Source: Beijerinckia sp. L45
GTDB taxonomy: Bacteria; Pseudomonadota; Alphaproteobacteria; Rhizobiales; Beijerinckiaceae
DNA: 64,000 nucleotides
Direction: 5' to 3'
Assembly: GCF_009765775.1 (NCBI RefSeq)
Contig: NZ_LMUU01000057.1
Location: 1 to 64,000, forward strand
Numbering within the stretch: position 1 is the first letter of the stretch; each line of letters opens with the position of its first letter. This document shows positions 1 to 64,000 of the stretch, piece after piece. The position numbers and the translations under genes are program-made. The notes under the pieces are model-generated. The model made no database searches. It was not told the DNA's origin and worked only from the letters and a program-made list of their open reading frames with translations.

Positions 1-166
1 ACTCGGAGAATCAAAGGCCGCGAGGCCGGTCAACCAATTTCAGGTCGGGCTCATAGCCTCGGACCAGATCTCGGACCCATCGTCCTCGACCTTCGTCCTC
101 GGGTTCTAGAATCGACGAAGCCAAACATGTGGCCTTCAACGCTTCCTCCGTCGTAGCGTCGATCCC

Positions 167-2001
167 GTGAATCCCATCGCCGCCTTTCGTGACCGCCTCG
201 GCACCTTGCGCAACCTCCCGAAGCTTTTCCGCCTCGTGTGGCGGACCAGCCCGACCCTCAACCTGGCGACAGTCGCGCTGCGCCTCATCCGCGCCCTGCT
301 ACCGGCCGCAGCCTTATACGTCGGCAAGCTCATCATCGATTTGGTCGTGGCCGAGTCTAAGCTACCGCATCCCAGCCTTGGCTTCGGCGACTGGATGACA
401 TCCGGCCGGCTCGACCACATCGTCTTACTGGTTCTTGCTGAAGCCGGCCTCGGCATCGTGTCCGATCTCCTCGGCCGCGCCAGCGCGTTCGTGGGGGATC
501 TCCTCGGCCAGCGGTATTCGGACTCCGCTAGCCTCGCCTTGATGCGACACGCCGCGACGCTCGACCTCGAGCAGTTCGAGTCCGCCGACCAGCAGGACCG
601 GCTCGACCGCGCGCGGCGGCAGGTCACCGGCCGCGCCTCCATCCTTCAGCTCGTCTTCGGCCAGGCCCAGGACGCGGTGACGGTGGTGGCGCTCGCGATC
701 GGCTTCGCCGCCTATGCGCCGTGGCTGCTGCTCCTCCTTACACTAGCCCTCGTCCCGGCGACGCTCGGCGAACTGCACTTCAACCGCGAAGGCTATCGGC
801 TGGCCTTCGGCCGGACGCCGGAGCGGCGGCAGGTCGACTACTTCCGATACCTTGGCGCCAGCGTCGAGACGGCGAAGGAGATCAAGCTGTTCGGCCTCGA
901 GCGCTTCCTGTCCGACCGATATGCCGGTCTGTCGGACGTCATGTACGGCGAGACCCGCCGCCTAGCCGCCCGGCGCGCGCTCTGGGGCGGCCTTTTCGCC
1001 ACCATCAGCGCGCTTAGCTACTACGCCGGCTACGCCTCCATCCTGTGGCGCACGCTCGAAGGCGCGATAACGATCGGCGACCTCGGCTTCCTCGCGGGTT
1101 CGCTGCTCCGCTTACGGTCCCTTCTCGAAGGTTTGCTGCTCGGCCTATCGCAGCTTGCCGCCCAGGCCGTCTATCTCGACGACCTTTTCTCCTTCTTCGA
1201 CATCGTGCCGGCGATCCGCTCGCCCGACGAGCCGCACGCTTTCCCTGTGCCGATCCGTGGCGGCATCAGGTTCGAGGATGTCGGCTTCCGATATATTGGC
1301 GCTGAACGATGGGCGGTGCGCCATCTCGATCTCGACATCCGCGCTGGCGAGGTCGTCGCCTTGGTCGGCGAGAACGGCGCCGGCAAGACAACTATCGTCA
1401 AGCTGCTCTCGCGCCTCTACGACCCCACCGAGGGGCGCATCACCATCGACGGCATCGATCTACGCGCATTCGATCTCGAGGATCTGCGCACGCGTATCGC
1501 CCTCATCCTTCAGGACTTCGTCCGCTACAGCTTCTCCGCGTCCGAAAATATCGCGGTCGGCGCCATCGCGCAGGCCGACGATGACGCTCGGATCGCGGAC
1601 GCGGCGGAGCGCGCCCTTGCCGACCGGGTGATCGACCGCCTTCCGCTCGGCTACGCCCAGCCGCTCGGACGCCGCTTCAAGGACAGCGTCGAGGCGGCGA
1701 ATGGCAGAAGATCGCCATCGCACGCGCCTACATGCGTGACGGTGACGTCCTGGTCCTCGACGAGCCGACCGCCGCGCTCGACGCGCGAGCCGAGTACGAC
1801 GTCTTCCTACGCTTCCGCGAGCTCGCTCGCGGACGCACCTGCCTGATCATCTCCCACCGCTTCTCGACGGTGCGCATGGCCGATCGGATCGTCGTCCTGG
1901 AGGACGGACGCGTCGCGGAATCGGGCACCCACGCCGAGCTACTGACGCGCGCCGGCAGATATGCGGCGTTGTTCGAGTTGCAGGCTGCAGGCTACCGCTG
2001 A
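167..2001 (+). pseudogene. ABC exporter (permease-ATPase fusion), frameshifted in the signature motif
   Basis: A half-size ABC exporter of about 610 residues, with an N-terminal six-helix transmembrane domain fused to an ATPase. The first frame (GTG at 167) gives the membrane domain and the Walker A motif GENGAGKTT near residue 400. Walker B (VLVLDEPTAALD), the H-loop (IISHRFS) and the C-terminus continue in another frame from about 1690 to 2001. Around 1690-1700 the Leu-Ser of the LSGGE signature has gone, leaving GGEWQKIAIARAY in the new frame, so both the reading frame and the signature are damaged. A deletion of several bases (about 7) explains this best. The substrate is unknown. It stands alone, with cytochrome b561 downstream. 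Either a pseudogene or a sequence error; family assignment is certain, functionality doubtful. Confidence 0.8.
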
Positions 2002-2123
2002 TACCGAAAGTCGAGCTCACTGAAACAATGAATGCGCTTTTCCGGAAAGATCGCTCATCGTCCGCGAACACGGGGATGACGGGCAGGGACCGGCATCGGG
2101 ATGCCAGAATGAGGGACGCAACC

Positions 2124-2723
2124 GTGCCAGACCAGCCGCCAAGCGTTCTGCGCCGCAGATACGGCCTGGGAGCCCGCTGGTTTCACTGGGTGACGGCGCT
2201 TCTCGTATTCACCGTCATCCCGCTCGGATGGATCTTCGGCGCGTTCAAGACGAAGCCTGGCGCGCCGGACACGTTCGTCGCTCCGTTCCCCGGAACGCCG
2301 GCGGATCACGCCTCCGCCCACATGACCGTCGGGCTCGTGCTTTTCCCGATCATCGCGCTACGCGTCCTCTATCGCTTCCGACACAGTCCGCCGCGCCTTC
2401 CCGGCACCATGGGCGCGTTCGAAAAGGGCCTGGCCCACTTGATGCACTGGCTCCTCTACGCCGTGCTCATCGCCATGCCAGTGTCCGGCTACATCATGTC
2501 ATCGGGCGACAAGGCTCCCATACGGTTTCTTGGGCTCATCGACTTTCCCAAGGTGCCCACTACGCCGGGGCAGGGCATGACGGCGGCGATCGTCCACGTC
2601 TACGCGCAGTTCGCCGTCTACACCCTGGTCATCCTGAACCTCGCCGGCACAGCTTGGCATCTGTTCGTCCGCCGCGACAACATTCTCGGGCGCATGCTTC
2701 CGCGGCAATCGAACCACGATTAG
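2124..2723 (+). CDS. cytochrome b561 family protein
   Basis: A di-haem membrane cytochrome of the b561 type (199 aa), likely passing electrons between the quinone pool and a periplasmic partner. Four hydrophobic helices are visible, with histidines placed as haem ligands: WFHW in helix 1, AHM before helix 2, LMHW in helix 3 and WHLF in helix 4. The GTG at 2124 is preferred because GAGGGA (2111-2116) lies 7 bases upstream; in-frame starts at 2028 and 2109 would add an unconserved-looking tail. No partner gene adjoins it. Family assignment is confident; physiological partner unknown. Confidence 0.85.
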   Translation: MPDQPPSVLRRRYGLGARWFHWVTALLVFTVIPLGWIFGAFKTKPGAPDTFVAPFPGTPADHASAHMTVGLVLFPIIALRVLYRFRHSPPRLPGTMGAFEKGLAHLMHWLLYAVLIAMPVSGYIMSSGDKAPIRFLGLIDFPKVPTTPGQGMTAAIVHVYAQFAVYTLVILNLAGTAWHLFVRRDNILGRMLPRQSNHD

Positions 2724-2809
2724 CACCTGTCACCGGTGGGGATCATAGCAGCGACACTTGAAAAGACACGGCCACGTTCGCTTACGTCAACCCGACAAGA
2801 GGCGACGGC

Positions 2810-3377
2810 CTAGAGCAAGCCAGGCTGACGCGAGACCGCTTCCCCAGGCGCACCGTCGTAACGGTCCTCCTTTTCGCCTGTGGCCACGATCTTCATCATC
2901 TCGTCGGGGAGCGGTCGTTGCAGCGCGGACGCCTCGTGCCATGGCGCTCGCAGCCAGACGTCCCATTCCTCGACCGTCGTCAGTAGCACCGGCATCGCTT
3001 TCGGGTGGATCGGGCCGACGACGTCGTTCGGATCGGTTGTCAGGAACCCGTAGAGCTGGTGCTCGCCCTCGACCGGCTTTGCCTTCGTGCCGCGGCACGC
3101 CGTGCCAGGTCGTCCAGATCCCGGCAAAGGCGCAGAGCGGCCGGCTGTCGTCCAAGGCGAACCACGTGGCGGTCTTCTTCGGCTTCGTGTCGGCGTACTC
3201 GCAGAACGACGTGAAGGGCACCAGGCAGCGGTTCTCCGGCTTCAGCCAGCGGTGCCAGTACCGACTCGTCGTGGTGTTCCTGATGTTGGTGATCGGTGCA
3301 CTGCCGAACTGCGGCGGCCCAGGCATGCCCCACCGCATCACGGTCAGCTCACGCTCGCCGTCGGCCCGCCGCCAGGA
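2810..3377 (-). pseudogene. SRAP/YedK (HMCES-type) abasic-site protein, broken
   Basis: SRAP proteins crosslink to abasic sites in single-stranded DNA through Cys2. The fragment reads ERELTVMRWGMPGPP, then [13 protein letters not shown] and FAGIWTTW in one frame, and after a shift near 3095-3110 continues with [20 protein letters not shown] and WLRAPWHEA. These are the family's conserved blocks. The N-terminus is gone: an in-frame stop sits at 3378-3380 and no MCGR start is found, so the catalytic Cys2 and about 40 residues are missing. With two lesions it is very likely a true pseudogene. Confidence 0.82.
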
Positions 3378-3458
3378 TCAGGCCCACACAAGCCTCTTCT
3401 CCTAATCTCTATCCCTAGCCGGTTCCGATCGGCGCGACAGGTAAAAATCCCAAGACTT

Positions 3459-3494
3459 GCCCCGTCCTTGCCTCGAGCAATGGCGGGGCTTTTT
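3459..3494 (+). terminator. rho-independent terminator-like hairpin
   Basis: Stem GCCCCG (3459-3464) pairs with CGGGGC (3484-3489), followed by TTTTT on the + strand. There is no intact + strand gene just upstream, so it is either a relic or a stop for antisense reads into the minus-strand gene that ends at 3498. Confidence 0.55.
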
Positions 3495-3497
3495 CGT

Positions 3498-3689
3498 TTA
3501 GTGCCACCGATGCCAGAAAGTGATGATGTAGTCGAAGGCTGCTCCAGCGACGAACGACGACACGACAAGACCGCACAGGCTGAGAAAGATCGCCAACTTG
3601 GCTTTGGGTTGTTTCGCCACTCCCGCTGCGAAGATATTTGCCGAGAAGCAAGCGCCGGCCAGCGCCAGTATCAGCGCTAGCCCTATCAT
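3498..3689 (-). CDS. small membrane protein, unknown function
   Basis: A 63-residue protein made almost entirely of two hydrophobic helices (residues about 1-22 and 32-58) joined by the basic turn KQPKAK. I recognise no family. Its ATG overlaps the stop codon of a DNA ligase D remnant (ATGA at 3686-3689). The strong hydrophobic pattern argues for a real gene, but no clear ribosome binding site is visible. Confidence 0.5.
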   Translation of the reverse strand: MIGLALILALAGACFSANIFAAGVAKQPKAKLAIFLSLCGLVVSSFVAGAAFDYIITFWHRWH

Positions 3690-3763
3690 CGAGGTTCTTT
3701 AGACATCGACCATCCCTTGTAGCTGACGTGCCGCAGCTCGCCCGATCCCGTCAGTCCGCCACG
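3686..3763 (-). pseudogene. scrap of a DNA ligase D C-terminus (copy 1)
   Basis: A short reading frame with GGLTGSGELRHVSYKG, which matches the conserved LigD tail block (LRH-[ASP]-S-[FY]-KG) from NHEJ ligases. It is cut off upstream by an in-frame stop (3764-3766) and closes at 3686. Only about 25 codons remain. A related scrap lies at 6466-6625, in the same orientation. Confidence 0.55.
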
Positions 3764-4076
3764 TTAAGGCTCGCCAAACGTTGCACACTACCTGCATCGA
3801 CCTTTGTAGCGTGGAATTGGTCTGGTCATGATAGGTACCTGGACCGCCAGCCTTCATGTTGCAAAGCTGACCTCTTCTCTCAGGTCATCACCATGCTAAC
3901 CGCTCTGATCACCGGATTACCTCGGTCCGGCACCTCGTTCGTTTGCGCCTGCTTGAACACTGCACATAATTGCGTTGCTCTCGTCGAGCCGATGACGATG
4001 CCAGACCATGGCGACCCCGCGCGCGCGATTGAAGAGATCGAAACTTTCTGCGCCGCTGCGCGGCTGGCGATCATTA

Positions 4077-4920
4077 GGCTCAGGACCTATTAAGCGACTT
4101 GCGGATGAGACGATCGCTTGATTCAGTGACGGTACCAGGAGGTGCCGTCATGAGTGATCTGATTTGGCTTTCACCGGCGCAGATGCGTCGCATTGCGCCG
4201 TGCTTTCCGCTCTCGCATGGGATCCCGCGGGTCGACGACCGGCGGATCATCAGCGGCATCATCTTCGTCATCCGCAACGGGCTGCGCTGGCGCGATGCGC
4301 CGCAGGAGTACGGTCCGCACAAGACGATCTACAATCGCTTCATTCGCTGGAGCCGCCTCGGCGTCTTCAATGCGATCTTCGCAAGGCTCTCGGCCAAAGG
4401 CGGCAAGCCCGATCAACTGATGATTGACGCGACCCACTTGAAGGCCCACCGCACGGCGGCCAGTCTGCTTAAAAAGGGGCTGTTCCCCGACGTATCGGAC
4501 GCACCAAAGGCGGTCTGAACTCTAAGCTTCACGCCGTGTGCGATGGGCAAGGGCGCCCGCTGATCCTGCTGCTCAGCGAAGGCCAAATGAGCGACTATGA
4601 CGGTGCCGCGCTGATGCTCGACGCTCTTCCGCCCGCCAAGGTGCTGCTCGGCGACAAAGGCTACGACGCGGACTGGCTTCGGGCCGCCTTGACGTTGCGC
4701 GGCATCATCCCCTGCATCCCATCCAAAGCCAACCGAACCGTCGCGATCCCGCACGACCGGGTGCTCTATCGCCAGCGCCACAGAATCGAAAACATGTTTG
4801 GCAAGCTCAAGGACTGGCGCCGCATCCACACGCGCTACGACCGCTGCGCTCACACCTTCATGTCGGCTATCTGCATCGCGGCCACCGTCATCTTCTGGAT
4901 CGATCAATGAGTCCTGAGCC
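4077..4920 (+). mobile_element. complete IS5-family element (IS427-like), 844 bp
   Basis: Terminal inverted repeats GGCTCAGGAC (4077-4086) and GTCCTGAGCC (4911-4920) are perfect over 10 bases. Both ends are flanked by ATTA (4073-4076 and 4921-4924), a 4-base target duplication. It carries one transposase split over two overlapping frames, as in the IS427 group. It disrupts a sulfotransferase-like gene, and all its parts look intact, so it may still be active. Confidence 0.92.
4150..4910 (+). CDS. IS5/IS427-type transposase, made by frameshifting
   Basis: A DDE transposase encoded in two frames. The first (ATG at 4150, stop 4518) holds the N-terminal DUF4096-like domain and the first catalytic Asp in IDATHLKAHRTA. 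The second frame, ending at 4910, holds GDKGYDAD (second Asp) and RIENMFGKLKDWRRI (Glu). A -1 shift would join them: the run AAAAAGGGG at 4471-4479 is the likely slip site, and the second frame stays open from just after a TAA at that point. IS427 relatives use a longer A-run, so a lost A is possible. Confidence 0.85.
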
Positions 4921-5728
4921 ATTAGTACGGGAACTGCCGTTTCAAAAAATTACGACGGGGCGATCGTCGATAATACCTTCGAGCCGGCTTTGACGACTCT
5001 CGGTCTGCGTCGGTCGCAGACTTCCAAGGGACAAGTCGCCAGTGGACGTGCTGTCGACAGTGATTTTCGCCTCTTCGTCAAACATCCGGCGATGTTCTCC
5101 GCCTTGGCAAACCCTCTTTCGCACGTCTTTCCGCTTTTTGCCGTCGTCAGGTTTCCCCTTGCAGTCCTAGCATCATGGCAGACGGTAGATATGCCTGTGA
5201 GGCTTGGGCGCATGCCCACCGCAGAAAGGTTCTGTCCCGAGTTGGCGGCGGCTTTAGATGCCAGATCGGACCAGCTCGGTCGGCAGATAACGCTTCTTGC
5301 ATGGCTGTTTCGAACGTATGCGCAGCTGCCCCCTGAGAGCATCTTGCGTTACGAGGAGGTGGCGAAGGACCCTACCTCGGGCCTCAGCGCGCTAACAGGA
5401 GGCGATCGCCTGAGCCACGTCGCCAAATCCTTCGATATGCACGAGCGCTATAGAGGTGCTGACTGGCGTCGCCTCGCCGAGGCGCTGCTGGAGATTAGAT
5501 CCGAAGTAGAATGGTTTTATCCAGACTTTGTGTCTCGACTGGAACCATACCTCACCGCCTAGACGTCAGGGACGGCCAGTTATCGGGACAGATGTCGAGG
5601 ATCGGCGACAGGTGCCCGGCAGATCGCGAAGAGCTGACACATAGCGTCCTGGCCGCGGGTGATCGAGTAGAGGATACACACATCACAGACGGAAAGCCGG
5701 ACCTACGGTCGATGTAGATAGATCCGGG

Positions 5729-6133
5729 TCACGGCACATCGCGTAGCGCGTCGTCAGGTGTCCAGAAGCAGTCCGGTTGATCTACGTCCTCGAACGCCTC
5801 ATCCATCGCGTTGCGGTACCCAAGGCTTGCCAAGCAAGAAAAATGGTGATCCTCTTTCCGACGCAATACGACCACGACTTGATCGGTCTTAAACCATTTA
5901 CATCGAGCTAGGGGGGCGGCCGCCTTGTCCGGGTCGTGGCTTGCTAGCTGTGGCCGCCCGCCAAGAGCCTCCTGCTTCGGCCCGGCCAACGCGTGCTCAA
6001 GATCGTCACAGGCATAAGCTGGTTTCTTCAGACGCTCCTGTGAGCTCGTCACGCCAGAAGACGTCAGAATGAAGGTGGCCGCGCATATGGCCACGTACAC
6101 CAAGCGGTATCGGAAAACCCAGGCTGCTTCCAT
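5729..6133 (-). CDS. hypothetical exported or membrane-anchored protein
   Basis: A 134-residue protein with one N-terminal hydrophobic segment (VYVAICAATFILTSSG, residues about 12-28) followed by a soluble charged region with two cysteines. It looks like a signal peptide or anchor. The ATG at 6133 starts just before the helix; a TTG at 6184 would add 17 residues. I recognise no family. It lies between decayed mobile-element remnants and may itself be drifting. Confidence 0.45.
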   Translation of the reverse strand: MEAAWVFRYRLVYVAICAATFILTSSGVTSSQERLKKPAYACDDLEHALAGPKQEALGGRPQLASHDPDKAAAPLARCKWFKTDQVVVVLRRKEDHHFSCLASLGYRNAMDEAFEDVDQPDCFWTPDDALRDVP

Positions 6134-6187
6134 TTCCCATGCCTTTGCTCGTCGACGCGTGGATGGATGGTCTGCCTCGTTCAAGAG

Positions 6188-6403
6188 CTATGGCGATGCG
6201 ATCTCACCAACCATGTTCTCCGCACCACCGACGAGCATCGTCGAGCGATGCCAATCAAAGTAGAGGGTCGCGCCGGCGATTATCAGAACGGCGAGGATCA
6301 TGAACGTCTGCCGCGGTGCGCGGTTACGATGTATCAGCAAGGAAGGCTTGAACAGCATTGCCCTATCCTCAAAGTTGCTACCGTTGCAGCAACATAGGGG
6401 CAT
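6188..6403 (-). CDS. small single-pass membrane protein, unknown
   Basis: A 71-residue frame (56 if the second ATG at 6358 is used) with a hydrophobic segment TFMILAVLIIAGATLYF in the middle. I see no known motif. The flanking DNA is rich in mobile-element remnants, so the support is the clear helix only. Confidence 0.4.
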   Translation of the reverse strand: MPLCCCNGSNFEDRAMLFKPSLLIHRNRAPRQTFMILAVLIIAGATLYFDWHRSTMLVGGAENMVGEIASP

Positions 6404-6465
6404 GCTTTGACGGAGGCGGCGTCACTCGTTTGAGTGAGTAGCTGTCCGAACGGCATCCATCTGCG

Positions 6466-6625
6466 TTAGAGCGAGCCGAGAAGCCCCTTGAAACTTGCAT
6501 GTCGCAACTCGCCTGATCCCGTCACACCGCGATAAACGATCTCCGCCTGCAGGTCCGGCCGCACCCATACGGCACCCTTCGTCTTCAGTCCTTGGGACCG
6601 CGCATTTCGAAGTAACGATCCTTTC
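6466..6625 (-). pseudogene. DNA ligase D C-terminal remnant (copy 2), fused in frame to IS481
   Basis: About 52 codons with VWVRPDLQAEIVYRGVTG and ELRHASFKGL, matching the end of LigD-type ATP-dependent ligases. Upstream the same reading frame runs straight into the N-terminus of an IS481 transposase at about 6625, so the frame now encodes a chance chimera. No ligase active-site lysine or polymerase domain is nearby. Confidence 0.6.
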
Positions 6626-7074
6626 GGATAGACCTTGAACCGCTTCTTGGCGGGCTTGTCGCCCTCGACTTCGGGCAGCCGCGAGATGCCGTGGCGCACC
6701 AGACAGCGATGCAGCGACGACCGCGTCAGATGAGGGATCGTCGGCTGAAACGCATAGAGGCAATCGTCCAGCGGCAGGAGCGTATGCCGGCGAAAGGCGA
6801 CGATGATCGCCTCGTCCTCGACGGACAGGCTCGTTGATTTTGGCTCCTTAGGGCCTGTCGGCAGATCTGTCGCAGAGGCTCGCTTCTTCCACTTGGCGAC
6901 CGTCTTCTGGTTGATCCCGTGACGGCGAGCCAGCACCCTCAAGCTCTCTTGACTATGCTGTGTCGCTCGACGGACTGCCGCAGTCGTGCGGGCGCTTCCG
7001 TGAAGAACCTGGCCCATAGCGCCTCCTTCCACTCGTTGGAAAAGATTGCACCATCAAAACCTGGGATTAGACAC
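6626..7074 (-). mobile_element. IS481-family remnant, one end plus transposase N-terminus
   Basis: The transposase starts with an ATG at 7017 and keeps its helix-turn-helix region (HSQESLRVLARRHG, NQKTVAKWKKRA) and HLTRSSLHRCLVRHG. It stops at the motif FKVYP, where the DDE core should begin. The catalytic part is absent and is replaced by LigD sequence. The outer end, TGTCTAATCCCAGG read on the minus strand near 7060-7074, resembles IS481 termini. Dead element. Confidence 0.75.
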
Positions 7075-7094
7075 CTAGGTGCTTCGAAGCTTAT

Positions 7095-7292
7095 CTAGGC
7101 CTGACGAGCTGAAAGATCAGCTAAGACGGCCGCTGAATCTTTTCTGATCCGATCGATTTCTAGCAGGCTATCTGGCCATCCGAAGGCGCCGTCAAGTTCA
7201 GAGCCTTGTCGATTGAGCGCGCCGCGAAGGTCTGCCACATTCCGAGCGAGCCGCTTTAAAGTCGCGATGAGGAAGTCATTCTCTGAATCCAT
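7095..7292 (-). CDS. hypothetical 65-residue protein
   Basis: A small acidic to neutral helical protein starting MDSENDFLIATLKRLARN. No membrane segment and no known family. The ATG at 7292 is chosen over longer frames because the upstream extension is low in complexity. It lies just downstream of the HU/IHF gene on the same strand. Confidence 0.4.
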   Translation of the reverse strand: MDSENDFLIATLKRLARNVADLRGALNRQGSELDGAFGWPDSLLEIDRIRKDSAAVLADLSARQA

Positions 7293-7395
7293 GATTTTGA
7301 AACTCGGCCAGATGCTTCGTGTTAGACCGGAGTTGCCGGCATGGTTAATATGCGACAGCGGTCGGCAGAGCCGACGGTGCCAAAAGATCGTTAAA

Positions 7396-7770
7396 TTACC
7401 CCTTGGGGCCGGATGTGCCTCGATCCCAATAGTCGTCAAAGGTGGCGGCCGGCGCCTCCTCATTGTTCATTATCGCTAAGAGCACCGGAGACGGCTTAAA
7501 GCTGAGAACCCGACGCGGCGAGATTGTGGCTGGCTCGCCGGTTCGGGGATTACGTCCGATCCGCTCGGTCTTAGCACGCACCACAAAGCTTCCAAAGCCG
7601 CGAAGCTGGACGTTTTTTCCTTGCACGAGCGTCTGCGTAATCTCGTCAATTATTGTTTCGAGCATATCGCGCACGACTGTGTTCGAGGCCGAACGTACCG
7701 TTCGGGCCGCTCCCAAAACCAGGTCCGCGCGTGTGATGGCTTTGGAAGTGGTCGCAGCCTGTGTGTCCAA
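7396..7770 (-). CDS. HU/IHF-family DNA-binding protein
   Basis: A nucleoid-associated DNA-bending protein, 124 residues against the usual 90-110. It has the conserved core GFGSFVVR, then RIGRNPRTGEP (the DNA-intercalating arm with its Pro) and FKPSPVL. It carries extra residues at both ends, so it is a divergent IHF-alpha-like paralogue of the kind found on alphaproteobacterial plasmids. No ATG fits; TTG at 7770 behind GGAG is the likely start. Confidence 0.85.
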   Translation of the reverse strand: MDTQAATTSKAITRADLVLGAARTVRSASNTVVRDMLETIIDEITQTLVQGKNVQLRGFGSFVVRAKTERIGRNPRTGEPATISPRRVLSFKPSPVLLAIMNNEEAPAATFDDYWDRGTSGPKG

Positions 7771-8034
7771 GAACCTGCACTCCGTGCTTTCAGTCTGTCG
7801 CCAGACGACAGTACCGAACCTGATTACGCCAGAGTGGCATTGGTCGGGCTTGTCCGTCTATCCGCCCTAGACGAACCTCTAGCTGCGTGCAGCATAGCGC
7901 GCACGCTACCTTGCCGCCGTCGCCCGGCCGCCTCCTTGCTCGGGCACGGCGGCCTCTTAGCGCACGTCCAGCTATCCCCGGTATAAACCGGAACCCACAT
8001 AGACTAGGCAGGCGCGTTCCCTTACGTTCTAACC

Positions 8035-8308
8035 ATGCCGCCGCTTGCCTCATACCACTACGTCGTCGTCCGGCTCAGGTGCTCGAGGTGCGGTCGCGAA
8101 GGGCAATACCGCCTCGCTCGGCTTGCGGCAAAGTACGGCGCCGAGATCGACATGGCCGCTGTCCTTGCGCACCTCGCGGACGACTGCGCCATGTGAGGGT
8201 CAGCAGCGGTACCCGTTCGAGGAGCAGTGTGCGGCGCTCTTCATTGACACGGCAGCCCCAAGCCACCGGATCTGCCGGCAGCGATGCGCGCTTAGGGTCG
8301 TGCGATGA
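8035..8308 (+). pseudogene. small zinc-ribbon protein, frameshifted
   Basis: ATG 8035 opens a 53-codon frame containing VRLRCSRCGREGQYRLARLA, followed by AKYGAEIDM and HLADDC; it stops at 8196. This CxxC and 'GQYRLARL' pattern is common in small alphaproteobacterial proteins of unknown role. The sequence that should follow the last Cys (CEGQQRYPFEEQCAALF) continues in another frame up to 8308. One missing or extra base near 8186-8193 explains this. The truncated 53-residue form could still be made. Confidence 0.55.
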
Positions 8309-8457
8309 ACGCTGTCACATAGCTGTGCCGGAACAGGATCGTAATGAGAGGAAGATCCGGCGCGTCTGAATGGCACTCAGCGCCACGGCGCTAGGGCAGC
8401 GGGCACTCAACACCGCGGTGTCGCGGCAGTGAAAAGTTACTGGCAGCGCGGGACAGC

Positions 8458-8928
8458 TTAATCAATCAAGTCGAGAGACCTCAGACTTATCTTCATAGCT
8501 GATTCTGAAACCTCAAATCGGCGCGCTATCGTCTCAGGCTCAATGCCAGAGGCCCACTCTCTGCGCACGAGAGGTGCGGGCATAAGGATATCCGCAGCCT
8601 TTTTGTTTGCCTGCTTCTCAAACATATCGCTCATGCTGCTTCGATACATGACGCTGTCAGTCACGCCATTTTCGATCAAATCGCGGTGCATAATGAAATG
8701 GGCGATCTCGTGCGCCAGTGTAAAACGCTGCCGATTGAAGTGGTGGGCCGAGTTTATTGTAATGGAGAATTGCGAGGGGCTTTGTCGATCCCTCGCAATC
8801 TTCCCCACTATATCACGTGGTAAATCCCGATAAAAGACAGGGATGTCTAAATCGGACGCTATAGCATCGAGGTTCACAGGAGCTTCCTGCTGGTGCCTCC
8901 AAAGAATTTCCGATGGGTTCGAGATCAT
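8458..8928 (-). CDS. ImmA/IrrE-type zinc metallopeptidase
   Basis: A 156-residue peptidase of the ImmA/IrrE family (DUF955), which cleaves partner repressors. The zinc site HEIAHFIMH lies near residue 73, and KKAADILMP supplies the third-ligand region. No XRE regulator adjoins it, unlike the second ImmA gene at 12369-13247, so its target is unclear. The ATG at 8928 is well supported by conserved N-terminal length. Confidence 0.85.
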   Translation of the reverse strand: MISNPSEILWRHQQEAPVNLDAIASDLDIPVFYRDLPRDIVGKIARDRQSPSQFSITINSAHHFNRQRFTLAHEIAHFIMHRDLIENGVTDSVMYRSSMSDMFEKQANKKAADILMPAPLVRREWASGIEPETIARRFEVSESAMKISLRSLDLID

Positions 8929-9065
8929 AACGCTTCTGCCATCGGCTGTTCGAAGCTTCTAATCGGCGCGCCCGTTCTGATCGATCGGCTGGACGAATCG
9001 TTCCCTCAACTTCGATTCGTACAAACGATTGGACGACGATTCCGGCTTGCCCGAGACTCGGCGGC

Positions 9066-9383
9066 ATGAACCTGCCCTGCCCTGCCCAAACCAATGTTCA
9101 GATGCTCGTGCTCGAGCGCGTCGAGCCGGCGCAAAATTGTCAGCGCTATTATGTGCTGTCGGTGAGCGCCAGTTTGTTTGGCGACGCGGCGCTGACGCGC
9201 GAATGGGGCCGCATCGGGCGGCGCGGCGGCAGCACGATCAATCTCTATGCAGACGACGGCGCGGCGTGCGAGGCGCTTGTGACCTGGCTGCGCCGCAAGC
9301 AGAAGCGGGGTTATGCGCCGGTGCTCGCCGTCGCCGCGCAGGCACCTAAAATCAAACCTTACAACACGCCCCAGGCACGATAG
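9066..9383 (+). CDS. WGR domain protein
   Basis: A 105-residue protein formed by one WGR domain (YYVLSVSASLFGD, EWGRIGRRGG), a fold found in PARPs and in many bacterial plasmid proteins, where it is thought to bind nucleic acid. Its 3' end overlaps the 3' end of the convergent gene at 9359. Such WGR genes often sit beside plasmid transfer or repair genes; no partner is evident here. Confidence 0.82.
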   Translation: MNLPCPAQTNVQMLVLERVEPAQNCQRYYVLSVSASLFGDAALTREWGRIGRRGGSTINLYADDGAACEALVTWLRRKQKRGYAPVLAVAAQAPKIKPYNTPQAR

Positions 9384-10486
9384 CGCCCACGGCCCGTGGC
9401 TTCGCGAAGGCAGAGCGCTGCGACGAGGTCGAGCGCGCCACGTTGCGACACACCGCATTCTTGCGCAATCAGTCGCGCCGACACGAGCGGTCGTGCCATC
9501 ACCAGGTCGATCACGGCCGGCAGGCTCGAATTGATCCGTCTACCAACCAACCGCCGTTGCAAGATCTCGCGAGCGAGCAGCCAGCGATCATGGTCCTTGA
9601 CACCCTGATCGGCGGCAGCCTGGATGCCTTCGATCAGGGCAAGCAGGCGGATCGTGGGATCGCGATGCATGCGGCGCTCGCGCAAAACTGCTTTGAGCCC
9701 GCAGTTTAGCGTCAAGAGATGCGCCCGCGTTTTCCCACGGGCTTTTAGAAGTGCCGGGACGAGGAGACGGCCCAGCCACGGTGCGCGCTGCAGCGGTTCG
9801 ATGGCGGTCCAGGCCTGCATCGCCAGCACGGCGGCAAGAACCGGCGGTAGGTCTCTGGTTTGCCGCAGAACATCCTGCCATTCGGCCAGTCGCGAGTCTT
9901 CGTCCCAATCGAGATCGTACAAAATGATCTCTTTGTTTTCCGGTTCGGGTCGGTTGCTGCGCTCGCCGGCAAGAACGCGATCGGAGCGGGCGATGAGAGC
10001 GTCGAGCGCAGCCAGTTCGGCAGCCAGCGGATCGTCCTCGTCAGGCTCCCCCGAGGCGGACGATAGATCGTCCTCGTCGGCATCGGTGTCGCCAGGATCC
10101 GGTGTGACCGCCCTCCCCTGCGTCGCGTCGGACCCCACGCGATCGCGCAAGGCCGCGAGGCCGGCGGCGGACAGCGCCCAGGCGGGATCGGGCTCGGACG
10201 CAATGCGACGGCGGGCTCGCAAAACAGCGTGGGCGCGGACGAGCTCGTGGGTGGGGACGCGGATGTCCATGCGCGCGTCATGCAGGACGAGATCGTCTTG
10301 GGCGATGAGCGAGCCGTCGAGCCAGAGGCTGGCGGCAGCGTCGGCAAAATGGGTGCGGGCGCTCCATCCGGCGCGGATCGGGCTTTTGGCGAGGGTTTGG
10401 TCGAGACGTGCGAGGGCATCTTCCGCGCGGGCGAGCGGACCGCTGAGTTTTGACCACGGGATGGGATCGGGCAACGTGTAAGTCAT
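9359..10486 (-). CDS. RHE_PE00001-type plasmid protein (DUF1612 with HTH)
   Basis: A 375-residue protein of a family widespread on rhizobial and methylobacterial replicons; role unknown. It starts MTYTLPDPIPWSKL and has RAGWSARTHFADA, then an acidic linker (residues about 150-185). The C-terminus carries a predicted helix-turn-helix (LIAQECGVSQRGALDLV) and ends GRGRYRAWGVL. The ATG at 10486 matches the conserved N-terminus; the longer frame to 10531 is not needed. It is divergent from the recombinase fragment at 10660. Confidence 0.75.
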   Translation of the reverse strand: MTYTLPDPIPWSKLSGPLARAEDALARLDQTLAKSPIRAGWSARTHFADAAASLWLDGSLIAQDDLVLHDARMDIRVPTHELVRAHAVLRARRRIASEPDPAWALSAAGLAALRDRVGSDATQGRAVTPDPGDTDADEDDLSSASGEPDEDDPLAAELAALDALIARSDRVLAGERSNRPEPENKEIILYDLDWDEDSRLAEWQDVLRQTRDLPPVLAAVLAMQAWTAIEPLQRAPWLGRLLVPALLKARGKTRAHLLTLNCGLKAVLRERRMHRDPTIRLLALIEGIQAAADQGVKDHDRWLLAREILQRRLVGRRINSSLPAVIDLVMARPLVSARLIAQECGVSQRGALDLVAALCLREATGRGRYRAWGVL

Positions 10487-10574
10487 TGACAAGTATTGTA
10501 CCAAGACCGGAAACGGAAGCCAAGGGGGCATACACTTCCATCATCGAAACAGACCTATTCTGGCTATTCAAGCC

Positions 10575-10597
10575 ATCGATAATCATAGCTTATCGAT
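10575..10597. promoter_or_regulatory. inverted repeat ATCGATAA-N7-TTATCGAT
   Basis: Perfect 8-base arms with a 7-base spacer (10583-10589) lie between the divergent RHE_PE00001-type gene and the truncated recombinase. The form fits either an operator or a core site for a tyrosine recombinase (arms bound by two protomers, spacer as crossover). The sequence alone does not decide which. Confidence 0.5.
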
Positions 10598-10659
10598 AGC
10601 TTGACCGATTAGGAGATTGGCCGTACTAAGTGCTGATGTGTTAGACGAGCGGGAGCCCA

Positions 10660-11055
10660 ATGGCCTACGATCAAGGAGCCACGGCGAAGGACATCTTCGA
10701 GTTGAAGCGGGCCTGCGCAGGTCCGGATAACCTGGCTGCCCGCGCCCTGATCGGGCTGGCCGCTGGCGGATTACGGCTTTCCGAGATAGGCGCGCTCAAT
10801 TCGTCCGACATCGTCAGCCAGTCCGACGAGGCTTCGGCACCGTCGGTGGTGGTGACGACCAATGGCAAGTCAAAGCAGCGCTCCATCTCGATCGGCGGAG
10901 AAGACGCTATCGCCATTCTGGCATATGACAGAGGGCTGAGATCGAATGGCGCCGTCCTTGGGTCTGCGGCCAAGATCTGGGCGGGGTTGAATGCAGGCTT
11001 TCCTTTCCACGCCTTCAGGCATGCCTTGGCCAGGCGTCTGATGGAAGCCAAGTAG
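10660..11055 (+). pseudogene. tyrosine recombinase fragment lacking the catalytic Tyr
   Basis: 131 residues that cover the middle of a tyrosine recombinase catalytic domain. The first Arg block (GGLRLSEIGAL) and the H-x-x-R block (HAFRHALARRL) are present, but the protein ends 5 residues later, before the second His and the nucleophilic Tyr. GGGAG 5 bases before the ATG suggests it is still translated. The N-terminal core-binding domain is also missing. Probably a remnant, though a dominant-negative or accessory role is possible. Confidence 0.6.
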
Positions 11056-11158
11056 AGGGGCGGCAACCCGGCCGTCGAACTGCTTCAACGCTCTTGGCTG
11101 AAGTGCATCATGACGTCCCGTCAACTGGCCTGAGCGCAGCGAACAAGGAAATGGGATC

Positions 11159-12340
11159 TTGAACGCCGACGACCTGGACACGGACATCGTAGTCCATGAA
11201 GAGCCGGCTACCCTGCGCTCCTATGAACTCGACGCCCTGTCCTCGATACTCCCGCCGGACCGTCGCGATCGGATGGCGGAGGTCCTGACCGATGACGACG
11301 TCGCCACCCTCAAGCATCTAGCCAGGGAGGGAATGGGCCGCAACACTCTTCGCGCGCTCGCCTCGGACTTGAACTACCTGGAAACCTGGGCGCACGCGGC
11401 GCTTGGCAGCCCCCTGCCCTGGCCGGCTTCGGAAGGACTGGTGCTGAAATTCCTGGCCCACCACCTCTACGATGCCGCGGAACGTGAGAACGACGCCGCA
11501 CACGGCATGCCGGGGGACGTCGAGCGGCTCATGCGAGCCGACGGGTGCCTACGGATCCTCGGGCCGCATTCGCCGGCGACCGTCCGCCGGCGCCTCGCCC
11601 TCTGGTCGACCCTCCACAGGTGGCGTGGCATGGAAGGTCCGTTCACCTCGGCGAGCATCCGGGCCGCGGTCCGCCTCGCCGTACGCGCTTCGAACCGCCC
11701 GCGAATGCGCAAGAGCCAGAACGCGGTGACGCGCGACGTCCTGGATCTGCTGCTCGCGGCGTGCCCAAGCAATTCGAACGCGGACCTGCGCGATCGCGCC
11801 CTGCTCCTCGTGGCTTTCGCTTCGGGTGGCCGCCGCCGCTCCGAGGTCGCGAGGCTGAGGGTGGAAGACCTGATCGACCGGGCGCCGGTGTCGGCTGAGC
11901 CCGGCAATGCCGATGCCGCCACCACCCTGCCCTGCCTGGCGATCCACTTAGGGAGAACGAAGACCGCAGGCGCGGAACAAGACGAGCGGGTCATCCTGAT
12001 CGGCCGGGCGGTGTCCGCCCTCAAGACATGGATCGCGCTTGCGCCGATCCGGAACGGTCCCGTCTTCAGGGCGGTCGACCGGTTCGATCGCGTCGGCGGC
12101 AAGGCGTTGGATGCCCAGAGCGTCAACGTGATCCTGAAGAAACGCTGCCGTGTCGCGGGGCTCGACCCGACGCTGTTTTCCGCCCACGGTCTGCGCTCGG
12201 GCTATCTCACGGAGGCGGCTCGGCAGGGCGTGCCGATACAAGAAGCGATGCGGCAGTCGCGCCACCGTTCGGTGCAGCAGGCGGCGGATTACTACAATGA
12301 GGCAGACGTGGAACGTGGCCGGTCCGCCAGGCTCGGCTGA
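11159..12340 (+). CDS. tyrosine recombinase/integrase
   Basis: A complete 393-residue integrase. The N-terminal core-binding domain spans about residues 40-185. The catalytic residues are all visible: Arg in GGRRRSEVARL, His-x-x-Arg in SAHGLRSG, His in SRHRS and Tyr in AADYYN. It follows the recombinase fragment by about 100 bases. TTG at 11159 is the only start with a plausible upstream AAGGAA. It may have mobilised the neighbouring Ubl operon, but no attachment repeats were found. Confidence 0.85.
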   Translation: MNADDLDTDIVVHEEPATLRSYELDALSSILPPDRRDRMAEVLTDDDVATLKHLAREGMGRNTLRALASDLNYLETWAHAALGSPLPWPASEGLVLKFLAHHLYDAAERENDAAHGMPGDVERLMRADGCLRILGPHSPATVRRRLALWSTLHRWRGMEGPFTSASIRAAVRLAVRASNRPRMRKSQNAVTRDVLDLLLAACPSNSNADLRDRALLLVAFASGGRRRSEVARLRVEDLIDRAPVSAEPGNADAATTLPCLAIHLGRTKTAGAEQDERVILIGRAVSALKTWIALAPIRNGPVFRAVDRFDRVGGKALDAQSVNVILKKRCRVAGLDPTLFSAHGLRSGYLTEAARQGVPIQEAMRQSRHRSVQQAADYYNEADVERGRSARLG

Positions 12341-12368
12341 AGGCCTTCGTCAATGCAGCGCGATGAGC

Positions 12369-13247
12369 TCAGCGACGGAAACGCGGCGTCCAGCAGTCCT
12401 CGACGTCCTCGTCCAGCTCGGCGTCATCGTCGGCGAAGGTGCTCGTGGTGATGACGGTCAGGGCCTTGCCATAGGGGCCGAGGCCGAGGACCTCCTCCTC
12501 CATTGCGACTTTCCTGCAGCCGAACCAATCCCGCAGATCGCCGTCCTCTTGTGCCCGGTGCCCTTCCGTAACGTTGGCGGCGTTGCGAACGAAGCGCTCC
12601 GTGGCGACGCCGCCTGGCAGAAGTTCGCCCTTGCGCGGCCATGTCATCGATCCGAACTCCTGCATCGTCTTCGACATGAAGCAGAAGTCCAGGCGGCCGC
12701 CGGTGCTGAGTACGACGGCGGCCGGGACCGACGTCCGTTGAGCGTAGCGGATCGCGGTCGCGACCAAGGAGGTTTCGCAGAGGCGGCTCATCGCTTCGAC
12801 CGCCGCAAGGCCCTCGCCCACCTTCCTTAACGCGGCGTCGAAGAGGAAGTCCGGCATCAGCAGCGCGGCTGCAAAGTGATCCGCCTCGGCCTCGTATATA
12901 TCCGACGAGGTGAACCCCGCGTGGGACGCGTGGACGTCGCCGCCCGCGAAGATGTGCTCCGGATGGCCGGGAAGCAGGTAGTGGCCGAGTTCATGGGCGA
13001 TGCTGAAGTTCTGGAAGCCCACGCTCCTGATGTGAGTGGCGTAGCAGATGCAGAACGCATCGCCGTGGCGAAGCAGCATCCCCGATACGCCCGCGGCGGC
13101 GTCGGACTTCGCCTGCACGAGGATGTCGAGGCTTTCTGCGATCTCCTTGGGGCGCACCGGAAGCGACACGATGCCGTTCTCGCGGGCCCACTTCTCGGCG
13201 ACCAGGCCGGCGAACAACGGATTCCGTCGGGCGCCGGTCTTCGACAT
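12369..13247 (-). CDS. ImmA/IrrE-type metallopeptidase, partner of the XRE repressor
   Basis: A 292-residue peptidase with the zinc motif HELGHYLLPGH near residue 85 and EAEADHFAAALLMP as third-ligand helix, followed by a C-terminal domain of about 130 residues without recognised fold. Its ATG overlaps the stop of the upstream XRE gene by one base (ATGA), a strict translational coupling. In ICEBs1-like systems the ImmA partner cuts the XRE repressor to induce the element. By analogy this pair should control the divergent Ubl operon (inference). Confidence 0.88.
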   Translation of the reverse strand: MSKTGARRNPLFAGLVAEKWARENGIVSLPVRPKEIAESLDILVQAKSDAAAGVSGMLLRHGDAFCICYATHIRSVGFQNFSIAHELGHYLLPGHPEHIFAGGDVHASHAGFTSSDIYEAEADHFAAALLMPDFLFDAALRKVGEGLAAVEAMSRLCETSLVATAIRYAQRTSVPAAVVLSTGGRLDFCFMSKTMQEFGSMTWPRKGELLPGGVATERFVRNAANVTEGHRAQEDGDLRDWFGCRKVAMEEEVLGLGPYGKALTVITTSTFADDDAELDEDVEDCWTPRFRR

Positions 13248-13579
13248 CAGCCGTCCTTCTTCCGGTTCTTTTCCGCCAGGAGCTGGAAGATGCCCTCGGC
13301 AAGCTTGCGATCCTCCGCGCTCATCAACTGGCCATGCCGATAGAGCGGGTCCGCCGACGTGCTGACATCCGGGGTCTCGGCGAGCCCGAGCAGGAAGTCC
13401 GTCGTCACCTCAAGCGCGCGGGCCAAGCGGCGGAGGTTGTCGAAGGAGGGCTTCCGCGCCCCCGCTTCGAAGTGGGAGATCGAAGTCGGAGGGAGGCCAG
13501 ACAGTGTCGCGGCCTCGCCCTGGCTGAGCTTGCGGAGCTCGCGCGCCTTCTTGAGGCGCTCCGGGAATACGTCAGACAA
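13247..13579 (-). CDS. XRE-family transcriptional repressor
   Basis: 110 residues with an N-terminal helix-turn-helix (RLKKARELRKLSQGEAATLS, SISHFEAGARKPSFDNLRRL) and a charged C-terminal tail that may be the ImmA cleavage region. It is read divergently from the ubiquitin-like operon across a 138-base gap holding an imperfect palindrome at 13611-13630. It is the first gene of a two-gene unit with the ImmA peptidase. Confidence 0.88.
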   Translation of the reverse strand: MSDVFPERLKKARELRKLSQGEAATLSGLPPTSISHFEAGARKPSFDNLRRLARALEVTTDFLLGLAETPDVSTSADPLYRHGQLMSAEDRKLAEGIFQLLAEKNRKKDG

Positions 13580-13610
13580 GCATGTGCTTCCACCATTATC
13601 GACATGATGA

Positions 13611-13640
13611 ACTTGACGAAGTCGACAAGTCTCTTATATG
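13611..13640 (+). promoter_or_regulatory. Ubl-operon promoter with overlapping operator
   Basis: TTGACG (13613-13618), 16-base spacer, TATATG (13635-13640) form a sigma70-like promoter toward the Ubl gene. A 20-base imperfect palindrome (13611-13630, arms ACTTGaCGA and TCGaCAAGT) covers the -35 box and spacer. This is the expected position for repression by the divergent XRE protein. Binding is inferred. Confidence 0.5.
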
Positions 13641-13717
13641 TAGAACGCGCCATGTCCGAGATGGCGAATCCGACATGTAGATGCCTGGGGCGGACTCGGC
13701 CGTCAAGGAGAAATATG

Positions 13718-14098
13718 ATGGACGAGCACCATGAGCATCGCGGCAGCATCGTCGCGGAAGAGACGACCGTCAAGGACACGATCATCGTCGAGGACGGTGA
13801 GATCATCGAGGAGGTGATCGACGTCGAGGAATGGATCCTCGCCAAGAGGACGATCCACCGCCGCGCGAAGCGGTTCCTGATCAAGGTCGACAAGCACAAG
13901 CATGTCTTCGAGACGTCGCATGCGACCGGGCGCGAGATCCTCGACAAGGCCGGCAAGATGCCCGTCGAGAAGTACATCCTGCGGCAGGTCCACAAGGATG
14001 GCGGTCTCTCCAAGATCGAGCTCGACCAGAGCGTCGACTTCGTCCTCCACGGCATCGAGAAGTTCAAGACGATGCTCAAGACGGCGCAGGACGGCTAG
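13718..14098 (+). CDS. ubiquitin-like modifier (Multiubiquitin family), single domain
   Basis: 126 residues. Residues 1-48 form an acidic leader, and residues about 50-120 match the prokaryotic Multiubiquitin domain (KRFLIKVDKHKHVF, KYILRQVHKDGG, SVDFVLHGIEKF). Only one domain is seen, whereas many relatives have several in tandem. The chain ends AQDG, not the GlyGly of ubiquitin. AAGGAG (13705-13710) lies 7 bases before ATG 13718 and 4 before ATG 13715, so 13718 is preferred. It is the first gene of a four-gene operon with E2-like, E1-JAB and DUF6527-like genes. Likely the conjugated modifier. Confidence 0.85.
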   Translation: MDEHHEHRGSIVAEETTVKDTIIVEDGEIIEEVIDVEEWILAKRTIHRRAKRFLIKVDKHKHVFETSHATGREILDKAGKMPVEKYILRQVHKDGGLSKIELDQSVDFVLHGIEKFKTMLKTAQDG

Positions 14099-14100
14099 CC

Positions 14101-14520
14101 GTGACCGCCCTGCCCGCCCTACGCCGGCATTTCAGGCTGCCCGAAGACGACGAGACGTTCCTCGACGGCTTCGGACAGCCTTGGGAGGCGATCGTCGAAG
14201 GCTCTGCGCGCTGGTTGATCCTTCGCGGCCTTGTTCTTCCGGCAGGCTACCTGCAGCAGGTCGTCGATGTCGCCTTCATGATTACGCCGATGTATCCGCC
14301 GGGCGAACTCGACATGGCTTACGTGCACCCGTGGATGGTTCGCTCCGACGGGCAGCCGATCCCGCAGACACAGATCCCGCAGATGATCGAAGGCCGCTCC
14401 TGGCAGCGCTGGTCGCGCCATAGGGCGCCGGCCAATCCGTGGCTTCCGGGAGAGGACGATCTCGCCAGCCACATTCATTATGCGCAGTCCTGGTTCGCAG
14501 CCGAATTCGAGAGGCGCTGA
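14101..14520 (+). CDS. prokaryotic E2-like protein without cysteine
   Basis: 139 residues resembling the prokaryotic E2 'family E' proteins coded beside Multiubiquitin genes. It has LPAGYLQQVVDVAFMITPMY followed by PPGELDMAYVHPWM, which is the E2 beta-sheet and the YPP turn. There is no cysteine anywhere, so thioester chemistry is impossible. The block EGRSWQRWSRHR lies where the E2 active site should be and offers serines. GTG start is 2 bases after the upstream stop, so translation is coupled. Family assignment is good; the chemistry is inferred. Confidence 0.78.
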   Translation: MTALPALRRHFRLPEDDETFLDGFGQPWEAIVEGSARWLILRGLVLPAGYLQQVVDVAFMITPMYPPGELDMAYVHPWMVRSDGQPIPQTQIPQMIEGRSWQRWSRHRAPANPWLPGEDDLASHIHYAQSWFAAEFERR

Positions 14521-14522
14521 AC

Positions 14523-15935
14523 ATGCACACCACGCTCAGCCTTACAGGCTTCCAACACGCGGCACTTCGCGAACACCTCCTTCCGCCGGACGGCTTCGAA
14601 GCGGTAGCGATCGCCCTCTGCGGTCGACGCGCCGGCGCCGAGAGGCACCGTCTCGTCGCGCGCGCCGTCCATCTCGTCCCGCATGCCGACTGCACCGAGC
14701 GGTCGGTCGACACGGTGGCTTGGCCGACCGACATCATGGTGCCCTGGCTCCAGGAGGCCGACCGCCGCGGCCTCAGCGTGGTGAAGATCCACTCGCATCG
14801 GGACGGCCTCGCACACTTCTCGACCATGGACGACGAGACCGACGCCGCCCTCTTTCCCTGCGTCTGTTCGTGGATCGATGCCGACGTCCCGCACGCCAGC
14901 GTCGTCCTGCTGCCTGACGGCCGCATGTTCGGCAGGGCCGTGAAGGCGGACGGCATCTTCGAACCGATAGAAACGATCATGGTCGTCGGCGATGACCTGG
15001 AGATATGGCACGAGGACGAATTCACCCCGACAGAAACCAAGGCGGCGTTGCCGGAATTTACCAGGCGCCACGCTCAAGCCTTCGGCGACCGCACGACGCG
15101 ACGTCTTCGGCGGATGTCAGCCGCCGTCATCGGATGCTCAGGCACAGGAAGCATCGTCATCGAGCAGCTGGTCCGGCTCGGGATCGGACGCCTCGTCATC
15201 GTCGACGACGACATCGTGAAAAGCCTGAACCTCAACCGCATCCTCAACGCGACCCAGGCAGACGCAGAGGCTGAGATCCTCAAGGTCGACATGACCAGCG
15301 ACGCCATCGCGCGGGTAGGGCTCGGCACGGAGGTCGAGCGGTTCGCCACCAACCTCGCCGACGCCGATGCGGTGCGTGCTGTCGCCGGGTGCGACGTCGT
15401 CTTCGGTTGCGTCGACACGGCGGAAGGGCGGTTCATGGCCAACCTCCTGGCGACCTACTACGTGCTTCCATACATCGACGTCGGTGTCGCGTTGGACGCC
15501 GACGAGACGGGCGCTATCACGCAGGTATGCGGCTATGTTCACTATCTCCAACCGGGCGCATCCAGCCTTCTGAGCCGAGGCGCGATCACGATGGCGGAGG
15601 TCACGGCGGAAGCGCTAAAAAGGCAAAACCCTGAACAGTACACCGAACGCAAGAAGGCTGGTTACATCCAGAACGTCCAAGAGGACCGCCCGGCCGTGAT
15701 CAGCGTCAATGCCGTCCTGGCCGGCATGGCCGTAAACGAGCTGCTCGCCCGGCTCCATGGGTTCCGCGACGAACCGAACGGGTGCTACGGCACCATCGGC
15801 ATGAGCATCAGCCAGGTCGCCTTCTATCCCGAGGCGGAGACGGGCACGCCATGCAAGATACTAGCGCGCCACGTTGGCAGGGGCGACATCGTCCCGCTTC
15901 TCGAGCAGGCGGAGTTGAGCGAGGTGGCAGCATGA
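14523..15935 (+). CDS. JAB-E1 fusion: ubiquitin-like activating enzyme with N-terminal JAB peptidase
   Basis: 470 residues. The N-terminal JAB/MPN domain has Glu26 and the zinc motif H90-S-H92-x7-S100-x2-D103, complete for an isopeptidase. The E1/ThiF domain has the nucleotide loop GCSGTGS (204-210), IVDDD (226-230), NLNR (236-239) and FGCVDTAEGR (294-303). In many relatives the crossover segment reads P-x-x-C-x-x-C; here it is PGASSLLSRG (344-353), with serines instead. It should adenylate the Ubl C-terminus and may trim it with the JAB domain. The start follows the E2-like stop by 2 bases. Confidence 0.9.
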   Translation: MHTTLSLTGFQHAALREHLLPPDGFEAVAIALCGRRAGAERHRLVARAVHLVPHADCTERSVDTVAWPTDIMVPWLQEADRRGLSVVKIHSHRDGLAHFSTMDDETDAALFPCVCSWIDADVPHASVVLLPDGRMFGRAVKADGIFEPIETIMVVGDDLEIWHEDEFTPTETKAALPEFTRRHAQAFGDRTTRRLRRMSAAVIGCSGTGSIVIEQLVRLGIGRLVIVDDDIVKSLNLNRILNATQADAEAEILKVDMTSDAIARVGLGTEVERFATNLADADAVRAVAGCDVVFGCVDTAEGRFMANLLATYYVLPYIDVGVALDADETGAITQVCGYVHYLQPGASSLLSRGAITMAEVTAEALKRQNPEQYTERKKAGYIQNVQEDRPAVISVNAVLAGMAVNELLARLHGFRDEPNGCYGTIGMSISQVAFYPEAETGTPCKILARHVGRGDIVPLLEQAELSEVAA

Positions 15936-16306
15936 CGGCTCCCAAAGAAATCCTTCAGACCGTCCGGTCGACAGCCTCGCGATGGCTGGTCGGGCTATGG
16001 GGCCGCCTCCCTTGGGGCCGAAAGCGTTACCGCGTCTCGAAGGTCAACGATCTGCCAGAGAGGCTGCGTCCGGGCATGCTCTATGTCGTTGTGGAAGGCA
16101 AGGTTGAGATCCAGGCGACCATGGCCTGCCCCCGGGGACGTTGCAGCTCGCCGCTGAACCTGAATCTCATGCCTGACGATCACCCGATGTGGACCCTTCA
16201 ACGCCACAATCACGGGCTGCCGTCCTTAGCTCCCTCCGTCTGGAGAAAACACGATTGTGGGTGCCATTTCTGGCTTCGACGCGGAGAAGTCGTATGGTGC
16301 GACTAG
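15932..16306 (+). CDS. DUF6527-like protein, last gene of the Ubl operon
   Basis: 124 residues, ATG overlapping the E1 stop (ATGA). Short basic N-terminus, then LRPGMLYVVVEGKVE. A Cys-rich part follows with CPRGRCSSPLNL and, near the end, HDCGCHFWLRRGEVVWC. It matches DUF6527-type proteins of bacterial Ubl operons (from memory). The cysteines could bind one zinc. Ser in RCSSP and His in CGCHFW could form a Ser-His pair, as described for a protease family in 'Bub' operons. That role is inference. Confidence 0.68.
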   Translation: MTAPKEILQTVRSTASRWLVGLWGRLPWGRKRYRVSKVNDLPERLRPGMLYVVVEGKVEIQATMACPRGRCSSPLNLNLMPDDHPMWTLQRHNHGLPSLAPSVWRKHDCGCHFWLRRGEVVWCD

Positions 16307-16355
16307 CCTACGTTGGCTCATTGCAGAAGCGCTTCCACGCCACACAAGTCATCTG

Positions 16356-16371
16356 GTTAGCCGCGGCTAAC
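16356..16371. promoter_or_regulatory. parS centromere site 1 (repABC type)
   Basis: Perfect 16-base palindrome GTTAGCCGCGGCTAAC, fitting the repABC parS pattern GTT-N4-GC-N4-AAC bound by RepB. It lies 220 bases before repA. Confidence 0.85.
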
Positions 16372-16386
16372 TCTTGTGCAATCCGG

Positions 16387-16402
16387 GTTAGCCGCGGCTA
16401 AC
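16387..16402. promoter_or_regulatory. parS centromere site 2 (repABC type)
   Basis: An identical copy of the 16-base palindrome, 31 bases (three helical turns) after the first, so both lie on the same face of the DNA. Downstream, GTTAA (16464-16468) and TTAAC (16476-16480) form a further small inverted repeat near the repA promoter that RepA could bind. Confidence 0.85.
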
Positions 16403-16590
16403 CGCCGGCCTTTTGCAGCCTGTATCATCAGCGTTTCCGCCTGCCGTTGCAGACCGTACTTCTGTTAACTTCTCATTAACTTAAAAGGCCTTGCCAGAGG
16501 GTAAGAATCGGCTCTTATTCGCCTAACTGCGCAGAATGCGGCAATCTTCGACGCAATGCGCAGGTAGTAACAAAAGAGTTTATCCGGCTT

Positions 16591-17805
16591 ATGGCGCAGA
16601 TACCTACGCAAACACAGTCTGCGCCTTCGCAGGAGCTTCGTGCTCTTGTACAGAGGCACGGTGATGAGCTTTCGGCACAACTGCAAGCCCACCATCGGAG
16701 CATCTTCCCGCCAGAGGCGGAGAAAACCATACGGCGGTTCTCGCCTGCGGAGGCCGCCAAGCTCATCGGCATAGCTGAAGGTTATCTGAGGCAGGTGGCG
16801 TCGGAAGGCAGGGGACCTTCACCGTCGACTACAAACGGCCGCCGATCCTATTCGGTCGAGGACATCCACGAACTGCGGAAGATCCTCGACCAGGGGGCAC
16901 GGGGCGGGCGTCGGTACCTGCCGCACCGAACAGGGTCGGAGCACCTCCAGGTCCTGACGGTGATGAACTTCAAGGGCGGGTCCGGGAAGACGACGACATC
17001 CGCCCATCTCGCGCAGTATCTCGCGCTGCATGGATACCGGGTCCTGGCGATCGACCTTGATCCCCAAGCGAGCCTGTCGGCACTGTTCGGCCATCAGCCC
17101 GAACTCGACGTCGGCCCGAACGAGACGCTCTACGGCGCAATCCGATACGACGACAAGCGCCGGCCCATCGCCGAAGTCGTGCGCGCGACCTACATCCCGG
17201 ACCTTCACATCGTTCCGGGAAACCTGGAGCTCATGGAGTTTGAGCACGACACGCCTCGCGCGCTTCTGCGCAAGGCTCCGGGCGACACTCTTTTCTTCGC
17301 GCGGGTGGGGCAGGCGATCGCCCAGGCCCAGAACCTCTACGACGTGGTCGTGATCGACTGCCCGCCGCAGCTCGGCTACCTGACACTTTCCGCACTCACG
17401 GCTGCGACTTCGGTCCTCGTGACGATCCATCCGCAGATGCTCGACGTCATGAGCATGTCCCAGTTCCTCATGATGACCGGCGATCTGCTCGACGAGGTGG
17501 CCAAAGCCGGCGCATCGACCACCTACGACTTTATGAAGTACGTCATCACGCGGTTCGAGCCGTCCGATGGGCCGCAGAACCAGATGGTCGCATTCCTCCG
17601 GTCGATCTTCGCCGAACACGTGCTGATCCACCCGATGCTCAAGAGCACGGCGATCTCTGACGCCGGGATCACGAACCAGACGCTTTTCGAGGTCGACCGC
17701 CACCAGTTCACCCGGGCCACTTACGATCGTGCCTTGGAATCCATGAACAACGTGAACGCCGAGATCGAAGGCTTCATTCGCAAGGCCTGGGGGAGGGCAG
17801 AATGA
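16591..17805 (+). CDS. repA: RepA partition ATPase (ParA type)
   Basis: 404 residues. Residues about 45-95 form a MerR-like/RepA DNA-binding region (FSPAEAAKLIGIAEGYLRQV, GRRSYSVEDIHELR). The ParA ATPase has the deviant Walker A FKGGSGKTTTS near residue 130, A' motif IDLDPQASL and VVIDCPPQLGY. It partitions the replicon with RepB and represses its own operon. Its last codons overlap the repB start (ATGA). Full length and intact. Confidence 0.96.
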   Translation: MAQIPTQTQSAPSQELRALVQRHGDELSAQLQAHHRSIFPPEAEKTIRRFSPAEAAKLIGIAEGYLRQVASEGRGPSPSTTNGRRSYSVEDIHELRKILDQGARGGRRYLPHRTGSEHLQVLTVMNFKGGSGKTTTSAHLAQYLALHGYRVLAIDLDPQASLSALFGHQPELDVGPNETLYGAIRYDDKRRPIAEVVRATYIPDLHIVPGNLELMEFEHDTPRALLRKAPGDTLFFARVGQAIAQAQNLYDVVVIDCPPQLGYLTLSALTAATSVLVTIHPQMLDVMSMSQFLMMTGDLLDEVAKAGASTTYDFMKYVITRFEPSDGPQNQMVAFLRSIFAEHVLIHPMLKSTAISDAGITNQTLFEVDRHQFTRATYDRALESMNNVNAEIEGFIRKAWGRAE

Positions 17806-18833
17806 GCCGCAAGCATTTCCCGAACCTCGGCCAGGCCCCTCTCGTCGCAGAACGAGAAGCGGGAGCACCGCGCGCCTCCCGCATGCACATGAGGCCGATC
17901 CTGGGCGCCGCGGACCTCGTCGAGGACGCGGAAGCAAAGCCTGTCGGTGTGATCGGGCAATCCCTCGCCGCCGCCGACGAGCGGTCGCGCCGCGCGGGGG
18001 ACATCGAGCGCCAACTGTCGGAAGGACAGGCGGTCGTCGAGCTCGATCCCGCGATGATCGATCCCTCGTTCATCAGCGATCGCATGCCCTCGGCGGCCGG
18101 CGTGCAGGCGACGTTGCTGGATGCGATCCGCGACCATGGTCAGCAGGTTCCGATCCTGGTCCGGCCGCACCCGGAGGCCGAGGGCCGATATCAGGTCGCC
18201 TACGGGCATCGGCGCCTCAAGGCGGTGAAGGAGCTTGGCCTCCGGGCCCGGGCCGTCGTGCGCATCATGAGCGACGAGGAGCTGGCCGTCGCGCAAGGCC
18301 AGGAGAACAACGAGAGGCAGGACCTTTCATACATCGAGAAGGCACGTTTCGCGCAGCGACTGGAGCAGCGGTTCGGACGCGCGACGGTGCTCGCCGCCTT
18401 GTCGCTGTACAAAGGCGACCTCTCGTACATGCTCTCGGTGGTGTCGCGGATCCCGGCAACGCTCATCGATGCCATCGGTCCCGCGCCATCCTCGGGAAGG
18501 AGAGGGTGGATCGAGCTTGCGGACCTCATCGCGAAGAAAGGCGCGCTCGCTTCGGCGGAGGAGGCGGCCAGCGATGCTGGCTTCGACGCGCTCGCCAGTG
18601 ACGAGAGGCTGAAGCGTGTCCTCTCCGCAGCGAAGGTCTCAGGACCGCCAGCGGGCAACGGGACCAAGTGGACCGACGCACATGGTCGGACCCTCGCCAC
18701 CATCACGACCACCGCTACCAAGGTCTCGCTGACCGTCGACAAGAAGACCGCGCCGGATTTTGCGGCTTTCGTCGTCGACCGGCTGCAGGCGCTCTACCAG
18801 GAATTCGAAGCCGGCGAACGCCGCCGGCGTTGA
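17802..18833 (+). CDS. repB: RepB centromere-binding partition protein (ParB type)
   Basis: 343 residues. The ParB N-terminal domain has DHGQQVPILVRPHP and YGHRRLKAVKELG (ParB CTPase/nuclease-like motifs), followed by a helix-turn-helix region (LSYMLSVVSRIPATL). It binds the two parS palindromes upstream of repA. Its ATG overlaps the repA stop. The gene ends 185 bases before repC; that gap holds the ctRNA. Confidence 0.95.
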   Translation: MSRKHFPNLGQAPLVAEREAGAPRASRMHMRPILGAADLVEDAEAKPVGVIGQSLAAADERSRRAGDIERQLSEGQAVVELDPAMIDPSFISDRMPSAAGVQATLLDAIRDHGQQVPILVRPHPEAEGRYQVAYGHRRLKAVKELGLRARAVVRIMSDEELAVAQGQENNERQDLSYIEKARFAQRLEQRFGRATVLAALSLYKGDLSYMLSVVSRIPATLIDAIGPAPSSGRRGWIELADLIAKKGALASAEEAASDAGFDALASDERLKRVLSAAKVSGPPAGNGTKWTDAHGRTLATITTTATKVSLTVDKKTAPDFAAFVVDRLQALYQEFEAGERRRR

Positions 18834-18882
18834 TGGCGTACGCGTAACCTTCAATCGATCAACGAGGAGCATGCAGGCAAAG

Positions 18883-18915
18883 AAAAAGGCCCCCGAAGCT
18901 GACGCCCCGGAAGCC
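18883..18915 (-). terminator. ctRNA terminator built with G-U pairs
   Basis: On the minus strand GGCTTCCGGGGC, loop GTCA, GCTTCGGGGGCC, then TTTTT. All 12 pairs form if G-U wobbles are allowed (four of them). On the opposite strand those four pairs become A-C mismatches, so the hairpin is strand-specific. Confidence 0.8.
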
Positions 18916-18930
18916 CTCTCTTAGTGTGAC
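18883..18930 (-). ncRNA. counter-transcribed RNA of repABC (incompatibility RNA)
   Basis: A small antisense RNA of about 48 nt between repB and repC, as in all well-studied repABC plasmids, where it lowers repC expression and sets incompatibility. On the minus strand a promoter TTGACT (18960-18965), 17-base spacer and GATTCT (18937-18942) would start RNA near 18930. It ends in a strong terminator at 18883-18915. Promoter and terminator are both seen directly; the regulatory role follows from the family. Confidence 0.85.
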
Positions 18931-18936
18931 AACGAG

Positions 18937-18965
18937 AGAATCCCACTTCCGCGAATCATAGTCAA
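18937..18965 (-). promoter_or_regulatory. ctRNA promoter
   Basis: Minus-strand -35 TTGACT and -10 GATTCT, spaced by exactly 17 bases, directed away from repC and toward repB. It is the strongest sigma70-like promoter I found in the rep region. Confidence 0.8.
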
Positions 18966-19017
18966 GTCCAGCGCCACTTCAGCGACCGCCTTTCTTCGCC
19001 TCGAACGAGGTCAAGAC

Positions 19018-20229
19018 ATGGACATCCATCAGCCGTCGACGACGCCCTTCGGGCGGCGATCCTTCACGCTCGCCATGGTGGCGAGCCAGACGACCGCGAA
19101 AGAGTGCCCGCCGGGAGCAGCCGTCCACAAGTGGGAGGTCTTCCGTGCGATCTGCGAGGGCAAGGATGCTGTCGGGGTCTCCGAACGCGCCCTATCGGTC
19201 CTCAACGCGTTACTGACATTCCACCCGGATACAGTGCTGACGGGTGCCGACGAACTCGTCGTGTTCCCCTCCAACCAGCAGCTCGCGCTCAGAGCCCATG
19301 GCATGGCCGCGGCGACGCTGCGCCGCCACATCGGGACGCTGGTGGACAGCGGCGTCATCATCAGACGCGACAGTCCCAACGGCAAGCGCTACGCCCGCAA
19401 GGGGCAGGGCGGGGCGATCGAGAAGGCGTTCGGCTTCGACCTGAAGCCGCTGGTCGCCAGAGCCGCGGAATACATGCTCTACGCCGAGGAGGTGAGGGCG
19501 GAACGCAGGGCGCTGACGATGGCCCGCGAACGCATGACGCTCCGCCGACGCGACATCACCAAGATGATCACCGCGGGCATGGAGGAGGGCGTTCCATGCG
19601 ACTGGCCCCACATGCTGACCGTTTACCGGGGCATCGCCGCGCGCATTCCCAGATCAGCCTCCCGTACCGAGATCGAACCACTGATCGAGGAGCTGGATCT
19701 GCTTGCAGCGGAGATCCTCATCGTGTTGGAAACACATGTAGAAAAGAAGAAAAGAAGCGGCAGTGAGTCCCATTCCGAGCGCCACATACAGAATTCAAAA
19801 ACAGAAGCTTCCATTGAATCTGAGCCACGCTTTACGAAAAGCAGGGGCGAGGGGGAGGTGAACCGGCAGGCTTTGAAGACCGGCGTGAGATCGTTTCCAT
19901 TGTCGATGGTGCTTGATGCCTGTCCGACCATCGTCGACTACGCCAAGGGGGGCGAGATCAGCAACTGGCGCGACATGGTGGCTACAGCGGGGTTCGTGCG
20001 GTCGATGCTCGGGATCAGCCCGTCCGCATGGGACCAGGCGCAGGAGGCGTTCGGAGCGGAAGACGCGGCGACAGTCATCGCTGCGATCCTGGAGCGGAGC
20101 GATGCGATCAAGAGCCCGGGTGGCTACCTGCGGGGACTGACGGACAAACAGGCGGTCGGACAGTTCTCGGTCGGGCCGATGCTGATGGCGCTGCTGAGGG
20201 GCCGGTCGGCGTCGAGGCTGCGCGCATGA
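19018..20229 (+). CDS. repC: RepC replication initiator
   Basis: 403 residues, the initiator of repABC replicons, acting in cis at an origin inside its own gene. The N-terminal winged-helix domain has PSNQQLALRAHGMAAATLRR and SGVIIRRDSPNGKRYARK; the C-terminal domain ends LRGRSASRLRA. An AT-rich stretch lies in the middle. Full length, ATG at 19018. Confidence 0.95.
   Translation: MDIHQPSTTPFGRRSFTLAMVASQTTAKECPPGAAVHKWEVFRAICEGKDAVGVSERALSVLNALLTFHPDTVLTGADELVVFPSNQQLALRAHGMAAATLRRHIGTLVDSGVIIRRDSPNGKRYARKGQGGAIEKAFGFDLKPLVARAAEYMLYAEEVRAERRALTMARERMTLRRRDITKMITAGMEEGVPCDWPHMLTVYRGIAARIPRSASRTEIEPLIEELDLLAAEILIVLETHVEKKKRSGSESHSERHIQNSKTEASIESEPRFTKSRGEGEVNRQALKTGVRSFPLSMVLDACPTIVDYAKGGEISNWRDMVATAGFVRSMLGISPSAWDQAQEAFGAEDAATVIAAILERSDAIKSPGGYLRGLTDKQAVGQFSVGPMLMALLRGRSASRLRA
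19730..19860. other. probable replication origin (oriV) inside repC
   Basis: Within repC the composition shifts to A-rich runs (AAAAGAAGAAAAGAAG, AATTCAAAAACAGAAG) against a GC-rich background. In known repABC plasmids the origin is an AT-rich stretch in the central part of repC. Position is inferred from that rule and the local composition. Confidence 0.6.
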
Positions 20230-20277
20230 ATTGGGCAGTCAGCGGTTCAGGCTACGACCGTAGGTCGTCGGGAAGGA

Positions 20278-20299
20278 TACCCAGCCGGCGGCCTGGGTA
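20278..20299. terminator. hairpin between repC and the CHAT gene
   Basis: Perfect 7-base arms TACCCAG and CTGGGTA around an 8-base GC-rich loop, placed between the ends of two convergent genes. There is no T-run, so it is a weak candidate for a bidirectional stop. Confidence 0.3.
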
Positions 20300-20314
20300 G
20301 GAGTCTTGACGAGG

Positions 20315-22558
20315 TTACCGCCACTGCGGTCGCAACGCTTCATCCTGCCCATCAAAATCTGCGCGGGCCGCCTCCGGCAGATCCTTGAGCTCGCCGATGA
20401 GGATGGTCTCTGGATTACCCATCTGCGCGTAGCGGATGGTGTCGGAGAACGGCACCGCGGCGTGCACGCGCCTGGTCAACGTCTCGACGTCGCAGGTGCC
20501 GCGCTTCTGCAGCTCCTCGCCGAACCACCGGATCCAACCCGTGCCGGCGCGCCCCGCCATGTACATCGCGTACGGCGCGAGCTCCTCCCAAACCTCCGGG
20601 GTCATCAGATCGCCGGCTCGACCGCAGGGAGACAGCGCGTCGCTCACGAACTGCATGCGCAGCATCCCACCGGCGATCTCGCTCCAGCGAACCACGCGGC
20701 CGTAGGCCCCGACCGCCGCGGGGAGGTAACGTGCAATCCGAAGGAGTAGACGGGCGATGAAGATCGCGCCCGGTGCGCCTCCGATAGGCAGCGTCGTCGC
20801 GAGGACCGTCCTCGCACCGAGAGCCAGAAAGGCGGAAGCCGTCGTGTAGGCTGACCGGCCCGCCGCATGCGTGTCGCAGGCGCTCAGCACGATGATGGGC
20901 GGCACGCGCACCCGCCCTCGCAGCCGTCGGACGTCGACATCAAGATCAGCGATCCGAAGCATCCCGTCGGCGCCCTCGGGGTGTACGCCGTGACCGTCGA
21001 AGATCATCAGAGGACCGTCGTAGGTGTTCAGCGCGCGCATGAACTGCGACGCGTCCGTCACCGTTTCATGTCGAAGGACGAGGGCATCCTCCAGCTGGGG
21101 AGCCATCACCCCGATGGCTTTTCGCAGGATAGGTGCCAGCCTGTCCTGCGGACTGAAGGCGCTCACCAGCAGGAGCTCGTTGAAGTCCTCGATCCGAAGA
21201 CGCAGCGGCTCGTGCTCAAGCAGCTGGATCATCGTGACGTCGCCCGGCGTCGCGGCTATCCGCGACACGTCGCTCTCCAGGCATAGAGGCAGGCCGTTCA
21301 CCGGTAGCCACTCGAGCGGTGCATCGGTGACCAGCTTCACCCCATAGGGCGCTTCGGCGATCCGCGTGAGGAAGCGTTCACCCACTGCGTCCGTCAGCAT
21401 CTGCTGGATTTCGCCGAACATGCCCGCGATCTTGGCCGGTAGCGTCCGCGCGCCGGATCGGATGTTCTCGGCCAGGACCGAGACCCTGGCGGCCACGAGA
21501 TTGATCGAGGGCTGAAGCCGGAGGGTGGAGGCGAGCGAACCGGCGGTACGGGTGCCGATGGCGGCCGCGAAGAGGGCGGTTTCCGCGTTGCGCATCGACG
21601 CTAGGGATTGGGCCAATCCGGAGCGCCCATACCGCTCGATCTCGGCCGGCGGGCGAGCCGGATTGTAGCTACGCTGCCGTTCTATACGGCGGAAGAGCTC
21701 CTCGGCGGCTCGCCGCTCGTCCGCGCCGACGGCGTCGAGCGGCACGTGGGCCTTGAAGCCGGGCATCATGGAGGGTGCTACCAGCCATAGGTCCGGACGC
21801 GGCGGAAGAAACCGGATCGCAGGTCCGATCTCCGCCTGTGCCCGCAAGGCGTCTATCTCAGCGACACCCTCCAGCATGGCATCGACAAAGGCTGCTGGGT
21901 CCCGGCTCGTCCAGTCCGGCACTTCCTCGCCGAGCGTCATGCCAGCCGACATCAACGTCATCTGGTTGGGTAGCAGCGAATAATGTCCGAGACGTCTAAT
22001 CCCGCCCGTCTGGCCGGAGCGCTCCGACCACCGTTCGACGATAGGCCCTAGCTCGGCGAGCGGAGAATGCGCCTCGACCAGCGCGAGGACATGCTCGCGC
22101 AGGCGCATGACGGAAAGATCGCCGAGGTTGATCGCGCCCTCGGTGTCCAGAAGGGAGACGTGGAGGGGCCGGTAGAGCTGGCGCGCCTGGAAACGGCGGA
22201 TCGATACGGCGGCGTCCTCGGTCGCCGAGAACAACGTCCAAATCGGCATCGAGGCGGGAATGTCGATGCCATCAAGGGATTCGGCCGAGAGCGGACGGAT
22301 GCGCCACCCGGAGAGGCCGGTCGCCCGAGCACCTAGCAGGTCCGGCAAGGGGATAACCGGGTCCATAAGCGTCGCCGGCAGCCGCACGATCGATTCGAGA
22401 GCTCTGCGATGCAGAATGAGGGCTTCAGGAAAACGTTGGAAGAGGCTGATACGTCGGTCCGCACCCGGGGGCAGAACGAGACCGTAGACGAGTCGCGGAT
22501 CAATCAAAGGATGGGTGCCGCCGCCCGCCGCCCCAGTAGGAACGCCATCCTTCGTCAT
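20315..22558 (-). CDS. CHAT-domain cysteine protease
   Basis: 747 residues. The C-terminal third is a CHAT (caspase-like) peptidase: catalytic His in IFDGHGVHPEG (about residue 522), catalytic Cys in LSACDTHAAG (about 560), and the family block AFLALGARTVLATTLPI. The N-terminal 450 residues show no TPR repeats or other known fold and may be the sensor part. It lies 200 bases after the DUF2235 gene on the same strand, likely one operon. CHAT proteases act in bacterial suicide defence such as Craspase and gasdermin systems. No gasdermin is seen here. The target is unknown. Confidence 0.85.
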   Translation of the reverse strand: MTKDGVPTGAAGGGTHPLIDPRLVYGLVLPPGADRRISLFQRFPEALILHRRALESIVRLPATLMDPVIPLPDLLGARATGLSGWRIRPLSAESLDGIDIPASMPIWTLFSATEDAAVSIRRFQARQLYRPLHVSLLDTEGAINLGDLSVMRLREHVLALVEAHSPLAELGPIVERWSERSGQTGGIRRLGHYSLLPNQMTLMSAGMTLGEEVPDWTSRDPAAFVDAMLEGVAEIDALRAQAEIGPAIRFLPPRPDLWLVAPSMMPGFKAHVPLDAVGADERRAAEELFRRIERQRSYNPARPPAEIERYGRSGLAQSLASMRNAETALFAAAIGTRTAGSLASTLRLQPSINLVAARVSVLAENIRSGARTLPAKIAGMFGEIQQMLTDAVGERFLTRIAEAPYGVKLVTDAPLEWLPVNGLPLCLESDVSRIAATPGDVTMIQLLEHEPLRLRIEDFNELLLVSAFSPQDRLAPILRKAIGVMAPQLEDALVLRHETVTDASQFMRALNTYDGPLMIFDGHGVHPEGADGMLRIADLDVDVRRLRGRVRVPPIIVLSACDTHAAGRSAYTTASAFLALGARTVLATTLPIGGAPGAIFIARLLLRIARYLPAAVGAYGRVVRWSEIAGGMLRMQFVSDALSPCGRAGDLMTPEVWEELAPYAMYMAGRAGTGWIRWFGEELQKRGTCDVETLTRRVHAAVPFSDTIRYAQMGNPETILIGELKDLPEAARADFDGQDEALRPQWR

Positions 22559-22758
22559 GGAGTTCTTTCCCCGGCCGTGGCGACCGGCACCACATGGCGA
22601 CCATACAGGCCCGTCCCGCACATCGCGACCGTGTTGCCGCCGACACACGCCGTTCTCGTCTTGCGGGCTCTTGCCTGGGCTCCCGCGCCGGACCCTGCGC
22701 AAGCGCGTCCGCGGACGACACATGGCATTGCCGGCCGCTATGGCAGGCTGGCCATGTC

Positions 22759-23961
22759 CTAGGGTTGACCCGAGGGCGCGACAGCGAGCGACGCCGTCGG
22801 TCCATCCTGCCGCTCATCGAAGAAGCCTGACGCTCGAGCATGATTGCGCAGAGTCGCCGGCCTGTACTTTCCATAGCTCGTGAAGTTCCTGACTTCAGAA
22901 AGGGCCAAGCGTTCGTAGACCGACGCGTGAAGGTCGGCGTCGACGGGTACGTCACGGTCCGCCGGATACCAGCGTAGCGGCGTGCCGCCCATGCCGACCA
23001 TAAGCTCGTCGTGCATCATGCCGTCGGCCGAGGGATGGAGATGAAGAAACCGATCGTCGATCTGGATGCGACCTTCGACCGGCAGGCCTTCGGCGATGAA
23101 ATCGGCCATCCACTTCAACGAGATGTCCGAGAGGCGGGACTCCTGTTCCGGGTAGCTGCCACCTATGTCGGAATGGTCGCCCGCAAACCAGACCTGCTCG
23201 AAAGGCTCGGGCTCGCCGGGCTGCCTCAGGCGGATGGTCCGGCCCCACGGGACGCGAGCGAAGTCCTTGCGATATTCATCGATTGCCATCGCATGGCGGA
23301 CGAACATCACGTCGCGGGGAAGATGACGGTCATAGCCAGCCTTGACGAAGCGCTCGATGCCGATCGCAGCGACGGTATCCCAGACCCCGATGAAGTAGGG
23401 GACGACGCCTCGACCCGTCTCGCAACCATACCTGCGCCGGAAGGCGTCAGCCGTCGCCGCGCGCTCGTCGGATGGCGGCAGCTCGAGGCCGAACCGGAAC
23501 AGGATGGCGGCCGCCTCCTTGGCGATCCTGCGCAGGTCCGTAGGTGCGAAGCTGAGAGCTTCGCCACCGGCTTGCCGCGTCGGGATGCCGACGATCTCAA
23601 GGAGGTGCGCGACGCAGCGGGCCGTGTACGCGCCGCGGCTGAAGCCGAAGAGATAGACGCTATCGCCGGGCCGCCAGGAGCTGACCACCGCGAGGTAGCA
23701 ATCGATGATCTTGCCGGTGATGCCCCCGCCCAGCATCTTATCGGCGGTCTCCCGGATGGTGCGCCACGTCCCGGTGTGGCCGACGATCGGCGTACCGATC
23801 CCCGCGACGTAGAAGGCGATCTGCCGAGCCGGGTCGATGGTCGATTCCGGATCGTTACGGGTCGCCCGGTAGAGCTTGTAGACATTGGTGCGGCTTTCGT
23901 CCGGCAGCAGGCCGCCCTCGTTGCCGGTGCCGTCGGCCAAGACGAGAATTCTTTTGGGCAT
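22759..23961 (-). CDS. DUF2235 alpha/beta-hydrolase (Tle1-like phospholipase fold)
   Basis: 400 residues. DUF2235 proteins share the fold of Tle1 phospholipase effectors. It starts MPKRILVLADGTGNEGG (oxyanion region), has the nucleophile elbow GFSRGAYTAR near residue 108, an Asp in WFAGDHSDIGGSYPE and a catalytic-type His late in the chain (LHPSADGMMHDEL). No signal peptide or T6SS neighbours are present, so it likely acts in the cytoplasm. AGGAG 9 bases upstream fixes the start at 23961. First gene of the unit with the CHAT protease, divergent from the WYL regulator. Confidence 0.85.
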   Translation of the reverse strand: MPKRILVLADGTGNEGGLLPDESRTNVYKLYRATRNDPESTIDPARQIAFYVAGIGTPIVGHTGTWRTIRETADKMLGGGITGKIIDCYLAVVSSWRPGDSVYLFGFSRGAYTARCVAHLLEIVGIPTRQAGGEALSFAPTDLRRIAKEAAAILFRFGLELPPSDERAATADAFRRRYGCETGRGVVPYFIGVWDTVAAIGIERFVKAGYDRHLPRDVMFVRHAMAIDEYRKDFARVPWGRTIRLRQPGEPEPFEQVWFAGDHSDIGGSYPEQESRLSDISLKWMADFIAEGLPVEGRIQIDDRFLHLHPSADGMMHDELMVGMGGTPLRWYPADRDVPVDADLHASVYERLALSEVRNFTSYGKYRPATLRNHARASGFFDERQDGPTASLAVAPSGQP

Positions 23962-24073
23962 CCGAAAAGCTCCTGAAATCAGCGGGCGAAAAATCCCCTG
24001 CTCAAAGAAGCGAGCGCTCCTTGCGACACAGGTCGACTTGACGTCCAGCGTCGTGTAGGCCAACCAGACACGA

Positions 24074-24114
24074 CCATATCAGAAATATATGGATCTAAAA
24101 AATATACCCGTCAA
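24074..24114 (-). promoter_or_regulatory. promoter and operator of the DUF2235-CHAT operon
   Basis: On the minus strand TTGACG (24109-24114), 17-base spacer, CATATA (24086-24091). An inverted repeat CCATAT-N7-ATATGG (24074-24092) covers the -10 box and the start of transcription. A repressor bound there would block the operon. The divergent WYL protein is the obvious candidate (inference). Confidence 0.6.
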
Positions 24115-24132
24115 GATACTATAGGGACTTGC

Positions 24133-25044
24133 ATGGCTGATGACGAACGACGCCCGTGGATGCAGAACCGCCGGCTAGAGTTCATCGAGTGGAAGCTGTA
24201 CTGGGATGGCGCGCTGAACCGGAGCGACCTGGAGAATACGTTCTCCATCTCGACGCCGCAGGCATCAGTCGACATTAGGCAGTACCGCGAGATCGCCGGC
24301 GACAACATCTCCTACAACGCGACGGAGAAGGCGTTCTTGCCGGCGCCGGGGATCAAACCGCGGTTCCTCACCGTCTCTGCCGACCGGCTGCTCATCCAGC
24401 TCCGGGCCTGGCTGACGGGTGCCCTACCGCGGCGCGACTTGTGGTTCAAGGCCATGCCCTCGATCGACATGGCGCCGGATCTCGCGCGCCATGTCGATCC
24501 CGATTGTCTTCGCCTCGTCCTCCAGGCCATGGCGAAGCGGGAGGTCCTCGAGGTCCGCTACCAGTCCCTCACCAACGACCGCTGGCGGGAGATCGCTCCC
24601 CATGCCCTCGCATTCGACGGCTACCGCTGGCATGTTCGGGCATGGGCCTGCGACCGCGACGACTTCAGGGACTTCGTGCTGACCCGGATCGTCGAGATCA
24701 AAGCCGGCGCGGCCGCGGTCTTCGATCCTGACGACGACATCGAGTGGAAGACCAAGACCAAGCTCCTGCTGGCCCCGCATCACGGCCTGAACGAACAGCA
24801 GAGCCTCGCCATCCAACGTGACTTCAACATGATCGACGGTCGCCTCGAGGTCGAGGTGCGGCTGTCCATGGCGTACTACTTCATCATGCGGATGAACCTC
24901 GACCTGGACCTCAAACCGTCGCGCGCGCAGATATGCCTCGAGAACCTCCAGCAGGTGCAGTCCGCGATCGAAGAGGCCAAGGAAGAATCCTGCCGGCGCA
25001 TCGCATCTCGAAAGGCTGCCTCAGGACCGGCGTCGAAGGCCTGA
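24133..25044 (+). CDS. WYL-domain transcriptional regulator (CapW/BrxR-like)
   Basis: 303 residues: N-terminal winged helix (FIEWKLYWDGALNRSDLENT, followed by SISTPQASVDIRQY), a WYL domain (about residues 130-205; EVRYQSLTNDRWREIAPHAL, GYRWHVRAWA) and a WCX-like C-terminus. This layout is that of CapW and BrxR, repressors that hold CBASS, BREX and other defence operons silent until infection. It is divergent from the DUF2235-CHAT unit with 171 bases between starts. The ligand is unknown. Confidence 0.87.
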   Translation: MADDERRPWMQNRRLEFIEWKLYWDGALNRSDLENTFSISTPQASVDIRQYREIAGDNISYNATEKAFLPAPGIKPRFLTVSADRLLIQLRAWLTGALPRRDLWFKAMPSIDMAPDLARHVDPDCLRLVLQAMAKREVLEVRYQSLTNDRWREIAPHALAFDGYRWHVRAWACDRDDFRDFVLTRIVEIKAGAAAVFDPDDDIEWKTKTKLLLAPHHGLNEQQSLAIQRDFNMIDGRLEVEVRLSMAYYFIMRMNLDLDLKPSRAQICLENLQQVQSAIEEAKEESCRRIASRKAASGPASKA

Positions 25045-25324
25045 GACGCGATCGCCGGGCGACCTTGCTCGAGGAAGTGTGGAATTCAGGGCGGCGATGT
25101 CGGATTGAAATGCTGCAGAAGGTCGGAAAAGCCTTCGAGAACGCAATCCGGTTCCATGTCCGCCGCGTCCTTGCGAAGGCTCCGCTCGTAGGCAAGATCG
25201 TGCCTATGGCTGACCAGATCCAAAATGGTTCGGTGCGCCGCGTCGTTTGCCGCGCCGTAGCGTGCCCAGGCCGTGCGGCAACCGGCCCGCCGCGGAATTT
25301 CGGCGTGAAGCGTAACGGGGGGCG

Positions 25325-26149
25325 CTAGCTGGATGCATCGAGACCGACGGCGCGGACCTCGATCGCGCCTTGCGCGTTCCTGACGATCGTCCGCGCCAGG
25401 GCGTCCAGTCTGACGATCAGCCCGGCGAAGTCGATCGGGGCCTTCGTCTGCGGGTCGCGCCAGATCCGAGCGCGATGCAGGGAGACGAACAAAACCCCCT
25501 GGCGACGGGTCCGCGGCTTGAGATACGCCTCCGCAAGCTGTCGGGTCAGAGCCGTTTCCAATCTCCTGACGGGCCAGTCCATGTTGCCGTGCTTGACCTC
25601 GATGGCGACCTCGACTCCAGCGGACGAGGAGGAGACGACGATGTCCGGCTTGTCGCCGTCGGCAACCTCGGCCTCGCGATGGACGTGGAACCGTCCGCGG
25701 GCGCGCAGCCGCAGCTGTTCGGTGAGCCAAGCCTGCACCTCCCGCTCGTCGGCGGCGCGGCTCAGCACCGCCCGAGACGAGGCGTCCGCGGAGGCGATGT
25801 CCCGGGCGATCTCGCCGAGGACGGCTTCGACGACCCTCAGCATCTCGGAGCCCGTCTTGGCCGGAGACACGTGTCCGGCCTCGAAGGCGAGGATCTCCTG
25901 CGGCGTCCAAGGCGGCGCCTCGGCGCCTCGTTCCACCATGGCCTGCGCGAGCTCGGCGAAACGTACCGCACGCCCTTCGACATCGGCGGCAAGGCCGCGC
26001 ATCGCAAGATAGGCGTCGGAATCCGAGCGGTCGGCGAGCTGGCCGAACACCGCGTTCCTGGTTTCTTCCGCCGCATCGCGCGCTGCCGAAGGCTTCGGCG
26101 CGAGGAGAGGAGGGAAGACATCGGCCCGGACGGGTTGATGGAAAAACAT
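25325..26149 (-). CDS. possible PD-(D/E)XK-type nuclease protein, orphan
   Basis: 274 residues. The C-terminal half has KPDIVVSSSSAGVEVAIEVKH, with D and E-x-K spaced as in the PD-(D/E)XK nuclease core, and then QLAEAYLKPRTRRQGVLFVS, typical of the last strand of such folds. The N-terminal half is helical without known domain. It may be the C-terminal piece of a once longer defence protein, because such domains often end long ATPases. The 276 bases downstream (25045-25324) hold nothing I recognise. Confidence 0.5.
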   Translation of the reverse strand: MFFHQPVRADVFPPLLAPKPSAARDAAEETRNAVFGQLADRSDSDAYLAMRGLAADVEGRAVRFAELAQAMVERGAEAPPWTPQEILAFEAGHVSPAKTGSEMLRVVEAVLGEIARDIASADASSRAVLSRAADEREVQAWLTEQLRLRARGRFHVHREAEVADGDKPDIVVSSSSAGVEVAIEVKHGNMDWPVRRLETALTRQLAEAYLKPRTRRQGVLFVSLHRARIWRDPQTKAPIDFAGLIVRLDALARTIVRNAQGAIEVRAVGLDASS

Positions 26150-26200
26150 CAGCTACCCCAAGAGACGACGAACGAGGACCTGTACGGCACGGAGAGCGCG

Positions 26201-27622
26201 ATGCCTCCGGCAGCCGCACCGTCCTCGGACAAAGAAGACCGCGGAACGGGTACGCCCGTCCCACGAGCGAAGGAAGCGGCCGGCGATCCCGACGCCGCGT
26301 CCACCGACTGGCGCGTCGAGAGCGGCCGCGCCCCGCCGCTGCCGCTGCAGCCCGGCGAGATCACCGACAGGGAGATCCATCGCCACGGCGGGCGCGGCTA
26401 CTGGTTCCTGATCGTGCTGCCTTCACGGCGCCACGTGAATTGCCGCACCGACGACCGCTCGAAGGCCGAGCGCTTCAAGAAGCGCTTCGACGCCGGCCAG
26501 CCGACGATCGACGCCGAGGACATCGAGCTCGGCAAGCTGCTGCGCAACCCGCCCATCGGGGTCAAGCCGATGACGGACTTCGACCGCGAGCGCCTCGAGC
26601 CCTACTGGGCGCTGCGCACCGCCAAGGACGTCAGCTACGACGGCACGAAGGTGTACTACGAGGCCCGCCGCGCCGTGGCGGCCGGCGTCAGCCCGCCGAC
26701 GGATCAAATGATCCGGGGCGAGCTCGCGGACCTTGCGGCGTACGTCCGCGCCGCGACGAAGACGATCGATCCCGGGTACCGGGTGAGCGTCTGGATGCCG
26801 CGCCGCTCGTCGCCGCGCACCCGCTGGCTGCGCCGCCACGAGGCCGCCCGCTTCCTCTGGGCGCTGCGTGGACGCACGTGGGATCCGGCGACCAAGGCCT
26901 ACCTTGTCGATCCCACGACCGGGAAGCGGATCCTGCGCGACGCGGAGACGATCGCCGCCCGCCGGTTCCTCGCACGCCTCGTCATGCTCGGCCTCTACTC
27001 GGGGTCGCGGCTCGACGTGATGCTTGAGGCCTGCTGGTCGCCGGAGTCGGCGGCAGCCAACACGAAGGCGGCCAAGGCCGAGGCCGCGCGCAAGGAGGCC
27101 GTGCGCAGGGCCAAGGGCGGCCGCAAGACGGCGGTCCGGCCGCTGGTTGCGTTCGGACACGTCGACCTCGTCGACGCGGTGTTCTTCCGCCAGGGCTCGG
27201 GCCCGACGAAGACCGTCAAGCTCTGCCCGCCGGTGAAGCTCGTGCCGATCCTGAAGGTGCTCGCCAAGGGCTGGCACCGCAGCGACACGACGGACCCGGC
27301 CAAGCGATCCGACCGGGTGATCCACGACGGCACCGGCAAGAAGTGGCCGCTGACGAGCCTGGTGCGGCTGTGGACCGCCGTCATCGCCGACGCCGGCCTC
27401 GACGCCGACGTCATCCGCCACACGCTGCGGCACACCGCGGCGACGTGGCTGCTCGAGGGCGGCTACTCGATCGAGGACACCGCCGAATTCCTCGGCGTCT
27501 CGCCGCGCGAGCTGCTGAAGACCTACGCGCACGTCGACACGGCGTTCACGGTGGAGGTCGCCGAGGCGATCGACCGCTACGTCGCCGCCTGCCGCGCGTC
27601 GCGCCTGAAGCGCATCGGCTAG
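26201..27622 (+). CDS. tyrosine recombinase with complete active site
   Basis: 473 residues. Catalytic residues are seen: Arg in GLYSGSRLDVML, His-x-x-Arg in RHTLRHTAATW, and Tyr in LLKTYAHVDT. A lysine-rich insertion (residues about 285-310, AKAEAARKEAVRRAKGG) lies after the first Arg. ATG 26201 is preferred (GGAG upstream); ATG 26138 would overlap the divergent gene at 26149. It is followed by a related but apparently dead recombinase at 27951, so the two form a tandem pair. Confidence 0.82.
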   Translation: MPPAAAPSSDKEDRGTGTPVPRAKEAAGDPDAASTDWRVESGRAPPLPLQPGEITDREIHRHGGRGYWFLIVLPSRRHVNCRTDDRSKAERFKKRFDAGQPTIDAEDIELGKLLRNPPIGVKPMTDFDRERLEPYWALRTAKDVSYDGTKVYYEARRAVAAGVSPPTDQMIRGELADLAAYVRAATKTIDPGYRVSVWMPRRSSPRTRWLRRHEAARFLWALRGRTWDPATKAYLVDPTTGKRILRDAETIAARRFLARLVMLGLYSGSRLDVMLEACWSPESAAANTKAAKAEAARKEAVRRAKGGRKTAVRPLVAFGHVDLVDAVFFRQGSGPTKTVKLCPPVKLVPILKVLAKGWHRSDTTDPAKRSDRVIHDGTGKKWPLTSLVRLWTAVIADAGLDADVIRHTLRHTAATWLLEGGYSIEDTAEFLGVSPRELLKTYAHVDTAFTVEVAEAIDRYVAACRASRLKRIG

Positions 27623-27950
27623 CCCGGCACGCCCCGTTGGCAACTAAGAGCCCTAAGGGGGGCAAAACGGCAGTTTTGACCCCGAAGGCGGGCGGGTGCC
27701 GAGGGAAGCCGCGAAACGTGGTTCGTCACATAGGGCCTTTTGCCGCCTCCCGCGCGCGGGAGGCGGGGATGCGACGGGACGTGACAACAAGGAACGTAAA
27801 GCACTGGAAATGCAAGTGAAAGTGCGGGTGGATAAGCCCCTCTTGAGACTGCGGACGCCTTGCCGATCGATGCCGTTCGACGACGTCCGATGCCACTTAG
27901 TTGGCAGAAAAGTTCGAACAACCAAGTGGGTGGACCCCCAAGGAGAGAGC
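27623..27950. other. intergenic stretch with a 24-base perfect palindrome
   Basis: No convincing gene. It contains CCGCCTCCCGCG and its mirror (27743-27766), a perfect GC palindrome without a T-run, and an AAGGAG ribosome site (27940-27945) for the next gene. The palindrome could be a terminator arm, a recombinase site or chance in GC-rich DNA. Confidence 0.4.
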
Positions 27951-29132
27951 ATGCAACCGCAGACGAAGACGACAATGCAGGAGAAGCCGAAGAGCTTCTA
28001 CAAGAAGCCGACGCTCGTACTGCTGCCCTACAAGGGCGGCCAGCACTGGTACATATGTCACGGGCGCAAGAAGGAGCGCACGGCGTTCGTGGCGCACCAG
28101 AAGGCGGATGCCAAGCGCGCCGTCGAAGCTCGTTCGCAGGAAGTCCGGGCGCCGACATCGATCAACGCGACGCCGATCGCCGATGTGGTCGGCTGGGCCC
28201 GCACCCAGCCGCGCTACAAGAAGGCGCGGTTCGCCGGCATCATCGCGGTCTGGGACGGCAAGAGGGTCTGCGACCTGTCGCAGCACACCTTGGATGCGCT
28301 CGTCCTCGAGCGTCAGACCCACTTGCATCCGAAGACCGGCGAACCGATCAGCGAGAAGACAGCGCTGACCGAAGCGGGGTGGCTCAAGGCGATGAGCCGC
28401 CGCCATGCACGCGAGCATGGCCTTCCGGCACCGGGCGACTTCGCGGTGAAACGCTCGAGCCCGCACCAGAACGAGCGGGCGCTCACCAGGAGCGAGACCG
28501 CACGGCTGCTGTGGGCCTGTCTCGGGTACAGGTGGGACGCGGCCCAGCTGCGGATGGTCCCGCATGACAAGCGCACGCGTAAACGGCTCCGCCGGCTGCT
28601 TGCTCCCGTCCGCCGGCTTCTGCTGCTTGGGCTTTACGCCGGCACGAGCGTCGCCACCGGTGTGGCGTTGGTGTGGGACGCAACGCCGGACGGTACGGCG
28701 AGCTACGTCGACGTCGCCGAAGGTCGGCTGCTTCGGCTTGGCGCGCAGGCGCCCCGCACGGCCAACCTCAGGGACGTGCCGGTCGCCCTCGGTAGGCGCA
28801 TGATGGCACACGCAAGGCGCTGGCGACGCCAGGACGCATCGGACGTCAGGCACATCGTGCATGTCACGACGAAGGGCAAGTACAACAGGGGACTTGCCGA
28901 CACCCGCTTCAAGAGGATCTGCGACGAAGCGGGCCTGCCGGGCGTGACCTTCTCGATGATCGTCACGACGCATGCGGCGATGGCCTTGCGGGAGGGCGCC
29001 TCGGTGCGCGCCCTGGCGATCGCCCTCGGCCTTTCCGGCGATGCCGTGAACCGGCGGTACAAGCACTTCAGCCGCAGCTTCCAGGAGGGTGCGGGAAAGG
29101 CTTTCCGGCAGCGGCCCAAAAGCATAAGGTGA
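27951..29132 (+). CDS. tyrosine-recombinase-like protein with degenerate active site
   Basis: 393 residues, similar in layout to the recombinase at 26201. In the Arg-I block it has GLYAGTSVATGVAL instead of G-x-R; where the partner has HTLRHTAATW it has SMIVTTHAAMAL. The Tyr region RRYKHFSRSF is kept. Thus Arg-I, the first His and Arg-II appear lost and cleavage is unlikely. A strong AAGGAG before ATG 27951 shows it is still translated. It may act as a non-catalytic partner of the upstream recombinase. Confidence 0.65.
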   Translation: MQPQTKTTMQEKPKSFYKKPTLVLLPYKGGQHWYICHGRKKERTAFVAHQKADAKRAVEARSQEVRAPTSINATPIADVVGWARTQPRYKKARFAGIIAVWDGKRVCDLSQHTLDALVLERQTHLHPKTGEPISEKTALTEAGWLKAMSRRHAREHGLPAPGDFAVKRSSPHQNERALTRSETARLLWACLGYRWDAAQLRMVPHDKRTRKRLRRLLAPVRRLLLLGLYAGTSVATGVALVWDATPDGTASYVDVAEGRLLRLGAQAPRTANLRDVPVALGRRMMAHARRWRRQDASDVRHIVHVTTKGKYNRGLADTRFKRICDEAGLPGVTFSMIVTTHAAMALREGASVRALAIALGLSGDAVNRRYKHFSRSFQEGAGKAFRQRPKSIR

Positions 29133-29231
29133 TAGGCCGCGCGACCGGCCTGCATCCGCGATAGGGATGCCGCCTCGGCGGCACCCCGAGCAGCCCAGCG
29201 GGGTCGAACCGAAGCCGTCCGGCAGCCTGCG

Positions 29232-29498
29232 CTAGTCGTGCGGCGCGACCTTGGCGGGCGACGGCACACGGAGGCGCAGGAGATCGCGGATGGCGGCCGG
29301 CGTGGTGAACGTCTTGCCGCACACCATCGTCGCGGCGAGTTCGCCGCGTTCGATCGCGATGCGCAGCGTCGCCTTGCTGAACGGACCGTCCGCGAAGAAG
29401 AGCGCGATCGCTTCCGCGAGGCTGAGCAGCTCATCGTCACGCCAGTCGCTAACGTCTGGTCGCTTGACGAGCCTGTGCAGTGGCGGCTGAGGTGCCAT
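29232..29498 (-). CDS. small putative DNA-binding (excisionase-like) protein
   Basis: 88 residues. The block ALFFADGPFSKATLRIAIER followed by GELAATMVCGKTFTT resembles MerR/excisionase-type winged helices, where a 'pick-up' motif is followed by a short wing. GGAGGA lies 7 bases upstream of the ATG at 29498. It stands beside a recombinase, which fits an excisionase role. No exact family was recognised. Confidence 0.55.
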   Translation of the reverse strand: MAPQPPLHRLVKRPDVSDWRDDELLSLAEAIALFFADGPFSKATLRIAIERGELAATMVCGKTFTTPAAIRDLLRLRVPSPAKVAPHD

Positions 29499-29662
29499 CG
29501 ATAGATCCTCCAAATCGTGCTGGGCGCGGAATGGGCGCGCCATGCGTATTCTGCGACCTTGCCCCGGAGGATGGCCCTGAGGGATGGATCGTTGATCCAT
29601 CCCTCCCAAGCCTTTGCCTTGCCCAAGGATGCCAAGCCGAGTCAGGCCGTGCGGGGCCGCGG

Positions 29663-30232
29663 TCATTCGAGCGTCTCGACCGTGAAACGCCCGAATTTCG
29701 GTCGGTAATCGCCCAGGCCGACGGTGCCGCCAGCCGTCCGCGCGATCTCCAGAAGGGTGGCGCCGTCGATCAGAGACGGCAGATATGAAAGCGTCGTGAC
29801 CAGCGACCAGGCCGGGAAACACGGCCGCGTGCGCATCGTCGTGCGATTCGTCACCCGGACGCCGCAGCGGTAGACGAAGGTCGGATCCGCATAGAGGGCG
29901 TCGAGATCGGCCGGTCCGTCATAGACCAGCATCGGCGTCTCCCGCACGATCACCGCGGCCCTGACGAGCCTTCCCGACCGGGTGAACTTGCCGGCGGCGA
30001 CCATCGCCGCCTCGATCGCCTCCGCCGGCACGCAGGGGCATCCATCGCGGAGCCATAGGGAGCCCCGCCATTCGATGCGCGCGATGCTCTGGTGATCGCT
30101 TAGCGTCTTCACTCGCTTGGACGTGAAGCGGTGCAGGGCCTGCGCATGCGCGTTCAACGGGTCCGCAAGTTGGCCGGCCCGCATCAGTAGCGGGGCGATG
30201 CCGGTCAGGCGCATGGTGATGGCGTCATGCAT
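29663..30232 (-). CDS. phage-type conserved hypothetical protein
   Basis: 189 residues with ADPLNAHAQALHRFTSKRVK, WRGSLWLRDG, AAMVAAGKFTRSGR, TRPCFPAWSLVTTLSY and a Gly-rich end GTVGLGDYRPKFGRF. This set of blocks is familiar from prophages and integrative elements of alphaproteobacteria; I know no function. Its ATG overlaps the stop of the HNH gene upstream, so the two are co-translated. Confidence 0.6.
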   Translation of the reverse strand: MHDAITMRLTGIAPLLMRAGQLADPLNAHAQALHRFTSKRVKTLSDHQSIARIEWRGSLWLRDGCPCVPAEAIEAAMVAAGKFTRSGRLVRAAVIVRETPMLVYDGPADLDALYADPTFVYRCGVRVTNRTTMRTRPCFPAWSLVTTLSYLPSLIDGATLLEIARTAGGTVGLGDYRPKFGRFTVETLE

Positions 30233-30563
30233 CGATCACCCCCCAGCACGCGATGGCGGTTTCGGGGAGGCAGCGACGCGTGTCGCTGAGCACCGGAAGC
30301 ACGAGGATCTGGACGCGTCGACGGCGCAGTTCATCGGTCACGACGGCGTGGCAGGCCGAGCAGAGAGTGGTCAAATCCTCGGGCCGTTCATTGCCGAAGT
30401 TGGCATAGGTCCGATGGTGGATTTCGATCCGGACTTCCGGCTGGCCGCGGCCGCACAGCCGGCAGAGGCCACCGGAGCGCTCGAGCTCGAGCAGACGCGA
30501 CGGGGAGTTGCGCCAGGCGTCGCTTCGAATGTAGGTCTCGTAGGCAATGCGAGCGACCGTCAT
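30225..30563 (-). CDS. HNH endonuclease
   Basis: 112 residues. A zinc-binding HNH nuclease: CRLCGRG (first Cys pair), IHHRTYANFGNE (catalytic His-His and Asn), LTTLCSACHAVV (second Cys pair and His). AGGGAGAA 6 bases before ATG 30563. Such small HNH genes often serve phage packaging or mobile elements. It overlaps the phage-like gene downstream by 8 bases. Confidence 0.85.
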   Translation of the reverse strand: MTVARIAYETYIRSDAWRNSPSRLLELERSGGLCRLCGRGQPEVRIEIHHRTYANFGNERPEDLTTLCSACHAVVTDELRRRRVQILVLPVLSDTRRCLPETAIACWGVIDA

Positions 30564-30653
30564 GTCTTTTCTCCCTGCGATCGATGACGGGCCCGGCATC
30601 GGCAGGCAGCCGGCGCGTGCCAATTTTCCACGTCGGCGCGACGGGGCTTCGCG

Positions 30654-31001
30654 GTGGTCTTGAGGGACGAGACCTGGGTCCGTGCTGCCCGCGAGCTTCT
30701 GCGTTGGGATCAGACGCGTCTTGCGCAAGAGGCGGGGCTGACCCTCGTGACCGTCAAGCGATACGAATCCGGACGGAGCAAGATGGCCGACGAGACGGTG
30801 GAGGTCATCCGACGAACTCTGGAGGCGAACGGGATCGTCTTCCTCGACCCGGAGGCGACATCCGGCGCCAAGGTCGTCGCCGCGATTGGTCTCCGCACGT
30901 CGGCCAGCCCCGAGCCGCGACCCGACAAACGGGTCTACGAGTACAAGTCGCCCATTCGAGGCAGGCCACCCCGGAAGCAGGCGGAAGAGGGCACAGACTG
31001 A
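30654..31001 (+). CDS. XRE-family DNA-binding protein
   Basis: 115 residues: helix-turn-helix ARELLRWDQTRLAQEAGLTL and TVKRYESGRSKMADETVEV, then GIVFLDPE, a pattern of phage-type XRE regulators, and a basic tail. GTG 30654 or TTG 30660 may start it. It is convergent with the unknown gene at 31058 and could be the regulator of the shared palindromes at 31621, 37715 and 39184 (unproven). Confidence 0.8.
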   Translation: MVLRDETWVRAARELLRWDQTRLAQEAGLTLVTVKRYESGRSKMADETVEVIRRTLEANGIVFLDPEATSGAKVVAAIGLRTSASPEPRPDKRVYEYKSPIRGRPPRKQAEEGTD

Positions 31002-31057
31002 TCGCTCGCCCCGACCTACCATGGGCGCCAGCTCCGCGTCGTCAGGTCTTGCGGCCA

Positions 31058-31588
31058 TCACGGCGTTGCCGCAACGGCGCAGACCTTCGCCCGCGAAATC
31101 GTCGCGCTACGGTGGGCAGTGCCCTCCTCGGAAAGCAGGCCGGTCCTGACGCTGCGTGGCAAGCGGGCCTGGCTTGCATCGATCACGACCCGGCCGGCGG
31201 CCTCGAAGTGCGTCACGATCGCCCGGGCGACGTCCAAGCTGCGATGGAGGCAGCCCATTTCGGCGACGAGCACGGCCTCGCGGCTCGCGTTCGCGCAGGA
31301 GGACAAGAGAGCGGTGAGGTTGCTGGCGAGTACGGTGGTGTCGTCCGCGCGGCCGGAGTCGATCACGTACCGGGACACGGCCAGACCCAGGGAGAGCGCG
31401 CAGGCGTCGATCGCCCGCTTCTGATCGAAAAGAACGCCGGCGCCGCCGACCGCTTCGGGATCCGACAGGTAGGCGGTGCATGTCGCGGCTTCATCTGCGA
31501 CGCAGCCCACATCGCGGGCTGCCTTCGCTTCGGTTGCGAAGAATTTCGTCGCGGTGGTCTTTTCCAAAAAAGCTGCTGTGGTTGTCAT
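31058..31588 (-). CDS. unknown protein under the shared GATATC operator
   Basis: 176 residues, soluble, Ala-rich and mostly helical, with six cysteines scattered in the chain. I recognise no family. The start at 31588 is 32 bases from a perfect palindrome (31621-31635) that is also found before the AddB-like gene and before 39235, so it most likely belongs to the same regulon. It follows the AddA-like gene on the same strand after 148 bases. Confidence 0.6.
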   Translation of the reverse strand: MTTTAAFLEKTTATKFFATEAKAARDVGCVADEAATCTAYLSDPEAVGGAGVLFDQKRAIDACALSLGLAVSRYVIDSGRADDTTVLASNLTALLSSCANASREAVLVAEMGCLHRSLDVARAIVTHFEAAGRVVIDASQARLPRSVRTGLLSEEGTAHRSATISRAKVCAVAATP

Positions 31589-31620
31589 GCGGTCCCGCTC
31601 CCTCGTTCAATGTCGTGAAA

Positions 31621-31635
31621 GATATCTAAGATATC
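31621..31635. promoter_or_regulatory. shared operator, copy 1 (GATATC-TAA-GATATC)
   Basis: Perfect 15-base palindrome GATATCTAAGATATC upstream of the unknown gene at 31058-31588. Identical to copy 3. Confidence 0.75.
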
Positions 31636-31736
31636 ATCATCAGACGTCAAGAGGCTGCAAGGATTTTTCCCCAGGCCAGCAGCTTTGCCCTCGGCGGACC
31701 TATGGTGCGGCAGTCGAGATCAACGAGGTCCGCTGT

Positions 31737-34700
31737 TCAAAGACGGTCGTTCAGCACCCACTGAACCTGGCCCGTGCTCACATAGATGAGAACGCCGCGA
31801 GGTGCGCCCGTCGCGGCCAGGTAGATGCGCATCTGGCTACGGTGAAAGGCCACCTCGCTCGCGACGGGCGCGACATCGCTCTTCCAATCGACGACGGCTT
31901 CGACGCCGCCGCCGCCGAGGCAGATGGCGTCGGCCCGGCCATTGATCGGTCGCCGCTCGCCACCTTCCTCCACGAAGGCGTGGATCGGCACTTCCGCGAT
32001 GAGACGTGGCCGCATCTTCGCCACGTCGGGCAACCTCAGCGTCGCGAGGACGGTACCCGCCATCTCCGCCGCATCCGGCGGCGTCGAGTCTGCGCCAACC
32101 ATCAGCCGCGCCACCAGCACCGATGCCCGCGCCTGGAGGTCGGCGCGATCCTCCATGATCTCACCGTTCAAGACCTCCTCGAGGAGCGCATGCAGGACAA
32201 GGCCCCTGATGCGGCCCGCGCCAACCGCGTGCAGGCCGGCCGGCCCATCGGGCAGCTCCATATCCGGGCCGTCACCATCAAGCCGATCGGGGTCGTGCTC
32301 ACTCGGACGCAACCATTGCAAGATCCGGGTCGAAGCCTCGATCCTCGCGGCTTCCGCCAAGAAAGCGTCGGCATCCTGAAGATTCTCCGGCGTAGACACG
32401 GCCAAAGTCACGGGGTCATTCAACAGAAGCGGATCGAATGCCGGGAGAGCCGCGTGACCGAGATCGACGACGCGTGCCCAGGAGCGTTGATCGGCCCCCG
32501 TGATCTCCGGGATTACGAGAAGCTCGCGCGCGCGCGTCGCGGCCACATACCAAAGCCGCTCGCGTTCTCGCGTCGTTGCCTCGTCCCTTTCCCTTACCGC
32601 CGCCGCCAACTGCGGCGGGACGACGTCGCCGATCATCCAGTGCAAGGTGTCGTCGGATGCGCGATGGACGAAAGCCGCGCGGCTTTGAAGGCGCGTGGCC
32701 GCGTTGATGGGGATCGTGACCGGCCACACGGCGCCTTTCGCCCCGTGGACCGTTACGATGGCGATGGACGATGCACCGCCGTCGACGCGCCCCTCCTGCC
32801 GGCTCGCCTTGGCCCTCCAAGCGACATCGAGGTCCTGGACGAAGCGCTTTAGGCCGCTGACCGCGTAGCCTCGGGCAAGATCGAGGAAGGCGTCGACGTT
32901 GGCGAGCGCGCTTTGCCGCCGGTCGCCGCCGCGCGCCGCCACGATGGTGCGGAGATGCAGCCGCGCCGTGGCCTCGCAGAGGAGCTGAAGCGGCGTCGTC
33001 GAGCTGGCGGTCCGCCGCAGCGCTTGCAGGATACGGAGCGGTCGCGCCGCCAAGCCGTCTTGAAAGTCCTCGACTTCGGCGGCGTCGGTGAGCACGGAGA
33101 ATGTCGATGCCGGCGTGCCGCCATGGCGAAGGTGCAAGGCATCCGCGATATCGAGCAGCACCTCGTCGCCGAGGCCGACCAGGGGGCCGCGCATGAGGGC
33201 GCCGAAGGCCAAGGTGTCATGCGCATCCGCAAGCACCCGAGCCAAAGTCATGAGGTCTTGAACCTCCTGTCGGGCGTGGAATCCTTTCCCTGCCTGCGAT
33301 GCCACGGAGAACCCGCGCCTGTTGAGTGCGCGCTCATAGAGCCACAGGTCCGTACCAGCCGGCGTCAGCAGCGCGATGTCTCCTGCGGTGAGCCGCCTGA
33401 CGCCACCCTTGCCGTCGTCGATCTCGAGGGCGCCGACCAGAGCCGAGCAGATGTCCGCGACGGCGTCGGCTTCCGTCTCGCGCATGAGGCGCGCGGCGGC
33501 TTTCGGCGGAAGTTTCAGGGTGATCTTCGACGCGCACGCGAGGGGGTGGTCCGGTTCGCCGCGCACCGAGGCCATGTCCGCGTAACCGGGTTGCGCACCT
33601 CGCGACATCGGCTGCGCGAAGCACCGGTTCACGTAGTCGACCACGCCCGGCCGCGAGCGGAAGTTCGCGGTAACGGTCAGGACGTTGTCGGGCCATCGAC
33701 GCCGCAGGAGCCGCTTCGCCGCCTCGTAACAATGCGGGTCGGCGCCTCGGAACGAGTAGATCCCCTGCTTCGGATCGCCGACGAGGAAGAGCGCGCCCGG
33801 CCGTTGTACGGTTTCCTCCCAATCGAGCGCGGGTTGTTCCGCAGCGAGGCGGAAGATGATCTCGGCCTGTATCCTGTCCGTATCCTGGAACTCGTCGACC
33901 AGGATGTGCCGATAGCGAGCGGCGACGGAGCCCCGGACGGCTTCGTCATCGCGGATGAGCCCGCGCGCGCCGAAGATCAGATCGTCGAAGTCGACTACCG
34001 CCGCCGCCACCTTGAAGCGCGCGTAAGCGGAAAGCACCTCGTCCAACTCGCTCGAGAGGGTCGCGACCAGACGGCTCGCGACGCGGCCGAGGAGGACTGC
34101 GAAACACGCTGTCGCGCGCTCGAGGTGCCGGCTCGCCTCATTGAACAACCTCGTTCCCTCGACGTCCCCCGCCATAGCTCGCCAGGCGGGCGCGCAGCGG
34201 AGCGGTAAGATCTCCAGGCTGTCCCAGCGCATTGATGGTACCCGCTCTGGATGAGCCAGCCTCCACAATTCGGCGAAGCTCGGCGGGCGCGAGAAGCAAT
34301 CGGCGTAGAAGGTGCCGAGCCTCTCGAGGTCGTCGACGACGGACAGCGTCGCAGGCTGTGGCGGGACGCTCGCCGACCAGCGCCTGAACGCATCGACGGC
34401 GTCGGTGAAATCGAGATCCGGACGCCCATCGGCTTCCGGCGGGACGGGACGCGCGGACCGATGGTCCTGCCGGAACCGCGCAAGCGTTCGCAGCGTCGAA
34501 GCGAGGCGTCTGGGATCGGCGGCCGACAGCACGGCGATCGGATCGTCAGGCAGCGCATCACCTTGAAGCCGCCTCTTGAGCCATCCTTCGAAGACCGTGT
34601 CGAAGGCGGCCTTCGCCGCGTCGGCATCCATCACCTCAGCTCCGGGGTCGACACCGGCGCTCACCGCATGATCCCGCAGGATCGTCTGGCAGAACCCGTG

Positions 34701-35045
34701 GATGGTCGACGTGGTGAGCTCGTCCATGGTCGCAGTCGCAGCCGCAAGGTGGTCGTGTCCATCCTTTCCCAGTCCATCGGGAAGCGCATCCTTGAGGACG
34801 TCGGGCATGCCGCCGGCGCGCAACGTCTCGACGAACAGGCGGATGCGGGCCGAGAGCTCGCCCGCCGCGAGTTCGGTGAAGGTGATGGCCGCGATCGCCG
34901 CCGGCGGAACGCCTCTGGCCAGCAGCAAGGTCACACGACCGGCGAGAAGCGCGGTCTTGCCGGTCCCTGCAGCGGCTTCGACGAGGAGCGTCGAGTCGAG
35001 ATCGGTCAGCGCCCGCAGGCGCGCGGCTCCATCCGAAGGCATCAT
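31737..35045 (-). CDS. AddA-like helicase-nuclease (UvrD type with PD-(D/E)XK domain)
   Basis: 1102 residues. Superfamily 1 helicase: Walker A EAAAGTGKT (23-31), motif II VDEFQDTDR (about 381-389), motif III-type LVGDPKQGIYSFRGAD, motif V-VI region IVTVHGAKGAVWP and LWYVAATRAR. The C-terminal RecB-type nuclease has GRADAI (about 1036) and VVDWKSD (about 1053). It should unwind and degrade DNA ends with the AddB-like partner. Its ATG overlaps that gene's stop. It differs from housekeeping AddA in context (accessory region, private operator), so a defence role is possible. Confidence 0.88.
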   Translation of the reverse strand: MMPSDGAARLRALTDLDSTLLVEAAAGTGKTALLAGRVTLLLARGVPPAAIAAITFTELAAGELSARIRLFVETLRAGGMPDVLKDALPDGLGKDGHDHLAAATATMDELTTSTIHGFCQTILRDHAVSAGVDPGAEVMDADAAKAAFDTVFEGWLKRRLQGDALPDDPIAVLSAADPRRLASTLRTLARFRQDHRSARPVPPEADGRPDLDFTDAVDAFRRWSASVPPQPATLSVVDDLERLGTFYADCFSRPPSFAELWRLAHPERVPSMRWDSLEILPLRCAPAWRAMAGDVEGTRLFNEASRHLERATACFAVLLGRVASRLVATLSSELDEVLSAYARFKVAAAVVDFDDLIFGARGLIRDDEAVRGSVAARYRHILVDEFQDTDRIQAEIIFRLAAEQPALDWEETVQRPGALFLVGDPKQGIYSFRGADPHCYEAAKRLLRRRWPDNVLTVTANFRSRPGVVDYVNRCFAQPMSRGAQPGYADMASVRGEPDHPLACASKITLKLPPKAAARLMRETEADAVADICSALVGALEIDDGKGGVRRLTAGDIALLTPAGTDLWLYERALNRRGFSVASQAGKGFHARQEVQDLMTLARVLADAHDTLAFGALMRGPLVGLGDEVLLDIADALHLRHGGTPASTFSVLTDAAEVEDFQDGLAARPLRILQALRRTASSTTPLQLLCEATARLHLRTIVAARGGDRRQSALANVDAFLDLARGYAVSGLKRFVQDLDVAWRAKASRQEGRVDGGASSIAIVTVHGAKGAVWPVTIPINAATRLQSRAAFVHRASDDTLHWMIGDVVPPQLAAAVRERDEATTRERERLWYVAATRARELLVIPEITGADQRSWARVVDLGHAALPAFDPLLLNDPVTLAVSTPENLQDADAFLAEAARIEASTRILQWLRPSEHDPDRLDGDGPDMELPDGPAGLHAVGAGRIRGLVLHALLEEVLNGEIMEDRADLQARASVLVARLMVGADSTPPDAAEMAGTVLATLRLPDVAKMRPRLIAEVPIHAFVEEGGERRPINGRADAICLGGGGVEAVVDWKSDVAPVASEVAFHRSQMRIYLAATGAPRGVLIYVSTGQVQWVLNDRL

Positions 35046-37693
35046 TGAGCTCGCCAGACATCCGCGAAATCGCCGAAGGCGCGCCTAAATGCACGGTCCT
35101 TCACGAAGAAATAGCCCTCCGTAAGGGCGGGAAGTGCCAGCCTGAACGGGTTGTCGTCCCCCTTGGCGTCGGGCCCGGGCAGCGCCGCACCTGCTCGGAT
35201 GAGCGTGTCTGCGGCCAAGACGTGGGCGGCAAGCAAGTCGATGGCATCCCCGATCCCCTTGAGCTTCAGGATCAAAGGCGGGTCGTCGGCGAGCTGTACG
35301 AGGCGGCTGATCACGCGATCGACCCGTGGCAGGTTGGATAGGACGGCTATCGCGTAGATGACGCGCTGAAGCTCGGCGCCGCCATCGAGGCTCGATGTCT
35401 GTGCATTCGGGGGAGTCTTGCCCGTCTTGTAGTCTGAAAGGCGAACGTCCCTGTCTCCAGCCAGGAGATCGAGCCTGTCTATCTTGCCGGCGATGCGCAC
35501 GTGCGTCCCTGGGACCACGACGGGTCTCTTGATGTCCCAAGGCATCGCGGGATCGGCCACCGCGGGTCCTTCCTCCGATCCAAAGCGCAGTTCCGTCCAG
35601 CTCCGGGTGCCCGGCAGCAGATCGGCGTCGAGCGCAAGCGCTCTCTTCGCCATGAGTACGCCGGCATCTATGGCGTGCCGCCAAAGGATCTGTGGCGGCG
35701 TCGCCCTTGTCGCCGGCCACTCAGCCGCGATAGATTCGGCGGCTGAGGCCAATGCGGCTTCGACGTCGCCGGACGGACCTTGGCCAAGGGATTTCTGTCC
35801 CACGATGGTCCGGTGGAGCAGTTCATGGACCAGCTCACCGAAGTCGCCCTCGTCAAGAGACAGAGCAATCGGCTCCTTCACCGTCGAATGCCAACCAAGC
35901 GCGTAACGCCACACGAAGGCTTGTGGGTCGCGCAGCATCCGGGTGAGCGACGTTGCGGATTGAATTGACTCCAAAGCACGAACAATTGCCGGGTGCCTGG
36001 CCCGTACCATCCCGTCGTGAGTGCCGAGCCGAGCGGACTGCCGGTTGGAGGTGCAGGCCCCGGCCAGTGCGATCGAACCGATGAGACTGGCCTCGCGAGG
36101 GCGGGCGAGAACCCGGTCCGCCTCGCTGTAGGCATGGACTGGGACATGGCTCCGGTCCACGACGTCGGCCGTCACGTCGGTTGCCAGCAGAGGGCTCGGC
36201 GCAAGTACGCCGCCCTGTGCGCTCCTGGCCGCCCGTGACAGGACCAGCGCGCCGGTCGCGGCCATCGTGACCGATGCGAAGTCGTGTCTGTCGCATTCTG
36301 TTACCGTCGTGTCGCGAAGGACCCTGCCCAGCAGGTGGCGAGGGAGCAGAGCGTCCCCGACGACGGGCCGGGGCCATCCGCCCGAGGTCAGACCAACGAG
36401 CCAGACGAAGCGTCGCGGCGCACCTGCCAGATGCCATGCGGGCGCCCAGACCACGTTGGCTCCGGGATCTCTACCGTCCGGAACCTTGAGCTTGCCGAGG
36501 CTGAAGGGCATCGCTTGGGGCGGGGCTTGGCGAAGCGCCTTCATCCAAAGGTCGCGCGCGGTGCCGCGCAGCAGGTCGGAGCCGAGCCGTTCAGATGCGG
36601 TCGGCCCTTCCGTGAAATCCGAGAGCCACGGTAGGATGACGCGCGGGTCGAAACCATCGCTGCGGATCGAGGCCGCCGTTTCAAGGGCGGCCGCCCAATG
36701 CTCCAGCGTCGCAAGCGTGGCGTCGGCGGCGACGTGACGAAGGGCATCGCGGGGCAGGGCGCCGAGTGCGCCGTCGTTGCCGCGCAGATGGCCGAGGAGC
36801 CGTCGGACGCGATCTTGGGAAAGGCCCTCGGTCAGAACATCCGCAAGCGCGGCACACGCCTGCCCATCGGCGGACGCCAAAGCAGGTACGCCGTGGCTGA
36901 AGTGTACGGGCAGGCCGGACTCGACGACCATGGCCATCATGTGCTCATCCCAATCGCCGGGATCTACGGCGACGACGGCCACTTCGTGCGGCGCCGCGAT
37001 CCCCGACGAAAGGAGATTGCGGATCCACCGCAGCGCCTCCATCGCCTCGGACCGCGGATCGGCGCAGGTGACGACGCGGGACGGTTTCGCCGGATGCCGT
37101 CGATCGATCGACAGCCGGCCCTGGAACCAGGAGCCAGGCGTCCGGTCGCCACGCCACTCCAATTCCACTTCCCGGGACAGCGCCTCCAGGAGGGGGTGCC
37201 AGACAGGCGAGGGCTCTCTCAGCCTCAGGAGAGTGATAGGTCCGACGAGCCTTTTGGCGTATCCGACGCGGGCCAAAGCAGCCTCGGCGAGGTCGGGTGG
37301 CGCCAGAACGCCCTCGGCGAGATGGTTGCGGACGCGCCGGTCGATCAACGCGATGTCCGCCAGGCGTGGAATGTTCACCTCCCGTCCATCCAAGGTGATC
37401 GCGGCGGACCAGAGGTCGGCCATGGTGCGTGTCACGGCGCGGACCATTCCCGGAAGCATCCTGACCTGCTCGATATCCTGGAACCCGCCTTCGCTTAGGG
37501 CCGCCGCGACCGCGACCTCGATATCCTGGCGAGTGGCGGCTTTCGAGAAGCCGCCTGCCAAACGAGCCGCGACATCGGCGATGCCGGAGACATGCAGACC
37601 GTTTGCACCGCACGCGGCAGCGTCGAGTTGGGCCATTCGCATGGCAAGTGGCCCCTCGACCAGGAATGTTCTTGTGATCAAATGGACCCGCAC
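35042..37693 (-). CDS. AddB-like PD-(D/E)XK nuclease/inactive helicase
   Basis: 883 residues. C-terminal RecB-type nuclease with GKIDRLDLLAGDRDVRLSDY and KTGK (about residues 736-760), preceded by Asp-Glu-rich helix ELVHELLH. The N-terminal half has the worn helicase fold of AddB, without Walker A; no Cys cluster for an iron-sulfur site is seen. A TTG at 37711 is possible, but GTG 37693 leaves room for the operator that ends at 37715. First gene of the unit with the AddA-like gene. Confidence 0.8.
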   Translation of the reverse strand: MRVHLITRTFLVEGPLAMRMAQLDAAACGANGLHVSGIADVAARLAGGFSKAATRQDIEVAVAAALSEGGFQDIEQVRMLPGMVRAVTRTMADLWSAAITLDGREVNIPRLADIALIDRRVRNHLAEGVLAPPDLAEAALARVGYAKRLVGPITLLRLREPSPVWHPLLEALSREVELEWRGDRTPGSWFQGRLSIDRRHPAKPSRVVTCADPRSEAMEALRWIRNLLSSGIAAPHEVAVVAVDPGDWDEHMMAMVVESGLPVHFSHGVPALASADGQACAALADVLTEGLSQDRVRRLLGHLRGNDGALGALPRDALRHVAADATLATLEHWAAALETAASIRSDGFDPRVILPWLSDFTEGPTASERLGSDLLRGTARDLWMKALRQAPPQAMPFSLGKLKVPDGRDPGANVVWAPAWHLAGAPRRFVWLVGLTSGGWPRPVVGDALLPRHLLGRVLRDTTVTECDRHDFASVTMAATGALVLSRAARSAQGGVLAPSPLLATDVTADVVDRSHVPVHAYSEADRVLARPREASLIGSIALAGACTSNRQSARLGTHDGMVRARHPAIVRALESIQSATSLTRMLRDPQAFVWRYALGWHSTVKEPIALSLDEGDFGELVHELLHRTIVGQKSLGQGPSGDVEAALASAAESIAAEWPATRATPPQILWRHAIDAGVLMAKRALALDADLLPGTRSWTELRFGSEEGPAVADPAMPWDIKRPVVVPGTHVRIAGKIDRLDLLAGDRDVRLSDYKTGKTPPNAQTSSLDGGAELQRVIYAIAVLSNLPRVDRVISRLVQLADDPPLILKLKGIGDAIDLLAAHVLAADTLIRAGAALPGPDAKGDDNPFRLALPALTEGYFFVKDRAFRRAFGDFADVWRAQ

Positions 37694-37714
37694 ATCTTCG
37701 ACACACCGCAATGG

Positions 37715-37737
37715 CGATGATATCTAGGATATCATCG
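37715..37737. promoter_or_regulatory. shared operator, copy 2 (extended arms)
   Basis: Core GATATC-TAG-GATATC (37719-37733) inside 10-base perfect arms CGATGATATC and GATATCATCG. It lies 22 bases before the GTG of the AddB-like gene. Copies 1 and 3 differ in the centre (TAA). Confidence 0.78.
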
Positions 37738-37780
37738 CTTGGTTTCCAGATCACCCGGCCGATAGTGAGTCCAAAAATAG

Positions 37781-37826
37781 TTGTCATGCTTGACAATGTT
37801 GACAGAAGTGAACGCACACCTAGAAT
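37781..37826 (+). promoter_or_regulatory. promoter and operator of the Xre-RES pair
   Basis: A palindrome TTGTCA-TGCT-TGACAA (37781-37796) precedes TTGACA (37799-37804), a 16-base spacer and TAGAAT (37821-37826). Transcription would start close to the ATG at 37833, giving a nearly leaderless mRNA. Autoregulation by the antitoxin is expected for this family. Confidence 0.55.
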
Positions 37827-37832
37827 ACGGCG

Positions 37833-38528
37833 ATGACAGAGAAGACGAGAGCCACCCCGTCCGCATCCAACCGCCGCCCGAAGACGTCGGCCGTCAGATC
37901 CGGCGATGCGGCGATGACTATGTTCACCCTGGCTGGCGACCCGGCGGCGATGTTCCGGAAGTTCCGGATCCCGGCGGGCGCGGAAGTCGCCATCGTGTCT
38001 TCGAGGCCGGATGCGGTCAAGGAGATCGAGCACTCTGGGGAGCACTTCGTGGCCGTTCGCCGCGTCTACGCCGATGCGGTCTCGAAGGCCCGATCCGCGG
38101 TGATCAACAAGAGGGCCTTCGAGCCGGACGCCCGGGCGCACGCTATCCTCGAGGGTGTCCGCATCGCACAGGCGGATCTGCAGGCGGCGGGCGGTGCCTA
38201 CGACCTCGATCAGGTGAGGGGGTTGATGCGGGGCATCTCGCGACAGGCCGTCCACAAGCGGGTTCAGGACGGGAGCCTGTTGGCGGTGCCTGGTCCGAGC
38301 AACAGGCAGAGCTTCCCTACGGTACAGTTCAATAGCGACGGCACAGTCGTCGATGGCCTGAGCGCCGTGCATGCGGCGCTGCCGACGCGAAACCCCTGGA
38401 GCGTCCTCAACTTCCTGACCAATCCCGACGACAGGCTCGGCGGGCGTAAGCCGATCGACGTCCTCAAGGAAGGCGGCGTCGACGTCGTCGTAGAGGCGGC
38501 CCGACGCATGGGTGAGCAGGGCGCTTGA
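37833..38528 (+). CDS. Xre/MbcA-type antitoxin of a RES toxin
   Basis: 231 residues, about 80 more than usual. Residues about 1-40 are basic and disordered; a helix-turn-helix-like part holds QVRGLMRGISRQAVHKRVQD, and the C-terminal toxin-binding domain ends NPDDRLGGRKPIDVLKEGG. It overlaps the RES gene by 4 bases (TTGA). Start at 37833 leaves no room for a Shine-Dalgarno site if the promoter is read correctly; the internal ATG at about 37914 is an alternative. Confidence 0.82.
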   Translation: MTEKTRATPSASNRRPKTSAVRSGDAAMTMFTLAGDPAAMFRKFRIPAGAEVAIVSSRPDAVKEIEHSGEHFVAVRRVYADAVSKARSAVINKRAFEPDARAHAILEGVRIAQADLQAAGGAYDLDQVRGLMRGISRQAVHKRVQDGSLLAVPGPSNRQSFPTVQFNSDGTVVDGLSAVHAALPTRNPWSVLNFLTNPDDRLGGRKPIDVLKEGGVDVVVEAARRMGEQGA

Positions 38529-39115
38529 GCCCACCATTGCCACCCGCCAACCTCTCGGCGCGAACACCGGACTTCACGATCGTCGCCGCTGGGGCGCCGA
38601 TCCATCGCTTCTTCAAGAAAGGGTTCGAACCGATCTTCTTCGATAACTCCTTGAGCGGCCGCCTCAATGCGCCCGACGCCTCTTACGGGGTGCTGTACGG
38701 CGCGTGCGAAGAGGCGGGCGCATTCGCAGAGACGTTTCTGAGAAGTCCGGGTCGCAACCTGATCGATCCTGCATTCCTGGCCGACCGGGCCTACGTACGT
38801 CTGGAGGCCATCGAGGACCTGACCTTGGTAAAGCTCGCCGGACCGGGTCTCGCGATCCTCGGTGCTACCGCGGAGGTCGTCCACGCGGGACTGCCCTACG
38901 ACGTGCCGCAGGCATGGTCGAAGGCCATCCGTGGAAGCTTCGCCGGCATTCACGGCATCGCCTACCACGCTCGTCACGACGACGAGGCGGTATGCTACGC
39001 GCTCTTCGACAACTGCCGGGGGCGGGTGACCGAGGACGAGCGCCGGGTGGACCTCGATGAGGACTGGTTCTGGCGCCTGGCACTTCGCTATCGCGTCGGT
39101 CTATCGCCGACCTGA
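38525..39115 (+). CDS. RES-domain toxin
   Basis: 196 residues. RES toxins break down NAD+ and stop growth. The name-giving residues are visible: Arg in PIHRFF, Glu in CEEAGAFAETFL and Ser in GSFAGIHGIAYHAR, together with LSGRLNAPDASYGVLY. TTG start overlapping the antitoxin stop keeps its level below the antitoxin. It lies between the AddAB-like unit and the AAA gene cluster. Confidence 0.88.
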   Translation: MSPPLPPANLSARTPDFTIVAAGAPIHRFFKKGFEPIFFDNSLSGRLNAPDASYGVLYGACEEAGAFAETFLRSPGRNLIDPAFLADRAYVRLEAIEDLTLVKLAGPGLAILGATAEVVHAGLPYDVPQAWSKAIRGSFAGIHGIAYHARHDDEAVCYALFDNCRGRVTEDERRVDLDEDWFWRLALRYRVGLSPT

Positions 39116-39183
39116 AGCCAGGCGGACGGGTCCGCACCACTGATCGAGGCGCCCTCAGCCCCGAAAAACACTTCTTTGTTGTT

Positions 39184-39198
39184 GATATCTAAGATATC
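39184..39198. promoter_or_regulatory. shared operator, copy 3 (GATATC-TAA-GATATC)
   Basis: The same 15-base perfect palindrome as copy 1, 36 bases before the ATG at 39235. Confidence 0.75.
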
Positions 39199-39234
39199 TT
39201 TCCCAGATAGTCCCGGAACAGATCCGGAGCCGTC

Positions 39235-39864
39235 ATGAAAAGCAGATCCAACAAAGTCGTCGCTCAACGCCCTCGGCGCGTTGCGGAATGCTACGTCGCC
39301 GCCTGCAGCGGGACGGCGCGCCTGACCGGGGAGATAGGATTCCCTGTCGTACACGTCGGCGTCTCGTGCGACGCACAGAAGGCGATCGCCAAGCTGAACA
39401 TCAAGCAGCATGGCAGCGGGACCCTCTGGCCCGGCTCGTTTCAGCCTTTGGAGCCGCAGCCCGGCTGGGCCGACTGGGGATTGTTCCAGTTGGAGGCCGG
39501 TGTCGAGACGGGTTTCCCGCCGCCGTGCGGGGCGGTGATCCAAGACGGGGTCATCCGGCTGCCGCTACCAAGCGGCGTCACCTTGACGGAACTGCGCGAA
39601 CAGCTTTCGGGAGCCTTGAGCAGGCTACGCTTTCAGGACTTCGTCCGGCAGCCCCGCTGGCTCGAGGCGCAGAGCGCCTCGGACCCCTTCGCAAAAATCG
39701 TTGTCCATCCCCGGTACATACTGCGAGGCAACAGCTTCCGCGGCGCGAGGCTGGTCACCGATCTCGTGGTGTTGGATCCGTCGCAAGATGCAGCGCGCCT
39801 CCTGTGGATCGTGGTCGGAGCTTGCCTTGCGGCGTGCGACGGGCGGCTGCCGCGATGGAAGTGA
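39235..39864 (+). CDS. unknown protein, perhaps a degenerate GIY-YIG-like fold
   Basis: 209 residues. The first third (AECYVAACSG, VVHVGVSCDAQKAIAKLNIK) faintly recalls the GIY-YIG/T5orf172 pattern 'Y-V ... K-I-G-x-S-x-D ... R ... L-N', but the catalytic Arg is replaced, so this is speculative. The rest has no known motif. It is the first gene after operator copy 3 and is followed on the same strand by a 69-residue protein and the AAA ATPase. Confidence 0.5.
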   Translation: MKSRSNKVVAQRPRRVAECYVAACSGTARLTGEIGFPVVHVGVSCDAQKAIAKLNIKQHGSGTLWPGSFQPLEPQPGWADWGLFQLEAGVETGFPPPCGAVIQDGVIRLPLPSGVTLTELREQLSGALSRLRFQDFVRQPRWLEAQSASDPFAKIVVHPRYILRGNSFRGARLVTDLVVLDPSQDAARLLWIVVGACLAACDGRLPRWK

Positions 39865-39946
39865 CCGCAACGATACGCCGTCGGCGCCATCCCGGCGTGG
39901 CCTCTCCGCACGTTGGCTTGGCATCAAGGCCATGCCGGGCCCCATC

Positions 39947-40156
39947 ATGAAGATTTTCTTCGCTTATCGGTCGAACCGGCCGATCGCCCTCTCCTCGCAA
40001 CTGTCCTCGCTGCTGACATACATCCGCGGACAGTCAGACGAGAACGAATACATCGTCATCCTTGCCGATTGCGGCACGGACGGTCGAACGCCAACCGGAG
40101 CGGATCTGATCTTCCGCGGAACAAGGCACGACGCCAGAGCGATGAAATGGAACTGA
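39947..40156 (+). CDS. small unknown protein
   Basis: 69 residues, MKIFFAYRSNRPIALS at the start, LADCGTDGRTPTGADLIFRG near the end. Overlaps the following AAA gene by 10 bases, which favours real, coupled translation. An ATG at 39932 is an alternative start. No family recognised. Confidence 0.45.
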   Translation: MKIFFAYRSNRPIALSSQLSSLLTYIRGQSDENEYIVILADCGTDGRTPTGADLIFRGTRHDARAMKWN

Positions 40157-41262
40157 GAGGTCGCGTACGACGCCCGAGGACGGCGAGCCTAAAGGGCTCG
40201 AGACGTCGTAAGGCCAGGCACCCGCAGCAGTCGTATGCGCGGATCTACGATCCCGACTCGTTCCGCAAGGCGCTCGGTTGTCAGGCAGAGCCGGACACTG
40301 ATGATCGGAGCGTGGTCGAAGAGGAGCGACCTACGCGATCTCGAACGACGGAGAACGAGATCTGGGCGCGCTGCCTGGAAGAGGTTCTGGCGGACCCGCG
40401 AGGAAGCCTGCGGCCGCATCTGATAGGCGAACCGGCGATGATGACGCGTCTGGAGATCGTCTCGGAAGCGTCGCCGCATTTCGCGAAGGTCACATCCATC
40501 ATATCTCGCGCCGTCTTCTCCAGCATCGTCACTGAGTGCCCGCTGAGCTTTCCGCCCATCCTGCTCCTGTCGCCGCCAGGCATCGGCAAGACCTTCTACT
40601 GCAGATCCCTCGCCCAAGCGCTGGGGACGACGTGCGTGCCGATAAGCATCAATGGGACGAGTGACCGCGGCCAACTCGGCGGGCTCACCCCGCTTTGGCG
40701 GGGCGCAAAGCTCGGCCGGATCGCACAGGCGATCCTCATCGACAGCATGACGGCTTCGCCCTTGTTCCTGCTGGACGAACTCGACAAATCACCGACGTTG
40801 TCGAGCGACGAGGGCACGCTGAACGTGCTCCTTTCCGTCCTCGAAGACGAGAACGCCAGCGCGTTCGTTGACGAATATCTTGGGCTTCCCATAGCGGCGC
40901 AGTTCGCTAACTGGATCGCGAGCGCCAACACGACGCAGACGATATCGGCTCCGCTCATCGATCGGATGCTGGTTATCGAAATTGCCGCCCCTACGGGCGA
41001 CCATGCGAGACGGGTCGTACGGTCGATCGCCGCCGACCTGATCAAGCGTCGGGCACCGAACCTTGTCGGAGGCGTCGCCGACGAGGCTGTTGAAAGATTG
41101 GCCGGGATGAATGCGAGGACGATCTCCCGGGTCGTCGATCTCGCCATCGCCTTCACCGTCGCCCGGCGAAGGCGTACCGTCTCCGCTGACGACGTCGAGC
41201 GTGCTGTCGAGCTGGTCCAGGATCCGCGACCCTTCACGAAGATGGGCTTTCTAGCTCGCTGA
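40147..41262 (+). CDS. Lon-like AAA+ ATPase without protease domain
   Basis: 371 residues. Walker A LLLSPPGIGKTFYCRSL near residue 140, Walker B PLFLLDELDKS near 200, sensor-1 SANTT and an Arg finger in PLIDRML. The pore-loop region TSDRGQLGGLTPLW resembles the Lon ATPase, but the Ser-Lys protease domain is absent. The N-terminal 70 residues are basic. It may remodel or unload a protein from DNA, in partnership with the upstream unknown genes. Confidence 0.8.
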   Translation: MELRGRVRRPRTASLKGSRRRKARHPQQSYARIYDPDSFRKALGCQAEPDTDDRSVVEEERPTRSRTTENEIWARCLEEVLADPRGSLRPHLIGEPAMMTRLEIVSEASPHFAKVTSIISRAVFSSIVTECPLSFPPILLLSPPGIGKTFYCRSLAQALGTTCVPISINGTSDRGQLGGLTPLWRGAKLGRIAQAILIDSMTASPLFLLDELDKSPTLSSDEGTLNVLLSVLEDENASAFVDEYLGLPIAAQFANWIASANTTQTISAPLIDRMLVIEIAAPTGDHARRVVRSIAADLIKRRAPNLVGGVADEAVERLAGMNARTISRVVDLAIAFTVARRRRTVSADDVERAVELVQDPRPFTKMGFLAR

Positions 41263-41456
41263 ATGACCAACTGCAGCCGGCTTTCAAGCCGTGACGAGCG
41301 ACAGGCTCGTTACGCCCTACGGGAAGGTCGCGCGCGGATCCACGATAGCCGCGAACAGCGCCATACCGGACTCGACCTTCTCCGTATCTGACGGCGTTAG
41401 CCGCGATCGGCGGCCGCAGGGCCGACAACCAGCAGGGCCTCAATCAAGCTACGACA

Positions 41457-42080
41457 TCATCGGTGGCTGGCGCCCTGCCCGACCGAGTCGTTCCACACGA
41501 ACGCGGCTTCGCTTGTTATTTGCTGGGCTGAAAGCTCAGGAAAGCAAATGTCTTCCAGCAACCCCACGTAGGGGATGTAATCCGCTATCGACTGCAGCGT
41601 CCCGGTGGCCAGTATTGGGAAGAACGCGGTGGGTTCCGCGTAGTCGTAAATCATAAGAAACTCGCCGGTCGCCGCGGTGCCGTCCGGCAGCAGCACGCCA
41701 GGAGGACAAGCGGTCCAGGTGTGCGGGACGCCACCAGGTATATCCACAAGAGTCCCGTGCGGGATGACGTAGATGTTGCCGTTCAGCTCGACGAGACCGA
41801 CCCCGCCCGTGACCAGGATGCGTTCTGACAGCAAGCAGGCCTCCGCGTCGTCCACAGATACATGCACATGCCGAGGTAGCCGAAGCTTGTGATTGAAAGG
41901 GATAAAGCCAAACTGCCCGCGCTTTGTCGAAGCCACCGGCAGCCAGCCGCCTGGATCCAGCTCGTGCATCGTCAGGGGTATGGTGGAGAAGGGATTCTTG
42001 ATCGTCGCCCCCGTCCCATGAGTGATCCGGCAACCGTTCGGCAGAAGGAAACCGTTTGGCTTGATCGCGACGCCGGTCAT
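41457..42080 (-). CDS. cupin-fold protein
   Basis: 207 residues. A cupin barrel with the first metal motif around LPRHVHVSVDDAEACLL and the second around DIPGGVPHTWTACPPG. The substrate is unknown; the hydrophobic pattern suggests a small-molecule-binding or dioxygenase-like enzyme. ATG at 42080. It stands alone between the AAA gene and a small secreted protein. Confidence 0.6.
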   Translation of the reverse strand: MTGVAIKPNGFLLPNGCRITHGTGATIKNPFSTIPLTMHELDPGGWLPVASTKRGQFGFIPFNHKLRLPRHVHVSVDDAEACLLSERILVTGGVGLVELNGNIYVIPHGTLVDIPGGVPHTWTACPPGVLLPDGTAATGEFLMIYDYAEPTAFFPILATGTLQSIADYIPYVGLLEDICFPELSAQQITSEAAFVWNDSVGQGASHR

Positions 42081-42164
42081 GGCAGGCCTCTCAAAGTGAA
42101 CGCTGGTGGACCTTATCAGCTTGATGGCACATCGGCAGGCGGGCCTGATTCAATAAGCAGAAGA

Positions 42165-42434
42165 CTACCTGTCACCGGGCGCAGTCCGTCCAGGGACAGG
42201 CGGACTTCCGGGCTGTGCATTGCCCGTCGGAGCCTGGCCATTGGCTGGCGACGTCGCGGCGCCAGCCGGCTGCGGCGTGCTCGAGGTCGTTACATCGCCG
42301 AGACCTGTGCCAGTGATGCCGCTCCCCGCCGTCGGCCCGGCCCCGGAGGCCCCGGCGCCCTGAGCAGTCGCGTGGTTCGACGGGATCAGGATAAGCAGGC
42401 AGGCAGCCAGCGTCTTCCTCGAAATCATCATCAC
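42165..42434 (-). CDS. small exported protein, low complexity
   Basis: 89 residues. Signal peptide (KTLAACLLILIPSNHATAQG), then a Gly-, Ala-, Pro- and Thr-rich tail with GITGTGLGDVTTSS. Similar small exported proteins are frequent in Methylobacterium; role unknown. Compare the genes at 48230 and 54428. Confidence 0.6.
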   Translation of the reverse strand: MMMISRKTLAACLLILIPSNHATAQGAGASGAGPTAGSGITGTGLGDVTTSSTPQPAGAATSPANGQAPTGNAQPGSPPVPGRTAPGDR

Positions 42435-42599
42435 ATTTTGTCCGTCTTGGAGGCAGCACGTCGAACCGACGAGCGCAGCTGAGGTTCAGACGTAGGCCGA
42501 TAACGATCGGATTGAGCGGCGCCTGATGGACGGGCACACGTCGGTGGAGCCTGCAGGCTTCGCACCAGCAATCCCCATCATGATCGGCATCGACGATCA

Positions 42600-45500
42600 T
42601 CATCGGAAATCGCGTGCCTTCACCTTCAGCGTATCGATGTGCAGGTCTGGAATGAAGATGTCCCGCGGCGCGATGACGGTCGTCTTCGGTTGTCGCGAGT
42701 CGGGCCCCGAACCGCCGCGGTGAAACTCGTCGCCTCGCCCGTGCGGCAAGGGGAACGACCGCTCACGGTGACCGACACCTGCGAGCTCCGTGGAAAGGTC
42801 AGCGAGATGATAGGCGACGAGATGAACCACCTCGCCTTCGCGCTGGACCCGCCCACGTACGGCGATCATGCTTGCCGACAGGACGATGCGGCGATGCTTC
42901 TCGAACATCTTCGCCCAGACGACCAGGTTGGCGATGCCACTTTCGTCCTCCAGCGTGATGAACATCACACCCTTCGCCGACCCCGGCCGCTGCCTGACCA
43001 GGACGAGGCCGGCGGCCTCAAGCCATCGGCCGTCGCGCGCTTCCATGGCCTCTGTGCAGGTGACGATCCGGCGCCGCCGCAGATCTTGCCGTAGGAACGA
43101 CACCGGATGCGCGCGCAGGCTCAGACCAACATGTCCGTAGTCCTCGACGACCTCGCCGCCTGCCGTCATCGGGCGTAGCGCGACCGCTGGTTCGTCAAGC
43201 TCAGCGACAGGACCAGCCTCTCGAACCGCCGCCGCGGCGAACAAGGGTAACGGCTCGTCTCGAAGCCCCTTGATCGCCCAGAGGGCTTCGCGCCGCGCCA
43301 GCCTCAGACCGGGCTGGAAGGCGTCGGCTTCGGCGAGTTGAACGAGCGCGCTGATCGGAACGGCGGCGCGACGCCATAGGTCGTCGACGGACGCGAAGGC
43401 TTGATCGGCGCGCGCCGCGACGAGTGCGGCGGCGTTGCCGTTGGCGAGCCCCTTGACCATGCGCATGCCGAGCCGCACGGCAAAGCGTCCATCGTCATCG
43501 ACCTTCTCCATCGTGCAGTCCCAACGCGAAGCGTTGACGCAGACCGGACGCACCATGACGCCGTGCTGCTGGGCGTCCCGGACGATTTGCGCCGGCGCGT
43601 AGAACCCCATCGGCTGCGCGTTGAGGAGCGCCGCGCAGAACACGTCGGGGTGCCAGCACTTCAGCCACGAGCTCGCGTATGCGATCAGGGCGAACGACGC
43701 TGCGTGGCTCTCCGGAAAGCCGTAGGATCCGAACCCTTCGAGCTGCCGGAAGGTCGCCTCCGCATAATCGGCGTCGTAGCCGTTGGCGACCATGCCGTCG
43801 ACGAGCTTCGCCTTGAAGGCGCTGACGCCGCCGGTGAACTTGAAGGTCGCCATGCTCTTCCTGAGCTGGTCCGCCTCGCCCGGCGTGAAGCCGGCGCAGA
43901 CGATGGCGACGCGCATCGCCTGCTCCTGGAACAGCGGCACGCCGAGCGTCTTGCCGAGCACCTGCTCCAGCTCCGGTGTCGGATAGTAGACGGGCTCGAG
44001 ACCTTCGCGGCGACGCAGGTAGGGATGCACCATGTCGCCCTGGATCGGTCCGGGTCTTACGATCGCGACCTGCACGACGAGGTCGTAGAACGTCCGGGGC
44101 TTCAGGCGCGGCAGCATCGACATCTGGGCGCGGGACTCGATCTGGAAGGTGCCGAGCGTGTCGGCCTTGCGGATCATCGCGTAGGTGCGTGGATCCTCGG
44201 CCGGGATCGTCGCGAGATCGAGCTCGATGCCCTTGTGGTCGGCGAGGAGATCGAAGCCGCGCTTCATGCACGACAGCATGCCGAGCGCCAAGCAATCGAC
44301 CTTCATGAAGCGCAAAATGTCGATGTCGTCCTTGTCCCACTCGATCACCTGGCGATCGACCATCGCAGCGGGTTCGATCGGCACCAGCTCGTCGAGGCGA
44401 TCGCGAGTAAGGACGAAGCCGCCGGGATGCTGCGACAGGTGGCGAGGCGCGCCCATCAGCTCGCGGGCGAGATCGAGGGCGAGACGAAGCCGGCGATCGC
44501 CGAGGTTGAGGTTCAAGGCCTCGACGTGCTTCTGCTCGACCCCCTCCTCCGACCAGCCCCAGATCTGCGACGACAGCATCTTGATCAGGTCTTCGGTCAG
44601 GCCAAGCGCCTTGCCGACATCGCGTAGGGCACCCTTGGAGCGGTAACGGATGACGGTGGAGCAGAGCGCGGCGTGGTCGCGGCCGTAGGTCTCGAAGACC
44701 CACTGCATGACGATCTCGCGTCGCTCGTGCTCGAAGTCGACGTCGATGTCGGGCGGCTCGCGCCGCTCCTCGCTAACGAAGCGTTCAAACAGCAGGTCGT
44801 TGCGTTCAGGGTCGATGCTGGTGACGCCGAGCACGTAGCAGACGGCGGAGTTCGCCGCCGATCCCCGGCCCTGGCAGAGGATGCCCTTCGATCGCGCGAA
44901 GCGGACGATGGCGTTCACGGTGAGGAAGTACGGGGCGTAATCGAGCTTCTCGATCAACTGGAGTTCGTGTTCGAGCGCGCCGCGCACCTTGTCGGGCACA
45001 CCTTCGGGATATCGCATCGATGCGCCTTCCCAGGTCAGGCTCGCAAGCGCCTGAAGCGGGGTCAAGCCTGGGATCGTGTCCTCCTCCGGGTACTGGTAGG
45101 CGAGCTCGTCGAGCGAGAAGCGGCAGCGCCGCGCGATCTCGATTGTCCGCTCCACGGCTTCGGGATAGCGCGCGAACAGGCGGTGCATCTCCTCGGGCGG
45201 CTTGAGGTAGCGGTCGGCATGCCGCTCGCGCCGGAACCCGGCGCCGTCGATGGTGACGTTGTGCCGGATGCAGGTCACGACGTCCTGAAGGATGCGTCGC
45301 GCGGGCACGTGGAAGAGCACGTCGTTGGTCACGACCGTCGGCACGCGGGCCTGCATCGCCAGGTGCGAGAGCTCGGAGTCGAAGCTGGTCGTTCGGGCGG
45401 CGGCGCAGCGTGAGGGCGAGATAGGCGCGATCACCGAAGGTCTCGCGGAGGCGGCGTAGGCGGAAGCCGCAGGTCTCGTCGGCGTCGTCCGGACAAGGAT

Positions 45501-45869
45501 CGCGACAAGGCCGTCGGCGTAGGCGACGATGTCGGACCAGTCGAGCCGGCACTTGGCCTTTCCGCCGCGCTTCTTGCCGAGCGACAGCAGACGGCAGAGG
45601 CGGGCGTAGGCCGGCCTGTCCATCGGATAGACCAGAATGGACGTGCCATCGTCGAGGTCGAGGCGGCAGCCGACGATCAGCGCGACGCTGGTCTCCTTGG
45701 CCGCCTGGTGGGCGCGCACGATGCCGGCGACGCTGTTGCGGTCGACCACCGCCAGCGCCTGGATTTCGAGCACCGCTGCAGCGGCGAACAGCTCCTCGCA
45801 GGAGCTTGCGCCGCGCAGGAACGAGAAGTGCGACGTGACCTGAAGCTCGGCGTAACGCGCGGCGCTCAT
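42600..45869 (-). CDS. dnaE2: error-prone DNA polymerase DnaE2 (ImuC)
   Basis: 1089 residues, full length for the family; the polymerase of the SOS mutasome. PHP domain at the N-terminus ([16 protein letters not shown]), polymerase core with [29 protein letters not shown], and an OB domain near the end. Odd point: between about 45492 and 45375 (roughly 39 residues of the PHP domain) the protein is out of frame and reads [18 protein letters not shown]. The expected sequence ([31 protein letters not shown]) lies in another frame, so a one-base loss and a one-base gain compensate. Translation is coupled to imuB (ATGA overlap). Confidence 0.93.
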
Positions 45870-47389
45870 CCGAAGATGCCGTGAAGATACCAGCGATGGG
45901 ACCCGGTCGCCGGATCTTCGCCGTCGCCAGCGCGAAAGACCCAGAAGCGTTCGCCGGCATCGTCCTCGATGCGGAAGTAATCCCGCACCGCTTCCAACTC
46001 CGCATCACGCTTCCACCACTCGCCGAAGACGCGCTCGGGATCATCGGCGCGTCGCACCCGGCGTCGGATGCCGCGCCAGGTGAAGGTCACCGGTGGTTGG
46101 TCGGGCAACAAGGCGACGGTCTCGATCGGCTCTGGCGATCCTAATAGCCTGATGGGTCGCGGCCAGTGGTTCGGCCATGCCGCGCCGTCGTCGGCCGACA
46201 TGGGGCCGACCCGGCGGACGGACCGTTCGGGAACATCGCTGGCGAACGGCGCCAGGCGATAAAGCCTATGCTCGCCGACGCGGTTGGCGAGAATGTCGAT
46301 GAGCCCGGAGACGTCAGCCTCAGGCTCCTCGACCAGAGACGAGACCACCTGCTTCTCGGACAGCGGCTCCGCGAGCGTCGCCGTCAGCGTCATGATCTCG
46401 ATGCCGAAGCCCGGACTGACTGTTTCGATCTTCTCGCAGAGGAGACGCGTTAGACGTTTCACGTCGCGCACCGGCAAAGCCGTGCCGACGCGGACCGCCT
46501 CGATGCGATTGTCGACGCGATGGAACATGAGGTCGAGGCGCTTGGCGCCGAGGCCCTTCGCCTCAAGCGCCTCGCACAGCGCGACGACGAGCTTGCCGAC
46601 GTAGCGCGCGATGGTTTCCGGCGCGCCGATGGGTTCCGGGAACGCGCGGTTGACCTCGATGAGATCTGGCGTACGGACCGGAACGATCGGTTCGGCGAGG
46701 CGGCCCATCGCCTGATCGAGGCGGCGTCCGAGTTCGGGACCGAAGCGTAGCGCCAGCGGCGCCCGAGGCTGAGCCGCAAGGTCGCCGATGCGCTCGAAGC
46801 CAAGGACCCGTAGCGCCTTGACCATCGGCGCTGACAATCGAAGGGCGCCGATCGGGAGATCGAAGATCACCTCGCCGCCATGCGCGCTCGGAACGATGGT
46901 GGTGCCGCTCGCGCGATGGCGCACGGTGGCGTGCGCGACGCCCCAGCAATCCGCCACCGCGGCGCGCGCCGCGATGCCGACGTCCGCGAACCGCTGGACC
47001 ATGCCGGCCAGCATCGCCTCCTCGCCGCCATGGAGATGGTCCGCGCCGCTCGTGTCGATGACCAGCCCATCCGGTGGATCGGCGGCGGCGATCGGTGCGT
47101 AGCGTTGGAGGGCCCAAAGGGCGAGGCGCTCAAGCGCATCGGCATCGGCGAGAGGCTCGGCGTCCATCACGACGAGGTCGGCGACGAGCGCCTGCGCCTT
47201 CGTGGCCGGCATGCCGACGCGCAGTCCCGAGCGGCGTGCGGCGACGTCGACTGCGGTCACCACGCGTCGGCGGCCATCATGCCCAACGAGCACGAGGGGG
47301 ACGTCACGAGGCGGCGCGGCGGATGCCAGCGTCCTTCTGACCCGATCGGTCGGCCAGGTCGGCAGGAAGAGAGAGACGACCCTGGGCAT
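45866..47389 (-). CDS. imuB: ImuB, Y-family polymerase-like mutasome hub
   Basis: 507 residues. Inactive Y-family fold that links DnaE2, ImuA and the beta clamp. It starts [16 protein letters not shown] and has [16 protein letters not shown] and [16 protein letters not shown]. The catalytic acidic residues of true Y-polymerases are not all kept, as expected. It overlaps imuA by 86 bases if ATG 47389 is used, and dnaE2 by 4 bases. Confidence 0.92.
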
Positions 47390-48068
47390 CGCACGCGTCC
47401 ACCTCGAAGTCGGCACTCTCGCCGGCGCGGCATCGGATCAGTTCGAGAAGCCACCGTGCCTGGCCGACGCCGGGTATCGGCAGCGGCGTGGACGGCAGGA
47501 CGGAGACCCGCCAACGGGTGACGGAAGCGGTCGGCTGGCCGAAGTCGGCGGCTTCGGTCTGCCGTCGCCACCGCCTGATCGCGATGCCGACCGATCCGCT
47601 GCCTTCGGCTGCGAGCTGGAGGCGGCGCGAGGCCGTCATCGAGAGCCGGGCGACCTCGGCAACGACGGCGCCGAGGCTGCCGTGGCGGAGGCCCTCCTCG
47701 AAGCAGGCCAGGACCGTCTTCTCGTCGCCGGCCTCGACGAAGATTACCCGGCCGGGCTGCAATCCGACCTGGGCGAGCGCGGGACCGAAGAGGTCGGGCC
47801 GGGTGACGCACCAAAGGACCTTGCCCCTGCTCCGCGCCGCGATGCCGGCGGCGAAGAGCGCTGCCGCCGCGCCGTCGATGGCGCCGTTCCCGCCGCACGC
47901 GACCTCGTGGAGCGCGCCGAGCGCGAGGCCGCCGCCCGGAAGCGTACGGTCGATCGCCTCGACGCCGAACGACAGCACCGCGCGGTCCCGTCCCCGTCCG
48001 CCGTCGAGCCGCTCGATGCGCGCACGGAGATCGGCGATGACTGGCCTAACGGATGTGATGTCGTGCAT
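47304..48068 (-). CDS. imuA: ImuA, SOS mutasome accessory protein
   Basis: 254 residues, RecA/SulA-like fold. Conserved FGVEAIDRTLPGGGLALGAL and HEVACGG near the start; RRWRRQTEA and TRWRVSVLPS near the end. It is needed for damage-induced mutagenesis with ImuB and DnaE2. First gene of the imuA-imuB-dnaE2 operon, 46 bases downstream of a perfect LexA box. Confidence 0.93.
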   Translation of the reverse strand: MHDITSVRPVIADLRARIERLDGGRGRDRAVLSFGVEAIDRTLPGGGLALGALHEVACGGNGAIDGAAAALFAAGIAARSRGKVLWCVTRPDLFGPALAQVGLQPGRVIFVEAGDEKTVLACFEEGLRHGSLGAVVAEVARLSMTASRRLQLAAEGSGSVGIAIRRWRRQTEAADFGQPTASVTRWRVSVLPSTPLPIPGVGQARWLLELIRCRAGESADFEVDACDAQGRLSLPADLADRSGQKDAGIRRAAS

Positions 48069-48114
48069 GGAGATCTACCCGGACGCATGGTTCCCTGTCG
48101 CAAGCTGACTGAAT

Positions 48115-48129
48115 GTTCCTTATTTGTTC
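48115..48129. promoter_or_regulatory. LexA (SOS) box of the alphaproteobacterial type
   Basis: GTTC-CTTATTT-GTTC, an exact match to the alphaproteobacterial consensus GTTC-N7-GTTC, upstream of imuA on the minus strand. Confidence 0.9.
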
Positions 48130-48229
48130 TTAATGGGAGCCATGAGTCAATGTGTCGCCGAACGGCATGGTGATCTTGAAGCGGCGCCGGAGCCCCCCAC
48201 GTGTTCCGGGGGCAAGCAGGGACATTCCA

Positions 48230-48370
48230 ATGCGTACGTTATTGGCAGCGATCCTCGTGAGTGCGTTCGTCGGCAACGCGGGCGCCCAGGAGGTGCCGGT
48301 TGGCACCCATGAGGCGACGGCATCCCACCGAAGCGCCGCGACCACGGTGCCGCCGGAGAAGAGGCTCTAG
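48230..48370 (+). CDS. small exported protein
   Basis: 46 residues. Signal peptide MRTLLAAILVSAFVGNAGAQ with a clear AxA-type cleavage site, then a short tail rich in Ala, Thr and His. No family. A weak AGGGA precedes the ATG. Confidence 0.45.
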   Translation: MRTLLAAILVSAFVGNAGAQEVPVGTHEATASHRSAATTVPPEKRL

Positions 48371-48600
48371 TTCGAGAAGGCCATCGACGATATCCTGTCA
48401 GGGCCGGGCGAGGTTCTCAAGCCTGCCGAGGCCCACCCCAACGCCGACCATAGATGAGGCTACGGGGCCGCCACCCCGGCGATCATACCTCTTGACCCCG
48501 AGCGCCGGACCTTCCGCGGTCGTCCCGGCGGATCCTATCGGCATCAACGAGCCGACGCGGAGGTCGTGGAGACGTGCGACCGGCCGCGCTAGAAAGCCAG

Positions 48601-49413
48601 ATGACGTCATTCACCAGCTTATCCGACTTCATCGATCGGCATCGGCGCCTGTTCGTCCTGACCGGCGCCGGCTGCAGCACGGAATCTGGCATCCCCGACT
48701 ACCGCGACGCCGAGGGCAACTGGAAACGCGCCCAGCCGATGACCTACCAGGCGTTCATGCGCAACCACGACGCGCGCCAGCGCTACTGGGCGCGCAGCGC
48801 GATCGGATGGCGTCACTTCAGCCATGTCCAACCGAACGACGCCCATCGCGCGCTCGCCCGTCTGGAGGCGGCGGGTAGGAGCGAGCTCGTGCTGACCCAG
48901 AACGTCGACCGGCTCCACCAGGCCGCAGGCAGCACCCAGGTTATCGATCTGCATGGCCGGCTCGACCAGGTCCGCTGCATGGGGTGTGATCGGTGCTCGC
49001 CACGCCGAGAATTCCAGGATGAGCTCGACCGGCTCAATCCGTCCTGGGTTGGCCTCGAGGCATCCGACGCGCCGGACGGCGACGCCGACCTGGAAGGTCC
49101 CGAAGTCCTGTCCTTCATCGTACCGGCCTGTCGCCATTGCGGCGGCGTGCTCAAGCCGGATGTCGTCTTCTTCGGCGAGAGCGTGCCGCGCGACCGGTTA
49201 GAGGCCGCGAAGGCGCACCTCGCCCAAGCGGACGCCATGCTGATCGTGGGATCATCGCTCATGGTCCATTCCGGCTACCGGTTCGCGCAGGCCGCCGCGA
49301 GCGCGGGCAAGCCCATCGCGGCGGTCAACCTCGGTCTCACCCGCGCCGACGCGTTCCTCTCCCTCAAGGTCGAGGAGCCCTGCGGTGTGGCGTTGGCCTT
49401 CCTTTCGGATTGA
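48601..49413 (+). CDS. sirtuin, NAD-dependent protein deacylase
   Basis: 270 residues. NAD-binding GAGCSTESGIPDYR (22-35), TQNVDRLH (about 99-106), catalytic His in DLHGRL, zinc cysteines C-x2-C (CMGC) and C-x2-C (CRHC), and VVFFGESVP, all class IV/III-type Sir2 features. It removes acyl groups from lysines using NAD+. No acetyltransferase or defence partner adjoins it, so a metabolic role is the default reading. ATG 48601 gives the conserved N-terminus. Confidence 0.9.
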   Translation: MTSFTSLSDFIDRHRRLFVLTGAGCSTESGIPDYRDAEGNWKRAQPMTYQAFMRNHDARQRYWARSAIGWRHFSHVQPNDAHRALARLEAAGRSELVLTQNVDRLHQAAGSTQVIDLHGRLDQVRCMGCDRCSPRREFQDELDRLNPSWVGLEASDAPDGDADLEGPEVLSFIVPACRHCGGVLKPDVVFFGESVPRDRLEAAKAHLAQADAMLIVGSSLMVHSGYRFAQAAASAGKPIAAVNLGLTRADAFLSLKVEEPCGVALAFLSD

Positions 49414-49502
49414 TCTGGAAGAGGATGCCGCCCTGCTTTCAACTTTGAGCGGTGCCCAACATTAACGCGGAAACCAAATGGGCGAGGTCGTGAAGCCGAT
49501 CC

Positions 49503-49970
49503 TTAATCCTTCTCGCCTGAGCGCATCTTCTCGCGGAGCTGCTTTCGCGCCTCCTCGCTCTTCTCCAGATCCAGGCCCATCGCGCGCAACACCTCGTCCC
49601 GCTTCGAGAACTGGACGTCGCGGTACGCGACGACCTCGATGTGGTTGCCCCAAGGATCGAGGAAGTTGAAGTCGCCGGCCGCGACCTTAGCGCCAGCCGC
49701 CTTAGCCAGATCCATCACCCGGCTGCGATCATCGACGACAAGGCCGAAGTGCCTACCGGTGTCCGGAGGCTGGGTACGGCCGCCGCTCAGCGCCAAGAAC
49801 TGGTCGCCCATGTCGATGAACGCCATCGTCAGGCGCCCCTGATCGTCCTTCAGGCTTCCCCGCAACTCGAACTCGAAAACGCTTTCGTAGAAGCGAAGCG
49901 CCTCTTCGACGTCTTCGACTTCAAGAGCTATGTGGTTCAGGCCGACAAGGCTTGGCCTGGATACGCTCAT
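49503..49970 (-). CDS. VOC-superfamily (glyoxalase-like) protein
   Basis: 155 residues. Paired beta-alpha-beta units: LNHIALEVEDVEEALRFYES (with first metal His) and RHFGLVVDDRSRVMDLAKAA, closing with LDPWGNHIEVVAY (metal Glu). A C-terminal helix rich in charge follows. Substrate unknown. ATG at 49970 starts the conserved fold. Confidence 0.8.
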   Translation of the reverse strand: MSVSRPSLVGLNHIALEVEDVEEALRFYESVFEFELRGSLKDDQGRLTMAFIDMGDQFLALSGGRTQPPDTGRHFGLVVDDRSRVMDLAKAAGAKVAAGDFNFLDPWGNHIEVVAYRDVQFSKRDEVLRAMGLDLEKSEEARKQLREKMRSGEKD

Positions 49971-50104
49971 GGCATCGTCTCCGTCATCGCTTCCGCATGG
50001 ATCGACCGGGCGACCAACGCCTTCGAGGCGGTCATGAGCGCCGTCGCGTAGGCGGGATCGGTCGATCGGGCGCTCGGTAGGATGGCCTGCGCCCTGTTGC
50101 CGGC

Positions 50105-52144
50105 TCAATCGCCGATCAGATCTTTGATCCGACCGGCGAGCGCTTCCATTGCGAATGGCTTGGTCAGGACGTGCATGCCGGGATCGAGATGGCCGTGGCT
50201 GAGCACGGCGTTCTCGGCATAGCCGGTGATGAACAGCACTTTGAGATCGGGCCGCGACGCCCTCGCCGCGTCCGCTACCTGCCGACCGTTCAACCCTCCA
50301 GGCAACCCGACGTCGGTCACCAGCAGATCGATGCGCACATCCGAGTGCAGGACCTTGAGCCCCGAGGCGCCATCGTGCGCCTCGAGCGCGGTGTAACCCA
50401 GGTCCTCGAGGATCTCTGTCACCAATCCCCGGACCGTCGGCTCGTCGTCCACCACCAAGACCGTCTGACCGACCTCCGCGCGCGGTATCTCCACAACCTC
50501 GGAAGCCGACCCCTGGCCTTCCTCCACGCCAAGGTGGCGGGGAAGGTAGATACACACCATGGCGCCATGGCCGACCTCGGAGTAGATCCGCACCTGCCCG
50601 CCCGACTGCTGGGCGAACCCGTAGATCATCGACAGGCCGAGGCCGGTGCCCACGCCGATGGGCTTGGTGGTGAAGAACGGGTCGAACGCCTTGGCGATGG
50701 TCTCAGGCGCCATCCCGGTGCCCGTGTCCGACACGCAAAGCGACACGTACTGGCCTGGCGGCAGCGAGCGGTCGCGCGCGCCGCGGTCGTCGAGCCAGCG
50801 GTTGCCGGTCTCGATGGTGATCTTGCCGCCGTTCGGCATGGCGTCGCGGGCGTTGATGCAGAGGTTCAGAAGCGCGTTCTCGAGCTGGCCCGGGTCCGCG
50901 AACGTTGTCCACAGCCCGGCGGCCCCGACCATCGGCTCGACCGCGATCTCGGGCCCCACGGTCCGCCGGATCAGCTCCTCCATCCCCGCCACGAGCCGGT
51001 TGAGGTTGACCGGCTTGGGCTCAAGGGTCTGGCGCCGCGAGAACGCGAGGAGCCGGTGTGTCAGGGTGGCGGCCCGCTTCGCCGCCCCCTGGGCCGCGTC
51101 GACGTAGCGCCCGACGTCCTTGCTACGGCCCTGAGCGAGGCGCACCTGCAGCAGTTCCAGGTTGCCCATCATGCCGGTCAGAAGGTTGTTGAAGTCGTGG
51201 GCCAAACCGCCCGTGAGTTGGCCCACGGCCTCCATCTTCTGGCTCTGCCTTAGCATCTCCTCCCGCCGCAACTCCTCGGTGATGTCGCGGCCCACCGTGT
51301 AGAAGATGCCGCTCTCAGGGTCCGCGTCGGGGATGGCGGACCAGGCGAAGGAGACGGGCGTGCCGTCGGCCTTGAGAAGGCGAACCCGGAACTGGTGGAC
51401 CGGCTCGCCCCTCAGGAGGACCGCGACGACGTCGCTGGTCTCGCCGAGGTCGTCGGGGTGGATGATCTCCGAGAACGGGCGTGCGATGAGGTCCGCATGG
51501 GGGCGCCCGAGCACGGACGACCAGGCGGGATTGATCGTCTTCAGGTAACCGTCGAAGGTCGCGACGCCGAAGAGGTCCCTCGTCATCTCGAAGAGGCGGT
51601 TACGGGCCGCCAACGACTGTCGGTCGGCCAGGACCCTGTCGGTGGTCTCCGTGCACGCGCAGAACAAGCCGGCGACCTGGCCGGCCTCGTCGCGGATCGG
51701 CGTATAGCTGAACGCGAAATGCGCCTCCCGCGCCCGGCCCGCGCGATCGAGCTCGAGCGATATGTCGGCCATGTGGATCGGCTCGCCCCCCGCGACCCTA
51801 TCGAAGAGGGGCGTGAGCTCCGCTTCGACCTCGGGCCAGACCTCGAAGAACGGGCGGCCGAGGGCGCCCGGATGGCGATCCGCCAGCATCGGGGCGTAGC
51901 CGTCGTTGTAGAGGAGCACATGCTCCGCGCCCCAAGCGACGAACATCGGCTGGTCCGCCGCCAGCAAGATTCCGACGAGCGTCTTCAAGGGCTGCGGCCA
52001 GTTTTCCGGTCTGCCGAGGTAAGAGCTGTCCCAGTCGTGGTCGCGCATGGCCGTGCCCATACGCCCACCGCCCGCCAACACGTTCGAATCGATCGACTTG
52101 TCCGAACCGGGGATCCGATCCGACGGAGGCGCATAGTTCTTCAC
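50105..52144 (-). CDS. hybrid sensor histidine kinase (PAS-PAS-HisKA-HATPase-REC)
   Basis: 679 residues. PAS-like domains at about 45-165 and 185-290, the latter with SWSSVLGRPHAD-like core (NPAWSSVLGRP); HisKA with phospho-His in LTGGLAHDFNNLLTG (about 315); HATPase with NALLNLCINARDAMP and GTGLGLSMIYGF; receiver with Asp in LLVTDVGLPGG (about 608) and a C-terminal KPFAMEAL. No transmembrane segment, so a cytoplasmic sensor, perhaps of light or redox state. It lacks a separate response regulator nearby. Confidence 0.92.
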   Translation of the reverse strand: MKNYAPPSDRIPGSDKSIDSNVLAGGGRMGTAMRDHDWDSSYLGRPENWPQPLKTLVGILLAADQPMFVAWGAEHVLLYNDGYAPMLADRHPGALGRPFFEVWPEVEAELTPLFDRVAGGEPIHMADISLELDRAGRAREAHFAFSYTPIRDEAGQVAGLFCACTETTDRVLADRQSLAARNRLFEMTRDLFGVATFDGYLKTINPAWSSVLGRPHADLIARPFSEIIHPDDLGETSDVVAVLLRGEPVHQFRVRLLKADGTPVSFAWSAIPDADPESGIFYTVGRDITEELRREEMLRQSQKMEAVGQLTGGLAHDFNNLLTGMMGNLELLQVRLAQGRSKDVGRYVDAAQGAAKRAATLTHRLLAFSRRQTLEPKPVNLNRLVAGMEELIRRTVGPEIAVEPMVGAAGLWTTFADPGQLENALLNLCINARDAMPNGGKITIETGNRWLDDRGARDRSLPPGQYVSLCVSDTGTGMAPETIAKAFDPFFTTKPIGVGTGLGLSMIYGFAQQSGGQVRIYSEVGHGAMVCIYLPRHLGVEEGQGSASEVVEIPRAEVGQTVLVVDDEPTVRGLVTEILEDLGYTALEAHDGASGLKVLHSDVRIDLLVTDVGLPGGLNGRQVADAARASRPDLKVLFITGYAENAVLSHGHLDPGMHVLTKPFAMEALAGRIKDLIGD

Positions 52145-52459
52145 GACTCGACCAACTCTAGCTTCGCCATGGGCGAAAGCATCTTCGACCGAGAAGGTTC
52201 AGAAGGTCGCGTCTTGTACCGCGCCGAGGCAAGGATCCTGCGCGCCTGTCCCCCGCCCCGAAAGCGCGACCCGCCCAGAACGACATCGTATCTCGTCGGC
52301 TATGTCTTCCCACCGTACGGTCGGCTAGCAACATTGCCGAGCAATTCGGGATCCTTCTGGCCATGCAGTTGGAACAGCTCAAGGCCGCCTGAACGGTCGC
52401 CGAGCAGCCATGAAACATCGACATATCACCTGCGTAGTTCCGATCAAACGAGCGGACCG
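52145..52459. other. gene-free stretch
   Basis: 315 bases between two minus-strand genes. I see no convincing gene, hairpin or repeat in it. It should contain the promoter of the histidine kinase gene, but no clear -35/-10 pair stands out. Confidence 0.5.
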
Positions 52460-53992
52460 TTATGTGAGCGCTTGCAGCAGCTCCGGCACCGTCCAATCCT
52501 GACGTTGCGCCATGAAGCCGACAGCCTCGGCCATCTGCTGATCGCGGCCCCATCCAGCCAATGCCTTGACCGTGCCGCCCTCGACATAGAAGGCGAGGAA
52601 TTCGGGCTTCTCCAGGTCCCCGTCGACGACGACATCATCCCATGTCGCGGCATGCCCGACGTAGTCGAGGCGTTTGAGGAAGCCGATGGTCCAGAACACC
52701 GGCACCGCGTCGTACGGCGTCGCCTGCCCGATCATGTTGAGGGCTGCGATCCGGCCGTGCTGCTCGGCGACGCGCCAGTGCTCGACCCGGGTTCGAGGTC
52801 CATCTCCGTAAAGCGGAAACGCCGCGATGTCGCCGGCCGCGTAGAGGCCGTCGACGACTTTGAGATGAGCATCGACGGCAAGTCCGCCGTCTTCCCGTCG
52901 AGCGCCGCGAAACAGATCGGTCGCAGGGGTGACGCCCAGCCCGGCAAGGACCAGATCGGCCTCCAGGACGGCGCCGCCCTTAAGCCGCACACGGCTCACC
53001 CGGCCGTCCTCGCCTTCCAACGCCTCGACCTGCTGGCCGAGCTGGAACACGATGCCTTCGCGCTCGTGCACACGACGGAAGACGTTGCCGATCTCGGTAC
53101 CAAGCCGGTCTTCGAGAGGAGCGGTCTGGGGCGCGATGACGGTCACGTCCAGGCCGCGTTCCCGAAGGCTGGCTGCGGCCTCAAGTCCGATGAAGCCCGC
53201 GCCGACCACAACGGCGCGTCGCGCGCCTTCCGCCGTCTTGACGATGGCTTCCGCGTCCGCGGGCGTCCGGAGCAGGTGCACGCCGGACAGAGCGTGTCCC
53301 GGCACGTCGAAAGGTCGGGGCACCCCGCCGGTCGCAAGCAGGGCTGAATCGTAGCCAAGAGAGCGGCCGTCTTCGAACGTGATCGTCCGAGCCTCGGTAT
53401 CGAGGGAAACCACCCTGCCCGTCCGGCGCTCGATGCGATGCCGAGCGTAGAACGCCTCGTCCTGCAAAGGTGTCTTCTCGCCGCCCTTGCGGCCGGACAG
53501 CGCGTACTTGCTGAGCACGGTTCGGTCATAGGGAAGCGCCTCTTCCAGGCCTACCATCACGACGCGCCCCGAAAAGCCGGCGCCGCGCAGGGTCTGGGCG
53601 GCGATCGCACCGGCTGCGCCGGCGCCGATGATCACCATGCAACGGGCGTCGGAGGGCCCATGCGCCATCGGCTCGAGACCCGACTGTTCGGGTACGGTGA
53701 GCATCACGCGGCCATCGACGACGCGGACCGCGAAGCGGGGCAGATCGTCGACTGCCGGGGGCTCGACGCACTTGCCCGTAGACAGGGAGAAGGCGGCCTT
53801 GTGCCACGGACACCTCACGACGCCGGCCTGCAGAACGCCATCGGCCAGAGGCGCGCCTGCATGCGGGCATGTGGCGCCCACCGCATGATAGCGTCCGCCA
53901 TCGCGGACCAGGAGTATCTTGTGGCCGCCAACCTCGACGGTCCGCATCGCGCCGTCAGCCAGGTCGTGTGCTTCGCAAATCTCATAGTCCAT
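52460..53992 (-). CDS. Rieske-FAD oxidoreductase (AIFL/ferredoxin reductase-like)
   Basis: 510 residues. N-terminal Rieske [2Fe-2S] domain with CPHAGAPLA (about 42) and CPWHKAAF (about 61). It is followed by a two-dinucleotide-fold reductase: VIIGAGAAGAIAAQTLR for FAD, VVVGAGFIGLEAAASL for NAD(P)H, and YAAGDIAAFPL. A C-terminal reductase domain ends the chain. This is the layout of AIFL-type proteins and of bacterial Rieske-linked reductases. Partner and substrate are unknown. Confidence 0.9.
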   Translation of the reverse strand: MDYEICEAHDLADGAMRTVEVGGHKILLVRDGGRYHAVGATCPHAGAPLADGVLQAGVVRCPWHKAAFSLSTGKCVEPPAVDDLPRFAVRVVDGRVMLTVPEQSGLEPMAHGPSDARCMVIIGAGAAGAIAAQTLRGAGFSGRVVMVGLEEALPYDRTVLSKYALSGRKGGEKTPLQDEAFYARHRIERRTGRVVSLDTEARTITFEDGRSLGYDSALLATGGVPRPFDVPGHALSGVHLLRTPADAEAIVKTAEGARRAVVVGAGFIGLEAAASLRERGLDVTVIAPQTAPLEDRLGTEIGNVFRRVHEREGIVFQLGQQVEALEGEDGRVSRVRLKGGAVLEADLVLAGLGVTPATDLFRGARREDGGLAVDAHLKVVDGLYAAGDIAAFPLYGDGPRTRVEHWRVAEQHGRIAALNMIGQATPYDAVPVFWTIGFLKRLDYVGHAATWDDVVVDGDLEKPEFLAFYVEGGTVKALAGWGRDQQMAEAVGFMAQRQDWTVPELLQALT

Positions 53993-54427
53993 CAGAGGAT
54001 CCTACGATCGAGTTCCAGACGAGGTCGACGTCCGACCGCAGTCAACGGGCGGCGAGGCTCGTGGTTTGGATCGAGTCAGCGTTAATCGGTGCGGGGACTT
54101 CGAGAACGCATGCGAGTCGAAGTGCCCATTCGTCGAGCCTGACGGGCTCGGACTTAGATCCGAAGGCCCCGTCGCGACGAAGGATGGAGAAGTCGTATCG
54201 GTGGTGCGAGGCCGTGTCCTCTGCTTCGAAGCTCCTTGCCTTGCTGTTCATCGGCTTAAGGGCCGACTGACGTCCTTCGGTGTCCCGCCATGGAAGCGCA
54301 GAGCAGCACGGTGGTGATAATGAGGGGATTGTCCATCTGCTAGCCTCGACCGGCTGTAACGTTGGGGCAGGTATGCGTTCTGCAACCCTAGTTCGAAAGG
54401 TGCGTTCCCGACCCAAGGAGAACGTTT
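53993..54427. other. mostly gene-free stretch
   Basis: 435 bases. It holds one low-confidence minus-strand frame (54042-54251) and the ribosome site of the next gene (AAGGAG at 54415-54420). I see no repeat or RNA gene. Confidence 0.45.
54042..54251 (-). CDS. doubtful small protein
   Basis: 69 residues, MNSKARSFEAEDTASHHRYD at the start and RLDEWALRLACVLEVPAP in the middle. The composition is protein-like, but there is no ribosome binding site and no known family. It could be a chance frame. Confidence 0.25.
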   Translation of the reverse strand: MNSKARSFEAEDTASHHRYDFSILRRDGAFGSKSEPVRLDEWALRLACVLEVPAPINADSIQTTSLAAR

Positions 54428-54673
54428 ATGATAAAACGACTTTGTTCAGCTGTCGCGATCGTCCTCGTGACCGGGAGTGCAGCAATATCGCAGACTTCGC
54501 AGAGTGCCGCGCCCTCAACCGGCAACGCCGGACGGCGCACTGGCAACATAACGTCCACTGGTGAGACCGTGCCCAATCCAGGTGCGTCTCAAAGCGGGGG
54601 TACGACCGCAATGGATCGTGGCGTTCAAAAGCAGGACGACAAGATTCAAGGAAGCATCTGCAAGGGCTGCTGA
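54428..54673 (+). CDS. small exported protein (Methylobacteriaceae type)
   Basis: 81 residues. Signal peptide MIKRLCSAVAIVLVTGSAAIS, then a mature part with NITSTGETVPNPGAS and a C-terminal DKIQGSICKGC. AAGGAG 7 bases upstream of the ATG. The ending KGC with two cysteines and the 'TGETVP.PGAS' block look like a conserved family in Methylobacterium (from memory); function unknown. Confidence 0.65.
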   Translation: MIKRLCSAVAIVLVTGSAAISQTSQSAAPSTGNAGRRTGNITSTGETVPNPGASQSGGTTAMDRGVQKQDDKIQGSICKGC

Positions 54674-54745
54674 ACGGGCCCATGGTCCATTACGATGATT
54701 TCGATGGCCGTTGGCCGAATCCGACGTTGGCCGGAGATCTTATTC

Positions 54746-55903
54746 ATGCAGGCGTTCCTTTCTCGGCGCGGGGCATTGCGTGGCCTTGTGGCTTCCGGTG
54801 CGTGTCTGTCGATTGGATCCGCGGGTGCCGGCCCCAAGCCTCGTGCCCTGTCCATCGCCGCGCGCTCGCCCTGGCTCTGCAATGGCGTAACCGTCACGCG
54901 GGGCGGCGGCATCTTCCTCGGCTTGCCGCGCTTCGCGGGACACGATGAGACGCCATCGCTGGCCAAGGTCGACACGAGCGGAACACCAAGACCCTTCCCA
55001 GGTGGCCCGTGGAACGAGTGGCGCCACGGCGAAACGGGCCAAGACGCTTTCGTGATGGTCAATTCCGTCCATGTCTTCGACGACGACACGCTGTGGGTTG
55101 TCGACCAGGGTGCGCCGCCCGGCAACACACCGGCGCCCGGCGCGCAGAAGCTAGTCCAAGTCGATGCAGTCACAGGAAGGTTGTTGTCCGTCTTACGGTT
55201 CGGCACGGACATCCTGCCGCCGGGAGCCCAGATGAACGATCTCCGTGTCCACGGAGAGGTGATCTATGTCACCGATTCCGGAGTGGGTGGCGTAATCGTT
55301 CATGACCTCGCAAATGGACGGACGATTAGGAGACTTTCCGGACACCCGTCGCTCCGGCAACAGAAGACGGCAGCGATGAAGGGCAAGGGCGGCAGGGTCC
55401 TTGCGGATGACCATGACGAGCGCCCGACTGTGCACAGCGACATGCTCGAAGTGACCGACGCCGGCGACTGGATCTATCTATCTGCGCCGACCGGGCCGCT
55501 GCTTCGACTGCCGACGGATCCTCTTCGGGATCGGAACGTCACCGACGAGCGACTTGCAGGGCTCATCGAGACCGTCGCCGAGATTCCCACGATCGGAGGC
55601 ACCGGCATCGATACGTTGGGCAATCTTCTGCTCAGTGATGTCGAGAACCGTCAGATCCTGGTCTTGGCGCCTACGGGCGAGCGGGCGGTTCTCGTCACCG
55701 ACGATAGGCTTGTCAGTCCGGACGCGCTCTTCATCGACCATAATCGACGGTTGTACATTCCAGCGCCGCAAATCGAATATCTCGCCCAGCATGACGGAGG
55801 TGAGGATCGAACGAACGCGCCATTTCTGGTCTTCGCCATGGACCTGCCGACAAGCCTCGACGGACATCCTCTCGGCGCTGCGGTCACAGGGCGTCCCGGC
55901 TAG
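54746..55903 (+). CDS. exported MRJP/yellow-like beta-propeller protein
   Basis: 385 residues with a Tat-like signal (SRRGALRGLVASGACLSIG). The rest resembles the major royal jelly/yellow protein family: VNSVHVFDDDTLWVVDQG, VTDSGVGGVIVHDL, HSDMLEVTDAGDWIYLSAPT, LLLSDVENRQILVLAP. These are propeller blades thought to bind small ligands. ATG 54746 places the twin-arginine motif close to the N-terminus. No partner gene. Confidence 0.78.
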   Translation: MQAFLSRRGALRGLVASGACLSIGSAGAGPKPRALSIAARSPWLCNGVTVTRGGGIFLGLPRFAGHDETPSLAKVDTSGTPRPFPGGPWNEWRHGETGQDAFVMVNSVHVFDDDTLWVVDQGAPPGNTPAPGAQKLVQVDAVTGRLLSVLRFGTDILPPGAQMNDLRVHGEVIYVTDSGVGGVIVHDLANGRTIRRLSGHPSLRQQKTAAMKGKGGRVLADDHDERPTVHSDMLEVTDAGDWIYLSAPTGPLLRLPTDPLRDRNVTDERLAGLIETVAEIPTIGGTGIDTLGNLLLSDVENRQILVLAPTGERAVLVTDDRLVSPDALFIDHNRRLYIPAPQIEYLAQHDGGEDRTNAPFLVFAMDLPTSLDGHPLGAAVTGRPG

Positions 55904-56206
55904 CTGAAGCCAGGCATTCTCTTGAAGCACCGAAGATCAATCCGACCGAACGTCAACCCGAGAAGCGCCGTTAATTATTGAACCCGCCGGCACCGGAGCC
56001 TCGAGCGCCGGCGAACGCACCGCTACAAGTTTCGCAAGATCTCGCCGTCTTCATGCGTTGATCCTCTAGGCCGAGCGCAGCATGGTGGGCATGCAAACTC
56101 TTTTATGAGCACATAACAGAATCCCCCGGGATTTAACTATATTCGTAGCGCCAAAATTAGGTCTGCGCAGCCATCGTCCAGCAGAAGCGCGCCAAGGTCG
56201 GATGTA
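55904..56206. other. gene-free stretch
   Basis: 303 bases before the GGDEF gene. Locally AT-rich (56095-56155), which fits a promoter; AAGGTCGG precedes the ATG at 56207. No hairpin or repeat seen. Confidence 0.45.
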
Positions 56207-57789
56207 ATGCGGAACGTGGGATCATTCGTGCGGCGACATAAATTCCGATTAATCGACTTCACGGCCGTCGCGACGGCTAGTCTCGCGGTCCTCTATTTCG
56301 CCCTCACTCGCAACATCTTTAGCGACGCGCCTGGAGAAACGCAGGCGCCGGAAGCCCTCGAATGGGACGAACTGCTCCTGGTGTGCGGCGTCTTGGCGGT
56401 CGGCCTCGCCTGGGCGATCCAGCGTCTGCTGAGCGAACGCCGCGAAAGCGTTCGGCGCATGGCTGCCGAGCGGGAAATCCGGGCCCTGGCCTTCCACGAC
56501 ACGCTGACCGGGCTGCCAAATCGCCGGCAGTTCGACGACGCGCTGAAGGCGGCGGCGGCCGCAATGCCTGGCGCCGACGCCTGCCACTGCATCATCATGC
56601 TGGACCTGAACGGCTTCAAGCGCGTCAACGACGTCTTCGGGCACGGGACCGGCGACGACGTGCTGATCCATGTCGCCGCGCGATTGACCCGGGCGGTACG
56701 GCAAGGGGACCTCGTCGCCCGCCTCGGTGGCGACGAGTTCGCGGTCGTCGCGACGCAGCTGACGGGCCCGAAGCGGCGACCGGCCTAGCACTACGGATCA
56801 TCGAAGAGCTCGGCGCGCCGATCCAGGCCGGCGGCCGCCCGCATGTCGTGGGAGGAGCCCTTGGCATCGCACTGATGCCGCAGGACGGCGACGATGCGGC
56901 GGACCTGCTCCGCAAGGCCGATATCGCGCTGTATCGGGCCAAGGAGCAACGGCAATCGGCGATGCGCTTCTTCGAGCCCGAGATGGATCGTGGGGTGCGT
57001 GAGCGCGACCGTCTCGAACGCGACCTGCGGAGCGCCATCGAGGCCGGAGCGATCGTAGCGTCTTACCAGCCGGTCGCCGATCTAGAGACCGGAGCTGTCC
57101 GCACGTTCGAGGTGCTCGCCCGGTGGGAGCACCCCGAGCTCGAGACGATCGGTGCCGATCGTTTCATCCCCATCGCCGAGGACGCCGGCCTGATCGCAGC
57201 GCTGACGGACTCCTTGCTTGCCAGCGCTTGCGCCGAGGCAGCATCGTGGCCGAGCGACGTCGGGATCGTTTTCAAGGTCTCGCCGGTCCTGCTCGGCGAC
57301 CCCGGCTTCGGCTTGCGCGTCCTTGGTCTGCTCGGTCGAGTCGGGCTTTCCCCGAACCGATTGGAACTCGAATTCACCGAGAGCGCCATCGTTCGGGATC
57401 TCCAGGGCGCCAAAAATCTATTCGATGGCTTGCGGCAGGCCGGCATCAGGATTGCGGTGAGCAACTTCGGCACCGGCTATTCCAGCCTCTACCATCTGCA
57501 GAACCTGAAGCTCGACACGATCAAGCTCGACCGCAGCTTCGTCGACGCGATGACGACCGACAGCGGCAGCGCCGCCGTCGTCCAGGCGCTCCTAGGCCTC
57601 GGTGCCGGCCTTGGACTGCACGTGGCCGCGGATGGCATCCAGACCGACGACCAGCGGCGCTTCCTCGTGCAGCGCGGCTGCACGCAAGGCCAGGGACGGC
57701 TTTATGGTGAAGCGCTTGCCGCTTCGGAAGCATTCGACTTGGTCCGTCGAGACAAGGCGATCTCCATGCATGGCCGAAGAGGACGCTGA
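56207..57789 (+). pseudogene. GGDEF-EAL protein, frameshifted between the domains
   Basis: A membrane-bound c-di-GMP enzyme. Two N-terminal helices (about 15-34 and 53-70), then a GGDEF domain with an intact LGGDEFAVVA. The frame stops at 56788; the rest continues in another frame from about 56770 (PEAATGLALRIIEELG) to 57789 with the EAL domain. A one-base loss in GGCCCG[G]AAG at about 56770 explains it. The EAL domain is worn: FEVLARW is kept, but DDFGTGYSSL is SNFGTGYSSL and AEGVET is ADGIQT. Phosphodiesterase activity is unlikely even if the frame were whole. Confidence 0.85.
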
Positions 57790-58075
57790 CAGACGTTCCT
57801 GTTGCTCGAAGGCGTCCACACCTCATTGCCATGAGAAGAGTCGGTGGCACGACTACTTCGAACACCGACGAGCCCTCCATCCGGTCGCATCCAGGCACCG
57901 TGACTTCACCCCGGAAGGCGTCGGATGCGCTCTGTGAATCCTGTGTTCTCCACATGAGACCGTATTCGCTATGGGAGGCATCACCGTTCCCGGATGCGGT
58001 GTACCCGTAACAATCGATGTCTTGCCGATCCGCGTACCCGAAGCAGGAGGCGTTTGCGCGTGGCGTCGCGATCGT

Positions 58076-59176
58076 TCAGCGCTGCGGCACCATGTTCATT
58101 GCCGGCGCCAGTCCGGGATTTATCGCTTCGGGCGAGAGCGGGTGCTCCGCGACGTCGATCGGCAGCTTCGTCGTCACGCCGAGGACGTCCTGCGCGGGCC
58201 CGCAGTCGCGGACGGGCCACGGGCGCAGGCGGAAGGATTGCAGGATCGCGTCCAAGGCACGCCCGGCGCGCGCGGCCAACGCACCATCGACATCCATCCC
58301 GTCGGCTATGCGCACCGTCGCCGTCATGCCGCTGACGAGAGGAACGCCTTTAGGGACGTCGACGATGCGGACCCTAACCGGTACGCGCTGGGCCAATCGC
58401 ACCCAGGTGTAGATCGGATCGACGTTGGGAAGGCCTTGCGTGCTGGATGTCGCGTCGGCCACGCTGATGCCGCGGGTCACGCTCTCCACGCGCCCGCCGA
58501 TCGGCTGCGGGTATCCCATCAGTTCGGCGTTCGCCGCGTCGCCCACGCAGATGCGCCCCATCTTAGTCTCCTCGAAATAGCCGTCGATCCAGAACGAACT
58601 GCTGTCGATGACAGCGACGTTCGGAGTGCCCGAACTCGCGTAATCGCCCACTCGGAGGAGGAGGTTGGTGACGTAGCCCTCGACGGGGCTGCGGACCTTG
58701 GTCCGCTTCATGTTGACCTCCGCCTGCGCGAGCTGCACCTGGGCGTTCGCGAACTGCGCTTCCGCCTGTGTCGCGGTCCCGAGGAACTGCTGCTTCTCCT
58801 CGACCGACGTGGAAAGGCTCGAAAGGCTCTGGCGGCGCTCGGCCTGGATACGCTTCACCTGCAGATCGGCCGCGCGCATCTTGACCTGCGTCTTCGCCGC
58901 ATCGAGCGCAACCTGGTAATCGAAGGTGTCGATCACGTAGAGCACGTCGCCCTTGTGGACGATCTGGTTGTCCGAGACGTCGAGCTCGACGATCTGGCCC
59001 GAGACCTGCGGCGCCACGTTGGCGACGAGCACCCGCACGCGCCCGTCGCGCGTCCATGGTGAGGTAACGTAATACTGCCAGATCAGCGCCACCCCCGCGG
59101 CCGCGACCACGAGAAGGGCCGTCGTGGCGGTCAAGCGACCCAGCCGGACGAGCGAGTATCTGCGTTGGGCAGCCAT
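58076..59176 (-). CDS. HlyD-family membrane fusion protein (AaeA/EmrA-like)
   Basis: 366 residues. One N-terminal helix (TTALLVVAAAGVALIW), a biotinyl-lipoyl half-motif APQVSGQIVELDVSDNQIV, a coiled coil (about 95-160) and the second half VRSPVEGYVTNLLLRVGDY. It bridges the inner-membrane pump and the periplasm. Last gene of a three-gene efflux operon with DUF1656 and FUSC proteins. Confidence 0.9.
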   Translation of the reverse strand: MAAQRRYSLVRLGRLTATTALLVVAAAGVALIWQYYVTSPWTRDGRVRVLVANVAPQVSGQIVELDVSDNQIVHKGDVLYVIDTFDYQVALDAAKTQVKMRAADLQVKRIQAERRQSLSSLSTSVEEKQQFLGTATQAEAQFANAQVQLAQAEVNMKRTKVRSPVEGYVTNLLLRVGDYASSGTPNVAVIDSSSFWIDGYFEETKMGRICVGDAANAELMGYPQPIGGRVESVTRGISVADATSSTQGLPNVDPIYTWVRLAQRVPVRVRIVDVPKGVPLVSGMTATVRIADGMDVDGALAARAGRALDAILQSFRLRPWPVRDCGPAQDVLGVTTKLPIDVAEHPLSPEAINPGLAPAMNMVPQR

Positions 59177-59186
59177 CGGGGACTCC

Positions 59187-59390
59187 TCAGAAGATCAGGA
59201 AGAGAATCGCGAGGATCGCGATGTATAGGCAGACTTCGACCAGGGGCGGATTCGCGAAGATCTTCTCGAGCGACGCCATCCGGAGCGCGGGACGCGCCAG
59301 GAGAAAGATGACGGCCGCGCCGATCGCATAGGTGACGAACGGCGCGAAGAGGACGCCGCCGACGACCAGCTCGTGGAAGCCGTGCGTCAT
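59187..59390 (-). CDS. DUF1656 small membrane protein (AaeX-like)
   Basis: 67 residues with two helices (GGVLFAPFVTYAIGAAVIFL and VEVCLYIAILAILFLIF). Its ATG overlaps the FUSC gene stop (ATGA), and the HlyD gene follows after 10 bases. This AaeX-type protein regularly accompanies AaeA-AaeB-like pumps. Confidence 0.85.
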   Translation of the reverse strand: MTHGFHELVVGGVLFAPFVTYAIGAAVIFLLARPALRMASLEKIFANPPLVEVCLYIAILAILFLIF

Positions 59391-61366
59391 GCCGGGACCC
59401 CGCTGCGCGTGTGCCGCAGTTGCGAGGCTTGCGCCTTGGCCGTCACGGAAAGGAAGAAGAGGTCGGCCACCGCACGGGCGGCGCGGCTTCGGGTGACGCA
59501 GGGCTCCAGCGGCGCCGACCCCAGAACCGCGGCGGCGGCATCGTGCAGGGCGGCGGCGTCGAGGCGTGCTAGTGCCGTTCTCGCCGCCGCGATCGGTGCG
59601 GACGGGAATCCAGCCATACCTAGGTCGTTGAGTGCGTCGCCGGCACGCGTGGCAACGATCGTCAGAGTGGATAGGAGCAGCATGTGGCGTAGCCTCCAGC
59701 GCTTCGCCGAGGCGAAGCCGACGCGCAGTCGGCTCAGCTGCACGATCCGGTCGGCGGTCAGGTAGGCCGCCTGGGTCGGGGTCAGCCGTGCGGTGCCGTC
59801 GAGGGCCGCGCGGAGATCGCCCCGCGCCTCGTCGATCATCCACCGCCTCCTGTCCCTGTCGGTCGTCGGCAGGATCGTGTAGAGCGCGACAAAGAGCGCG
59901 CAGACGGCGAGCAACGCGAGCAGCCCGGTCAAGACGTAGGTCTGCGGGTTGTAGCTCTGGGGGTTGGCCGGCGACAGGATGAACGGGAAGAAGACGAGCA
60001 GAAGCGAGCCCAGGCCGGCGACGGGAGCTTTTGGACTGAGGCTCAGGAAGCATGCGGCGAAGATCGTCGGCACCATCGCCAGTCCCAGCAGCGGGAACGA
60101 GTCGACGCCGTCGAGGATCAGGAATTCCGTAATGCCTCCGGCCGCGACGGAGACCGGCATCGCGATGAGGGCGCCCTTGGCGAAGGCGCCGGGATTCGGC
60201 GTCGTGGCGCTGAGCGCCGCCACGACGCCGACGAGCGATAGAGTAAGAGAGGTCGTCGGCCAGCTCGACAGAATGAGAACCGTCGAGGACGCCAGGACCG
60301 TGATGAAGACGCGGAGCGCGGTACGCCACGCCGTCTGCCTGTCCCGATGGATCGGCAGGCGGACGTCGCGCTCTGGCGCGAGCCCCTCCTCCATGTTCGC
60401 AAGTTCCCTCGATGCCAGACGCCGAAGGTCCGCCAGGTCGAGCGCGAAGCGCCTGATCGCGATGCCTTCGGGAGCGCGGTCCGGGCGCGCGAGTTCGGCG
60501 TCGAGACCGGCTTCGAGATCAACGACGGCGTCATTCCAGACGAGCGCGCGCAGCGGATCGACGTTCTCGCTCACGAGCCTGGAAAGGTCGGAGAAGGAAC
60601 GCGCGATCGCGACGCGGCCGACCATCGCGACCGCCGAGCTCCTGGCGGCCGCAGCCTGTCCTCCGCCGCCCGCCCGTTCGCTCGGCAGCGTCTGGATGTC
60701 GAGGCGCGCGCCGGTGATCGTTCCCAGAAGATCTGCCGCGCGATCCGGACCCGGCTCGTCGCCGCGCAGCAACGCATCGACCATCTCATTCACGCGTCCA
60801 TGCGCCACGGCGAGCCTCACGCGCAGTCCGGAGAACACGTCGGGTGCCGCGAAGACGTCGTTGACGAGCGCGATCGCGGCGATGCCAACGGTGACGGCAG
60901 CGCCGCGGCTAAGCCCGGCGATGAAGACGTTCTGTGGCGCATCGATCTGGATCACCGCCACCAGCGAGACGGTGTAGCCCGATAGGACCGCTCCATAGGC
61001 GCGGTTCCCGTCGTAATAGCTCGCCACGTAGACGCAGAGCGCAAGCCAAGCGGCCGTGGCGAGGAGGAAGAGGTCCCGCGTCTGCGAGAAGAGGGCGGTT
61101 ATGACGATGGATGCCACCACGCCCACGATCGTTGCAAGCACCCGGTAGCCGGCTTTCTGAAACGCCTGGCCGCGGCGCGGCTGAGCCAGGATGGCCACGG
61201 TTATCGCCGCCGACGAAGGGCTGTCGAGTTGGAGCCAGAAGGCGGCGCCCAGTGCGATCACCATCGCGAACCAGATGCGAAAGGCGTAGCTCCAGGAAGT
61301 CAGAGGAAGACCCGCAAGCGTGAACAGACCGCCGCTGGCCGCGCCCGCATCCTGAACGCTGCTCAT
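59387..61366 (-). CDS. FUSC-family efflux transporter (AaeB-like)
   Basis: 659 residues, two sets of about six helices separated by cytoplasmic domains, as in AaeB, the p-hydroxybenzoate efflux pump. First helices: FRIWFAMVIALGAAFWLQL, then ITVAILAQPRRGQAFQKAGY, which is the family signature. ATG 61366 starts the conserved part; the frame extends to 61444. First gene of the efflux operon. Aromatic acids are the likely cargo (inference). Confidence 0.9.
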   Translation of the reverse strand: MSSVQDAGAASGGLFTLAGLPLTSWSYAFRIWFAMVIALGAAFWLQLDSPSSAAITVAILAQPRRGQAFQKAGYRVLATIVGVVASIVITALFSQTRDLFLLATAAWLALCVYVASYYDGNRAYGAVLSGYTVSLVAVIQIDAPQNVFIAGLSRGAAVTVGIAAIALVNDVFAAPDVFSGLRVRLAVAHGRVNEMVDALLRGDEPGPDRAADLLGTITGARLDIQTLPSERAGGGGQAAAARSSAVAMVGRVAIARSFSDLSRLVSENVDPLRALVWNDAVVDLEAGLDAELARPDRAPEGIAIRRFALDLADLRRLASRELANMEEGLAPERDVRLPIHRDRQTAWRTALRVFITVLASSTVLILSSWPTTSLTLSLVGVVAALSATTPNPGAFAKGALIAMPVSVAAGGITEFLILDGVDSFPLLGLAMVPTIFAACFLSLSPKAPVAGLGSLLLVFFPFILSPANPQSYNPQTYVLTGLLALLAVCALFVALYTILPTTDRDRRRWMIDEARGDLRAALDGTARLTPTQAAYLTADRIVQLSRLRVGFASAKRWRLRHMLLLSTLTIVATRAGDALNDLGMAGFPSAPIAAARTALARLDAAALHDAAAAVLGSAPLEPCVTRSRAARAVADLFFLSVTAKAQASQLRHTRSGVPA

Positions 61367-61569
61367 GAGAGGCACCCCATTGCCTTCACCAGGGTCATTG
61401 CGTCGTCCCCAGCTCCAGGCGGACACCAAGTTCGTAGGGCCCATCGGAACGACGTTCCCGCCGCAGCCGACGTCTCCTCCGCATTAGCCTCCTGACCCGC
61501 CCGTCAGCCCAGGGGCGCTTCGCGCCGAAGGGAAAGCCGCGGCGGCTGGTCTCGGCCGCTCCGGCCGCC

Positions 61570-62052
61570 TCAGCGTCGGGACATGTTGAGCGTGACGCCG
61601 GTGACGTCGGTACCGGTAGGTCGTATGTCTATCGACTGAGTTCTCCTGTCGGCAACGATGACCATCGTCGCCGTGAAACCAAGACCGTCGACGCTGGCGT
61701 CGATGCGCCGGGACCCCGTACGGCCGGCGACATGTCCGCTGACGCCTCGGGTCCGCTCCGACCAGGTCCCACCCAGAACCCCGCCGGTCGATGTCACGTC
61801 GCTCGAGATCTCGAACTTGTAGCTGTCGCTGGCGCAGACGAGATCCTGCCTCATCTGCGCGCCGTCGCCCGAGACCCGGTAGGCGGCGCGGCAGCGTAAG
61901 CGCTCGGACGCCCCGTCCGCAGTCCTCACGGCCCCCGATCCGGACCAAGAACCTTCGAAGGAACTGAAGGGCTTGTCCGACGCCAACGCCGGCGCCAACC
62001 CGACGAGGACAACGATGCAGGCGCAGGCGGTGGCTCGAAACGATCCGATCAT
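61570..62052 (-). CDS. exported hypothetical protein
   Basis: 160 residues with signal peptide ATACACIVVLVGLAPALAS, then a lipocalin-like beta-rich domain (SFEGSWSGSGAV, LRCRAAYRVSG, FEISSDVTSTGGVLGGTWSE). The pattern is found in small periplasmic proteins of Rhizobiales. ATG 62052 directly precedes the signal. Confidence 0.7.
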   Translation of the reverse strand: MIGSFRATACACIVVLVGLAPALASDKPFSSFEGSWSGSGAVRTADGASERLRCRAAYRVSGDGAQMRQDLVCASDSYKFEISSDVTSTGGVLGGTWSERTRGVSGHVAGRTGSRRIDASVDGLGFTATMVIVADRRTQSIDIRPTGTDVTGVTLNMSRR

Positions 62053-62526
62053 TCGCGTGGTCCCATCTTGAGGTTCGCGTGGTGCGGTCGTCGCGCAAGC
62101 TACGCTTCGTGGGCGCACACGGCTTTTACGTTTCGACCGCCATCGGTCGATTCCTGCCGGAACCGTCCTGCCGCGGCCCGAGCTTCCGATCACCCTCGAG
62201 CAAAGCCGCGCGACTGCAGCTCAAAAGGGCGCCGATGCCGTTGCGCGTTGGGGTTCCGCCCGATCCGCTCAGGCGGTCGCGGGGCCATCTCCACCAATCG
62301 GCGCTGCGGCGGGGCACTATCGGGATGCGTGACGTCGGTCCACGCATCGTGGCTCCGGGACGTCCAGGACGGATCGTAGGCGAGCCCTTCCGCGGATGCC
62401 GGTCCCTGTTCAAGCCTTTGACGATCACTCTGCAAGCCTCGGTGCCGAGCTTCGCCGCGCTATTCCGTGAGCCTTCGTCGGATGGCGATGCAAGCGATCG
62501 CGATACGTCGCCGGTGCTTGCGATCG
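62053..62526. other. gene-free stretch
   Basis: 474 bases between two minus-strand genes. No reading frame with protein-like composition, no hairpin with T-run and no repeat was found. Confidence 0.5.
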
Positions 62527-63570
62527 CTAGGACGAACCAATGGCAGCGTCCTCCGGAGCGGCGGGATCATCCGTCGCGTTAGGATGCGACGACGCTTCGA
62601 AAGGCAGTCCGAATTCCTGAACGCGGACGTTGGGCCGCCTGTTGATGAGCAATCGCGTCACGTCGGCTCGAGCATAGTGGCCAGCCGGATCGGCGGCCGC
62701 CTTCGCCAGCGAGATCTTCGCGAGGTCGATCTCCTGGCAGATCACGCCTTCCCACGTCTCGGGCTTGCGTTCGACAAGTGGCGACCCGTCGGGCCCGTAG
62801 ATCATCGAAAAACCGCCGCCGACCTCGAGCAGGCGACGCTTCTCGTCGGTGTCGCACATCAGATCCACCATGGCCTGCGAGGTCACGGCCGAAGGCGCGA
62901 GCACGAAGCAGCCGCCCTCCAGCGCGTAGGTCTGCGTGGCCGCCAGACTGACCTCCGCGCCGAGCGAGTAGGCAACGCCCTTGTAAAGCGAGAAACCCGG
63001 CCACGCGGCGATGTGGACCTGTTCGTTCTGAGCGTACATCGCGTACTTGGTCAGCGGCTGCAGATGCTCCCAGCAGGCCAGGACGCCGATCCGCCCGAGA
63101 GGGGTATCGCGCACCACGAGATCGCTCCCATCGCCTTCGCCGAAGACCGTCCGCTCCATGTGGGTCGGCTTGAGCTTGCGCCGCCGCACCAGGGTGCGGC
63201 CCTCCGCATCGATGATCCAATTGCCGATGTAGAGGCTACCGCCGGATCGCTCGGCGATTCCCAGGGACACGCAGATCCTGCCGTCTCGCGCGGCCGCGGC
63301 GATCTTCGCCGCGTTGGCGTCGTCGTAGGAAAGTGCATTGTCGAAGTAACGGCCGACGAACCCGCGCTGGAAGTTGGCAGCGGGCGTGTCCAACCATACA
63401 TGCCAGGGGTATCCCGGGATCCAGTCCTCTGGAAAGGCGACGATGCTCGCGCCCTGCCTCGCCGCCTCCTCGATGAGCGCGATCGTCTTTTCGACGGTCG
63501 CGTCGACGTCGAGGAATTCGGGTGCCGCCTGCACGACGGCCGCGACATACTTCGGGTGTTTCAAAGCCAT
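62527..63570 (-). CDS. nitrilase
   Basis: 347 residues. Catalytic triad Glu48 (AFPEDWIPGYP), Lys134 (RKLKPTHMER) and Cys166 (VLACWEHLQP), as in aliphatic or arylaceto-nitrilases, which turn nitriles into acids and ammonia. Length is typical. The Trp-Glu-His after the Cys is characteristic of true nitrilases rather than amidases. ATG at 63570. Confidence 0.92.
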   Translation of the reverse strand: MALKHPKYVAAVVQAAPEFLDVDATVEKTIALIEEAARQGASIVAFPEDWIPGYPWHVWLDTPAANFQRGFVGRYFDNALSYDDANAAKIAAAARDGRICVSLGIAERSGGSLYIGNWIIDAEGRTLVRRRKLKPTHMERTVFGEGDGSDLVVRDTPLGRIGVLACWEHLQPLTKYAMYAQNEQVHIAAWPGFSLYKGVAYSLGAEVSLAATQTYALEGGCFVLAPSAVTSQAMVDLMCDTDEKRRLLEVGGGFSMIYGPDGSPLVERKPETWEGVICQEIDLAKISLAKAAADPAGHYARADVTRLLINRRPNVRVQEFGLPFEASSHPNATDDPAAPEDAAIGSS

Positions 63571-63664
63571 TGGACGGTTCCTTTTCCAGGCGTCGACGGT
63601 CGCTCAGGGTAGCGCAGACGGCAGCGCATTCCGAGCCGAGAGCCGACCGGCTGAGTCGGCACGA

Positions 63665-64000
63665 CTACCGAACCAACTCGGTGCGATCTCCGGCACGTAC
63701 CGGCGTCCGGATCACGACGGCGAACGACATTTTGAAAAAATCATCGATCGCGGAGCGGTCCCTTGTTACGCGGCCGCGTGATACGCATCCTCCCCACGCG
63801 TCCAGCAGGAAGCGGGCAAGCAGCTCGACGTCCTCGTCCGCCCGCAGATCACCGGCGGCGCGCGCCTCGCGCAGCGCCTCGGAGACCGCGTCAGTCCAGG
63901 CATGCAGCGTGAGGGAAAGCTTCGCGCGGATTGCGGGGTTGGTGTTGGCAAGCTCGGCGCCGAAGTCGCCGAGCAGGCAGCCCCGGGAAAACCCGCTGGC
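63665..64000 (-). CDS. TetR-family regulator, C-terminal part (runs off the window)
   Basis: 111 residues visible, open to the window edge. SGFSRGCLLGDFGAELANTN, LHAWTDAVSEALREARAAGD, LLARFLLDAWGGCV and SAIDDFFKMSF match the ligand-binding domain of TetR/AcrR regulators. The helix-turn-helix lies beyond 64000. Divergence or co-transcription with the nitrilase gene (94 bases away, same strand) cannot be judged fully; it may control the nitrilase. Confidence 0.8.
   Translation of the reverse strand, partial: ASGFSRGCLLGDFGAELANTNPAIRAKLSLTLHAWTDAVSEALREARAAGDLRADEDVELLARFLLDAWGGCVSRGRVTRDRSAIDDFFKMSFAVVIRTPVRAGDRTELVR

Follow-up and report, generated by a model that had tools for sequence, protein, structure and literature searches.

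A probable complete Bub operon with a divergent CapH-CapP regulator pair on a repABC plasmid of Beijerinckia sp. L45

Gene content, plasmid setting and conserved neighborhood

The analyzed stretch of 64,000 nucleotides (hereafter the window) carries six open reading frames between positions 12369 and 16306, all uninterrupted according to the sequence and an ORF check. Two are on the reverse strand: capP (12369-13247), encoding an ImmA/IrrE-like (M78) metallopeptidase of 292 aa identified by Pfam, PADLOC and a PDB match, and capH (13247-13579), encoding an XRE-family HTH protein of 110 aa with a TTG start, identified by HTH_3, PADLOC and direct reading. The start of capP overlaps the stop of capH by one base (TGATG). 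Across an intergenic region of 135 bp (13580-13714) the pair is divergent from four forward-strand genes: bubA (13715-14098; Multi_ubiq, 127 aa; Pfam, AlphaFold2, Foldseek), bubB (14101-14520; E2-like Prok-E2_E, 139 aa, GTG start; Pfam, PDB match), bubCD (14523-15935; JAB (JAMM) peptidase-ThiF/E1-like fusion, 470 aa; Pfam, PDB match) and bubE (15932-16306; DUF6527, 124 aa; Pfam, AlphaFold2). BubA starts at the ATG at 13715 or 13718, behind AGGAG. The spacings bubA-bubB, bubB-bubCD and bubCD-bubE are +2, +2 and -4 bases, and the coordinates, gaps and intact frames recorded in an earlier note on this DNA were reproduced exactly. The Pfam matches of all six genes lie above the curated cut-off of their families. 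A search of the same genome with Multi_ubiq found this copy alone.

The claim that the operon is plasmid-borne was borne out by the sequence directly downstream, where two copies of GTTAGCCGCGGCTAAC, identified by pattern match as parS-like sites, lie outside the operon on the forward strand (16356-16402), followed by repA, repB and repC (16591-20229, forward strand; RepA AAA_31 5e-34, RepB 4e-16, RP-C 1.5e-66). The pattern GTTNNNNGCNNNNAAC has three matches in the window, including these two, a number that 3 of 100 shuffles reach; we take the consensus behind this call to be that of repABC-plasmid parS. Tyrosine recombinase-like genes lie beyond capP, one over the Pfam cut-off (11159-12340) and one just under it (10660-11055). 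A BovA-like (Borvo) defence gene is found 4 kb from the operon, none of the 6 papers listed, of 59 matching Borvo/BovA, being relevant, and the same window contains damage-linked genes for an ImuB-like protein and a DnaE-type polymerase.

Gene order was compared in the best 80 of 420 relatives found, taken from named genomes and ordered by their similarity to the window, which biases the sample towards close kin. Within it bubA, bubB and bubE each adjoin bubCD in 79/80 cases, the first two just upstream and the third just downstream, which makes the grouping more than chance; the misses come from L091, truncated by its contig, and L080, with only about 350 bases of contig left past BubCD. Conservation of the six-gene order, which had been put forward for checking, holds for the Bub genes and only in part for the regulators (39/80, see below). 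The E2_E family is sparse, being found in 12/297 genomes of the order and 9/398 of the phylum (6 above cut-off), the own genome counted in both. Relatives also occur outside plasmids, e.g. L040 on a record titled chromosome, and one relative was found in viral_contigs.

Conserved features of the Bub proteins

The proposal that these genes form a Bub-type ubiquitin-like conjugation operon is upheld by PDB matches that include the Citrobacter BubA, BubB and BubCD chains. BubA (Multi_ubiq 3e-9) has a single ubiquitin-like domain after an N-terminal extension of about 50 residues, the extension being of low model confidence. The AlphaFold2 model (mean pLDDT 82), computed from an alignment of 45 of 80 admissible relatives, is a predicted beta-grasp, as the earlier note had expected. 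In Foldseek its top matches are multi-ubiquitin proteins from bacteria, with Citrobacter BubA (9ea8_B) at rank 9; superantigen-like, FERM and PI3K chains also matched at similar E (5e-4 and weaker), and the fold match alone is therefore less specific than the profile search of the PDB, which recovered multi-ubiquitin proteins at 3e-19 and Citrobacter BubA at 1.5e-9. The C-terminal Gly127 is invariant in all 91 aligned rows, in a terminus (KTAQDG) that departs from the common LPLDQTEG.

BubB matches Prok-E2_E at 2e-33 and Citrobacter BubB (9eae) at 2e-25. It contains no Cys in its 139 aa, which precludes the chemistry of a classical E2. Each residue of W104-S105-R106-H107 is conserved in 91/91 aligned rows, and the WSRH motif occurs in 79/79 genome relatives, 37 of them without Cys in the matched domain. 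The conserved candidate nucleophile is the invariant Ser105 rather than a cysteine.

BubCD matches ThiF (3e-28), Prok-JAB (2e-6) and Citrobacter BubCD (9ea4, 2e-76). Its JAMM motif, HSHRDGLAHFSTMD from residue 90, is intact, with H90, H92, S100 and D103 each present in 92/92 rows. Across the 92 aligned rows no Ser, Thr or Cys in the expected loop was singled out as the E1 nucleophile. C296 and S206, both 92/92, were rejected because they lie in regions read as nucleotide-binding, and the serine of PAVIS because it is not invariant (Q in L014).

The fourth gene had been called DUF6527-like, and the Pfam match (7e-17) and its position downstream of BubCD in 79/80 relatives agree with this. BubE is a small beta protein, modeled by AlphaFold2 from 49 of 80 admissible relatives with a mean pLDDT of 85 and block means of 92-97 for residues 31-120. 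C66, P101, S102, C109 and H112 are invariant (90/90) and C71 is found in 89/90 rows; a zinc site is probable. The first Cys pair of the window protein contains one extra residue (CPRGRC) and lacks the Cys that 85/90 rows have between the pair. Searches for fold relatives gave no PDB match at E up to 10 by profile, 124 Foldseek matches at E<=10 with none at 0.001 or better, and a best Z of 2.6 by VIA-align; for the predicted model, such values neither indicate a new fold nor exclude known ones. Two phmmer matches, to a reductase (E 0.007) and a sulfotransferase (E 0.33), were rejected as chance.

The CapH-CapP pair and other regulators among relatives

Judged by sequence, the XRE-ImmA pair is CapH+CapP, the PADLOC capH and capP models being its best PADLOC hits. 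CapP matches Peptidase_M78 (6e-13), PADLOC capP (2e-56) and the CapP structure 7t5t (5e-9), and CapH matches HTH_3 (1e-15) and PADLOC capH (5e-24). The HExxH motif of CapP occupies residues 85-89, with E119 as candidate third ligand; in the window and 39 relatives H85 is conserved in 39/40, E86 and H89 in 40/40 and E119 in 39/40.

In the same sample (best 80 of 420) both proteins are encoded upstream in 39 relatives, divergently in 38, while a CapP-like hit alone is upstream in 11/80 and a CapH-like hit alone in 3/80; neither is found upstream in 23/80 despite at least 2.5 kb of sequence, nor in 4/80 with less. Both lie upstream in 36/70 loci versus both downstream in 0/68 loci with room, and either one in 49/70 versus 3/68. 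On a tree of BubCD, computed without the truncated L091, the CapH-CapP label is clustered (17 changes versus a shuffled mean of 30.6). Passages of PMC13373217 report CapW or CapH+CapP in 219/544 Bub operons. The view that XRE-ImmA control is unusual for these operons was thus not sustained. According to the same source and PMC10904395, CapP cleaves CapH upon ssDNA binding. The divergent pair most likely makes the operon inducible, as had been suggested. Promoters and a CapH operator should lie within 13580-13714; of the imperfect palindromes there, three match at 8 of 9 positions, but 57/200 dinucleotide shuffles did equally well, so that no operator is assigned, and a promoter scan found no sigma-70-like site (shuffled mean 0.6).

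An ECF-like sigma gene is present upstream instead in 21/80 relatives, never together with CapH+CapP; the assignment is weak, with Sigma70_r2 matched in 4/13 members (the alignment covers 13 of 26). Of these 21, 15 also encode a protein of about 450 residues with proteasome-beta-type catalytic residues, and 5 carry an M78 peptidase in the same cluster. T2, D18, K30, K37 and a GGPxDVA stretch are conserved in 11/11 aligned members (11 of 16 loci), T2 being numbered from a start at the conserved M-T, before which the L068 and L096 translations carry extra residues. Proteasome kinship is weak by profile: proteasome beta chains are the best PDB rows, at only E 0.11, Pfam Proteasome matches 1/11 members at 0.02, and proteasome is absent from the six NCBIfam families listed. 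The family is not Bub-specific. It occurs in 8/297 genomes of the order; just one of these, G158, belongs to the 12 that have E2_E, and there the two are on different contigs.

These patterns suggest that the regulators of Bub operons have been swapped repeatedly among relatives. It is conceivable, and we propose it tentatively, that Bub operons have several interchangeable protease-based switches, CapH-CapP being one, in which the protease frees either a CapH-held promoter or a held sigma factor. If true, proteolytic sensors of damage would form a family with bacterial ubiquitin-like tagging as its output, and one of its branches would employ a proteasome homolog. The operon described here, taken alone, holds nothing surprising on regulation.

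Proposed function and comparison with known systems

We consider it highly probable that this repABC plasmid bears a complete Bub (bacterial ubiquitination-like) operon controlled by CapH+CapP. By analogy with published relatives, from which we infer the ssDNA sensing, the CapH cleavage and the conjugation chemistry, CapH would repress the divergent promoters until a build-up of ssDNA, caused by DNA damage, phage attack or incoming DNA, activates CapP, which would cut CapH and free transcription. The E1-like half of BubCD would then activate BubA at its C-terminal Gly127 with ATP and hand it over to BubB. Since BubB lacks cysteine, the bond formed there is probably an ester with Ser105. From BubB, BubA would be attached to target proteins, and the JAB half of BubCD would take it off again; in relatives that have BubA and BubB in one chain, this half probably also separates the two. 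BubE probably acts as an adaptor that binds zinc or as an E3-like helper.

The earlier note held that such operons act, or are thought to act, in phage defence; according to PMC13373217, protection by Bub has not been demonstrated. The same text raises a damage-response idea for Bub operons, and it is possible, if somewhat doubtful, that the operon serves in a general response to DNA damage or stress and not in phage defence, with CapH-CapP inducing tagging after any damage. The ImuB-like and DnaE-type polymerase genes of the window fit this reading, whereas the sparse distribution of E2_E (12/297, 9/398) and the mobile-element settings seem to resemble those of defence genes, and the BovA-like gene is only 4 kb away. 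An unlikely explanation is a plasmid addiction module, in which plasmid loss is punished because the JAB half no longer undoes a harmful tagging: parS-like sites and repABC immediately adjoin the operon, and Iyer et al. 2006 (PMC1779556) propose for such operons either addiction or a guard against invasive replicons. However, conjugation and removal are fused in BubCD, a misfit with separate toxin and antitoxin lifetimes, and relatives such as L040 lie outside plasmids. XRE-ImmA pairs also control integrative elements, and tyrosine recombinase-like genes lie just past capP, yet it is most improbable that CapH-CapP merely adjoins the operon as a repressor/anti-repressor pair left behind by a phage-like or integrative element, given its upstream position in 39/80 relatives (38 divergent) and 0/68 downstream, its clustering on the BubCD tree (17 versus 30.6) and its best PADLOC hits.

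For the preferred reading, a Bub operon under CapH+CapP control, the closest reference is the Citrobacter system, of which Ye et al. 2026 reportedly solved BubA, BubB and BubCD (PDB 9ea4, 9eae, 9ea8, 9eav). BubCD and BubB are related to their Citrobacter counterparts by sequence, with W-S-R-H in both BubBs, and the BubA domain is recovered by profile and fold; the window differs in its single Ubl domain and in having BubA and BubB as separate genes. A C. koseri plasmid relative, L021, has BubA and BubB in one chain; upstream it has genes for an ATP-binding and a DNA-binding protein, putatively CapK+CapS, and no CapH+CapP. Bub systems conjugate proteins via ester-type intermediates, of which the Cys-less BubB with invariant Ser105 is a plausible sequence correlate. 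In Bil (ISG15-like) systems the E2 has a catalytic cysteine, and E1 and JAB are encoded by separate genes; this identity was rejected, BubB having no Cys and JAB and ThiF sharing one chain. CBASS type II (Cap2/Cap3) combines a CD-NTase gene with a fused E1-E2 and a JAB protein, and was likewise rejected, the six genes having no Pfam nucleotidyltransferase match and E1 and E2 being separate genes.

To our knowledge, the targets of Bub are not settled. Bub ranks with the nearest bacterial equivalents of ubiquitin conjugation. The present operon is compact and intact, has a single Ubl domain and keeps bubA and bubB apart, which makes it a convenient choice for studying conjugation where no maturation step is needed. 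The CapH+CapP regulators of immune operons (Lau et al. 2022, as cited in parts of PMC13373217 and PMC10904395) show the same HTH protein and M78 peptidase beside an immune-type operon, CBASS there versus Bub here; the window CapP keeps HExxH and matches 7t5t, and the pair is divergent from bubA. As passages of PMC13373217 already count CapH+CapP beside Bub, the locus is a good new example and not a new kind. The layout itself was described in 2006 as class 6e (Iyer, Burroughs and Aravind; PMC1779556): in the passages seen, the class has the same polyUbl, Cys-less E2/RWD-like protein, termed inactive there, JAB-E1 fusion and metal-binding protein bearing a Cys/His signature; the Ubl domains there number two to three as a rule, with one solo case, versus one domain in the window, and no XRE-ImmA pair is named. 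The window combines a BubA with terminal glycine, a BubB homolog, E1 and JAB in one protein and a DUF6527 fourth gene with RepA, RepB, RepC and parS-like sites, and the comparison adds that BubE accompanies the Bub operon in 79 of the best 80 of 420 relatives.

The Bub operon and its plasmid setting

Six intact open reading frames occupy 12369-16306 of the window, where the earlier note had described a Bub-type operon with its own XRE-ImmA switch, and its observations and coordinates proved exact. On the plus strand BubA (13715-14098; Multi_ubiq), BubB (14101-14520; Prok-E2_E), BubCD (14523-15935; Prok-JAB and ThiF) and BubE (15932-16306; DUF6527) are separated by +2, +2 and -4 bases, and on the minus strand the XRE protein CapH (13247-13579; HTH_3; PADLOC best name capH, 5e-24) is followed by the M78/ImmA peptidase CapP (12369-13247; Peptidase_M78; PADLOC best name capP, 2e-56), with stop and start overlapping by one base; each family scored above its Pfam cut-off. 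The operon and its switch are real, intact and correctly named, the switch being of an already known kind.

Solved proteins matched those of the window at 2e-76 (Citrobacter BubCD), 2e-25 (Citrobacter BubB) and 5e-9 (CapP), and the BubA family profile found multi-ubiquitin proteins (3e-19) and Citrobacter BubA (1.5e-9). The beta-grasp fold expected of BubA appears, with its strands and helix, in a structure model built from a 46-row alignment (mean pLDDT 82, pTM 0.67; first 30 residues poor). In a Foldseek search of the PDB the best matches of this model were bacterial multi-ubiquitin proteins (2e-5 to 5e-4), Citrobacter BubA in complex with BubCD ranked ninth (7e-4), and superantigen-like, PI3K and FERM chains came next at similar values. 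BubE is confidently modelled as a small beta protein (mean pLDDT 85) and probably carries a Cys3-His site.

Two GTTAGCCGCGGCTAAC sites lie directly past BubE, at 50-96 bases, and are followed by repA, repB and repC; the copy is therefore on a repABC plasmid, as had been claimed. Plasmid-borne Bub copies are not rare, BubCD relatives being found in 171 of 72,556 plasmid records (121 covering at least 80% of BubCD length). The E2_E family is sparsely distributed (12/297 genomes of the order and 9/398 of the phylum, six of the latter above cut-off, own genome counted in both). Beyond repABC, a CHAT-domain protein (802 aa; 20315-22723, minus strand) is BovA-like (Borvo; PADLOC 8e-164), and upstream of the operon are two tyrosine recombinase-like genes, one above and one just below the Pfam cut-off; these neighbours fit a mobile or defence setting.

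Elsewhere in the window, a Tle1-like phospholipase gene (minus strand) and a WYL-domain regulator (plus strand) at 22759-25044 adjoin an integrase-like gene of 750 aa (25370-27622). Two PDDEXK proteins, one of them a UvrD helicase-PDDEXK nuclease, stand in tandem at 31737-37711 (minus strand), AddAB-like or defence-related, and a DnaE-type polymerase III alpha adjoins an ImuB-like Y-family polymerase at 42600-47416 (minus strand), perhaps a mutagenesis cassette. A second small ImmA/IrrE-like frame of 156 aa, with a HEIAH motif seen by eye, lies at 8458-8928 (minus strand).

Conserved order and residues

A BubCD alignment, run against named genomes, found 420 relatives, and the analysis went on with the best 80. 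The Bub gene order, part of the six-gene order that the earlier note had put forward for checking, holds among these best 80 of 420, with BubA and BubB upstream and BubE downstream in 79 each; the misses are one locus cut by its contig (L091) and one that has about 350 bases of contig left past BubCD (L080). BubA and BubB share one open frame in 29 of the 80. Across 91 rows (the window, 79 genome loci, ten plasmid records and one viral contig) BubA is fused to BubB in 38 and separate in 53, and 43 of the separate frames end exactly in EG or DG, ten having further residues.

Gly127 of BubA and W104, S105, R106 and H107 of BubB are each kept in 91/91 rows. The JAMM residues H90, H92, S100 and D103 of BubCD are invariant (92/92 each), D103 aligning with the Asp altered in the solved D104A mutant, as are C66, P101, S102, C109 and H112 of BubE (90/90 each; C71 89/90); CapP keeps H85 in 39/40 rows and E86 and H89 in 40/40. 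In the probable scheme, the ThiF half of BubCD would activate BubA at Gly127, BubA would be handed to BubB, probably on Ser105, and then joined to targets, from which the JAB half would remove it. Bub is reported by Ye et al. to use ester chemistry. The BubB of the window lacks cysteine, and the matched domain is cysteine-free in 37/79 genome relatives; the operon class was listed in 2006 as row 6e (PMC1779556), its E2-like protein being deemed inactive because it has no cysteine. We infer that the invariant serine takes the place of the missing cysteine.

Regulators upstream of Bub operons

Within 3.5 kb upstream of the operon, CapH and CapP occur together in 39 of the best 80 of 420 relatives, divergent in 38 and on the operon's own strand in L088; a CapP-like match stands alone in 11 and a CapH-like one in three, and neither is found in 23 where 2.5 kb or more of sequence is available and in four with less. 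When each side is counted just over those loci that have more than 3.5 kb there, both are present in 36/70 upstream vs. 0/68 downstream, and either in 49/70 vs. 3/68. On the BubCD tree (91 rows) the pair is clustered, with 17 changes against a shuffled mean of 30.6 (0/500 shuffles as low), yet has seen many gains or losses, at least ten of the 17 changes being forced by well-supported branches. The row nearest the window, a Caulobacteraceae genome (L024; 64% identity), also has the pair. Bub expression would most likely be freed once CapP cuts CapH; a palindrome search against shuffles demonstrated no CapH operator between capH and bubA.

Eleven of these 80 relatives (L025, L035, L041, L046, L048, L050, L051, L055, L058, L097, L102) hold CapH-like and CapP-like domains in one open frame. 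In five (L024:4166-5014, minus strand; also L038, L057, L084, L085) a putative GNAT-like protein of about 210 aa, with no Pfam match, lies between CapH and BubA, beside a putative RHH-like protein of about 71 aa in L024 and L038. Immediately before Bub, L044 (1775-5198, plus strand), L074, L076 and L080 carry a putative ATPase gene (about 394 aa) together with one for a subtilase (Peptidase_S8 in L044). Upstream of Bub in L026 (156-5024, minus strand) are a sigma-70-like gene, a 221-aa protein and an M78 peptidase-UvrD helicase fusion of 1149 aa, of which long CapP-like frames in L063, L067 and L081 (1128-1158 aa) are by appearance candidate equivalents.

An ECF-like sigma gene is upstream in 21 of the best 80 of 420, none of them with CapH and CapP; a 22nd relative, L040, has such a gene at another place in its locus. 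In 15 of the 80 this gene and a protein of about 450 residues, divergent from Bub (e.g. L031:2853-5282, minus strand), replace the pair; among the 21, an M78 peptidase belongs to the cluster in five (L061, L082, L089, L095, L101), and L054 lacks both this peptidase and the 450-residue protein. In 11/11 aligned members the 450-residue protein keeps T2, D18, K30 and K37, a proteasome-beta-like pattern, as T1, D17 and K33 are conserved in proteasome beta subunits; direct support from profiles for this kinship is weak, and so is the sigma assignment. The family also occurs without Bub. PMC8665760 describes many new proteasome homologues and says that it found no telling genomic context for them; the word "proteasome" is absent from the main text of PMC13373217.

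According to PMC13373217, binding of ssDNA activates CapP, which cleaves CapH, and 219 of 544 Bub operons have CapW or CapH+CapP and 59 have CapK+CapS. The suggestion that XRE-ImmA control is unusual for Bub therefore fails: by these counts and the 39 of 80 relatives found here, the pairing of Bub with CapH+CapP is both known and common.
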